Shown: piece by piece, positions 1-53,460 of the stretch
How positions within the stretch are numbered: position 1 is the first letter of the stretch
How the letters are laid out: every line of letters starts with the position of its first letter
NCBI GenBank assembly: GCA_016874735.1
Contig: VGTI01000024.1
Coordinates: 1-53,460, forward strand
DNA length: 53,460 nt
DNA from: Deltaproteobacteria bacterium
GTDB taxonomy: Bacteria; Bdellovibrionota_B; Oligoflexia; Oligoflexales; CAIYRB01
Reading direction: 5' to 3'
Position numbers and translations under genes: made by a program
The notes under the pieces: generated by a model
Databases searched by the model: none
What the model was told of the DNA's origin: nothing
What the model saw: only the letters and a program-made list of their open reading frames with translations

Positions 1-2
1 GT

Positions 3-125
3 CTAGCGCGCAGAACCTGGTGCACCACGAAGAAGATCGACCGGCTCAACTGCCTTCTCAACATTTATGCGTGGTGGCACAACCAGTTAGTAACAAGAAC
101 GAAAAGACCGTTTCGCATGGGCTAG
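3..125 (+). CDS. Possible transposase C-terminal fragment (partial)
   Basis: An open frame enters from the left edge and ends at TAG 123-125. The residues include RRTWCTTKKIDRL and YAWWHNQLV, a basic and aromatic pattern resembling the C-terminal end of some transposases or integrases. No catalytic residue is visible because the upstream part lies outside the window. Just downstream, CCTGATT at 131-137 and AATCAGG at 165-171 form an inverted repeat, and the minus strand read from 176 starts TGTAACCTG, which could be an element end. It could equally be a chance frame. Confidence 0.3.
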   Translation, partial: LARRTWCTTKKIDRLNCLLNIYAWWHNQLVTRTKRPFRMG

Positions 126-166
126 AGCTGCCTGATTTTCACCAACAATTAAGTGGACCAGTTTAA

Positions 167-1282
167 TCAGGTTACAAAGTCGAGCAACACACACTCCCGC
201 TTTTCCTCGCGGTCGCTCTTGGCACACCGTTGACCGCTACAGGTGAAAATGGGGCCGAAGCCACGGCCCACATTTTTGCTGCAGAAGTCGCGACCCTCGA
301 GTGTGGGCCAGACAAGGCACGATTCTTTTAGATCGGCCGCCTTTTTTGCACACTTGCGCGTACCGCAGGCCACCATGGGGCCGTAGCCGAAGCCGCTATT
401 GTCGATGCAGCGGCCAACCGCACCACTTGAGTCCACGAGAGCCGCTTGCGACTTTGCCTGCCTAATGTCCAGGACTTGATTTTGACCTGCAAATTCAGCC
501 TTCACATAGCGCGCAATACTTGGCACCTGAAGGTCAATGAAACGCGTATCCCAGTGGCCTTTATCCTCAAGGAAGCGGCCGCTCTGGCCAGTGCCCACCA
601 GTTCGCCCCGGTTGTTGTAAAGCGGCCCGCCCGAATCGCCTTCGTTGATGGCAGCATTGTCACTCGGGTTGACTGGCTGTTCCGTCGTCACCTTGATCAT
701 CCGGTAAGGGCCACCGTACCAAAATCCAGCGACCTGATTTTTACCAATACGTCTGACACCGAGTAGATCCCACTTCCAGCTCGGCTCAGATCCACCGTAT
801 CCAACCATCGTCACGGGCAGGTCCGACCAGTCTTCCTCAACAGCTATGTTCGCTATCATGTCCGCTGTTGCGGTGCCACGCGGGAGATGGAGAAATGCCA
901 CATCGGTCGGACGCGGCGAGGGTTCTTCGATAGAAAAATCAGGATGCACCGTATAGAGGCTAGTCGATGGCCGCTGTCCCTGCCCCTGCCAATGCGGCGC
1001 TTTGCCGAATAGTACAAACTTCGCGGTCCCCGGTGCCGCCGTGCAATGCGCTGCCGTTACGAGCAGGTCGTCTCTGACAAAGGTACCTGTGCAGTATATC
1101 AATAGATCATCGTTAGCATTGACCGCGGCCAGGGCGACGGTAGCGGGAAAACTGCTCTCATCCTTAGTGCCACCAACCACTTTCAAGCCATTGCGGCTGC
1201 CCGTAGATTTGCACCCCGCTGTCGCGATGAAAAAACTCAAAGAGACAACACTAGCCAACAACATTTTTTGTTTGGTTATCAT
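167..1282 (-). CDS. Trypsin-like (S1) serine protease lipoprotein
   Basis: A 371-residue predicted secreted protease. The chosen ATG at 1282 begins a short signal peptide ending in a lipobox (IATAGC), so the protein is probably lipid-anchored; upstream starts at 1303 or 1399 would overlap or crowd the preceding gene. The mature part starts with the activation-like VVGGT, followed by the His of TAAHC, the Asp of TDVAFL and the Ser of GDSGGP, which is the complete S1 triad in order. Two cysteine-rich C-terminal repeats follow, sharing the pattern GxGxGP..xC....CAK, a likely substrate- or wall-binding appendage. It lies downstream of the methyltransferase-like gene on the same strand, 26 bases apart. 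The last three codons fall in sequence that may belong to a mobile element at the left edge, so the C-terminus may have been trimmed. The family is clear; the substrate is unknown. Confidence 0.88.
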   Translation of the reverse strand: MITKQKMLLASVVSLSFFIATAGCKSTGSRNGLKVVGGTKDESSFPATVALAAVNANDDLLIYCTGTFVRDDLLVTAAHCTAAPGTAKFVLFGKAPHWQGQGQRPSTSLYTVHPDFSIEEPSPRPTDVAFLHLPRGTATADMIANIAVEEDWSDLPVTMVGYGGSEPSWKWDLLGVRRIGKNQVAGFWYGGPYRMIKVTTEQPVNPSDNAAINEGDSGGPLYNNRGELVGTGQSGRFLEDKGHWDTRFIDLQVPSIARYVKAEFAGQNQVLDIRQAKSQAALVDSSGAVGRCIDNSGFGYGPMVACGTRKCAKKAADLKESCLVWPTLEGRDFCSKNVGRGFGPIFTCSGQRCAKSDREEKRECVLLDFVT

Positions 1283-1308
1283 TTCAGGGGCGGGGCTCCA
1301 CATGATGT

Positions 1309-2166
1309 TTAGGAGACAGTGAATAAAAAACAGTCCGAATAGAAATAAATTTCGCGCTTGCTCGTTGCACCGAGCGGCACGCCCATGTAGTGCCACCAAG
1401 CGAGGCGCATAATGAGCCGCGACATACTGCCTATGGGATAAGCGTTAAACCCCTCGTGATGCGCTTTGAGACTAAGGCCTAAGGTTTTTGCCTGAGCAGT
1501 GAGCCCAGCATAGGCTGGCCCCATGATCTCCTTGTTAACCATGAGCACAATGGTGGACTCGGGGCGCGCCAGTTTAACGGCAAGCCGCAGGAAACTGTTG
1601 GCTCCGTCCAAGGTGTAAGGAGGATCAAGCACCACCAAATCAGCCTTGATCCCAAGATCTGGGAGTTCGCGAAAGTCGGCAGCGATGATCCGCGGCGGCG
1701 CCGGTGCTTTGGCCGTCTCACGCCGGATCGTTGCCAACAAATCTTGATCACAGTCCGCCACGGTCACGTGCTGATAGCCAAGGCGGCAGAGTTCGACACT
1801 GAGAAGGTCGTCATCACCGAGTAGCAGTACGGATGCCGTTTGTGGGTCTAACCCAGAGAGGAGTGCTGCCCGCTTGACGCGCGTGCTCACGGTGCAGGGA
1901 AGCTGATTGAAGCGGCGAAAGAGACCTGCCAGTTGCCGGGGCTCGTAGACAGAATCTGACCCAGCGACGTTAGCAGGCGCGCTGTTACCGCCCTGGTTGT
2001 GCTTCCACAAAGCCTCCAGATATCCAGTCTGCTCGGCCCGACTAAGGCTTAGGACCTGCCTCGTAGTGGCATTGAGCGGGAGCGCGCGCAGCAGCGGTCC
2101 GATGACCGCGTCCTGGCTAGCATAAAGTCCCAAAAGATGGCGAATCACGCCCTGACCATTCAGCAT
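1309..2166 (-). CDS. BpsA-like (DUF43-type) aminopropyltransferase / methyltransferase-fold protein
   Basis: A 285-residue Rossmann-fold protein. It shows the motif GDDDLLS (about residues 117-123), VADCD after the next strand, and VLDPPYT (about 179-185). GDDD plus DPPYT is characteristic of N4-bis(aminopropyl)spermidine synthase (BpsA, DUF43), which adds aminopropyl groups to make branched polyamines. Generic DNA or RNA N-methyltransferases share DPPY but normally not GDDD. The N-terminal 100 residues would correspond to the BpsA winged-helix part (RAEQTGYLEALW). RBS GTGGAG lies 5 bases before the ATG. A polyamine role fits the carboxynorspermidine genes about 14 kb away, but this is inference. 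Alternative: an RNA methyltransferase that diverged from BpsA. Confidence 0.62.
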   Translation of the reverse strand: MLNGQGVIRHLLGLYASQDAVIGPLLRALPLNATTRQVLSLSRAEQTGYLEALWKHNQGGNSAPANVAGSDSVYEPRQLAGLFRRFNQLPCTVSTRVKRAALLSGLDPQTASVLLLGDDDLLSVELCRLGYQHVTVADCDQDLLATIRRETAKAPAPPRIIAADFRELPDLGIKADLVVLDPPYTLDGANSFLRLAVKLARPESTIVLMVNKEIMGPAYAGLTAQAKTLGLSLKAHHEGFNAYPIGSMSRLIMRLAWWHYMGVPLGATSKREIYFYSDCFLFTVS

Positions 2167-2322
2167 TGATACTCCACAGCGGACTTCACTGAGTAGGCGT
2201 CGCTAGCCGTTCGATTTTGCAATGATGGCTTTCTTATTTTGTACCTCAGTTGTAGGGTCGAAGGCTAGTTGTGGACCATCGCGGAACAACTGGAGAACGA
2301 CAGGACGACAGGACGATCATTC

Positions 2323-5307
2323 ATGACTACCAGTCCGGACCAAACTGCCGCCGGCCTCACGCTATGGCCGGCCGCGACATGCCTGATCACGGAACTTGCC
2401 AACGAGCTGGCCAGACTGCCGGGTAACGATCTTGGCTCGCTTCACGTCGTCCTACCGACCAAACGCCTGGTGCCGTGGCTACACGCGATGCTGGCACGGA
2501 CGCGACCGGCTTTCATTCCGCCGCGCACTTACACTCTAGACGACTTTGTCCGCTCCCATGCCGCGGCCATGCAGATTGGACCGACGGTTCCCGCCGTCGG
2601 TGATTTGGGCCAAGAGCTGCTGCTAGCTGCTCTCCTCAAGGAGGCTAGCTACAAGCACCTGCTTCCCGGCCATGAGCACGAGATCAAGCAGTTCCTGGCC
2701 GAGCTCACCGACTGGCAATTGCCACTGGAGCAGATTGACTACCTGGCTGGCGAAGTGAAGCGGAGCAGCTTTCTCTCTGAAGGTGGCATCGACACTTTGG
2801 GCGAACGCTTTGCTGAGCTTAGGGCCTTGGCCGATAAGTTTTATAACGCCACTGCCACTTGGCTAGGTGCCATGCCGGAGGAGCGTCATCTGGCTGCCCA
2901 GAGTCAGGCCTTAGCCGCCACATGGTCAGAACACGCCCCACCGTGGCAACGCCTCTACATCGTCGGAGTCACCAGTGCCCAGAGTATGCACGCGCCGCTT
3001 CTCAGCACGCTGGCGAGACGCGCGGATGTGCACTTCTGGATGAGTGCGCCGCCACAACTTAGCGGCACTCATAATCCGATTGAGCTGCTCATCAAGATGC
3101 TCGAGGCGGACGACCCAGCCTCGCTTCCACGTTCCAGCGTGGTCCCGGCGACAGACCAGGCAACCACCGCCAGATGGCTACAGGTCGTAAAGTGCGACTC
3201 GCTCATGAGCGAGGTGGCCGAGGCCCTGCAGCTGGCAGAAGCGGCCACTGGCCAGGGTCTCGCGCCCTCTTCGATTGCGCTTCTCGTTACCAACGATGCT
3301 ATCTACGGCAAGCCGCTCCGGGCGCTACTCAAAGACTCCAAGCTCAAACCTAACCTGGCTCTGGGCACGCCGCTCGCGCAGACGGAGATTGGTACCTGGC
3401 TGATTGCGCTCTTTGACGTGCTGGATGGCCGCCCAAACTCAGCGCAACTCTTGGCGCTGCTGGCGCATCCTTTGACCCTGGCCTGGGCTGCGGCGGGTGA
3501 CGGCAGTTTGGCCTTAGAGCTCACAACGGCGCTGACCTCGGTGGAAAAGCCTCCGACGCTCGCGGACCTGCGTGAGCTCCTGCCGCCCGCTTCGCGTGCC
3601 GTGGCTCTTGAACTTACCCAACGTCTTGGCCCCCTACTTGGTGGCTCTACCGCACCGAATCAAGTCATCAGCCAGTGGACCGAGCAGCTTAGCTGGGTGC
3701 TACGCGACGTCATGGCCGCAAGTGATCACAGCACTTTAGCTGCCGACGGAGATGTGAGCCTAACGATCTCGGCAGTGACGGCGATTGAAGATTTTCTCTC
3801 CCAGATGGCCACGGCTGCCGCAGGTTTGCCGACCAGGTTTAGCCAACGCGAGTTCTTGGGCCTCATACGTGATCGCCTCTTGGCCCTCGATGTGCGTAGC
3901 GTTGGCGATCCGCTTTCTGGTCTCCAGGTCCTGAGTGTAGCTGAGGCGCGCTACGTTCCCTTTGATTTGGTGATCGTACTGGGCTGCAGCGAAGGTGACT
4001 TCCCGCGGGCACTGCCGCGCGATCACCTCGTTGACCACTACCTAAAAACAAAAATAGGTTTGCCTGGGTGGCACCTCCTCGAGGCGATAGAAGACACCAC
4101 CTTTCACCTGTTACGTTCCAGGCTTCCTGCCATGGTCCTGATGTATCCTGAAAGTCGCGGGAGCGACACGGTAGTACGGTCACGGTTTATCGAGACGGCA
4201 GTGGCTCTAGGCGAGGCGACTGAAATAGAAGGACACGCCGACCTCGGCCGCATCGCCCCAGCAACCTCAGACACCCTCGCTCAGCGTGACACTCATCACA
4301 CGGCGCGGACAGGCCTGCGTGGTGCGACGTCCAAGGCCCTGGCAGCGCAGCTAATCACGAAGCAATCGGCGACATCGCTAGAATATCTGCTAGCCTGTCC
4401 GTATCGGTTCTTAGCCTATAAACTCGGCATACGCCGGGCAGAGCTGCCTGAGCGACGTGAGCATAGGCACGAGGGCGACTGGCTACATAAAGTGCTTGAG
4501 GGTTTCTTCAGTGGCCGCTGCGCCGATGAGACTGTCTTGCCGCCGCTGCGCGAGATCTTGAAGACGGCATCTGTCGCCAGCGATGAAACCTTGCAGATGT
4601 TCTTGGGGCGTCTGTCCTTCCTCACAACCAAGCTCATGCCTGCCGAACAGCACGAGAGTCCTCTTGCCCTTCATCTCTCGCGTCATGCCTGGCCCGCATT
4701 CGCGTGTCATGTGCAGCGACTCTTCGTAGATATCCCGCTTCAAAGCCTAGAGGAATCGAGCCTCCAAGATGCCGATGGCTCTCCCATCACCGTCGAGGTT
4801 GGCGGTATAGCCGTCGAGCTTAGAGGCGTGATCGATAGTGTGATCCGGTGGGGAGACTGGCATCTTATCACTGACTATAAACGTAGGGGGGCGCCGGACC
4901 GCGGTGCCATGACGCGCGCTGAGTCCCCACAGCTCTTGCTCTATGCCTGGGCCTTAGCCACGGCACACGGCGAGCTCCCGCTGACGCAAGCAGTGACCGG
5001 GTATTGGAGTATCCTCAATGGTGCTTGGACTGAAGGGCTCGCTGGACATCGCGCAATCCCCGCAGCAAAAGCCTCTGGCTTAATCACCAGCCGCACGCCC
5101 GAGGATCTGGGTGCAGCAGTGCAGAATCTCGAGGAGCAGTGGACGCTGCGCCATCAAGAGGTTCTGGCCAACGGAAACTTTAGCCCGGATGCTAGGCGCT
5201 GCGGCTACTGTGAGCTTAGCGGCGTCTGCCGCCGTGACGACCCGGCCCTGACGTTGACGCGTGGCGATTTAATTAATCCACAACCAGATGCCACTGAGGG
5301 CGACTGA
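2323..5307 (+). CDS. addB: AddB-type helicase-nuclease subunit (double-strand break repair)
   Basis: A 994-residue protein followed 6 bases later by addA. AddB has an inactive helicase core and a RecB-like nuclease domain and works with AddA to process double-strand ends for RecA. The C-terminal third shows LACPYRF (about residue 690), GVIDSV and ITDYKRR (about 848) of the PD-(D/E)XK nuclease, and a terminal RCGYCELSGVCR (about 957-968). These give one plus three cysteines, which match the Fe-S staple of AddB proteins. A TTG start at 2269 is possible; I prefer ATG 2323 because the extra residues are low-complexity and overlap a short direct repeat (GACAGGAC twice, about 2298-2313). The size and arrangement resemble alphaproteobacterial-type AddB rather than the Bacillus type. 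No recBCD genes are in the window. Confidence 0.88.
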   Translation: MTTSPDQTAAGLTLWPAATCLITELANELARLPGNDLGSLHVVLPTKRLVPWLHAMLARTRPAFIPPRTYTLDDFVRSHAAAMQIGPTVPAVGDLGQELLLAALLKEASYKHLLPGHEHEIKQFLAELTDWQLPLEQIDYLAGEVKRSSFLSEGGIDTLGERFAELRALADKFYNATATWLGAMPEERHLAAQSQALAATWSEHAPPWQRLYIVGVTSAQSMHAPLLSTLARRADVHFWMSAPPQLSGTHNPIELLIKMLEADDPASLPRSSVVPATDQATTARWLQVVKCDSLMSEVAEALQLAEAATGQGLAPSSIALLVTNDAIYGKPLRALLKDSKLKPNLALGTPLAQTEIGTWLIALFDVLDGRPNSAQLLALLAHPLTLAWAAAGDGSLALELTTALTSVEKPPTLADLRELLPPASRAVALELTQRLGPLLGGSTAPNQVISQWTEQLSWVLRDVMAASDHSTLAADGDVSLTISAVTAIEDFLSQMATAAAGLPTRFSQREFLGLIRDRLLALDVRSVGDPLSGLQVLSVAEARYVPFDLVIVLGCSEGDFPRALPRDHLVDHYLKTKIGLPGWHLLEAIEDTTFHLLRSRLPAMVLMYPESRGSDTVVRSRFIETAVALGEATEIEGHADLGRIAPATSDTLAQRDTHHTARTGLRGATSKALAAQLITKQSATSLEYLLACPYRFLAYKLGIRRAELPERREHRHEGDWLHKVLEGFFSGRCADETVLPPLREILKTASVASDETLQMFLGRLSFLTTKLMPAEQHESPLALHLSRHAWPAFACHVQRLFVDIPLQSLEESSLQDADGSPITVEVGGIAVELRGVIDSVIRWGDWHLITDYKRRGAPDRGAMTRAESPQLLLYAWALATAHGELPLTQAVTGYWSILNGAWTEGLAGHRAIPAAKASGLITSRTPEDLGAAVQNLEEQWTLRHQEVLANGNFSPDARRCGYCELSGVCRRDDPALTLTRGDLINPQPDATEGD

Positions 5308-5313
5308 GACACC

Positions 5314-8300
5314 ATGCACATGACTGCCGCAAATCCTCAGAACCCGTACGCTAGTTTTCTCGTTGCCGCGTCCGCTGGCAGCGGCAAGACTTTTCAGCTA
5401 AGTCAGCGATTCCTGCACTTGGTCAGTGCTGGTGCCAGTCCAGCCTCCGTGCTGACGGTGACCTTTACCAAAAAAGCGGCGGGCGAGATGCGTGCTCGCA
5501 TATTGGCTGAAGCGGCAGACCTACTGGCTAAACCAGAAAAGCAGCGCTCGTTTGACGAAAGGATGCGGCAGTTTTACGACGCCAGCAGTGGGGGGAAGCG
5601 GCGACCGCCGCCCATCCCGGCAGCGGAGCTCGCTCCGCGCCTTTTGGCGTCGTCGCAGTTGCTACGGATTTCTACGATCGACAGTCTCTTTCTCGAGTGG
5701 GTGAGTAAGTTCCCCTTTGAGGCGCGTCCTGATGCTAGCCCTGATGAGCGCAGCGGCGGGCCCACCACGCTACTTGATCCGGACAGCTCGCAGAAACTAG
5801 ACGCCCAGGCCTGGCGCGCCACCGGCGAGCTGCTCATGCGCGCTCTGACCAAAGGCGAGCCATGGGCTGACGACTTACTCAGCTCAGTGCCTGACGGCGG
5901 GGTTTTGGCCCTTCAGCGTTATCTCGGAGCGCTGGACCGCCAAGATACCTACGTATGGTACAGCGAGCGCCTTGCGGCGGCGCGGGGCGGCGCTTTCATA
6001 CCCTGGATTGACACGGTTGCTGATCCTTCCGAGGCTCAGCTGATGGCTACCATTACCGATGCTATGCGGGCTGTTGCCTTGAGCATAAGCAACGAGGTAC
6101 GGCGCCAGGCGGTGCTGGAGGCTCTGGCTGCAGCTGATTTTGGTGCCTTGCTGGCAACCGAGTTACTGACCAAGGCGGATCTTAAAATCAGTGCGCGCTA
6201 CATTAAGGGCGCGAAACGTGACGCCCTGCTGCAGCCCATCAGCGTGGTGGAAACTGCGGTAAGGCAGCACGTCGACGAGCGCCAACTCATCCACCTGACG
6301 CGGATAGGTACCAGTCACTATCAGCTTTACCGCATCTATAGGGCGCTGCGTGAAAACTTGAAGCACCAGTCGGGGGCCTTGGAGTTTCGCGATTTAGTCA
6401 AAGGTGGCTTTGAGCTTTTGCATGGGGCTGCCAGCGCCGGTGCACGCTTTCTTCTGGCGCACACCATTCAGCACGTGCTGCTCGACGAATTTCAGGATAC
6501 CAGCCGCCTGCAGTGGGCTGTATTTGACGAGCTCATCACCCCTATGCTCGCCGGCGAGGGAATCGACAGCACGAACGGTCTCGCGCCCTCGGTCTTCATC
6601 GTTGGCGACAGTAAGCAGTCGATTTATGGATTCCGCGAGGCCGATCCAGCTGTGATGGACGATGCGCGGACCAAGCTTTCTGCGAGCCTGAGGGACGCCC
6701 CGCTGACGGCTAGCTTCCGCACGGCCCAGGTGGTGCTCGACTATGTCAATGCTGTATTTCGGCAGGATGAAAGCTTTCCACCGCATCACACTGCCGCGGT
6801 CGATGACAAGCTCTGGGTGCCGGACGACGGATGCGTCTTAGTGCTACCACTCGTAACGGTCGCCAAGGATAGTGACTTGGAACCTGCCATGGTCGAGGCG
6901 GACATGCTGGCGGCGACATTGGCAGAAATTTTGGCCACTGGCCACGAGTATCCCGTATTTGACAAAGCCAGTGGTGGCTACCGCCCGCTAGTAGCCAGTG
7001 ACTGCTGCATCCTCTATCGCTCGTCAACTCATGCTGCCATTGTCGAGGCGGCGCTGCGGCGCCGCTCGGTGGCGTGCCAGAGGGAGGAAGAACGTGGGTT
7101 TTTCGCGCGTACCGAGGTCCGTGACCTTGCGGCGTTACTGAGATTCCTGGCGCTCCCTACAGATCTCGTTGCCCTAGCTACCGTGCTACGAAGTCCCATC
7201 GGCGGTGTAAGTGACGCAGCGATGCTACCACTGATTGCTCAGTTTAAAGGCCAAGAGCTTGCCGGTGACCGCATCACCGCACAGCTCGAGGCCCAGGGAT
7301 TTGCCGTCGCTACGACGCTGAAAAAACTCCGGCGTCTCGCGGGTCGCATGTTACCACATGAGCTACTCTTGGAGGCGCTACGTCAGCTAGGTGCCTTTGC
7401 CGCTTACAGTCACCCGTCCCTGTACCAAGATGAAGATGCTGATCTGGCGCGGCGCAATCTCGTGCGGCTCGTCGAGCTCGTCATGATGCTCGAAGACCAA
7501 GATTTGGTAAACCTAGTACCTTTAGTCGAGAGGCTAGAGGACATGGCTCAAAGCGACGACTTTGGCAACGCAGCGGGACGTCGCTGCGGCGTGACGCTCA
7601 TGACGATTCACAAGGCCAAGGGACTTGAGTTCCCGCTGGTCGCCGTCATGGACACTGGGCGTCCATGGGGGCAACGCGATAGCTACTGGGCTCAAGGAGT
7701 CGATGATGAGCAGAGTCCAGGTCTCTATTATGTCGGGACGAGCACCGAACAGCCACAGGCTGATGCCCAGTTTAGGCAAGTGCTCGAGGCAACAGAGACG
7801 AGCGTCGGTGCTGAGTGCGAGCGTTTACTCTACGTAGCGTTGACGCGCGCCAGGCAGTATCTTCTGATCAGTGGTCACGCACCCGCACGCATCAAGGGAC
7901 TAGCAAGCACCGTGGTCTATCCACGCTTGGCTGAGGCGATCCATCACGGGCCCGACAGTAGGACAACCAGGCCCTACCGTTGGCGGCAGGCAAATCAGAC
8001 GAGCGCAGCATCAGGCGCTGCTGCCGCTGCTGCTGCTGAATTACTCAGCTATCAGGAAACCTCACACTGGAGCAGTGTCGCCGCTGCCTTGACTCTTGCT
8101 GGCCCAGACGTGAGGCGCAGCAACTCCGACAGACTGACGTCCACCTTGGATCAGCTAGTCGCGCGTACCGATGTACCGCGCGAAGTGACGATCGTCGCCC
8201 CGTCACGCCACGAGGCGGATCGCGGTGCATCTGCCACCACGCGCCTACCGCTGCGTCTTGAGGCCCAGATGGAGCCTAAGATGGCGGCCCTCGTCGGGAC

Positions 8301-8802
8301 GCTTACGCACCGCGCACTCGAGGCTTACATGAACGGAAGTCAGTTCGACAGCATGGCAGCCTGGCAAACGCTACTCGGCCATGTAAAAACTTGGGCCAAA
8401 TGGCGTGATGCGATTCTGAGCGAGGTCGCAGCCATTACAGAAGACCCTTGGATTACGGCATTGCGGTCAAGTACCGTGAGGTTAGCGACTGAGCTCCCAG
8501 TCGTCTACAAGCGTGGCGCAGAACTAGTCACAGGATCGCTCGACCTTTTAGCTGAGACCACACCTGGTAGGTTCCTGGTTGTCGACTACAAAACAACTAG
8601 GTTTGCGACCCCTGGCGACAGCGCTAGCCTCACCGATACAGTTCTCGAAGCATTTTGCTCCGAGCGCGGCTACCTGGAGCAGGTGCGGACATACGGCACG
8701 GCGGTCCGTGCGCTCTATCCTGAGGCTGCTGAAATAAGGGCCTGCATCTACTTTACGCAGATTCGCAGGCCCCTAGCCGTAAATTTAGAATTTAGAATTT
8801 AG
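5314..8802 (+). CDS. addA: AddA-type helicase-nuclease subunit (UvrD/RecB superfamily)
   Basis: A 1162-residue SF1 helicase with a C-terminal nuclease, partner of the AddB encoded immediately upstream. Walker A ASAGSGKT is at residues 19-26, TVTFTKKAA is motif Ia, LLDEFQDTS near 389 is Walker B, VGDSKQSIYGFR is motif III, and LLYVALTRAR near 837 is motif VI. The nuclease domain near 1060-1095 has GSLDLL and VVDYKTT, the RecB-type D...DxK pattern. Helicase and nuclease motifs are both intact, so the enzyme should be active. The C-terminus is unusual: the last codons (NLEFRI) and the TAG stop lie inside a perfect heptamer tandem repeat, so repeat-number changes would alter the tail. Start ATG 5314 or the in-frame ATG two codons later. 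Confidence 0.92.
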   Translation: MHMTAANPQNPYASFLVAASAGSGKTFQLSQRFLHLVSAGASPASVLTVTFTKKAAGEMRARILAEAADLLAKPEKQRSFDERMRQFYDASSGGKRRPPPIPAAELAPRLLASSQLLRISTIDSLFLEWVSKFPFEARPDASPDERSGGPTTLLDPDSSQKLDAQAWRATGELLMRALTKGEPWADDLLSSVPDGGVLALQRYLGALDRQDTYVWYSERLAAARGGAFIPWIDTVADPSEAQLMATITDAMRAVALSISNEVRRQAVLEALAAADFGALLATELLTKADLKISARYIKGAKRDALLQPISVVETAVRQHVDERQLIHLTRIGTSHYQLYRIYRALRENLKHQSGALEFRDLVKGGFELLHGAASAGARFLLAHTIQHVLLDEFQDTSRLQWAVFDELITPMLAGEGIDSTNGLAPSVFIVGDSKQSIYGFREADPAVMDDARTKLSASLRDAPLTASFRTAQVVLDYVNAVFRQDESFPPHHTAAVDDKLWVPDDGCVLVLPLVTVAKDSDLEPAMVEADMLAATLAEILATGHEYPVFDKASGGYRPLVASDCCILYRSSTHAAIVEAALRRRSVACQREEERGFFARTEVRDLAALLRFLALPTDLVALATVLRSPIGGVSDAAMLPLIAQFKGQELAGDRITAQLEAQGFAVATTLKKLRRLAGRMLPHELLLEALRQLGAFAAYSHPSLYQDEDADLARRNLVRLVELVMMLEDQDLVNLVPLVERLEDMAQSDDFGNAAGRRCGVTLMTIHKAKGLEFPLVAVMDTGRPWGQRDSYWAQGVDDEQSPGLYYVGTSTEQPQADAQFRQVLEATETSVGAECERLLYVALTRARQYLLISGHAPARIKGLASTVVYPRLAEAIHHGPDSRTTRPYRWRQANQTSAASGAAAAAAAELLSYQETSHWSSVAAALTLAGPDVRRSNSDRLTSTLDQLVARTDVPREVTIVAPSRHEADRGASATTRLPLRLEAQMEPKMAALVGTLTHRALEAYMNGSQFDSMAAWQTLLGHVKTWAKWRDAILSEVAAITEDPWITALRSSTVRLATELPVVYKRGAELVTGSLDLLAETTPGRFLVVDYKTTRFATPGDSASLTDTVLEAFCSERGYLEQVRTYGTAVRALYPEAAEIRACIYFTQIRRPLAVNLEFRI

Positions 8803-8824
8803 AATTTAGAATTTAGAATTTAGA
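8783..8824. repeat. Heptanucleotide tandem repeat, six copies of ATTTAGA
   Basis: Six exact head-to-tail copies of ATTTAGA, a unit not divisible by three. The tract contains the addA stop codon (8800-8802) and the stop codon of the convergent beta-barrel gene (8820-8822). Gain or loss of a unit would change the C-terminal frame of addA and the last residues of the barrel. This is the only long perfect simple repeat I saw in the window. Confidence 0.93.
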
Positions 8825-9953
8825 ATAAGGTAACCATCAGGCTCAGCCTATTCTCCCACGACACCTTACCGACCTGATCGGCCTCGTCGGGATGATTCGT
8901 GTTGATACCGTACTGGTAGAACCCACCGACGTAATGACGCGTTTGGTTCACAATACTCACGCGGTCGTTGACCCTGTAGCTAAGCTGCAGGCGGTTAAAG
9001 GTCAGTGCCTTATTAGAGTAGTGGTCGAGCTCAGTGGTAAGCGAGCCGTCCATGTCCCGCACCGAGTACTGCGGTTTCCAAATTTGCACCACGTCCCAGC
9101 CGCCCTGAACCGTCAGACCTTTAACGAGACTGGGCATGTAACTCAAGGCCAGACCGTAGTAGGCAATAACCACGGGATGCGTCGGTTGCACGGTGACATT
9201 GCCAGCGGCATCTGTGGTCAAATCAGCGAGGGCCAGCTCGCTCTTAGTGCGGGTGCCAATGTCGGCCTCTACCAGAGACGCTTTTTGACGATTTTGTTTT
9301 GAATACTCTTGGCTGTAAAATTCACCCACCGGGTTGCCGTAGACTCTGACCGCACCGTCACCACCAGGAATTGCCGTCTGGTAGTTGGCCTCGCCGTAAA
9401 AGCCGAGGTCCGTGTAGGAGAAGTTGGCACCACTGACGCTCCCGGTCATGAAACTCGTGAACGCCGATGGCCCAAAAGTCCATGGACTCTTGTCGTTAAA
9501 TTTACCGCTAAGAGCACTCCACTGAGTGTTGTTAAAGATGTCAGTTTTGAGGATGCGGTTGTCACCGATACTGTTTTGAAACTGATAAGTAAACGAAGTG
9601 TCTAGACTCTTGTCAAAGAGCTGCACACCCACCGTCGGCCTGACGAGCATAGCTGGCTTGTCATTTACAACTTGATCGCTGTCGAGAATACGCCGGCCGA
9701 ACTTGAGGCGACCAGGGCCGTGGTCCTGCAGGAGTTCACGCTGCGCCCGATGACGCAACTCCAAGTTGCCGTAGAACGAGGCCGCAGCCGGCGCCAATGG
9801 TGCGGCGGGCTTTTCCAGCTTAAGCTCTTCCCTGTGCTCCTCTTCAGGACTTAGCGCCTCTTCCACAGCGTAGGCATTACCCGCACTCAGCAGCAAAGCC
9901 AAACTCTGGACCACCGGCAAAAGCCCCGAGTTGTAAGCCGTACGAACACTCAT
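8820..9953 (-). CDS. Outer-membrane beta-barrel protein, function unknown
   Basis: A 377-residue secreted protein. The second in-frame ATG (9953) is chosen because AAGAGGG lies 7 bases before it but only 1 base before the ATG at 9959. It has a signal peptide (SLALLLSAGNAYA), a Glu/Pro-rich linker (SPEEEHREELKLEKPAAP), then alternating aromatic beta-strands (FYGNLELRHRAQ, TSFTYQFQNSI, YTDLGFYGEANYQ) ending in VTLF. A terminal Phe after a strand is the usual barrel-assembly signal. There is no recognisable porin family. The upstream region has a promoter and palindrome consistent with specific regulation. It is convergent with addA. Confidence 0.72.
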   Translation of the reverse strand: MSVRTAYNSGLLPVVQSLALLLSAGNAYAVEEALSPEEEHREELKLEKPAAPLAPAAASFYGNLELRHRAQRELLQDHGPGRLKFGRRILDSDQVVNDKPAMLVRPTVGVQLFDKSLDTSFTYQFQNSIGDNRILKTDIFNNTQWSALSGKFNDKSPWTFGPSAFTSFMTGSVSGANFSYTDLGFYGEANYQTAIPGGDGAVRVYGNPVGEFYSQEYSKQNRQKASLVEADIGTRTKSELALADLTTDAAGNVTVQPTHPVVIAYYGLALSYMPSLVKGLTVQGGWDVVQIWKPQYSVRDMDGSLTTELDHYSNKALTFNRLQLSYRVNDRVSIVNQTRHYVGGFYQYGINTNHPDEADQVGKVSWENRLSLMVTLF

Positions 9954-10039
9954 CTGCATACCCTCTTGATATCATGAGTTAACTGGGGGGGAAACGACTC
10001 GCTAACAATGTCGAAGATTTTGGTAAAAACCGATGCTTT

Positions 10040-10089
10040 ATTATAAAATACTGAGAGTACAGTCAATGAAATTATCTTCATTTCATTGA
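10040..10089 (-). promoter_or_regulatory. Promoter with overlapping 10-bp-arm palindrome upstream of the beta-barrel gene
   Basis: On the minus strand, TTGACT (10061-10066) and TATAAT (10040-10045) are separated by 15 bases (17 if TAATAA is taken as the -10), giving a sigma-70-like promoter about 90 bases before the barrel start. The -35 overlaps one arm of a perfect inverted repeat, TCAATGAAAT (10063-10072) and ATTTCATTGA (10080-10089), with a 7-base loop. A protein bound there would block the -35. No T-run follows the palindrome in either direction, so it is unlikely to be a terminator for the upstream dus gene. Confidence 0.5.
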
Positions 10090-10137
10090 AGTACGTCTTT
10101 ATGACATAGCAACAAACCTAATTTGTTTATCTTAACG

Positions 10138-11286
10138 TCAAACTGGCGTTAATTGATCATCGCCGACACCGCGATCGAGCTGTCGGTCCATGTCGTATTT
10201 GGGGTCCCAAAGGAAGCGCTGCGCGCTGTCGCTCTCTTGGGTGAGCGGCAACCGTTCACTGTAGCCTTCCCCGGCCAGTGATGCGGCAAAAAGCCCAATC
10301 AGTCGGCCAGCTTCAGCTAAAGTATCGACGTGCGACAACTCTTCACGCAGGCGCTTGGCTCCAGGCCAACCCTTGACGTACCAGAGTAGGTGCTTGCGCA
10401 TACACACAGCGGCAAAGCCTTTTTCGCCGTACGCGGCGAGCTGCCAGCTCAGGTGTGCCTGCACGGCATCCTGCCACTCAGCCAGAGTCACCGGTCTCTC
10501 GCCCTCCGTTAAGTCACGGAATAACCAGGGGTTACCTAGTGCCCCGCGACTGACCATGACGGCATCGACGCCGGTGTGCTCCTGCATCCAGATGGCGTCG
10601 GCTCGCGAAAAGATATTGCCGTTGCCCACTACTGGGATCGAGAGCTGCTTTTTGATCTCCGCTATGCGCTCGAGATCAACCGGCACGGCATAGTCGTCGC
10701 AGCGCAGCCGCCCGTGCACTGTAAGCCAAGCGGCACCGCCTCGTGCGGCAGCATCGGCCACTTCACGGTAGGTGTAACTGCTGCGGTCCCAGCCGAGCCG
10801 AATCTTAACGGAAAGAGGTTTGCCCGTTGCTTGAACCGCTAACCGCACGGTCTCATAAACACGCTCAGGGTCTCTGAGAATGGCGCTTCCACAGCCACTC
10901 TTGACCACCTTGCTAACGGGGCACCCCATATTGATGTCGATGGTCTCAAAAGGATGCTTGTCCAGCACCTCTACTGCACGCGCCACTTCATCGGCCGTCT
11001 TGCCGGTGATTTGGACGCCAAGGCGCCGCTCCTCGGGATGACGTCGCATCATCTCCAGCGTGCGGCGGCTCTCGTAAAGGAGCGCTGTCGCCGACAGCAT
11101 CTCCACATAAGTCAGCGTCGCCCCCTGCGCACTCGCGATGCGGCGAAAGGGCGCATCCGACACGCCGGCAAGGGGCGCTAGGAACACAGGCCTAGCCCCG
11201 AGTCCAAGCTGCTCCCATACGGCAGGCGCCCTCAGGGAGGCCTCGTCGCTAAACTTATTGTTGTTGGTTGGTTGCGTCGTATTCAC
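10138..11286 (-). CDS. dusB: tRNA-dihydrouridine synthase (DusB-like)
   Basis: A 382-residue flavoenzyme that reduces uridines in the tRNA D-loop with NADPH. The TIM-barrel starts with FLAPLAGVSDAPFRR (FMN-binding), then VQITG, and INMGCPVSKV holding the catalytic cysteine of the GCP motif. KIRLGW, TVHGR, VVGNGNIF and VMVSRGALGNPWLF complete the FMN and tRNA contacts in the usual order, and the C-terminal helical domain is present. The length is slightly above the typical 320-350 because of an N-terminal extension rich in Asn/Thr. The start is GTG 11286; no strong RBS is visible. Confidence 0.92.
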   Translation of the reverse strand: MNTTQPTNNNKFSDEASLRAPAVWEQLGLGARPVFLAPLAGVSDAPFRRIASAQGATLTYVEMLSATALLYESRRTLEMMRRHPEERRLGVQITGKTADEVARAVEVLDKHPFETIDINMGCPVSKVVKSGCGSAILRDPERVYETVRLAVQATGKPLSVKIRLGWDRSSYTYREVADAAARGGAAWLTVHGRLRCDDYAVPVDLERIAEIKKQLSIPVVGNGNIFSRADAIWMQEHTGVDAVMVSRGALGNPWLFRDLTEGERPVTLAEWQDAVQAHLSWQLAAYGEKGFAAVCMRKHLLWYVKGWPGAKRLREELSHVDTLAEAGRLIGLFAASLAGEGYSERLPLTQESDSAQRFLWDPKYDMDRQLDRGVGDDQLTPV

Positions 11287-11320
11287 GGTAGCAGCTGCGC
11301 TAAAGTTACCTTAGATTTCT

Positions 11321-11332
11321 CGAGATATCTCG
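11321..11332. promoter_or_regulatory. Perfect 12-bp palindrome between dus and CPBP protease genes
   Basis: CGAGATATCTCG is exactly self-complementary. It lies in the 62-base gap between the end of the CPBP-protease gene (11349, minus) and the GTG start of the dus gene (11286). It could be an operator for dus. It is too short to form a stable terminator and no T-run follows. Confidence 0.3.
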
Positions 11333-11348
11333 CGCAGGTAGCCAGAGG

Positions 11349-12383
11349 CTAGAAGACCCACTCGAGCGGCGGCAACCATAGCACTGCCGGTGCCGCACTC
11401 GCAACAGGGCTTTTTGCATATTTGGAGTTGTATTGAAACTGCGTCCAGAAGGCGATGATGTCCCACCATGTGTGGATGAAGACCGCCTCGCCCATTTCCC
11501 AACCATTGCGCTGTGTCACGTTGCCGAGGTGGAGTCCCAGGAGGAACTGCGGCAACGGCACTGATACGGTCGAAAGGTGGGCCAGAGCAAAAATCACGCC
11601 TTGACCAACATTGGACCAGCCGTCGCTACCAGTGTACTCGCGCAGAACCGGCATCACCCACCCGCGGAACATCGCCTCCTCGTGAGTACCGGCGTTACCT
11701 GAAAAGCTCGTCGTGAAAAAGGCATCTGCCGTGGTGAATGGCGAGCGCTCGCTCGTGTCACCCGGCGGTAGCGACAGTTTGAGACCGGCCAAGGCGCCGC
11801 CGATGGCGAGCGGTATCCAAGTACTGCTTCGTTTTAGGTACTTAAAATCCACCGTGGATTTTAGGATATCCATCGGCGTCTCGTCCCGCCCGAGGAACTG
11901 ATACTGGCCCGTAGCCTGACGCGTCGTGGCCGAGAGGCGGAACGCCTGGTAAGCACTGAAGCCACCTGAACCCTGATAGACTAGCCCCGCCAGCATGACT
12001 TTGCGCGCGGCGACGTCCTTTTGGTCTCGGACTTCTTCAAGCTTGAGGCCATAAGTTTCCGCCCGGCGCTCCGCAAAGAGTTTAGCCCGCGCGAGATCAT
12101 TGGCCCGAGCTGTGGCATTCGAGTACACCACAGAACCCAGGGCGAGCCCCGCGTAGACACTACCGCTCAGGTATTCACCGTTGATAAACTGGCCAAATCC
12201 CGGCAGGATAAAGCTCACAGCGGGGACGAGTAGATCACTGCGGGGATAGTCGGGATCGATGGGCGGTGTAAACCAGCTGTCATTGGTCTGTAGTTTTGAT
12301 GCAGATCCTGAGCCTACGGCTAGTAGAGGGGACGAGACCATTGCTGCTGCGAGAAGCGCACTGATGTTTTTAATCGTCAACAT
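11349..12383 (-). CDS. CPBP-family intramembrane metalloprotease, signal-peptide bearing
   Basis: A 344-residue membrane protein. It has an N-terminal signal sequence (SALLAAAMVSSPLLAVGSGS) and a hydrophobic segment (SFILPGFGQFINGEYLSGSVYAGLALG) typical of the small membrane modules that precede CPBP domains. The C-terminal half carries the three CPBP/Abi signatures: EEAMFRG (EExxxR), FALAH (FxxxH) and HTWWD (HxxxD/N), which form the glutamate-histidine active site in Rce1-like proteases. A coiled segment rich in Arg, Ala and Glu lies between. Substrates of such proteins are rarely known; roles in envelope protein processing or bacteriocin immunity are described for the family. It is divergent from serS across a 137-base gap. 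Confidence 0.82.
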   Translation of the reverse strand: MLTIKNISALLAAAMVSSPLLAVGSGSASKLQTNDSWFTPPIDPDYPRSDLLVPAVSFILPGFGQFINGEYLSGSVYAGLALGSVVYSNATARANDLARAKLFAERRAETYGLKLEEVRDQKDVAARKVMLAGLVYQGSGGFSAYQAFRLSATTRQATGQYQFLGRDETPMDILKSTVDFKYLKRSSTWIPLAIGGALAGLKLSLPPGDTSERSPFTTADAFFTTSFSGNAGTHEEAMFRGWVMPVLREYTGSDGWSNVGQGVIFALAHLSTVSVPLPQFLLGLHLGNVTQRNGWEMGEAVFIHTWWDIIAFWTQFQYNSKYAKSPVASAAPAVLWLPPLEWVF

Positions 12384-12520
12384 TATCCGCCGGACCTCAC
12401 CACGTGATCAGTTGCTACTTTGAGTTTGCTGGTCTTTGCTAGAGTATCAGATTCGCGTTACGCTGACCCATAGGGAATTGCAGTAGCCACCACCAAAGCT
12501 AGATAGGGATCCTGGGCACC

Positions 12521-13792
12521 ATGCTGGACATCAAGTACATTCGTGAGCAGACTGAAGCAGTGCGTCGCGGCGCCATTGATAAGCGCATCAAATTCGATCT
12601 CGATCGCTTACTAGAACTCGATAGCGCTATCCGGCCGCTGCAGGTGCAGTGGGAGACCCTGCAGGCAGAGCGCAACACGCTTTCAAAAACCATCGGCCAG
12701 AGCCAGCCGTCCGAGCGCGAGGCGCTAAAGCTCAGAGTGGGTGCGATCAAGACGCAGTGCGAGGCCCTAGACACCGAGCTCAAAACCAAGCGCGCAGAAT
12801 TTGATCAGCTGATGCTACTCGTGCCGCAGCCGGCGCGTGCGGATGTACCTGTTGGTCGGGACGATACAGAAAATGTCGAAGTCAAACGCTGGGGCACGCC
12901 GCCACAGTTTGATTTCAAGCCCAAGGGTCACATGGAGCTCGGCGAAAGCCTCGGTATTATCGACGTCGCGCGCGGTGTCAAGCTAGCGGGCAGTCGTTCT
13001 TACGTCTTAAGCGGCGACGGTGCACGCTTAGAACAAGCCGTACTGCGGTTTACTTTTGACTTGCTGATCAAGCGCGGGTTTACCCCGCTGTCGATCCCCG
13101 TGCTTGTGAGTGAAGAGGCGATGACTGGTACCGGCTACTTCCCAACCGGGCGCGAGCAGGCCTATCTGTGTGAGCGCGACAACATGGCGCTCGTGGGAAC
13201 GGCCGAGGTTTCGCTTACCAGTTATCATGCCAACGAGATCCTGCCGGAAGCGTCATTGCCCGTTAAAGTCATGGCCTGGAGCAACTGTTTCAGGCGTGAG
13301 GCTGGCACCTACGGTAAAGATACCCACGGACTCTACCGTGTGCACCAGTTTCAAAAGATCGAGCAAGTGATCATTGGTCCAGCTGACGAGGCCACATCAG
13401 CCAAATTTCATGACGAGCTTCTCGGCAACGCTGAGGCGGTATTACAGGCACTTGAGCTGCCGTACCGCGTCGTTTATGTATGCACCGGAGATTTGGGCCA
13501 AGGTCAGGTCCGTAAACACGATATCGAGACCTGGATGCCATCGCGTACGGCCTATAGCGAAACCCACAGCTGCTCGACCTTCCATGAATTCCAAGCGCGA
13601 CGGCTTCAGCTGCGCTACAAAGACAAGAGTGGGCAAAATCGCATCTGCCATACGCTAAACAATACGGCGATTGCTTCGCCGCGCGTGTTGATCCCACTCC
13701 TCGAGAACCACCAACGCGCCGACGGCAGTGTTTATATCCCGCAAGCTCTCAGACCGTACCTCGATGGCCGGGACCGGATTGTCGCCAAGTAA
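12521..13792 (+). CDS. serS: Seryl-tRNA synthetase
   Basis: A 423-residue class II synthetase that charges tRNA-Ser and initiator of selenocysteine tRNA charging. The N-terminal residues 1-105 form the long helical coiled-coil arm (MLDIKYIREQ...LDRLLELD...KTKRAEFDQL). Motif 2 lies near 257-281 (FRREAGTYG then VHQFQKIE), and motif 3 near the C-terminus contains the GVxP-equivalent TLNNTAIASPRVLIPLLEN, with the usual T-L-N..A..R pattern. The length is typical (about 425). There is no T-box or other leader in the upstream gap. A single gene; downstream lies a sigma-28-like promoter for a small lipoprotein. Confidence 0.96.
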   Translation: MLDIKYIREQTEAVRRGAIDKRIKFDLDRLLELDSAIRPLQVQWETLQAERNTLSKTIGQSQPSEREALKLRVGAIKTQCEALDTELKTKRAEFDQLMLLVPQPARADVPVGRDDTENVEVKRWGTPPQFDFKPKGHMELGESLGIIDVARGVKLAGSRSYVLSGDGARLEQAVLRFTFDLLIKRGFTPLSIPVLVSEEAMTGTGYFPTGREQAYLCERDNMALVGTAEVSLTSYHANEILPEASLPVKVMAWSNCFRREAGTYGKDTHGLYRVHQFQKIEQVIIGPADEATSAKFHDELLGNAEAVLQALELPYRVVYVCTGDLGQGQVRKHDIETWMPSRTAYSETHSCSTFHEFQARRLQLRYKDKSGQNRICHTLNNTAIASPRVLIPLLENHQRADGSVYIPQALRPYLDGRDRIVAK

Positions 13793-13833
13793 ATATTATT
13801 TTGTAACTATTTTGCGTAGTTTGCTGATTTCCC

Positions 13834-13860
13834 TAAAGTTCGTGACCAGCTAGCCGAAAC
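13834..13860 (+). promoter_or_regulatory. FliA (sigma-28)-like promoter for the small lipoprotein
   Basis: TAAAGTTC, 11 bases, then GCCGAAAC. The Escherichia coli FliA consensus is TAAAGTTT-N11-GCCGATAA; 13 of 16 positions agree and the spacing is exact. It lies 74 bases before the lipoprotein ATG. Confidence 0.6.
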
Positions 13861-13866
13861 CCCCCA

Positions 13867-13897
13867 TGGGCCGTCAGTGCGGCCCGGGAACGGCCCA
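13867..13897 (+). promoter_or_regulatory. Leader with two mutually exclusive hairpins
   Basis: GGGCCG (13868-13873) can pair with CGGCCC (13880-13885), leaving a TCAGTG loop. Alternatively, TGGGCCGT (13867-13874) can pair with ACGGCCCA (13890-13897). The two stems share the same 5' arm and cannot coexist. The element lies in the presumed transcribed leader between the sigma-28-like promoter and the lipoprotein RBS. No poly-T follows, so it is not a simple terminator of serS. Confidence 0.4.
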
Positions 13898-13933
13898 CAT
13901 CCCTGATTGCTGGCCATAGAGGGAGAAGAGACT

Positions 13934-14155
13934 ATGTTCACGCACGGAATCCGGCGCAAAGCCCTAGGTATCGCTGCAATCCTTTTACTCGTAGCCTGCG
14001 CAACCCCTCAGCGTAGCACTCATGCTAAACGCTCTAGGGCACGCTCCAGCCAACAGAGCAATAATTTCAGCCTGTATAGTAATAAATCACTGGATAAAAA
14101 GATTCTCAACCGTGGGAAAAAGAACCTCGGTTCTGTCGCGATGGAAACTTACTGA
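13934..14155 (+). CDS. Small lipoprotein, function unknown
   Basis: A 73-residue protein. ATG 13934 is preceded by GGGAGAAGAG, which decides the start over the ATG at 13907. The N-terminus is a lipoprotein signal (GIAAILLLVACATPQ, lipobox LVAC). The mature part is short and basic (AKRSRARSSQQS, then a Ser/Asn/Leu/Lys-rich tail ending METY). It matches no family I know. It is served by a FliA-like promoter and lies tail-to-tail with another small gene on the minus strand (8-base gap). Confidence 0.66.
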   Translation: MFTHGIRRKALGIAAILLLVACATPQRSTHAKRSRARSSQQSNNFSLYSNKSLDKKILNRGKKNLGSVAMETY

Positions 14156-14163
14156 GCACTTTT

Positions 14164-14424
14164 TTAACTGGCGCGGAACCGTGTAATCGCAGCCACGTCG
14201 CCATCTTGAACGGCGCTGAGAGTTAGCTCTTGGGCCTTCTCGGTGACCGACGTCCCGTAAACGCGCGCCATTTCGCTCTCATCTTTCTTGATCACTGGTC
14301 TCGGTGGGTACCAGCTGCTCTTACTGTCGATGGTATTGAGCGGCTCACCGTTGCGCATCCGCCGAATTAAGTCGGAGTTGTGCTGTTTGCGGAGGTTGAA
14401 GTGTTTGTTTTTATTGCCGCTCAT
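14164..14424 (-). CDS. Small soluble protein with near-perfect sigma-28 promoter, function unknown
   Basis: An 86-residue hydrophilic protein starting MSGNKNKHFNLRKQ. In-frame starts also exist at 14430 (ATG) and 14439 (TTG); 14424 has the G-rich stretch GGGGG 8 bases upstream. The sequence holds a basic N-terminus (LIRRMRNGEP), a Pro/Trp patch (SSWYPPRPVIKK) and a C-terminal helix (TEKAQELTLSAVQDGDVAAITRF). No signal peptide and no known domain. Its promoter is the best FliA match in the window. A FlgM-like anti-sigma role came to mind from size and context, but the residues do not show the FlgM pattern, so no function is assigned. Confidence 0.62.
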   Translation of the reverse strand: MSGNKNKHFNLRKQHNSDLIRRMRNGEPLNTIDSKSSWYPPRPVIKKDESEMARVYGTSVTEKAQELTLSAVQDGDVAAITRFRAS

Positions 14425-14460
14425 GAACATGGCCCCCAAGGCGAGAATTTAGACCACCTT

Positions 14461-14487
14461 CTATCGGCATCTCGAAGTAAAACTTTA
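14461..14487 (-). promoter_or_regulatory. Near-perfect FliA (sigma-28) promoter, minus strand
   Basis: Read on the minus strand: TAAAGTTT, 11 bases, GCCGATAG. This agrees with 15 of 16 consensus FliA positions at the exact consensus spacing. It lies 37 bases upstream of the ATG at 14424 and is back-to-back with another FliA-like promoter on the plus strand. Confidence 0.75.
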
Positions 14488-14553
14488 AGAGAAAATTTCG
14501 GGGTGTTTAACCAGTTAAAAACACCTATAATTCCATCGTTTTGTAGGGTTATC

Positions 14554-14581
14554 TAAAGTTACTTGGCGGTTTTGCCGATAA
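14554..14581 (+). promoter_or_regulatory. FliA (sigma-28)-like promoter, plus strand
   Basis: TAAAGTTA, 12 bases, GCCGATAA. The -10 is a perfect FliA match and the -35 differs at one position; the spacer is one base longer than consensus. It drives the 265-residue lipoprotein gene at 14649. The leader carries a CCGGG/CCCGG hairpin (about 14624-14639) ending next to the GGGGAG ribosome-binding site. Confidence 0.68.
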
Positions 14582-14648
14582 GGACGCGAGTTCTATGTAA
14601 ACATGTTCTTTTTAGAGGTGGCCGGGTGTCAGCCCGGGGAGATGAACA

Positions 14649-15446
14649 ATGTGTCCATCATACCATAGAGGAAGCACGCCCAAGTGGAGGCTCCACGCCA
14701 CCGTTGTAGTTTGTCTAGTGACCATTGGCCTCACGGCCTGTGGCTCAGGTAGCGGCTCCGGAAGCAGCAGCTTTAGCGGTGATGGCGCCCCTGATCCCGT
14801 CGCCGATAAGATTGTCGATCAAAACTTCGAAGCCGAAGGCCCCACCAAAGGTCTACCAAAGCTACAAGCAAAAGAAATGATCAGCGAGTTCGTCGATATG
14901 AAACTCGACCAGCTGTACGAATTTCTACGCAAAGTCTCCGGCAATGAAACCGTCAATGCAGGTGGCACTAAAATCACCCGTATCAACGATACCCTCAAAA
15001 AATACCGCGGTCATTTTTTCAAGATCAGAAAAGACTTCCACCGCGTCGAAGACTTCTGGGATTTCATGAAGGTCAATCCGAAAACCGTCACTCCAAACGA
15101 GTTTAAAGGCAGTCTCCGCGAGATGGGCATATTTGTGACCCGCGTCGCTCTACCAGCATTGATCAAGAAACCAAGCGACGACAAGAGCCCTCTTAATGAC
15201 ACCAAAATCCGCAACAAAGGCCGCGCCTGTGTCATTGGAACGCCGCTGCTACTCAATAGCTGCGTCAACATGCGTAACCGCGAAGCCTGCAATCTACTGA
15301 CAGGATCCATGATTTGCGTCGTCCACTATATGTTCAAGGCCAAAGAAAAATCGCCGGAGGCGAAAAAAGAAGGCTTCGACAACGAGGCTGCCGAAGGACC
15401 TGATGGCGCCGAGGGAGGCGAAGGCGGCGGCGAAGGCGGCGAGTGA
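14649..15446 (+). CDS. Lipoprotein, function unknown, Gly/Glu-rich tail
   Basis: A 265-residue predicted lipoprotein. The signal region is VVVCLVTIGLTACGSGSGSG with lipobox LTAC followed by a Ser/Gly linker. The central 150 residues are helical and charged (LQAKEMISEFVDMKLDQLYEFL, KIRKDFHRVEDFWDFMK). Four cysteines lie late in the protein (RACVIG, NSCVNM, EACNLL, MICVV), suggesting disulfides. The C-terminus is a low-complexity run of Gly and Glu. It matches no known family. GGGGAG lies 8 bases before the ATG. It is divergent from the 14424 gene, both with FliA-like promoters, and convergent with nspC. Confidence 0.68.
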   Translation: MCPSYHRGSTPKWRLHATVVVCLVTIGLTACGSGSGSGSSSFSGDGAPDPVADKIVDQNFEAEGPTKGLPKLQAKEMISEFVDMKLDQLYEFLRKVSGNETVNAGGTKITRINDTLKKYRGHFFKIRKDFHRVEDFWDFMKVNPKTVTPNEFKGSLREMGIFVTRVALPALIKKPSDDKSPLNDTKIRNKGRACVIGTPLLLNSCVNMRNREACNLLTGSMICVVHYMFKAKEKSPEAKKEGFDNEAAEGPDGAEGGEGGGEGGE

Positions 15447-15483
15447 AAAGCCGCCACCGCACGCGACCCCCTTAAAAAGACTT

Positions 15484-16680
15484 TTAGCTAAGGCGATCGC
15501 GATAACTTTCGTAGCCAAACTTCTTGACCAGCTCGTAGCTACCGTCTTTGTGACGAAGAACAATGGACGGTAGACGCACACCGTTAAAGTTACTGGTTTT
15601 GACCATCGTGTAGTGCGACATATCGAGCAGCACTATCCGCTGGCCAATCTCCAGCGGCTTATCAAAAGAATAGGCGCCGATCATATCACCAGCTAGACAA
15701 GTAAGTCCGCCAAGACGGTAATCAAAGGCCTTCTCCCCGGGCTTGCCGGCACCAACTACCTCGGGACGATAGGGCATCTCGAGGACATCAGGCATATGGG
15801 CCGTGGCACTCGTGTCGAGAATGGCAATCGGGCCACCGTTATCAACGATATCGAGCACGGTAGCAACGAGGACGCCGGTGCGAATTGCCACCGCCTCACC
15901 AGGTTCCAAGTAAACATCAAGATTGTAGCGCTCGCGCACATCACGGACCAATCGCACCAAACGGTCGATATCATAGCCCGGACGCGTGATATGATGGCCG
16001 CCACCAAAATTTAGCCACTTGAGTTTCGGTAAAAACGCGCCAAACTTCTCCTCGACGACTTTGAGCGTGCGCTCAAGTGCGTCCGAGTCTAGTTCGCAGA
16101 GGGTGTGAAAGTGCAGACCCTCGAGGCCATCAAGTAGTTCAGGATTCAAGGCCTCACGGGTGACGCCAAGCCGGGACCCTGGAGCACACGGATCGTATAG
16201 AGCCACAGCCACTTCCCGGTGCTCAGGATTGATCCTGAGGCCACACGAGATGCGACGCGTCGGGTTAGCAACGTTGTGCGCCTCGATCCGTGGTTTAAAG
16301 CGCTGCCACTGGGCGAGCGAGTTAAACACTAGGTGGTCACAAATGGGTAGCAACTCTTCGATATCGCTATCGCTATACGCTGGGGCGTAGGCATGCACCT
16401 CACCACCGAGCTTTTCATGTGCTAGCCTGGCCTCATGCGGCGCACTGGCCGTCGCACCGCTCAAGTAACGACGCACCAGTGGGAATGTGCTCCACGTCGC
16501 AAAGCCTTTAAGCGCAATCAAGATCTTGCAGCCAGCACGCTCCTGGACGCTCGCCAGAGTGCGGAGATTATCCTCGAGCGCCGCCAGGTCGATCACCCAA
16601 CTTGGGCTATCCGGCACCTTAGCCGCGTCGACTGCGTACATCCCCGTCTTGACTCCAGAGGTCGTGCTGACGTCGCTCAT
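15484..16680 (-). CDS. nspC: Carboxynorspermidine/carboxyspermidine decarboxylase
   Basis: A 398-residue PLP enzyme of the alanine-racemase-fold group IV decarboxylases; it makes norspermidine or spermidine from the carboxy precursors. ALKGFAT near residue 50 carries the PLP lysine. HFHTLCELDSDAL, WLNFGGGHHIT, YLEPGEAV and the C-terminal GGLTCLAGDMIGAYSF follow in the family order; the cysteine of CLAGD is the catalytic residue of the other subunit's active site. The length matches NspC (about 380-400). The ATG lies one base after the TGA of the dehydrogenase gene (TGA-G-ATG), so the two are translationally coupled; AAAGGATC inside the upstream gene is the RBS. Confidence 0.93.
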   Translation of the reverse strand: MSDVSTTSGVKTGMYAVDAAKVPDSPSWVIDLAALEDNLRTLASVQERAGCKILIALKGFATWSTFPLVRRYLSGATASAPHEARLAHEKLGGEVHAYAPAYSDSDIEELLPICDHLVFNSLAQWQRFKPRIEAHNVANPTRRISCGLRINPEHREVAVALYDPCAPGSRLGVTREALNPELLDGLEGLHFHTLCELDSDALERTLKVVEEKFGAFLPKLKWLNFGGGHHITRPGYDIDRLVRLVRDVRERYNLDVYLEPGEAVAIRTGVLVATVLDIVDNGGPIAILDTSATAHMPDVLEMPYRPEVVGAGKPGEKAFDYRLGGLTCLAGDMIGAYSFDKPLEIGQRIVLLDMSHYTMVKTSNFNGVRLPSIVLRHKDGSYELVKKFGYESYRDRLS

Positions 16681-16681
16681 C

Positions 16682-17869
<1,188 letters not shown>

Positions 17870-18038
17870 CGCTATCCCCTATCTAAGTGGCTTCCTAATC
17901 GCTACGGCTGTGTAGCGCGCTTAGTCCCCGATCGCAACAGCTTTTTCGGCCCGGCTGACATCTGTGCAAGACACCGATCGGACCTTGCAACTGGCTGCAG
18001 CTTTGGCACCATAATGACTCTTAATCCTGGAGGTCTCC

Positions 18039-18707
18039 ATGCGCCGATCACTACGCGCCATCGCCGTGCTCTTGCTACTCGCTGTCGTTTCGATCCCGGC
18101 TTGGGCACGCCGTGCCAAGCACAAAGCCCGCCCCCAGCCGGTGAGCGACGGCGAGCTGGCCCAGACGGCTGAGCCCCAGGCCTTTGAGGTCTGCTTTTCG
18201 CCGGATGAGCCCTGCGGCACCAAACTAGTCAAATTTGTTCTGGGGGCCAAAAAGAGTTTAGATCTGGCCGTCTATGACATTAATTTAGATCAGTTGGTGC
18301 ACCACGTTGCCCTCGCCGCCAAGCGCATGCCCGTACGGGTCCTGGTTGACCTGCGCCAGAGCAAGGGCGAGCACTCGCTCGTCACAACCTTGATCAAAGC
18401 CGGCGTAGACGTCCGCTACGGGCGCCAGCGTGGCGTCATGCACAACAAGTTCATTATCCGCGACGGCACGATGCTCGAGACGGGAAGCTTCAACTTCACC
18501 AATCACGCGACGATGGCAAATAATGAAAATCAGATTTATCTCGACAAGCCCGAAGTGGTGGCTCGGTATCAAAAAAGATTTGAGGAAATCTGGGTAAAAG
18601 CTAAGCCAGCTACCAGCTCCCCTATGGTGCAGGAATTACCGCCGATGGGGCAGACCTCACCCCAAGCGGTACCGGTTACGTCGGATCTGGACGGAGGTGA
18701 GGAGTAG
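18039..18707 (+). CDS. Secreted phospholipase D-family protein (single HKD motif)
   Basis: A 222-residue protein with a signal peptide (IAVLLLLAVVSIPAWARR) and one HKD motif, MHNKFIIRDGTMLETGSFN, with His, Lys and Asp spaced as HxKxxxxD followed by the GSFNFT stretch. Single-HKD proteins such as the Nuc endonuclease or cardiolipin hydrolase-like enzymes act as dimers on DNA or phospholipid phosphodiesters. The N-terminal region (ACFSPDEP-like VCFSPDEPCGTKLV, SLDLAVYDI) is also typical of Nuc. RBS TGGAGG lies 5 bases before the ATG. Periplasmic nuclease is the most likely role; lipase activity cannot be excluded. The C-terminal 35 residues are Pro/Ser-rich and extra to the fold. Confidence 0.82.
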   Translation: MRRSLRAIAVLLLLAVVSIPAWARRAKHKARPQPVSDGELAQTAEPQAFEVCFSPDEPCGTKLVKFVLGAKKSLDLAVYDINLDQLVHHVALAAKRMPVRVLVDLRQSKGEHSLVTTLIKAGVDVRYGRQRGVMHNKFIIRDGTMLETGSFNFTNHATMANNENQIYLDKPEVVARYQKRFEEIWVKAKPATSSPMVQELPPMGQTSPQAVPVTSDLDGGEE

Positions 18708-18773
18708 CCAAACTAGCTGCGATATAGTACTGGGAGGGCGGGCATCAGGCCGCTTTAGAAAGGCAATCAAGTC

Positions 18774-19085
18774 ATGAACCATCGCACCGTGTTCGCTATC
18801 ATTGGTTTAGTTAGTATGACCGTCTCGTCCCCTGGACTCGCGGGAGCCGGAGCTCCTCCGTACGGCGCAATTTTAGCTGGTGCTAAACGAGCGAGACACA
18901 ACGAGGGAACCGGTAACGGACGCTGTGATTACTCAGATGCCCAAAACCATGGCGGCTGGGGATGGAATGCCGCCACTGGAGGCTCCTGCCCACCAGCTAA
19001 CGATCAAGGTTACTGCGATTTTAGTCATGCAGACAGCAATGACGGCTGGGGATGGAACCCGGTCACCAATCAAAGCTGTCGCTAG
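18774..19085 (+). CDS. Small secreted protein with two WGWN cysteine repeats
   Basis: A 103-residue protein with a signal peptide (VFAIIGLVSMTVSSPGLAGAG). The mature part holds two copies of a unit of about 33 residues: CDYSDAQNHGGWGWN...GGSC and CDFSHADSNDGWGWN...NQSC. The pattern C-D-[YF]-S-x-A....GWGWN..T..SC occurs as an appended module in secreted carbohydrate-active proteins, so sugar binding is a reasonable guess, not shown. Each repeat has two cysteines for one disulfide. The RBS AAAGG is 10 bases before the ATG. It is tail-to-tail with the double-psi-barrel lipoprotein gene. Confidence 0.7.
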   Translation: MNHRTVFAIIGLVSMTVSSPGLAGAGAPPYGAILAGAKRARHNEGTGNGRCDYSDAQNHGGWGWNAATGGSCPPANDQGYCDFSHADSNDGWGWNPVTNQSCR

Positions 19086-19118
19086 AGCTGGCGCATTTGC
19101 CGCGAATCTGGCAGCGCC

Positions 19119-19703
19119 TTAGTGGATGGTCCAGACGCCTTCCACTTTGCCGTCCTTGTAGGCTTCGACATAGGCCGCCTGCGGGTTCTGCTGCCAAGGG
19201 GATCTCGTTTGATCGGGACCCCAGCTCTGCGCGTCCCCAAGGCCTAAGCCAAAGTAGAGTGAGTCCATCAAGTCGAGGTGTCTGCGACCGCGACCGCACG
19301 GATTCCACTGGCCTTTGGCCGAATTGTTCGGGTGATCCCAAGGGCAAATGCCCGTAAGCCAGCCGCGCTTGACGTTACCGTTGTAGATAATCTTATAAAT
19401 CGTGCCGCAGAGTTTCTTCTCCTGCAGTACTTTGGTGCAATCAGGCAGGCCGCTTGACCAGCCACTGCATGTGGCACCGTCGATAAGTGGATCGCCTTCG
19501 ACCACGGCCACTCCGTCACTAAAATTAAAGCCAGGAGGCGTCTTGCATTCAACTGGCATCGATCCCGGTGTGTAGTAGCTAACTGAGTAGCCGCCGCTGC
19601 CAGCAGATGCGACTGTAGACGAGGCTGTTTTTGGCGCGCTAGTAGTCTTGCACGCAGATCCGACAAGTACGGTGGCTAAAACCAAGGACATCGTTGAACG
19701 CAT
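19119..19703 (-). CDS. Lipoprotein with likely double-psi beta-barrel (RlpA/expansin-like) domain
   Basis: A 194-residue lipoprotein; ATG 19703 is chosen because GGGAG lies 6 bases before it (TTG 19709 overlaps poorly). Lipobox GSAC. Residues about 95-160 show LCGTIYKIIYNG, then GICPWDH, then HLDLMDSLYFGLG, matching the strand order of the double-psi barrel found in RlpA, lytic transglycosylase-like proteins and expansins. The usual Asp before the CP is Gly here, so catalysis is uncertain and wall or glycan binding may be its role. Eight cysteines fit a secreted disulfide-rich protein. Confidence 0.6.
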   Translation of the reverse strand: MRSTMSLVLATVLVGSACKTTSAPKTASSTVASAGSGGYSVSYYTPGSMPVECKTPPGFNFSDGVAVVEGDPLIDGATCSGWSSGLPDCTKVLQEKKLCGTIYKIIYNGNVKRGWLTGICPWDHPNNSAKGQWNPCGRGRRHLDLMDSLYFGLGLGDAQSWGPDQTRSPWQQNPQAAYVEAYKDGKVEGVWTIH

Positions 19704-19826
19704 GATCAACTCCCGATGACTACAACTAATGGGCTCTTATCTCAGTCTGGGGGTAAGAAGATTTTATTTGATTACGTCGTTCGGTCCAAGCGAACTCATC
19801 ACTTCCAACTCAACTAAACTGATACT

Positions 19827-19858
19827 AAAACGCCTCCAGCAAGATCCTGCCGGAGGCG
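19827..19858 (-). terminator. Rho-independent terminator of ahcY
   Basis: On the minus strand a stem of CGCCTCC and GGAGGCG (plus strand 19852-19858 and 19831-19837, with a further GGCA/TGC-type inner pairing) is followed directly by TTTT. It begins 21 bases after the ahcY stop codon at 19879. Confidence 0.78.
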
Positions 19859-19878
19859 CTCGGTCAAACTGACTAAAC

Positions 19879-21240
19879 TTAGTACTTGTAGCTGTCGAGC
19901 TTGTAAGGACCTTCAACCTTGACGTTGATGTACTTAGCCTGCTCGGAGGTCAGCTTGGTGATGACGCCACCAAAACCTTCGACCATGTTGCGGGCCACTT
20001 CTTCGTCGAGTTTTTTGGGTAGAACTTTGACGAACAGCGGCTCGTCTTTTTTGTCGGCCCATTTCTTCTCGTAGAGGTACATCTGCGCCAGCACTTGGTT
20101 GGCAAAGGAGCCATCCATAATGCGCGATGGGTGACCGGTGGCGTTGCCGAGGTTGACGAGACGACCTTCGGAGAGAAGGAGGATGAAGTTTTCTTCGTCC
20201 TTAGGATTGCGGAAGATCTTGTGCACTTGCGGCTTAACTTCTTGCCACTTGTAGTTGTCACGCAAGAACTTGGTATCAATCTCGCTATCGAAGTGGCCAA
20301 TATTACAGACCACCGCACCAGATTTAACTGCCTGAAGCATGAAGCGATCACACACGTCGACGTTACCCGTGGTGGTACAGATCAGGTCGATCTGGCCCAG
20401 GAGATCCTTGTCGACGCCGTCAGCCGTGCCAGTGTTGACGCCGTTTTTGTAGGGCGACACGACTTCGTAGCCGTCCATACAAGCCTGCATCGCACAGATC
20501 GGGTCGATCTCGGTGATTTTAACAATCATGCCCTCTTGGCGTAGACTTTGTGCCGAGCCCTTGCCCACGTCACCGTAGCCAATAACGAGTGCCTTCTTGC
20601 CGGCAAGCAGCATGTCGGTACCGCGTTTAACGGCGTCGTTAAGACTGTGGCGACAGCCATATTTGTTGTCATTCTTCGCCTTGGTGACGGAGTCATTAAC
20701 GTTGATGGCTGGGACTTTGAGTAGGCCTTTTTCCAGCATTTCCATCAAGCGGTGAACGCCCGTGGTGGTCTCCTCGGTGATGCCGTGGATTTTGGCGAGC
20801 ATCTGTGGGTATTTGGTGTGGATCATGCCGGTGAGGTCGCCACCGTCGTCGAGGATCATGTTACAGTCCCAAGGCTTACCGTCTTTGAGGATGGTTTGCT
20901 CAATGCACCAGTCACCCTCTTCGACCGTCTGGCCCTTCCAGGCGTAGACGGCGATGCCACGGGCAGCGATAGCAGCGGCAGCGTGATCTTGCGTCGAGAA
21001 GATGTTGCACGAAGACCAGCGCACTTCAGCGCCCAGCTCGACCAGAGTCTCGATCAAAACGGCCGTCTGGATGGTCATGTGAATGCAACCGATAATCTTG
21101 GCGCCTTTGAGCGGCTGCACTTTGTGGTACTGACGGCGCAGTGCCATTAGTGCAGGCATCTCACGCTCGGCGAGTTTGATCTCGCGACGGCCGAAATCGG
21201 CCAGACTCATGTCGGCAACTTTGTAATCAGGCTTCGTCAT
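19879..21240 (-). CDS. ahcY: Adenosylhomocysteinase (S-adenosyl-L-homocysteine hydrolase)
   Basis: A 453-residue NAD-dependent enzyme that splits S-adenosylhomocysteine to adenosine and homocysteine, recycling the methylation by-product. [52 protein letters not shown] and the NAD-binding [16 protein letters not shown] are all present, and the C-terminus ends PYKLDSYKY, near the usual YKPDHYRY-type tail. The chosen start is MTKPDYK at 21240, with AAAGGAAG 6 bases upstream; the longer frame from 21348 is not AhcY-like. It overlaps the 3' end of the regulator gene by 14 bases, so the two are cotranscribed. No SAH riboswitch precedes it because the upstream sequence is coding. Confidence 0.97.
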
Positions 21241-22267
21241 ATTGTCTTCCTTTCGATGAATGAAATGCAGCCTCATGGCTTGCACGAAACGACTGAATTT
21301 GAATTTGAAAACCATTTTTGAGCCCCAAGTAAAGCGACTGTGGTTCACTAAAACCAGCGCCCAAGGCCCAATCTCTTAGCTCTTGCGGATCGAATCCTAA
21401 CCAAACATCACCGCATGATTCGCGCACCCACTCCTGATCGTGAGGTCCTAGATCTGCAAGCAGCAGCCGGCCTCCAGGCCGCAGGAGCTCGCGTATCCTG
21501 TTAAATGCCTGCCGCGGTGACGGAAGATGATGCAGCACCATGTTCAAGACGACGCAGTCTAGGCTGCCATCCTTGCCGTCGAAGTCCTCAAGTGAGGCGT
21601 TGACGAACGTGACACGGTCACGCAGCACGCTGCCTATGCTCTTGCGCGTGATACTCAGCATCTCCTCAGAGTTGTCGAGCGCGATCACTTGCTCGTACCG
21701 GCGCGCTAGCTCGCGCAGAAGATCACCGGCTCCCGGACCAACCTCCAGCACTGTGCTTGCAGCAGAGAGCTCCATCATGTCGAGGAGCTCGCGCAAGTTT
21801 GGCAGGTAATGGTCGAGGTCACACAGCTGGGCCTGGTTCTCACTAAACTTGTTGGCGTTACGCGCAAAGAAAGCACGCGACTGCTCCGCCCTTTCAGCAT
21901 GCACTAACGCAATCTTGGCCCTAACCTCGTCCCTAAGCGGCAAGGCGTCAGCCGTCTCGTAAAGGCTTGCCAGAAAACCGGCGAGCTCGTCATCACTGCG
22001 CTGGAGCGCGCGGCGATAAAAAATGCTGTTACCCTGGCGCCGCGTCTGCACTAGCTCCGACCGGGCTAGGATCTTGAGATGGTGGCTCATCCCCGGCTGC
22101 GGCATATCGAAGATTCGTGCCAGCTCTTGCACCCCAAAGGTGTCGTTACCGAGGACCTGAACCACCTCAAATCTCAGAGGCTCGGCGACCGCCTTGCAAG
22201 CGCCTACCAGCCGGGTAGCCGAAGCTAACCCTGCGGGTTTGAGTTTGTCCGTTGCCTTGGTTGCCAT
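21227..22267 (-). CDS. ArsR-family regulator fused to SAM-dependent methyltransferase domain (SahR-like)
   Basis: A 346-residue two-domain protein. Residues about 15-100 form an ArsR winged helix ([46 protein letters not shown]) without obvious metal-binding cysteine clusters. Residues about 165-320 form a class I methyltransferase fold ([54 protein letters not shown]). SAH-sensing ArsR-family regulators (SahR) control SAM-cycle genes in proteobacteria, and this gene overlaps ahcY by 14 bases, so I infer that the fused domain senses SAM or SAH. The AT-rich upstream region contains the palindrome TTTATATAAA (22345-22354) as a possible site. Confidence 0.83.
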
Positions 22268-22434
22268 GGGATAGGTCCCGAGAAGTTGTGATTCCCTGAT
22301 CCTAGCCCCTTATCGGCAGAAAGGCAAAAGTATATTAATAATTTTTTATATAAAGACTTTTTAATGCTTTTAACTATCTGTAAATACTGTTTTTATCTTT
22401 GTTTATGGAAGAGAGTCACATACATGACAGCGAC
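22268..22434. promoter_or_regulatory. AT-rich regulatory gap upstream of the ArsR-methyltransferase gene
   Basis: This gap contains no gene. It holds the self-complementary TTTATATAAA (22345-22354), a long A/T-rich stretch (22330-22420) and, on the minus strand, an exact FliA -10 GCCGATAA (plus 22310-22317) 43 bases before the regulator ATG. The FliA -35 is absent at the right distance, so only an operator/promoter region in general is claimed. Confidence 0.35.
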
Positions 22435-23502
22435 TCAATCTAGACTACGGACAAAGGCGCTGGCCTTTTCCAGCGAAGCTTCGATGGCATAGACCGACTC
22501 ACTGGCACCTTGCCCGGCCCCGACTGGCACGATCACAATCGCTGCCTCGCTAAAATTCCTGAGTTTAGTCAGGCGTCCCTCGTGCCCGATAATCTCGGAG
22601 CGCAGGTAGTCGGTCACAGGGGCGGCCTCAAGCCACGAAACCTGCCTCGATTTAGTAAAGGACTTACCGCTAGTAACGCTCAACTCGCCCAAACGCTGCT
22701 GGTAGGGAGCCACCGTGTCTTTATAGACAGGCATCGACGCAACGTCGTTCTTCAGGGCCGTCAGCGGGGGAACGATGCGGCGCGCGAGTATCTGTTTATC
22801 TTCAAAATATTTGGCGCCCACTACGTTAGCTTCCATCGCCTCAAGTCCACGGTAGAACTGGTCGAGGCCAGCAAAGCTTGGGTCCGACGGCTTGCAGGGC
22901 GTAAACCCATCGACCTGGTTGAACTGGCACCCTTGGCTGATCACCGCACCGACAAGAGCCTTGTCCGTATCGGGGATCGCCGCGTCTAAGAGGCTCTCTG
23001 GATAAACAAATTTTACGGGATAAACAGGAATTCTCGTCTGGTCGGTTTTGGCCTTGTAGTAACCGGTCTCGGGGTCGGCCAGAAAGATCACCTCGGCCGT
23101 GATGCGGCCGGTGTCTTTATCAACCTTGGCCACCTGCAGCGTGCTGATCACCATACTACCGCTCGGAAAAGACTTGCAGTTGCGGGGTTGCACCCTGAGC
23201 GTCGCACCATCGAAGCGCTGGACGTTGTCGCTGGTACCCACCGTGGTCCCAGCAACCGCTACGAACGTATACAGGAGGTCGTATTCCGGCACGCCGACGG
23301 AGGCAAAATCAAACAAGAGCTCGGGACAGGCCCGATCGACAGCGTCGAGGGGCAGCAGGTTTAGACTAGGCTTTTCTACCTCAGGGTCCCTGGGGTTGTC
23401 ACAGCCACTGCTCAAGGCCAGCAGGGGAGCCAGCAGAGCTGTCGCGCACCGGATCAGTGGGTTCACTAATGTATTCATTGACATAGACATAAAAACACTC
23501 AT
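22435..23502 (-). CDS. Lipoprotein, function unknown
   Basis: A 355-residue lipoprotein. The signal ends LAPLLALSSGC (lipobox SSGC). The first ATG is used (23502); in-frame ATGs at 23490, 23484 and 23478 are also possible and would give a shorter signal peptide. The body shows mixed strands (LLYTFVAVAGTTVG, ITAEVIFLADPETGYY) and a long helical C-terminal half (GLDQFYRGLEAMEANVVG, EAAIVIVPVGAGQGASESVYAIEASLEKAS). Cysteines at DRACPEL, RNCKSF, SQGCQF and TPCKPS suggest two disulfides. It follows the di-iron oxygenase gene by 21 bases on the same strand, so probably one operon. No family recognised. Confidence 0.68.
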   Translation of the reverse strand: MSVFMSMSMNTLVNPLIRCATALLAPLLALSSGCDNPRDPEVEKPSLNLLPLDAVDRACPELLFDFASVGVPEYDLLYTFVAVAGTTVGTSDNVQRFDGATLRVQPRNCKSFPSGSMVISTLQVAKVDKDTGRITAEVIFLADPETGYYKAKTDQTRIPVYPVKFVYPESLLDAAIPDTDKALVGAVISQGCQFNQVDGFTPCKPSDPSFAGLDQFYRGLEAMEANVVGAKYFEDKQILARRIVPPLTALKNDVASMPVYKDTVAPYQQRLGELSVTSGKSFTKSRQVSWLEAAPVTDYLRSEIIGHEGRLTKLRNFSEAAIVIVPVGAGQGASESVYAIEASLEKASAFVRSLD

Positions 23503-23523
23503 CAAACGGGTAAACAGAAAAGC

Positions 23524-24540
23524 CTACATTGTCTCGCGCGGAGCCTCACCTGAGTACACAGCCGCGGCCCGAATGGGCAAGCTTATTTTCTCAGGTTCAA
23601 GCAGGGCAACAACTGAACGCAGCTCGGGAAATGTGGCAAGCCAGGCGTAAGTCCGCGGCAGCACGCGCCGCGTGAAGTTGAGGCGCCGGAAACTTAGATT
23701 AGCTCCTGGTTCCCTCATGTACTGTGCCACTTCACTCCGCCAAGACGTTAGTCGTGGATGCAGTTCGACTAAAGCGTCGAGTACGGTACGGGGCGATATC
23801 CTAGGATTGACATACCAACCGAAGAGTTTGTGAATGAGACGCGCTTGCAGGCGGCGCAGCCACGGAGGCAGTTTAGTGTAGATCGCAGCGATCAGGATTT
23901 CGTCCAAGGCTACATGTTGCTGCTCCTCGGTCATGTGCAGCTCAAAGACCTGCTTAAAGAGGGGGCTGACGTTTGCTGCCCGATTAAAGCGGCGCGCGAG
24001 AAAAACTGTTCGCTCTTCCAAAAGGAGACTCAACCAGACCCATAGCGGCATCATCACGGGCCACCGCGAGAGCGCCTCACGGAGCCACCACTTGGATTTC
24101 ACGCGGGCAAATGCAAAGCGCCGCGACAGATAGCGCTCTGGTGCTGCCGCCTCGAGTGTCCGCCAAAACATCTCGCTGTGCCTATGTTCCTCGGAGACAA
24201 ACTGGTGGAGATACTGCTCCATACCGGCACTACAGCGGACGTTACGGCTACGGAGCAGACGTTCGACGGTCGGTACGAGCAGGTAATCCTCGAGAAATAT
24301 GAATTGCTCGGCCAGGGCCAAAGCCGTCAGCCTATTGTAGTCACGACGCTCGCGTGGCGAGAGCGCCCCGTAGTGGGGCGTGTGATAAACGTGCGTCAGC
24401 TCCTCAGGCATAAAGTAATGCGACTCGTCGAACCCTTGTGCGAAATTAATTTCCGCCAAGTCAAATTGCGGCGGATTGATCTCAAATCCCTCGGGTAACT
24501 CAAGTGGAATCGGTTTACGCTTGAATAGGCGCTTCAACAT
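23524..24540 (-). CDS. AurF-like di-iron oxygenase
   Basis: A 338-residue protein of the ferritin-like AurF/CmlI N-oxygenase type. The ligand pattern is visible in order: E in LAEQFIFLED, E and H in EEHRHSE, E in LLEERTV, and H, E, H in HMTEEQQH, spaced 0, 4 and 7 as in AurF. The start is ATG 24540 with AGGGATCTCT before it; the longer frame from 24600 lacks an RBS. AurF and CmlI oxidise arylamines to nitro compounds, but several relatives act on other substrates, so the substrate is not assigned. It is basic and Arg-rich (RRFNRAANV, RRLQARLIHKLFG), which is unusual. It is divergent from the 24720 lipoprotein gene across a region with repeated TAGACTAA sites. Confidence 0.76.
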   Translation of the reverse strand: MLKRLFKRKPIPLELPEGFEINPPQFDLAEINFAQGFDESHYFMPEELTHVYHTPHYGALSPRERRDYNRLTALALAEQFIFLEDYLLVPTVERLLRSRNVRCSAGMEQYLHQFVSEEHRHSEMFWRTLEAAAPERYLSRRFAFARVKSKWWLREALSRWPVMMPLWVWLSLLLEERTVFLARRFNRAANVSPLFKQVFELHMTEEQQHVALDEILIAAIYTKLPPWLRRLQARLIHKLFGWYVNPRISPRTVLDALVELHPRLTSWRSEVAQYMREPGANLSFRRLNFTRRVLPRTYAWLATFPELRSVVALLEPEKISLPIRAAAVYSGEAPRETM

Positions 24541-24600
24541 AGAGATCCCTGTCGGTGAGTGATGGAAAATAAGGAGGGGTGACTCATAAAAATGTAACAT

Positions 24601-24646
24601 ATTTAGTCAGCATTCTAGTAGACTAAATCATTATCAGTTAGACTAA
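24601..24646. promoter_or_regulatory. Candidate operator cluster between divergent genes
   Basis: ATTTAGTC (24601-24608) and GACTAAAT (24621-24628) form an exact inverted repeat with a 12-base spacer. TAGACTAA occurs at 24619-24626 and again at 24639-24646, exactly 20 bases apart, so half-sites lie two helical turns apart. The cluster sits between the divergent AurF-like and lipoprotein genes and could control both. Confidence 0.5.
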
Positions 24647-24719
24647 TGCGAAACGCATGCGAGTCATGAGTCAAGGCGTGACACTCGTTGATTCCTGTGC
24701 TTATAGCGAAGGAGTTTCT

Positions 24720-26138
24720 ATGAAGGTGCCTAAGTCAGTCTTGATGCTCTGCGTTTCCATGATGGCGGCCGGGCCCATGGCCTGCAAATCATCGCCTAAG
24801 TCTACTACTGAAAGTGCGGGCAAAAGCGGCGGACGCGTTGGCAATGCTTCTGAAGACCAAGAATCGCCAGAGATGAAAAAGTTTATTGCGCAATTTGTCG
24901 CCATACAGTCTCCCGACGATTTTGCTGCACTTTTGACGCAAATAGATCAAGGTTACGCCAGCTATCCAGCCGATCTTCGTTTTGTCGCAGCACAGCTCAT
25001 TCCCCTCAAGGGTCTGCGCGGCGTGGGTCACCTCGTTCATGACCTCGCTAAACAGTCTAAGGTTGCCGATTCAGTACTCGTGTCATCGCTCATGGCTACG
25101 GCCGCCGGCATCAATCTATTCTCACCACCACCGAGCAACGGTGGCAGCGGGACAGGTGCATGGCTCGCAATTTTCGATTATCTGATGCTGCCATACCAAG
25201 GCATCAATAAGCGCTTTGACTCGGTCACTGAACTACAGGGCTTCCTCTTCAGCCAACTCGTCGGTAACCAAGCGCTAGACACAGCCATCAGCCGCTTGGA
25301 GAGCCTAGCCATCACCAGCGCCAACCCCATCGTGTGGGATAACCGCATCGTCTACGGCGCAGCGGGGTTCAGCGATAGTCAGGACCGTTTTGTCACGATC
25401 ACCGACGTCGAAAAGAATGTCGCGCTGTCGGGCCTCCACAGTATTTACCACAATACTTTGGTGTTCTTGTCGTTTAACAATGACGATATCGTTGCTGCCA
25501 GTGAGAAGCTAGGCAACAAAATGGGCATCAACATTGTGTTCTCACGCACCCCGCAAGGTCTCTCGGCGATGGACCGCGTGGAAGTGGTGAAAAAGTACCC
25601 TAATCTCTTTGCGCGGCTACCAAATGCAACCCAGTATATGCCAGTTGCCTACAATCACCTGAAATCCGCTGTTGATACGATTGCCCTTGCCTGGACAGCT
25701 ACAAAGGCTCGGGGCAATAACGATGTGAACGACTTTCAGCTTCTAAATCCTGCGCGCTTACTCCCTTGGCAGCGCATCAATGACGCATCACTCAGTAACA
25801 TTCAGGCCATGGTCGCCGGCAAACCAGTGCGTAGTGCAGTTACCGGCGAAACCGTGACCATCAACATCCCGGCTTTCTACAGTAATCCACCGGCGAATTT
25901 GCAGGCGTTTATGCCGACGGCGTTCAAACCAGGTAACGAATCCATTATGGTGGCCGGCATGGAGTCTCGTAACTTCCATTACGGTGAAGCCACCCAGTGG
26001 GATCCTGCTGCCTACAAGCCTTACGCCCCTGATGTGAATTCACCGACCGACGTAGCGCGTGTTCTGCGCGTCCTCGGCCAAGTGTGGGGTGGATGGTTTG
26101 CTACCACACCGGGCGTGGCTATTGCCTTTGCAATCTAA
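24720..26138 (+). CDS. Lipoprotein, function unknown
   Basis: A 472-residue lipoprotein. The start is ATG 24720 with AAGGAG 6 bases upstream; the longer frame from 24657 has no RBS. The signal ends AAGPMACKSS (lipobox PMAC, slightly atypical). The mature part is helical with an N-terminal Ser/Lys/Gly linker, then repeated helices (FAALLTQIDQGYAS, LIPLKGLRGVGHLVHDLAKQ) and a late stretch rich in Pro and Asn (INIPAFYSNPPANLQAFMPTAF). The C-terminus ends in a hydrophobic sequence (GVAIAFAI). No family recognised. It is followed by the RND exporter gene; 76 bases separate them, so a joint operon is possible. Confidence 0.72.
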   Translation: MKVPKSVLMLCVSMMAAGPMACKSSPKSTTESAGKSGGRVGNASEDQESPEMKKFIAQFVAIQSPDDFAALLTQIDQGYASYPADLRFVAAQLIPLKGLRGVGHLVHDLAKQSKVADSVLVSSLMATAAGINLFSPPPSNGGSGTGAWLAIFDYLMLPYQGINKRFDSVTELQGFLFSQLVGNQALDTAISRLESLAITSANPIVWDNRIVYGAAGFSDSQDRFVTITDVEKNVALSGLHSIYHNTLVFLSFNNDDIVAASEKLGNKMGINIVFSRTPQGLSAMDRVEVVKKYPNLFARLPNATQYMPVAYNHLKSAVDTIALAWTATKARGNNDVNDFQLLNPARLLPWQRINDASLSNIQAMVAGKPVRSAVTGETVTINIPAFYSNPPANLQAFMPTAFKPGNESIMVAGMESRNFHYGEATQWDPAAYKPYAPDVNSPTDVARVLRVLGQVWGGWFATTPGVAIAFAI

Positions 26139-26214
26139 GCGTACTACCGCTCAAAGACCGGGACAGCACGGACATAGGATCTTAATTCAGGTCCCCGGGC
26201 TAGTCCTGGCCCAC

Positions 26215-28374
26215 ATGTTAAGGTTTGTGACGAGGCATCCGCGCCTCGTCCTAGCCGTGGCCTTAGCGATGTTTCTGCTCCTGCTGCCCGGGGCTGGTAA
26301 GTTGCGCGTACTCGTATCGATAGCAGACATGCTCGATGCTGCGTCGCCGCAAGCCGCACTGCAAACATTGGTGAGGGATGCCTTTCCCGGCGAACATGAG
26401 CTCACCGTGTTGTTTAAGCGGCGCGACGGCGCCGCACTGAACAGTGCCGATCTTTGCGCCATACGCACATGGTCGCGACGCATCGACTTCAGTAGCCAAA
26501 ATATTGACTGGTTGCAGTCTCCCTTTGGCTTTCGCGTCGGCAAAGAAGATGACCAAACGCTTAGGTACCCAGAACTTGTACCTCTTGATTGCGAGCCTGG
26601 CTCACAAGTTGCAGCGGCGTCGCCGCTAGCGCCACTGAACAACTCACCACTCGCTGGTATCGTTGCTAGTCCGAGAGGCGACGCAGTGATTGTTGATCTG
26701 TTCCTGCGCGGCGCAACCGAAGACGGAACTTACGGCAATTTCGATCCGGCCTTGGTGACTCCACTCAAGGCGGACCTTGAGCAAACGTTTACTCCAGACG
26801 GACCGCTTCGTGCCAGTATTGGCGGCAGCGCTGCCTGTAAATGGTATTTTGTTGAGAGTTTAATCAAGGATCAAGGTCTCAATCTACTCGTGATGCTAAT
26901 AGTTTGCGTGAGCGTGCGCCTCATCTTTGGGACGTGGCGCGGCGGCATCATCATGGCCCTAAGCCTAGTTTTTACAACTACCATCTTGTTTGCCCTGATG
27001 GGACTTAGCGGCACACCTGTGGACATCCTATCAAATAGCCTTTTCACTATCGTGGCCTTGGCTACCACAGAGGATTTCATTTATGTATCGCAGGCCGCTC
27101 AGGATGCCCACCCCCACCAAGGATGGCGTACTCCGTTTAGGCGCCAGCTGCTACCGTGCTTTTACACTTCCATTTCAACTGTGATCGGCTTTGGGTCTTT
27201 GTGCCTCTCTGACCTTGCTCCGGTGAGGCGCCTTGGATTTTGGGCTGCTGCCGGCTCGCTTCTGGAATTCGCCGTGATGTTCTTCCTGGTACCGGCAACC
27301 ATGGCCATCTGGCCGAAATTGCGCCTCTACACCGCGAGTCAACTCACACGAACCAGCCGCGGATTACGCGGCATGAGTCGCGTGCAACTACCGCGACCAC
27401 TGTTCCATGGACTCATGATTTTATTTGGCCTTTCGTTTTTTGGTGCTTTGCGAATAGACGTCCAGGATTCGATCGAAAATTTGTGGGACGCCAAACACCC
27501 CTTTAACCGCAGCATCCAGGATCTGCGCGAGCACTTCGGCTTCAGCGGCTCCATCGACTTGGTACTAAGGACGTCAACTAGCACGGCCGATCAGCGCCAA
27601 ATTCTAGAGACCGTGAAAAAAATCCCTGGCGTCGTGAAGGTAGAGGACCCCTACGCCGTGCTCGATTTTGCGTCGCAGGATCTCTCGCCGCTCAGGCGTG
27701 ACATACTCCACCGTGAATTTGCCCTAGCCAAATCGTATGAGCGCTGGTTTAGCTCCAAAGAGCCTTTAGTGCGGGCCACCATCTTTGTCGCCAACGACGA
27801 TATACGATCGCTAAGACCCATACGCGCCCAATTGGACTCGATTTGTAGCGGCGACAAATGCTCGGTAACGGGAGACTTACTATCGTTTGCTGTATTTTCC
27901 GACAGTGTTATCAGGACGCTGATCGAAAGCTTCGCCGTGAGCATGGTGCTGGTCATCGCCTTACTGATGGCACTGTCACGTGCACTCGGCAAATCTGGTA
28001 TAGGCGTCGTCATAGTATCGTCAATCTGGGGCCCTTGCGTGCTCCTCGGGATGCTGCCGCTGGTCATTGGTAGTGTCAACTTCGTGACTTGTCTCTTTGC
28101 CGCGGTGCTAGTCGGCCTGGCGGGTGACAGTGCCGTCCAGTATTTATTCGCGCATCGCCGCGGCAGTCTCACCGACGGGTTAAATCAGCGAGGGCTTGGA
28201 TCGCTCCAGATGACTGTGGTGGCCGTGCTCGCCTCATTTGCCTACCTAACGTCATCTTTCGCGCAACCGCGCGTACTCGGTATCCTCTTTGCCTCTGGTT
28301 ATATCGGCATGCTGATCGGTGACCTTTGGATACTCAAAGGCTGCCTCAGGTCACGCCGTGACCTGACAATTTAA
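26215..28374 (+). CDS. RND/MMPL-superfamily exporter
   Basis: A 719-residue inner-membrane transporter. ATG 26215 starts MLRFVTRHPRLVLAVALAMFLLLLPG as a first helix after a short cytoplasmic end; a longer frame from 26059 overlaps the upstream gene and looks artefactual. The layout is helix 1, a periplasmic loop (about 28-215), five helices (GLNLLVMLIVCVSVRLIFG, IVALATTEDFIYVSQAAQD, STVIGFGSLCLSDL), a second loop (450-610), then the second bundle including SVNFVTCLFAAVLVGLAGDSAVQ. The GLAGDSAVQY region corresponds to the MMPL proton-relay helix. Single-chain RND proteins of this size include HpnN-like and MmpL-like lipid exporters. Its 3' end overlaps the convergent PEP-synthase-like gene by 29 bases. 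Cargo unknown; the neighbouring isoprenoid genes suggest lipid. Confidence 0.85.
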   Translation: MLRFVTRHPRLVLAVALAMFLLLLPGAGKLRVLVSIADMLDAASPQAALQTLVRDAFPGEHELTVLFKRRDGAALNSADLCAIRTWSRRIDFSSQNIDWLQSPFGFRVGKEDDQTLRYPELVPLDCEPGSQVAAASPLAPLNNSPLAGIVASPRGDAVIVDLFLRGATEDGTYGNFDPALVTPLKADLEQTFTPDGPLRASIGGSAACKWYFVESLIKDQGLNLLVMLIVCVSVRLIFGTWRGGIIMALSLVFTTTILFALMGLSGTPVDILSNSLFTIVALATTEDFIYVSQAAQDAHPHQGWRTPFRRQLLPCFYTSISTVIGFGSLCLSDLAPVRRLGFWAAAGSLLEFAVMFFLVPATMAIWPKLRLYTASQLTRTSRGLRGMSRVQLPRPLFHGLMILFGLSFFGALRIDVQDSIENLWDAKHPFNRSIQDLREHFGFSGSIDLVLRTSTSTADQRQILETVKKIPGVVKVEDPYAVLDFASQDLSPLRRDILHREFALAKSYERWFSSKEPLVRATIFVANDDIRSLRPIRAQLDSICSGDKCSVTGDLLSFAVFSDSVIRTLIESFAVSMVLVIALLMALSRALGKSGIGVVIVSSIWGPCVLLGMLPLVIGSVNFVTCLFAAVLVGLAGDSAVQYLFAHRRGSLTDGLNQRGLGSLQMTVVAVLASFAYLTSSFAQPRVLGILFASGYIGMLIGDLWILKGCLRSRRDLTI

Positions 28375-31135
28375 TCGTTCCACGCGCTGCATCGACCTCG
28401 ATTTGATCACCGTTTTGCAAGGCATCCGTAATACCCGAAACACCGACGATCGTCGGAATGCCGAGTTCACGAGCGACGACGGCCGAGTGCGAAAGCAGAC
28501 TACCTCGCTCGATCACCAATGCACTGCACCTGGGGAAGAGCACGACCCAGCCTGGATCCGTACTGCGCGCGACGAGCACCTCACCCTGGACTTCTGCAGC
28601 GTCTTTAAAGGTTTTTGCCACCAGGGCTTTACCCGTGACCATGCCGGGGTAGCAGGGGGTACCTTGCCAACTCGCCCCCTGAGGCAGGGGGGAGTTTAAT
28701 GCCGCGCCGGAAGCCACTGTTACGCGCGGCATCGTCGCTGCTGGGATCCCTTGCGTCACGAAACGCTCAGGCGGTGTGGGCTCCGAGGCGTAGCCGACAT
28801 ATTCCTGCCGGCGCAACTTGGCCACGCTGGCTAGGTCGGCTGAGGCACCGCGGCCGTGGACGGCATCGCCGAGCTCCTCCACTGTGAGATAGAAGACATC
28901 ATGAACCTCCGCTATGAGATGATTCGCGGCAAGTTTAGCGCCCATCGCTCTGAAGATTCTGCGCGCAACGGAAAATGTACGGCCGCGGACAAGGCGCAAG
29001 CGCTCGCGATCAGCGATCGCCTTGGCCGTATGCGTGATGAGGAACTTCAAAATGTGACGTTTCATGAATGGCAGATGACTCAGACCATCCTGATGGTCAC
29101 GATGATGACTCTGTACCTCTGGCATGGGAGAAGGCCGTTGACTGCCGTCTTGGCGCCGCAACTGATCGACATAGGCACGCAGCGTCTGCATGACCGGCGT
29201 CGGGTCTATGTAAAGATCATCGGCCTCAAGTTTTAACTCTTCGGGGCAGCGGAAGCCAAATGCGGCAAGGTAGGCCTCGACCTCTAAACGTAGCGGCACT
29301 AGGTCTGCCGTGGTCCGTAGCTGGTGCATAGCTTGATTCAGTGATACTTGGCTCAGCCAGGTGAGACCTGGCAGATCTCCATTGTAAATGCGATGCGCCA
29401 CGTCTCGCAGACGCTCTACAGGCTCAGCAGAGCCCAAAGTACCGTGTCCCCTCACCACTTGATTTACGTCAAAAGACGCACCCAACCATTTAGCACCCAG
29501 GCGGCGGAGCGACCCAAAAAGTAGCATGCATCGCATATCGTTGATGATGGGCGCCTGCCAGTTGGAGAGAAATTCCTGAGAGAGATCCTCGTACGCAGCC
29601 AATTGAGCACCGACACTCAGCGCCATGTAGTCAGTAGCCATCGCCTGGTCGCAGGCAGCATTTACGCGTGCCTCAAATTGCGTCATGCGCTTCTTTAAAG
29701 TGAATAACCGCAGCATTGCGATTGAGGCCAAGTACATCTTACGGAGAGGTCTGGGTCTATAGGGAGACCGCACGCCAGCAAAAAAAGCTTCCGCCGACTC
29801 AGCGCCTAGCTCTTCCTTAACGCCCATCATAGTTTCCATGAAACCGGCACTACGTTCGGCATTAGGAAACAAACTGAGCAGTCGGTACCAATTGAGCAAA
29901 TTGTAGTACACATGCCCCCGCAGTAGCCCGAGCATATTGCCAAATAACTCACGCTCCGCGTTGATGATGGATTCAGGTACGCCCATGACGCGGGCGAATT
30001 CCTCGTACACACGCCGGTAAGCACGACGTGCGTGCGTGAAGGTTAGTGGCGCGACTAGACCCGAGTAACTCTCAACGATGTTGGCATTGTCCCAGAGAAG
30101 TTTTGCTCCGTCGGTGGCAGGTATGCCTGCGGTCACCGAGGCAGTTGCGGCTTCAGGCCCGTGTGCCCGCGCCATCAAGGGAGCGACTGCGGTCACCGGA
30201 CGTGCCTGGAGGACGTAAAGCTGTCGGTTATGGTAACACCACTCCATGTCGATCGCCTGAGATGGGCCTTGAACGAGTGCAGCCGCGGCAAAATCAAGCT
30301 CGATATCAAGAGCCGTTTGACTGACGTCACTTAGAAGCACTGGCGTCAATGCCGTCGCCATGTGCTGATAGACGGGCAGCGCGGCGACGGAGGTACCACT
30401 ACCATCGTTGCATCGATGTGCTGCTTCTTTTTTTGCGGTGACGACCTTCTGGACGTTAGTGTTACTGCGATCCACCCAGCCGCGATCGGCACACAGGTCT
30501 CCACCGACCAAACCTTCGCCAAGTCCAAAAACTGCCTCTACCAGAACGTGATGAGATTCCGTGCCGGTTGGATCCAAGCTGAATGCGACCCCCGAAATAG
30601 AGGCGTCTATCATCTCTTGGATGACTATAGCCATGCGCGGGCGCTCAGTGATACCGAGCGTCCTCCTGTACGCCTCGACGGCGACGGAGCTTGCAGACGC
30701 ATGCACACTTTTTATGGCAGCGCCAAGTTCTTTGGCACCACGCACATTGAGACAGGAACTAAACATACCGGCAAAACTTTGCTCCCGCCCGTCTTCGCAA
30801 GTAGCACTGGAACGCACGGCGAGAGACGCTTCCCCCATGCCACGCTGATCGCAGGCTTGACGCACCGACGCCAGAAGACGCGTAGGATCAATAGCACCGC
30901 GCTCCAAGGCCTCCTGTACCTCGACAGGAATGACGAAGAAACGGGGCACGCGGTAGCCAAGCAATGCCAGTCGGGCAAGGGAAACGGCTTTACCACCAAA
31001 TCGCTCGGGCGATGCAACGATCTGCGTATAGTCTGTCACTACTAAATCACGCGCGTCCACGGCAGTGACGCCTGCAGTCGCGGTGGTAGCAGTTAAGTCC
31101 GGGTGCTGCAAATCGGCAATTTCGCGTTCAGTCAC
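28346..31135 (-). CDS. PEP-synthase-like phosphotransferase (PPDK-N, linker, PEP-utilizer His domain)
   Basis: A 929-residue three-part protein. A strong RBS (AGGAGGAG, 7 bases) precedes GTG 31135, so I use this start and not 31201, which overlaps the upstream gene. Residues about 45-330 are an ATP-grasp PPDK N-terminal domain (GGKAVSLARL, VRSSATCEDG, FAGMF, AVFGLGEGLVGG, LYVLQARPVT). A long middle part begins NIVESYSGLVAPLTF, as in rifampin phosphotransferase (Rph)-type proteins. The C-terminal swivel domain has the phosphoryl-carrying His in ERGSLLSHSAVVAREL. So phosphorylation of an unknown acceptor with ATP (Rph-like) or PEP formation are both possible. It lies 44 bases downstream of the ligase-UbiA gene on the same strand, a likely operon. 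Confidence 0.83.
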   Translation of the reverse strand: MTEREIADLQHPDLTATTATAGVTAVDARDLVVTDYTQIVASPERFGGKAVSLARLALLGYRVPRFFVIPVEVQEALERGAIDPTRLLASVRQACDQRGMGEASLAVRSSATCEDGREQSFAGMFSSCLNVRGAKELGAAIKSVHASASSVAVEAYRRTLGITERPRMAIVIQEMIDASISGVAFSLDPTGTESHHVLVEAVFGLGEGLVGGDLCADRGWVDRSNTNVQKVVTAKKEAAHRCNDGSGTSVAALPVYQHMATALTPVLLSDVSQTALDIELDFAAAALVQGPSQAIDMEWCYHNRQLYVLQARPVTAVAPLMARAHGPEAATASVTAGIPATDGAKLLWDNANIVESYSGLVAPLTFTHARRAYRRVYEEFARVMGVPESIINAERELFGNMLGLLRGHVYYNLLNWYRLLSLFPNAERSAGFMETMMGVKEELGAESAEAFFAGVRSPYRPRPLRKMYLASIAMLRLFTLKKRMTQFEARVNAACDQAMATDYMALSVGAQLAAYEDLSQEFLSNWQAPIINDMRCMLLFGSLRRLGAKWLGASFDVNQVVRGHGTLGSAEPVERLRDVAHRIYNGDLPGLTWLSQVSLNQAMHQLRTTADLVPLRLEVEAYLAAFGFRCPEELKLEADDLYIDPTPVMQTLRAYVDQLRRQDGSQRPSPMPEVQSHHRDHQDGLSHLPFMKRHILKFLITHTAKAIADRERLRLVRGRTFSVARRIFRAMGAKLAANHLIAEVHDVFYLTVEELGDAVHGRGASADLASVAKLRRQEYVGYASEPTPPERFVTQGIPAATMPRVTVASGAALNSPLPQGASWQGTPCYPGMVTGKALVAKTFKDAAEVQGEVLVARSTDPGWVVLFPRCSALVIERGSLLSHSAVVARELGIPTIVGVSGITDALQNGDQIEVDAARGTIKLSGHGVT

Positions 31136-31179
31136 GTTTTGACTCCTCCTGTAGACTCCTAAAGTCTTGGAGCTTGGGT

Positions 31180-33435
31180 TTAGACGAAAAACAACATCCA
31201 AAGCTGCCCCAAGCTGAGCAGCGCAGCAGAACCTTCGACAGCTTGAAATTTTGCAGGAGCTTTAAACCATGCCGCAAGCGAGACAAAAAATAGGGCGCTA
31301 AGCGGGATTATCGTGGCCCAAGTACCAAGCATCACATGCGTCGCGATGATGACCGCAGCACAGATCAGCAGCATTGTCAGGGTCCGCCGGCGGCCGTAGA
31401 TCTGGAGATAAGTGTCTTTGCCCTCGGGACTGCGAGGATCCAGTTTGCGTGCGATTTCGTAGGCCATGGAGCCGGCGAAGTTGGCGACGATAAAAGCGAC
31501 AGCTACGGGCGAGGGCAAGCGCGCGGCAGCAACTGCCGTGGCTATGGGCACTAGGTACATGGGGACCAAAAGTGCCTGATGGGACAGAGCACTGGCGAGC
31601 GGCCACCTTTTGAGGACGTCACCGAGATAAAACTCGCGCTCCATCATGAGCAGATAACCAACAGCCAGCAGTGCCGCAAGTCCCCCGTAGAACCCCCCGG
31701 TCACTCCCGTGATAAACCCCAAAGCGACCAACGCAAATAAAAGCGCATCGACGGCACTGCGCATCTCCAGCTTAGTTATGAGGCCGCGAGGCAAAGGGCG
31801 GGCGGGCTCTAGGGCTAGATCCTTGAGTAGATCTTTGCGCTCATCCATGAGCCTCACCGTGATGAGGAGTAGGAAAATGATGGCAAAATGTAGCACTACT
31901 AAATAGCTCGGTGTAGCTGTGCTTGCGGCCAGGGCAGCACCTAACGACGGCCCCGCCGCAACGAAGGCAAGGACGGGCAGCGGCGCCCGCTCTTTGAAGA
32001 ACTGATGCCAACGCCGCACCATAGAGTGCGGACGCAGCGACGCTGCGCGGTTGATGCGGGAGCGATGACGACGTTCAAAGATAACGGGGATAGACGCACC
32101 ATCGGCAATTTCTGGACAGGCAGCGCGGATCGATGGTAGCGCCGCCTTCACCCCCTCACCGAGGGCAATAAGGGAGCCATTGATCGCGCGCGTGACAAAA
32201 GCTCGCGAATGACCGAGTACGCGGTACAGGCGTTGCTCAAGAGCGAACTCATCGACGGGCTGGTTCGTACGTCCCAGAAAATACCAACCCTCAGGCTGGA
32301 CATCGATGCGATCGGCAGTCCAGTGCCATCTTTTGCCAGCGGCATCTGTGCGCTTGTGACGGGCATCGGCAGCGGATGCCTTAATATAAGAGCCATTAAC
32401 ATTAGGGCCGCTGACCCATAGGCCGTCATCGCTACTGGCGTGATCGATAAACTGAAAAGGACTACCAATGTAGCGAACTTGAATTTCATCACGCTCACGC
32501 GCAAAGTGGAGCGCATCAACCATGTCGGCCATAGCAATGGGCTCGGCCTCACTGCCGCCATAAATATTTGTCATCTTAGCCATAGGCCAACGGGCCAGCG
32601 CCTCCTGCACGAGGCTCCGGTCTGGCGAGGCACCACCAACGTAGATGTGCCTGAGGCTATCAAAACCCGTCGTCGCCTTGGTCGCGGTGAGCAGGGCGCG
32701 GAGGAAAGCCGGATTAGTCGACAGCGTCCGTGGCTGATAAGCGCCAATCCTGTCGCCAAGGGAGCGGAGTGTCCGCTGGCGCCAATCGTTGCCGACCATG
32801 ATAGCGCCGCGACCCGACATGAGATGCAAGATGGTGATGCCGGGTAGTACCGCCAAGTCAGGCTCGGGATATGGATCACGGCGTCCATCTTCGGTCAGAA
32901 GACGCACCATGTCGGTCGAAAACTTATGACTGCGCACAATGCCCTTGGGCTTACCGGTGGACCCTGAACTAAACACAACGATCGCAGGATCATCGGGCGC
33001 GCAAGCTTCAACCACCAAAGTCTTGGGGCTCGCAGCCCGCAAAACCTGCCCTTCGACAACTACTGACTTGATGGAGCGAAGCGCACGGAAACGGCGACTC
33101 CACCACCAGCCTACCCGGTCGACCAGCAAAAAAGCCGGACTTTGTTCCCGAATGATAGCGGCTACGTCGGTGGCGTCTAGCCAGGGTTCGACCAGCATAA
33201 CCCGGCCACCAAGGCCAATCACGGCCGTCATCGCCGCGTAAAGAGGGGGCCTCGGGAGGGCGACAAGAATAGCACAGTCGCCGGCCTTAAAGCCCTTCTG
33301 GATTAAGTCTTGCTGCACGGTGGCAGCCCCTGTGCCCAGTGCACCAAAGCTTACCGGTCCCGAGTTTTGCTCCCAAAGGGCAAGCTTTGCGGGCAGATTC
33401 CTGCTCCATGACGCAATGGCTTCGATACAGTTCAC
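31180..33435 (-). CDS. AMP-forming ligase fused to UbiA-type prenyltransferase
   Basis: A 751-residue fusion. Residues 1 to about 470 are an adenylate-forming domain: the P-loop FSSGSTGKPKG near 155, NIYGGSEAEP, and YFLGRTNQPV of the C-terminal subdomain. No carrier domain is present. After the helical join (SMVRRWHQFF) come about eight membrane helices of UbiA type, with a first Asp-rich motif VRLMDERKDLLKDLA followed by ARPLPRGLIT, and a second motif EIARKLDPRSPEGKDTY. Both motifs match the RxxDExKDxxxD and ExARK...GxDTY patterns of a UbiA branch. The enzyme could activate an acid and transfer a prenyl group to it. GTG 33435 has AAGGAG at 6 bases; ATG 33441 would sit directly on the RBS. 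Divergent from the GNAT-like gene. Confidence 0.84.
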   Translation of the reverse strand: MNCIEAIASWSRNLPAKLALWEQNSGPVSFGALGTGAATVQQDLIQKGFKAGDCAILVALPRPPLYAAMTAVIGLGGRVMLVEPWLDATDVAAIIREQSPAFLLVDRVGWWWSRRFRALRSIKSVVVEGQVLRAASPKTLVVEACAPDDPAIVVFSSGSTGKPKGIVRSHKFSTDMVRLLTEDGRRDPYPEPDLAVLPGITILHLMSGRGAIMVGNDWRQRTLRSLGDRIGAYQPRTLSTNPAFLRALLTATKATTGFDSLRHIYVGGASPDRSLVQEALARWPMAKMTNIYGGSEAEPIAMADMVDALHFARERDEIQVRYIGSPFQFIDHASSDDGLWVSGPNVNGSYIKASAADARHKRTDAAGKRWHWTADRIDVQPEGWYFLGRTNQPVDEFALEQRLYRVLGHSRAFVTRAINGSLIALGEGVKAALPSIRAACPEIADGASIPVIFERRHRSRINRAASLRPHSMVRRWHQFFKERAPLPVLAFVAAGPSLGAALAASTATPSYLVVLHFAIIFLLLITVRLMDERKDLLKDLALEPARPLPRGLITKLEMRSAVDALLFALVALGFITGVTGGFYGGLAALLAVGYLLMMEREFYLGDVLKRWPLASALSHQALLVPMYLVPIATAVAAARLPSPVAVAFIVANFAGSMAYEIARKLDPRSPEGKDTYLQIYGRRRTLTMLLICAAVIIATHVMLGTWATIIPLSALFFVSLAAWFKAPAKFQAVEGSAALLSLGQLWMLFFV

Positions 33436-33561
33436 TGCCATCTCCTTGCCTAGGCCTTGGAGCTAATCGGTACAACCGCGAATAATCGTACTAATGTCGG
33501 AAAAGTTTATGATAATCTCACAAGCAAAGACATGCAATCGACGAAGGTGGGTAAACCCGAT

Positions 33562-34680
33562 ATGAATATCGAGAGCCTAAGCGCGGCTATGGATCCTAGT
33601 CGCTTTCGCTTCGCCTTCACATCGATCCGTGACCAAAGTAGCTGCGATTTATATCTGAAAGACCATGCAGCCTACCTTGAGCTGGCCATGGATCCCTGCT
33701 GGCACCCCATGGAATACTGGTTAGCCTGTGATGGAGAACAACCTATCGGCCGCGTCGGGGCCCGCATATCGTCCGTCGATCCAACACGAGGCTACATAGG
33801 ATTACTCGCTTGTGACGTCGAAGCACCGCGTAGCGAGCGCCTAGCCAAATATGTCGCGTTACTGGAGACAGCACTTAGGTGGCTGGGAGCGCAAGGCGTG
33901 ACCGCAGTGTTTGCTCCTGTCGACTGCAACACTTGGCTACGTTACCGCGTCATCTCTGGTGTCGCCCCTCAGGATGGCGCCGACGGAATCGAGGCGCCAT
34001 TCGGGTGGGAGCCGCCCTTCGATCCTGATTTGGAGGCAGCACTTAAAGCGACGGGATTTGGCGCACCGGAAACCATCTTTGGTGATAAGTCGATGCAGGG
34101 ACGCTACCATACGCGAGTTTTTCGCAGCGTTTTTCGTCAAGCCATGCGCGTCCTGGAACCACATCATAAAAGAGCTCTGCGCGACGGATATACGTTCCGG
34201 TCCTTTGGCGCAGATGGACGCTCGTTTGACGATGAATTGGCGCTACTGCACGGTATTGCTATCCCGAGCTTTAGCCGGCAATTTTTATTTGAACCCATAG
34301 ATTTAGGCCTTTTTAAGCGCATTTATAGGAGTGGGGCCGGTCAACTGGACTTGTCACCGTCGGCTTTTATCCTTCCGCCAGAGGACGGTAGCGGTGCCGT
34401 CATTCCCGTCGGATTTCTGTTCGGTTTTGTCGATCGCGGTTACGTCGTCGTGAAGACTGTCGCGGTACAGCCCGATCTAGTGAGCCGGACTAAAGGCCGC
34501 AAATGGTCAGCAGCAAGCGCCCTCCTTTACCACGCACTGCAATACGGAGATGAGCAAAATTTGCGCGGCGGCATTGCGGCCCTTGTTCACGACGACGGTA
34601 GCGCCAATACCATCGAAAAGTGGCTGGCCTGGGCCAGCGACTGGACGCGGCACTATGAGTTATTTGCACGCGCGATTTAG
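33562..34680 (+). CDS. GNAT-like acyltransferase, function unknown
   Basis: A 372-residue protein. I use ATG 33562, with AAGGTGGG upstream; ATG 33532 is possible, and a start at 33457 would extend into the divergent promoter. The N-terminal half resembles a GNAT fold (QPIGRVGARISSVDPTRGYIGLLACDVE, then LLETALRWLGAQGVTAVFAPVD). A second, similar block follows (VIPVGFLFGFVDRGYVVVKTVAVQPD, SALLYHALQYGDEQNLRGGIAALVHDDG), so a tandem-GNAT layout is likely. The acyl donor and acceptor cannot be read from the sequence. It is followed 33 bases later by the HMG-CoA reductase fusion, so the two are probably one operon. Confidence 0.68.
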   Translation: MNIESLSAAMDPSRFRFAFTSIRDQSSCDLYLKDHAAYLELAMDPCWHPMEYWLACDGEQPIGRVGARISSVDPTRGYIGLLACDVEAPRSERLAKYVALLETALRWLGAQGVTAVFAPVDCNTWLRYRVISGVAPQDGADGIEAPFGWEPPFDPDLEAALKATGFGAPETIFGDKSMQGRYHTRVFRSVFRQAMRVLEPHHKRALRDGYTFRSFGADGRSFDDELALLHGIAIPSFSRQFLFEPIDLGLFKRIYRSGAGQLDLSPSAFILPPEDGSGAVIPVGFLFGFVDRGYVVVKTVAVQPDLVSRTKGRKWSAASALLYHALQYGDEQNLRGGIAALVHDDGSANTIEKWLAWASDWTRHYELFARAI

Positions 34681-34713
34681 TCTTGAAATTTTAATTGGCG
34701 ACGGAGAGTCAAG

Positions 34714-37551
34714 ATGCGAGCTACCCAAGACCGACGCTCTAAAACTAGAATCGAAGCGCGCCCAGATCTTGGCTGGAAGGTCGTATTCCATCATGATGAA
34801 GTCAGGGTGGAGCTAGCTATAGTCGATATCGCGGAATCTGGCCTACGCCTCGTCACCCGCGAGCCACTCAGCGCCTGGCAAAAGAGCAAGCTACTCGAGT
34901 TGCAGCAAGCGACTTTGTGGAAGGCGGACTATGCCGCGCACCGGCTGGCACTCACCGTTATCGCCTGCCGCGAAGCCCGCGAAAGCAAGGGTGCGAGTAC
35001 AGGTATCGATACGGAAACGGGCACATGGGTGCACTGCCACTGTCCCGACAGGTCAAGTCAAAATATACTCTGGCAAATCTTGCTCGAAAATCGTCACCCC
35101 GAACTTGGACGACGCGGCGCAGACACCCTAGCTCTTGGGCCTGACGACCGTATCCCTGAGCGCGGAATCTATACTGAGGCCGCCCGCGTCAACAGGCTTT
35201 CCTTTATCGAGAACAAAATAGGCTCTAGTTTAGAGACGATTCGCAAATCAGCTCTGGACGCACACCAATTAGTTGGTAATATCGAGAATCATATTGGCAG
35301 CGTAGAGGTGCCGATCGGCTTAGTTGGCCCTCTACTATTTAACGGCCAGCATGCGAGGGGAGAAATCTATGCTCCCTTTGCCACCTCCGAGGGAGCCTTG
35401 GTCGCCTCAGCCTCGCGCGGGGCTTTGCTGCTTAGCCTCGCCGGCGGCGTCAAAACCAGAACCATCAATCAGCGGATGACGCGCGTCCCGATGTTTGTCA
35501 TGGACTCCCTCGGTAGTGCTGTGGTCTTCAGCGAGTGGCTCAAAGATCACATTACGGGTTTGCAAGAGGCCGTCGCCCAGGTGTCCACGCACGCGGCACT
35601 AACCAGTATCGACATCACACTGTCTGGTCGGTCTATTCACGCAAGCTTTGTCTACGCCACAGCCGATGCTGCTGGCCAGAACATGACGACCGCCGCCACG
35701 TGGCACGCGTGCCAGTGGGCCCTCGCTGAGGCAAGCAAGCTTTCGGACATTACGGTGGAAAAATTTGTCATCGACTCCGGCCTTAGCGGTGACAAAAAGG
35801 TCAACTTCAAATCCTACCTGGAGGGACGCGGCACACGCGTGATCGCTGAAGCGTTTATTCCCGGCGATATCCTCGAAAAAGTGATGAAAGTGAGTCCAGA
35901 CACGTTGGCTGGTTATTTCAATTCCGGTATGGTTGCGCTGGCTCAAGCTGGTGCCATTGGCGCCAACATCAATGTCTCCAACGCCGTCGCCGCCATGTTC
36001 GTGGCGACGGGTCAAGATATCGCCTGCGTGCACGAGTCATCTCTGGCAAATTTTTACGTAGAGAGAACCGACGACGGCATTTACACTTCGATGCACCTAC
36101 CGACCCTGATTGTTGGTACCGTAGGCGGTGGGACCTCATTACCCAGCCAATCTGAATGCCTGAAAATCATGGACTGCCTTGGATCCGACAAAGCCGCCCG
36201 CTTTGCCGAAATTATCGCCGGCTACTGTTTAGCACTCGATCTATCGACGTCGTCTGCCCTTGTCGGCGGGACCTTCGTCCGGGCGCATGAGCGTCTTGGG
36301 CGGAATCGACCGGTCAAGTGGCTCACATCTCAAGACCTCGACCGCAATTTGATTCAGCAAGTGGTACAAAATCACAATCAAGATCAGTATCGGGACATGA
36401 TCATCGCAGATGTCAGGCCGGGGGACCCCGTCGATACGGGTGATGCAATTATCTCGGAGCTCGCTGCGCGTAATGCCAAAAAATTGATCGGCATCCTACC
36501 TTATGAGCTGACCTGTCACGACACCGCTGGCGCCGCGCATAAACTCGAAGTCGTTGTTAAATCGAAAGCAACCGACAAAGAGGTAATCCTCATTGCGAGC
36601 AAAATGGCTGGTATGTGCAACGCCACACTGGGACGTATCTACGACGATTTCAGGTACCGTAGTGAGTCCCATCTCTGTCACTTGAAGGAGCTTGCTATCT
36701 ACGGTCAGTCCGATAGCCGCTTTAAAGATCATACGCCGCAAGTGTTTGGCATCCATCAAGACGACAGGCGTGAAGCCTATCTGGTCATCATGGAGCGCCT
36801 GCAAAATCTCCAGTTAATGGGTACCGTGGCACGCCCCTATGCTTGGCGCGAGGAGCATATAGAGGCTGCTATATCAGGCCTGGCTGCGCTGCATAGCGTT
36901 TGGCTGGGACGCGAGGCTGCATTGATGCAGACACCTTGGATAGGCCACACGGCCTCGGCAGCCGATATGACGGAGCGACGCGCCCTATTCCGAGAGATGT
37001 TACAGCACGGTCATGTGGAGTTTCCGCGTCTTATGACGAGCGACCGTTTAACCTGCAATCTCGACCTACTCAATAACGTTGATCGGTGGTGGGACGAAAT
37101 CGAACGCATGCCGCGCACACTCATACACAATGACTTTAACCCCCGTAATATCGGACTGCGGGAGGATCAGGGCAAGTTCCGGCTATGCGCATTTGACTGG
37201 GAACTAGCTACCTTGCATCTACCGCAGCGAGACCTGGCTGAGTTCCTAGCCTTCGTCACTACAGAGGAGACGACGCCACAGCAAATTGAGGCTTTTGTCG
37301 AACTCCATCGCACAAAGCTCGAGGAATATAGTGGCACGACACTGCCGCGTCCCGCATGGCGCCGTGGCTACGAGCTTTCGCTTTTTGACTTTGGCATTAA
37401 TCGCCTGGCCTATTATGTGATGGCTCATACGTTTAGGCAGTACGAATTTTTGGAACACCTGGTGACCAATCATCAGAGGTTGATGGATTTGGCTGCAGCT
37501 GGGCAAAAGCGTGTGGCCGTTGAGACTATGGCTGGGAGATTGACCTGGTAA
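34714..37551 (+). CDS. PilZ-like / class I HMG-CoA reductase / APH-like kinase triple fusion
   Basis: A 945-residue fusion. Residues 1-85 look like a PilZ domain (RRSKTRIEARPD then VDIAESGLRL). Residues about 150-535 are class I HMG-CoA reductase, the mevalonate-forming step, with ENHIGSVEVPIGLVGPL, the Glu of TSEGALVAS, the Lys of SGDKKVNFK, DAAGQNM, the Asp of TGQDIA, GTVGGGTSLP and the His of VRAHERLGRN. All four catalytic residues known from the class are present. Residues about 560-945 are an APH/choline-kinase-like domain: VVVKSK, then HNDFNPRN near 805 (HxDxxxxN) and CAFDWELA near 826. RBS GGAG is 7 bases before the ATG. I know of no protein with this architecture. c-di-GMP control through PilZ is inference; the PilZ RxxxR is present. 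Confidence 0.85.
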   Translation: MRATQDRRSKTRIEARPDLGWKVVFHHDEVRVELAIVDIAESGLRLVTREPLSAWQKSKLLELQQATLWKADYAAHRLALTVIACREARESKGASTGIDTETGTWVHCHCPDRSSQNILWQILLENRHPELGRRGADTLALGPDDRIPERGIYTEAARVNRLSFIENKIGSSLETIRKSALDAHQLVGNIENHIGSVEVPIGLVGPLLFNGQHARGEIYAPFATSEGALVASASRGALLLSLAGGVKTRTINQRMTRVPMFVMDSLGSAVVFSEWLKDHITGLQEAVAQVSTHAALTSIDITLSGRSIHASFVYATADAAGQNMTTAATWHACQWALAEASKLSDITVEKFVIDSGLSGDKKVNFKSYLEGRGTRVIAEAFIPGDILEKVMKVSPDTLAGYFNSGMVALAQAGAIGANINVSNAVAAMFVATGQDIACVHESSLANFYVERTDDGIYTSMHLPTLIVGTVGGGTSLPSQSECLKIMDCLGSDKAARFAEIIAGYCLALDLSTSSALVGGTFVRAHERLGRNRPVKWLTSQDLDRNLIQQVVQNHNQDQYRDMIIADVRPGDPVDTGDAIISELAARNAKKLIGILPYELTCHDTAGAAHKLEVVVKSKATDKEVILIASKMAGMCNATLGRIYDDFRYRSESHLCHLKELAIYGQSDSRFKDHTPQVFGIHQDDRREAYLVIMERLQNLQLMGTVARPYAWREEHIEAAISGLAALHSVWLGREAALMQTPWIGHTASAADMTERRALFREMLQHGHVEFPRLMTSDRLTCNLDLLNNVDRWWDEIERMPRTLIHNDFNPRNIGLREDQGKFRLCAFDWELATLHLPQRDLAEFLAFVTTEETTPQQIEAFVELHRTKLEEYSGTTLPRPAWRRGYELSLFDFGINRLAYYVMAHTFRQYEFLEHLVTNHQRLMDLAAAGQKRVAVETMAGRLTW

Positions 37552-37592
37552 ATGTGAAAGGCGTCAAAAGGCTGGTCAAGTTGGGTCGGTTG

Positions 37593-37630
37593 GCCTATCA
37601 TAAATTAGTCGCGACTTTTTTATGATAGGC
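37593..37630. repeat. 38-bp near-perfect palindrome upstream of DUF4143 ATPase remnant
   Basis: GCCTATCATAAA at 37593-37604 is inverted at 37619-37630, and the centre AGTCGCGACT (37607-37616) is itself self-complementary; only two TT/TT mismatches interrupt the dyad. It ends 8 bases before the TTG start of a DUF4143-type ATPase remnant. Such a symmetric site could be a repressor-binding operator for that ATPase, or a hairpin. It contains a TTTTTT run on the plus strand, but the dyad is too symmetric and AT-rich to read as an ordinary terminator of the HMG-CoA reductase gene. Confidence 0.75.
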
Positions 37631-37638
37631 AACACACT

Positions 37639-37722
37639 TTGCTAACTAACCGATATTTAACAAATTTTATTGCCAAAGATCTGGACAAAAAGATCGTGCT
37701 GCTGTCTGGACCGCGCCAAATA
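37639..37722 (+). pseudogene. DUF4143-type AAA ATPase, N-terminal remnant
   Basis: The frame reads (TTG start) LTNRYLTNFIAKDL, KKIVLLSGPRQIG and then leaves the family: it continues VYFLTEYPLV into the tail of the convergent lipoprotein gene. Family members begin MxxRYL...DL..KxxxLxGPRQxGKTTL, so the break is exactly in the Walker A after GPRQIG. About 28 residues of a roughly 400-residue ATPase remain. Deletion or replacement by the lipoprotein segment is the likely cause. The upstream palindrome is intact. Confidence 0.72.
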
Positions 37723-37727
37723 GGAGT

Positions 37728-39929
37728 TTACTTCCTAACGGAGTACCCACTGGTCAACGTCGACGTCCCAGCGTTAACTTTAGCCGGTGACACACCAAGC
37801 ACCCACCCCTGGAACCCACTGCTCACCTGAGCACCGGTGCCGAAGTTGGATAGCATTAGGCCCTGCTGGTAGTAGGCATGACCGCCAGCGCCTGGCTGCG
37901 CGGCGATGGGCGCCACACCGATGGTGAGCAGCGTCGCAAGGCCGCTGTTGTTCGGTCGGATCGTGTAGATCGTCGGCGGTGTTACCGCACTTGGTGTACC
38001 CGAGATACGGCAGCTAGTCGCAATATCCAGACCTGTTGGTAGCGATGGACTAACAGTGCAATCCGTGAATTTACCCGATACCGTCGGAACCAGTGGCTCC
38101 ATCGTATTGCCAATAGTTAAGCTCACCGCGGCAACGGCGTAAGTAACGCTTGGCGGGGTGGCCGTAACCACGCTTTCCGTGATGCTTGCGATTTCTGTAG
38201 ATGACAAAGTGCTTGCCACCTTCAGATCGGAAACTTTATCCGTCGCTGACTGCGAAGCAGCGCTGATGGCGGCCACAGCTTCGTTGGCGGTGGTTTTCCC
38301 CTCGCTTTTTAGCGTATCAACTCCAGAGGCTACACCTGTCATCACGCTACTCACGAGACCGCCGAGATTGGTACCAGAACTCACCTTGAGACTATCGATA
38401 CCCTTGACCAAGGATCCGACCACTGCTTCAGACACCACAGTCGCCAGCTGCTGGCCCGTGAATCCACTGGATGCCAGGGCAGCTGTCGCGCTTGTCGATA
38501 CCGCTTTAAGTGTGGTTGCTGTGTCCTCAGCCGTTTTCGCTACACCGAGGGCATCTAGACTCTCCATCGTCTTACCTATGACAGAGCTAATTACATTGGT
38601 TTTACCGGTGGCCGACCCAAGGGCCGACACCTCGGCCACGGACTTACTCACCACATCGACGACGATGTTTACTTTTTCATTAGCGGCCAATTTGCTGCTT
38701 TCGGCGAGGGCCGTCATGGAGCCCCCGACGATGGAGCTGGCTGCAGAGCTGGCAAGCGTTGTATTCGACTCTGACACCAATGTGCTGAGTCCAGAAATCG
38801 CACCCGAAGTGATTGCGGAGACACCCGCCTTCATGACGTCACGGTTCACTGCCCCCGATTCCGTCACCGCCAGCACCGCATTCGTACTGGCTGAGGAGAT
38901 GGAATTGACGGCGCTGAGCATGGTGTCCTCATTAACTTTCGCCTCTTTAAGAGCGCTTACCGCACTGGTCGAAATCTGCTTCATCGCCGCGACTAGGGAC
39001 TCGTCACCAACATTTTTCAGGGCAACCAGTGCCACCACTGAAGCGGCGGTTAAGCTACCGGCAAGCTGAGCAGTACCGCTGGCATCGAGCCCGGTATCTT
39101 TAATGGCTGCGACGGCGCCCTCAGTCACACCACCGACGGCGGCGGCGACCTTTTCTGGTGGTAGATTGATTGTGCTTAGTTGAGCAACGGAGCCAGATAC
39201 GACCACCTTGGCGACGTTTGAAATTTCTGAAGCTGGGATGCCAGCCTCTTTAAGGCTGGCAATACCCCCGCTAGTAACTGCCTTGGTAGCTCCGGCGACG
39301 GTATCTGGCGTGTATCCTGCTTCAGTTAATTTCGATACGGCACCTCCGGCGATGTTGATAGCCATGTTCTCAACTGCCTGCGGGGGCAGCGCATTGACGC
39401 GCCCACGCATGTTTTTAAAGCCAGTGCCAACCACTGTTTTCACCGCGTCATTTTTGAGCGTAAGTGCTGAGGGCTGAGTGCCTATCGCAGAGAGACCAAT
39501 CACTGCGCCACGCATGACCGCCGGTACTGCATACTCAATCGGTGTGCCGACCATGTCCACAGTTAAGGACATAGACCCCGTTTGTATCGCCACGACGCTG
39601 GCCTGCACCTCTCGCCGCGCTGAATCTTCGACCGCTTGCAGTTGCTGCTCCGTGAGACCAAGCTCTTTCAGTGAAATCTTCAAAGACGAAATGATGTCCT
39701 CAGTGATTGCAAGCGTACCAGCAATGGTTGCCTGATCGCTGTCGCTCGCACCGGCAAATTCTTTGGCGATACGATTTGCTCTGCCACTTGCGGTACGCAG
39801 AAAGCCTGGTAGCTCGAGACATCCGGTAAGGCCGATACTGAGTGCTACCGCGAGAGCGGCTTGAGCCAAGTGAAGCTCGTCGGGCCTCGATGGCCATCGG
39901 CTTTTTTGTATTTTGATAGTTTTGTTCAT
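37728..39929 (-). CDS. Repeat lipoprotein of about 25-residue helical units with C-terminal Ig-like domain
   Basis: A 733-residue lipoprotein; ATG 39929 is preceded by AAGGTG at 6 bases (ATG 39944 is less good). Lipobox LTGC. Residues about 200-560 are Ala/Ser/Val-rich and fall into units near 25 residues, for example KEAGIPASEISNVA followed by KVVVSGSVAQL, with the pattern xEAGxxxxxxxxVxxVxSGAVxxL. Each unit looks like two short helices. Residues about 590-680 resemble a putative Ig (He_PIG-like) domain: SYxVxxxSLTIGNTMEPLVPTVSGKF, SPSLPTGL, CRISGTPS. The final 50 residues (YYQQGLMLSNFGTG) are unique. An extended surface or periplasmic spacer role is likely. It has a FliA-like promoter. Confidence 0.78.
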   Translation of the reverse strand: MNKTIKIQKSRWPSRPDELHLAQAALAVALSIGLTGCLELPGFLRTASGRANRIAKEFAGASDSDQATIAGTLAITEDIISSLKISLKELGLTEQQLQAVEDSARREVQASVVAIQTGSMSLTVDMVGTPIEYAVPAVMRGAVIGLSAIGTQPSALTLKNDAVKTVVGTGFKNMRGRVNALPPQAVENMAINIAGGAVSKLTEAGYTPDTVAGATKAVTSGGIASLKEAGIPASEISNVAKVVVSGSVAQLSTINLPPEKVAAAVGGVTEGAVAAIKDTGLDASGTAQLAGSLTAASVVALVALKNVGDESLVAAMKQISTSAVSALKEAKVNEDTMLSAVNSISSASTNAVLAVTESGAVNRDVMKAGVSAITSGAISGLSTLVSESNTTLASSAASSIVGGSMTALAESSKLAANEKVNIVVDVVSKSVAEVSALGSATGKTNVISSVIGKTMESLDALGVAKTAEDTATTLKAVSTSATAALASSGFTGQQLATVVSEAVVGSLVKGIDSLKVSSGTNLGGLVSSVMTGVASGVDTLKSEGKTTANEAVAAISAASQSATDKVSDLKVASTLSSTEIASITESVVTATPPSVTYAVAAVSLTIGNTMEPLVPTVSGKFTDCTVSPSLPTGLDIATSCRISGTPSAVTPPTIYTIRPNNSGLATLLTIGVAPIAAQPGAGGHAYYQQGLMLSNFGTGAQVSSGFQGWVLGVSPAKVNAGTSTLTSGYSVRK

Positions 39930-39965
39930 GTGTATCACCTTCATACTCAGGACTTCGCACCCCAG

Positions 39966-39992
39966 TTATCGGCGGCGCTGAGGCAAAATATA
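39966..39992 (-). promoter_or_regulatory. FliA (sigma-28)-like promoter for the repeat lipoprotein
   Basis: On the minus strand: TATATTTT, 11 bases, GCCGATAA. The -10 is perfect and the -35 matches 6 of 8 positions at consensus spacing. It lies 37 bases before the ATG at 39929. The gap 39930-40274 carries this promoter and the plus-strand one at 40205; otherwise it is AT-rich without a gene. Confidence 0.58.
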
Positions 39993-40204
39993 ACGGTTCG
40001 CCTAAAAAAACATTTTAGAAACAATATTTACCGGGACTTACGTTCCGCTTGAATTGACATGTTTTGACTGAAGGACGAAGGACTAGTCACAGCGCGGAAG
40101 ATGCGTGAATCAAAAAAGCACTATCTAAAATTTAGACACGCCAACATCTCGTCCGCTTTAATGCATCGTAAACACTCATTTTGACGAATGCTTTATTAAA
40201 TCCC

Positions 40205-40232
40205 TAAAGCCCAAAGTGCACTAATCCGATGA
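40205..40232 (+). promoter_or_regulatory. FliA-like promoter of first fibre-like gene
   Basis: TAAAGCCC, 12 bases, TCCGATGA. Five of 8 and 6 of 8 positions match FliA boxes. The same boxes with the same spacing occur upstream of the paralogous gene (43273-43300), together with shared CCTAAAGCCC and GTGCAC and CCGATGACC, so the promoter was duplicated with the gene. It ends 42 bases before the ATG. Confidence 0.6.
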
Positions 40233-40274
40233 CCAACCGACGGGCGTTTAGGCCGGACCGGTGAGAGGTGGACT

Positions 40275-43172
40275 ATGGGCAAGTTTGTACTACGGATAAA
40301 AAACGGAGCGATCGCCGGAACGATCGTAGGCATAGTCTCAGCGACGTCCTTAGCGACGCAGTCTAAAGCTGGAGCCCGCGACCTATCCTACGGTGGCCGC
40401 CTAACTGATAATAACGGCTCAGCGCTCAGTGGACCTGTGGATCTTCGTATCCAGTTTTATACTGCTGCCTCTGGTGGCACAGCATTACTTGGCGCACCCC
40501 TTCCGTATGATGCGACACTTCTTGATGACGGGGTCTTTCAAATTAACATCCCAGCAAGCGCTGTAAGCTCCGCGACTTTTATGGACGGCACCAGTGAGAC
40601 TTGGATCGAGGTCAAAGACGCGACCAACAATGTCACCTATCCCCGGCAGCAGCTGAATGCCGCGCCACTTGCATTGAAGGTGCCAGTTGATACCAATGCC
40701 CTATTCTTCGATACAAACGGTAAATTGACTATAAACCCAGCATTCGGAACGAGCAAAATAGCTGGATTCGACGTGACACCTGCCGCGCCAAGCCCAGGCC
40801 AGGTGCTTGCGTGGGACGGGGTTAGTTCATCTTGGAAGCCTGCAAACGTCTCAGCTAGTGTGTCGGGGACGATTACCGGAAATCTAGTCGTCCAGGGGAA
40901 CAACAGTACCGCAAATCGCTTGATCTTGAATGACAAGGGCAGTTCAAACTCCGTAGCGATCAAAGCGCCTGACGATCTAGCCGCAAGTGTGGTCATGACC
41001 CTACCAGGGGACTCTGGCGCCTCGGGTCAAGTGATGGCAACTGACGGCGCGGGTAACCTGCATTGGATGTCTGGCGTAGCACCGACGGGAAATGCTGGTG
41101 GGGATTTAACAGGAAGTTTCCCGAATCCGATGCTGACAGTGACCGGTGTGGTATCGGGCACCTACGCCAAGGTGAGTGTGGACAATAAAGGTAGAGTATA
41201 CGGGGGACATAGTCTGGCAGTGCCTGATATCCCGCCCCTTCCTGCGTCTCAGATCGCCGCTGGGACATTCGCTGTCTATAACGGTGGGACCGGTTCTAGT
41301 AGCTTCACCAACAACGGTGTCATCCTGGGTAACGGAGCCGGCAATCTCTTCAGCACGGCAGCTGGTCAAGCCTACCAATCGCTGGTAGTGCCGAGTAACG
41401 GCGGGACACCACAATTTGGCGCAGTCAACCTGGCGCAAATGAACGCCGTAACGGGTATTCTGCCAAAAAACCACGGGGGAACAGGAATAATTTCCAATGC
41501 TATTTATCCAATAACCGGGATGATCACTACCGATGTGAGTGCTGCAACGTTAACTAATAAGACGTTAGCGTCGCCGATTATCACTAGTGCAACCATTAGC
41601 GGGGCTACGTTGATTACGGGTGCAACTGCGATCGAAACGAACGGAACTTTAACTTCCGGAAGTATAACGGCTAACGGGAACGTTAGCATTCGCGGTAACG
41701 GAACCACAGCTCATAGACTCGTGTTCAATGATAAAGGCACTACCCACCATATATCGCTTAGGGCGCCTGACACGCTAACCTCGTCGGTATCCTATATTTT
41801 GCCCTCGTACGACGGAACCCCCGGACAAAATCTTGTGACAGACGGATCCGGAAGTCTGTATTGGGTTAACGGGGCAGCTCCCACTGGACCAGCTGGCGGC
41901 GATTTGACGGGTTTCTTTCCGAATCCTTTGCTGACAAGCACAGGCGTTACATCTGGCACCTACACAAAAATTGCCATAGATTTGAAAGGCCGCGCTTTTG
42001 CCGGTTTTCCTTTATCTCCATCCGATATACCTCCACTACCCGCGTCCGTGATTAGCCACGGGCAGTTACCAGTCGCCGTGGGTGGTACGGGTACGTCTAG
42101 CTTCACAAACAACGGGGTCATTATCGGCAACGGCACGGGAAACCTCTTTTCAACACCATCCGGCACTGCTTATCAGAGCCTTACCGTGCCACCGTGGGGT
42201 GGGCCCCCACAATTCGGACCTGTGGTTCTGTCTCAGGCATCCGCGGTATCGGGCGTCCTGCCAACCAGCGCCGGTGGCACGGGACTAGCGTCGGTTGCTA
42301 TATTCCCAACGAGCGGTACCGTTGTGACCCTTGATGCGCAAGAGACGTTAACAAACAAGACTCTCACATCATCGCTGATTATGGGTGGTACGATCACTCA
42401 GACGAAGATCGATGCTCCTGGAATACGTATTTCGAATCTAGATTCCACCATGGCTAGTGCCTTGAGTTACGAGGGGGGAGGTGACGCAAAGAAATGGGCC
42501 GTTGGAGTAGGTGGAGCGATGGATAACTTCTCGCAGATCCAGAATAGTTATTTCGTGATGGACAAGGACACAAACAATGTCCGCTTGTTAATCGATTCTA
42601 GTGGCAACACTGGCATCGGGACCACCTTTGCTCCGCAAAAACTCACTGTAGCTGGGGGTGCCTATTTATCTGGGAATGTTGGGATTGGGACTACTATGCC
42701 CATGGCAACGTTGTCGCTTGGTAACAGCGTAGTGAACAACAAATTGGCAATATATGAAGACAGCACCAACTACTACGGATTCGGCGTACAATCCGGCCGC
42801 ATGGTAATCAACGCCAACAGCTCGGAGAAAATGACAATCGTCGGTACCAGTGGCAACGTCGGTATCGGCATCAGCAATCCTGTAGCAAGCCTAGACGTCG
42901 GAGGAACCATAAAACTAGGGTCGGTTGGGGTACCGTTCAATTCCATGGGTGCATGCACAACAACTAGTGTAGCTTTCTCGCAGTCAGCCACATCGACAAA
43001 CTGCATGGGCATTCCCGGTGGTGCGGCTGTGTTCTGCTCAGCACCAGCGATTTACCTTGGTGCGGGTAATGGTCTTTATTGCCGCGCGCCTAGCGCAAAC
43101 ACAATAGAGTGCAACACATTCAATGCAGCTGCATCTCAGTCAACGTATAAATGTCTGTGGATCGTGCCGTGA
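40275..43172 (+). CDS. Fibre-like surface protein, duplicated module, six-cysteine C-terminal cap
   Basis: A 965-residue secreted protein with signal peptide (GTIVGIVSATSLATQSKA). Residues 32-150 hold a beta-rich head (ARDLSYGGRLTDNNGSAL, QINIPASAVSSATFMDGTSE) shared almost exactly with the next gene. Two large repeats follow, about residues 201-445 and 466-696, each with GNxxxxGNxxxANRLxxNDKG, LPxxDGxxGQ, GGDLTGxFPNPxLT, SSFTNNGVIxGNGxGNLFST and GGTG. Then GNTGIGT-type turns occur. The end has six cysteines (GACTTT, TNCMG, FCSAP, YCRAP, ECNTF, KCLWIVP) and no S74 chaperone. The architecture resembles tail-fibre/adhesin shafts. RBS GAGAGGTGG precedes the ATG. Confidence 0.8.
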   Translation: MGKFVLRIKNGAIAGTIVGIVSATSLATQSKAGARDLSYGGRLTDNNGSALSGPVDLRIQFYTAASGGTALLGAPLPYDATLLDDGVFQINIPASAVSSATFMDGTSETWIEVKDATNNVTYPRQQLNAAPLALKVPVDTNALFFDTNGKLTINPAFGTSKIAGFDVTPAAPSPGQVLAWDGVSSSWKPANVSASVSGTITGNLVVQGNNSTANRLILNDKGSSNSVAIKAPDDLAASVVMTLPGDSGASGQVMATDGAGNLHWMSGVAPTGNAGGDLTGSFPNPMLTVTGVVSGTYAKVSVDNKGRVYGGHSLAVPDIPPLPASQIAAGTFAVYNGGTGSSSFTNNGVILGNGAGNLFSTAAGQAYQSLVVPSNGGTPQFGAVNLAQMNAVTGILPKNHGGTGIISNAIYPITGMITTDVSAATLTNKTLASPIITSATISGATLITGATAIETNGTLTSGSITANGNVSIRGNGTTAHRLVFNDKGTTHHISLRAPDTLTSSVSYILPSYDGTPGQNLVTDGSGSLYWVNGAAPTGPAGGDLTGFFPNPLLTSTGVTSGTYTKIAIDLKGRAFAGFPLSPSDIPPLPASVISHGQLPVAVGGTGTSSFTNNGVIIGNGTGNLFSTPSGTAYQSLTVPPWGGPPQFGPVVLSQASAVSGVLPTSAGGTGLASVAIFPTSGTVVTLDAQETLTNKTLTSSLIMGGTITQTKIDAPGIRISNLDSTMASALSYEGGGDAKKWAVGVGGAMDNFSQIQNSYFVMDKDTNNVRLLIDSSGNTGIGTTFAPQKLTVAGGAYLSGNVGIGTTMPMATLSLGNSVVNNKLAIYEDSTNYYGFGVQSGRMVINANSSEKMTIVGTSGNVGIGISNPVASLDVGGTIKLGSVGVPFNSMGACTTTSVAFSQSATSTNCMGIPGGAAVFCSAPAIYLGAGNGLYCRAPSANTIECNTFNAAASQSTYKCLWIVP

Positions 43173-43272
43173 ATACAAACATATTGCATTGCTCAAATTT
43201 TTTACATAGTCAACTTTAAGACTATATAAGTATAGGTAAACACCTGATCTCCCGGTAATATTTATTATCTCC

Positions 43273-43325
43273 TAAAGCCCTGTGTGCACATATCCGATGA
43301 CCTCATGCCAGACACGACGGTCTGG
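43273..43325 (+). promoter_or_regulatory. Duplicated FliA-like promoter and leader hairpin of second fibre-like gene
   Basis: TAAAGCCC (43273-43280), 12 bases, TCCGATGA (43293-43300), mirroring the promoter at 40205-40232. Downstream, CCAGAC (43308-43313) pairs with GTCTGG (43320-43325) across a 6-base loop, ending just before the RBS AAAGGGG. A hairpin with 6-base loop sits in the leaders of the 13934 and 14649 genes too. Confidence 0.58.
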
Positions 43326-43342
43326 TGGTAAAGGGGTATGCC

Positions 43343-53460: not shown

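Follow-up and report, generated by a model that had tools for sequence, protein, structure and literature searches.

HMG-CoA reductase (HMGR) is among the best-studied enzymes, and its annotation is taken everywhere to mean mevalonate. The window analyzed here, a stretch of 53,460 nucleotides from a member of the phylum Bdellovibrionota_B, encodes a class I HMGR-like reductase flanked in the same chain by a PilZ-like domain and an APH-like kinase. What does a reductase of this fold make when it is joined to a kinase and a putative regulator?

A single reading frame joins three domains

The fusion gene spans exactly positions 34714 to 37551 of the forward strand. It starts with an ATG that has a GGAG a few bases upstream and encodes 945 residues in a real and uninterrupted open reading frame for which an intact orthologue exists. 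On the whole protein, Pfam places HMG-CoA_red at residues 160-530 (E = 1.3e-104) and APH at residues 674-864 (E = 4.3e-10), with no match to PilZ in the same scan. The order of PilZ, reductase and kinase proposed in a preliminary description of this DNA is correct according to Pfam, homologues and fold taken together. Its further remark that no described enzyme with this order was known held for the open papers searched, the full texts of which yielded no description of the fusion or of its gene cassette. The fusion combines known families in a new domain arrangement, and it would be considerably more surprising if its substrate proved to differ.

The preliminary description had also raised the concern of a frameshift or an assembly error joining separate genes. 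Such a join is ruled out by one uninterrupted homologue and five further intact fusions. The homologue, found in a different genome of the same genus (L001/L033, hereafter the sister), covers residues 1-933 at 69% identity. Further intact HMGR-kinase fusions are present in relatives at 44% (L028), 35% (L029), 36% (L030) and 31% (L031) identity, and another on a Streptomyces plasmid (L037, 41% identity), where its neighbours are NRPS genes and both UbiA and PPDK are absent. Besides the window copy, six intact reductase-kinase reading frames, five from relatives and one from the Streptomyces plasmid, have these two domains in the same order, and the fusion is therefore not an assembly artefact. 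The contig scan used narrow peptide patterns and found one close relative, and the spread outside the phylum is to be read as a lower bound.

We judged selection from codon-position differences between the window and the sister. Third positions have diverged by 60-63% (63% in the HMGR domain), yet protein identity is 87% in the HMGR domain and 67% in the kinase, with 38% in the PilZ-like domain, which argues that selection acts mainly on the enzymes.

Some members of the family are, or may be, degenerate. The reductase active site of a fusion homologue at L024:7939-10341 is interrupted by a single in-frame TGA, which reflects either a recent pseudogene or a sequencing error. Two paralogues (L026:7525-10200 and L027:4363-6924) have a PilZ-like N-terminus, but catalytic residues are missing from their HMGR regions and from their kinase regions alike. 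The L026 paralogue has a PEP-synthase-like neighbour that lacks the His motif, and the L027 paralogue adjoins an MMPL-LolA fusion; both are possible regulatory pseudoenzymes.

The reductase domain has an altered HMG pocket

The HMGR domain (residues 160-530; positions 35191 to 36303, forward strand) is 32-40% identical to known class I HMGRs (human HMGCR, archaeal 6hr7), whose fold it shares. The full catalytic set claimed earlier was found, with E226, K361, D435 and H525 equivalent to human E559, K691, D767 and H866. We compared the aligned active-site columns of the fusions with those of four mevalonate-type class I controls, namely the HMGRs of human, of Arabidopsis, of an archaeon and of a Streptomyces mevalonate cluster. 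The catalytic residues together with R590, D690, K692 and N755 are common to both sets.

The HMG pocket is where the two sets part. In the window protein, S684 is replaced by D354, A751 by I419 and H752 by N420, and Ser/Gly stands in place of K735. The replacements of S684 by D/E, H752 by N and A751 by I/V are found in all nine catalytically intact fusion-type reductases (among them L024 and the unfused L025), whereas S, K, A and H are kept at S684, K735, A751 and H752 in 4/4 controls. K735 is mostly lost among the fusion-type reductases, in a region where the alignment slides by one column and the neighbouring column is basic in L030 (Lys) and L025 (Arg). K735 forms a salt bridge with the carboxylate of the HMG moiety, and S684 likewise has a role in the pocket (PMC9500038). 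Because an acidic residue in place of S684 would lie beside this carboxylate site, HMG-CoA appears to be an unlikely substrate. The absence of K735 has a parallel in class II HMGRs, which also lack it yet use HMG-CoA.

On the NCBIfam NADP-HMGR model the fusion falls below the cut-off (286 vs 442 bits), and a small tree places L025 and L026 in one group with the fusions (88/83), separate from the class I HMGRs of mevalonate type (93/91). Replacement of S684 by D/E is also seen in standalone HMGR-like proteins of Vibrio and Roseinatronobacter, and a wider group of non-mevalonate HMGRs may therefore exist. Standalone HMGR-like proteins with changed pocket residues were observed in non-mevalonate contexts at L038, L039, L040 and L041 (Alteromonas, Vibrio, Sinorhizobium), the Sinorhizobium gene adjoining an acyl-CoA carboxylase and an indolepyruvate ferredoxin oxidoreductase.

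The fusion further differs from known class I HMGRs in its attached PilZ-like and kinase domains and in the location of its gene outside the mevalonate operon. Another HMGR is encoded on contig C35 (L032) of this genome, where its neighbours are a diphosphomevalonate decarboxylase (MDD), a kinase of the GHMP family and a member of the FMN_dh family that is probably the type 2 isomerase IDI-2. The fusion gene is not located with MVK, PMK, MDD or IDI genes, and no MDD or IDI was seen near any fusion.

The C-terminal domain belongs with small-molecule kinases

Linker, N-lobe and APH-like kinase make up residues 535-945 (positions 36316 to 37548, forward strand). The kinase-like C-terminus of the preliminary description scores above the Pfam cut-off for APH (PF01636, 40.2 bits vs 23.2), and the HNDFNPRN (residues 805-812) and DWE (residues 828-830) motifs reported there were found. 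K616 of the N-lobe, E659, the H805xD807xxxxN812 loop and the Mg-binding D828WE are invariant in eight active members. The kinase groups with the APH/EcKL/choline-kinase-like small-molecule kinases. A PDB search with a profile built from the eight active regions gave ACAD11 as the best match (E = 2.7e-7, catalytic loop/DWE region only). A search with the single sequence gave no match, and a model of the kinase alone, made without an alignment, reached a pLDDT of 35 and was not used.

In ACAD10 and ACAD11, a kinase domain joined to an acyl-CoA dehydrogenase phosphorylates 4-hydroxyacyl-CoAs at their 4-hydroxy group (PMC12440821). By analogy, these proteins are a working precedent for a kinase and an acyl oxidoreductase in one chain: like the fusion, they carry an APH-family kinase on the chain of an acyl-CoA oxidoreductase, although the oxidoreductase fold and the domain order of the fusion are different.

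The fusions of Streptomyces L037 and of L024 each overlap a gene for a P-loop protein. The L037 P-loop protein is thymidylate-kinase-like and is similar to that of L024 (E = 7e-5). Thymidylate-kinase-like enzymes add a phosphate to a monophosphate, and the donor used by UbiA enzymes is usually a diphosphate. If the overlapping P-loop kinase adds a phosphate to a monophosphate, a diphosphate would therefore be a reasonable next step.

The N-terminal domain is PilZ-like and optional

Residues 1-138 (positions 34714 to 35127, forward strand) contain R8xxxR12 and D38-I-A-E-S-G43. The PilZ domain of the preliminary description is sub-threshold for PF07238 in the fusion itself (13.3 vs 22.5 bits, E = 0.11, residues 1-143) and was recovered through its relatives and its predicted fold. 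Four of five homologous N-termini match PF07238 (best E = 0.0024), and an alignment of five very divergent N-termini has eight invariant columns, which include R8, R12, D38, G43 and L44. The window protein has RxxxR and DIAESG (DxAxxG, with Ala for the usual Ser), and the sister has the canonical DLSESG. A relaxed RxxxR...DxAxxG pattern matches about 3% of shuffles. The short motif alone was dropped as evidence for this reason, and homologues and fold were used instead. The model of residues 1-138, built with the sister sequence, has a PilZ beta-barrel fold (pLDDT 77, pTM 0.70), and Foldseek ranks MrkH and YcgR highest for it among PDB structures (E = 4e-5 to 1e-4, probability 1.00).

At the level of predicted fold and homologues, the N-terminal domain is PilZ-like. 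It shares the predicted fold, RxxxR and D..xxG with the c-di-GMP receptors MrkH and YcgR, and unlike them it scores below the Pfam cut-off, has DxAxxG for DxSxxG and is attached to a metabolic enzyme. The genome yields 5 matches to GGDEF and at least 15 to PilZ, so c-di-GMP signalling exists in this organism. Binding of c-di-GMP by the modelled domain is plausible. The domain has no counterpart in L030, L024 or the Streptomyces L037 protein and is degenerate in L028; it is therefore an optional add-on.

The fusion lies in a conserved acyl-ligase and prenyltransferase cassette

Six genes precede the fusion. These encode, in order, an AurF-like di-iron oxygenase (23524 to 24600, reverse strand), a 493-residue protein of no Pfam family (24657 to 26138, forward), an MMPL/RND-type exporter (26059 to 28374, forward), a PEP-synthase-like protein with PPDK_N ATP-binding and phosphohistidine domains (28346 to 31201, reverse), an AMP-ligase (OleC/PRK09274-like) fused to a UbiA-type prenyltransferase (31180 to 33441, reverse) and a GNAT-like protein (33457 to 34680, forward). 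The oxygenase (Pfam AurF) has homologues in cassettes L047, L048 and L057 and is a probable cassette member. Cassettes L045 and L046 contain 51-53% homologues of the exporter (Pfam MMPL), the annotated start of which is probably too early, and beside MMPL 61% homologues of the 493-residue protein. The GNAT-like protein, a weak match to Pfam Acetyltransf_1 with a true start probably about 100 nt downstream of 33457, has a 66% orthologue in L001 and relatives in other cassettes. The PEP-synthase-like protein has the architecture of rifampin phosphotransferase and PigC, a similarity of domain make-up that concerns this neighbour and not the fusion.

Both the PEP-synthase-like protein and the ligase-UbiA protein have orthologues across the phylum. 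The His of the former and the DExKDxxxD of the latter are kept in the fusion cassettes of the window, L028, L029, L030 and L031; the sister UbiA also keeps DExKDxxxD, and the sister PEP-synthase gene is cut by the contig end. Among 58 genomes of the phylum, about 20 have the cassette core of PPDK-like protein, AMP-ligase and UbiA. The UbiA type was counted in 19 genomes and the PEP-synthase type in 20, and one is seldom present without the other. Some loci carry extra genes for DUF3419 (BtaA-type), LolA, ABC or P450. The genome of the window also encodes another AMP-ligase-UbiA fusion, accompanied by a DUF3419 gene but not by HMGR-kinase (L056; contig C90, 1-9857).

An alphaproteobacterial plasmid (Roseinatronobacter) carries an unfused HMGR with S684 replaced by E beside UbiA, PPDK, DUF3419, GNAT and AMP-ligase genes. 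This cassette occupies L043:18208-26192 and the record origin, with the HMGR-like gene spanning the record start, and includes a 439-residue membrane protein. The latter was considered as a dolichol/phytol kinase from its motifs; PF01148 and PF01940 gave no match, and this reading was set aside.

Other features of the window include a UvrD-type helicase/nuclease adjoining a PD-(D/E)XK protein in an AddAB-like arrangement (2269-8802) and two related, tandem, long repeat-rich proteins (40275-47152), the second with a C-terminal S74 chaperone domain comparable to those of phage tail fibres. A transglutaminase-elicitor protein is encoded 12 kb from the fusion (49541-50653); in the sister its gene (L001:7222-8325) adjoins the fusion.

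Some cassettes without the fusion carry another reductase and a lipid kinase

We sampled fourteen UbiA-type loci that lack the fusion. Six of them (L049, L051, L052, L053, L054 and L058) contain an operon of a lipid kinase, an extended SDR and an acyl-thioester reductase, usually with DUF3419, and the other eight carry neither this set nor the fusion. The lipid kinase is DAGK-type (DgkB/YegS, E = 1e-27), the SDR is related to NRPS reductase domains and epimerases, and the reductase matches PigE (4ppm, E = 4.5e-36) and acyl-ACP reductase (E = 1.9e-17). At no locus do the fusion and this set occur together. A single genus shows all three states, with the fusion in G000 and G004, the reductase, SDR and lipid kinase in G001 and G003, and neither in G002 and G005.

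Zero overlap would arise by chance in about 8% of cases (6 vs 6 among about 20 genomes), and the count is confounded by phylogeny. The pattern is suggestive, being what would be expected for non-orthologous replacement of acyl-thioester reduction and alcohol phosphorylation. The alternative set belongs to the same kind of cassette; its proteins, unlike the fusion, are encoded by separate genes unrelated to it in sequence and would probably form an aldehyde first and the alcohol via the SDR. At L051, L052, L053, L054 and L058 we also observed a gene for a 246-249 residue formyltransferase-like protein, judged by eye from HHGLLP, as well as an alpha/beta hydrolase-like region that either adjoins the AMP-ligase or is fused to it.

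A candidate acyl-thioester reductase and alcohol kinase

From these sequence comparisons we consider it fairly probable that the fusion combines an HMGR-fold acyl-thioester reductase and an alcohol kinase in one chain that serves an exported lipid-like product, and that PilZ is an optional regulatory part. The HMGR-fold domain would reduce an activated acyl-thioester, probably not HMG-CoA, to a primary alcohol using four electrons, and the fused APH-type kinase would phosphorylate that alcohol. The alkyl phosphate would feed the UbiA prenyltransferase-type chemistry of the neighbour, possibly after a second phosphorylation from monophosphate to diphosphate by a P-loop kinase of the L037/L024 type. 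The acyl-adenylating enzyme, the PEP-synthase-like and GNAT-like proteins and the MMPL exporter would serve the same exported product, and the PilZ-like domain would be an accessory regulator through which c-di-GMP probably acts. For this pathway we infer the acyl substrate, the order of steps, the second phosphorylation, the c-di-GMP control and the product class. Several points count against it: the eight loci with neither reductase-kinase set, the chance level and phylogenetic confounding of the zero overlap, the sliding alignment at K735, the use of HMG-CoA by class II HMGRs that lack K735, and the setting of the Streptomyces copy away from UbiA and PPDK. Its most specific form is a c-di-GMP-gated bifunctional enzyme in which the HMGR fold has become a general acyl-thioester-to-alcohol reductase, supplying UbiA with a non-isoprenoid, acyl-derived alkyl phosphate (then diphosphate) in an exported lipid pathway common to members of the phylum; this form is tentative and less likely than not.

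We favour a non-mevalonate role because of the separate mevalonate operon, the changed HMG pocket and the cassette of acyl activation, UbiA and PEP-synthase-like genes. The main alternative is a mevalonate-supply enzyme converting HMG-CoA to mevalonate and then to 5-phosphomevalonate, in which the APH-like domain would be a non-GHMP mevalonate kinase producing additional isoprenoid precursor for UbiA. The complete class I catalytic set fits this reading, the UbiA prenyltransferase of the cassette needs a prenyl diphosphate, and the overlapping P-loop kinase of L024 and L037 could act as an animal-type phosphomevalonate kinase. However, the genome already has its own mevalonate operon, pocket substitutions are present in 9/9 active members, MDD and IDI are seen near no fusion, and other cassettes have a generic acyl-thioester reductase and lipid kinase. 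We therefore regard mevalonate supply as unlikely and do not favour the suggestion in the preliminary description that the attached kinase phosphorylates mevalonate.

Eukaryotic HMGR is regulated by phosphorylation, by AMPK, and the kinase domain might by the same token phosphorylate a protein, the reductase itself, with kinase and PilZ both serving as regulatory modules. The sharing of one chain by reductase and kinase and the presence of a PilZ-like domain agree with this, but the kinase family is one of small-molecule kinases with ACAD11 as nearest match, the kinase is conserved in the PilZ-less fusions L030 and L037, and a lipid kinase is present at other cassettes, which makes a protein kinase improbable. 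That the fusion is a scaffold or pseudoenzyme with a functional PilZ and relic enzyme domains, as L026 and L027 might suggest in having lost catalytic residues in both domains while keeping the PilZ-like N-terminus, is very improbable given the catalytic residues kept in the window copy and all other fusions and an HMGR domain 87% identical to the sister at 63% third-position divergence, against 38% for PilZ.

If the proposed acyl-thioester reductase and alcohol kinase is borne out, the HMGR fold would have been recruited to other acyl-thioesters, and automatic annotations of such proteins would mislead. The PilZ-like domain would connect c-di-GMP directly with a biosynthetic enzyme. The cassette, with its acyl ligase, UbiA, PEP-synthase-like protein and exporter, suggests that this little-studied phylum makes a class of product not yet characterised.
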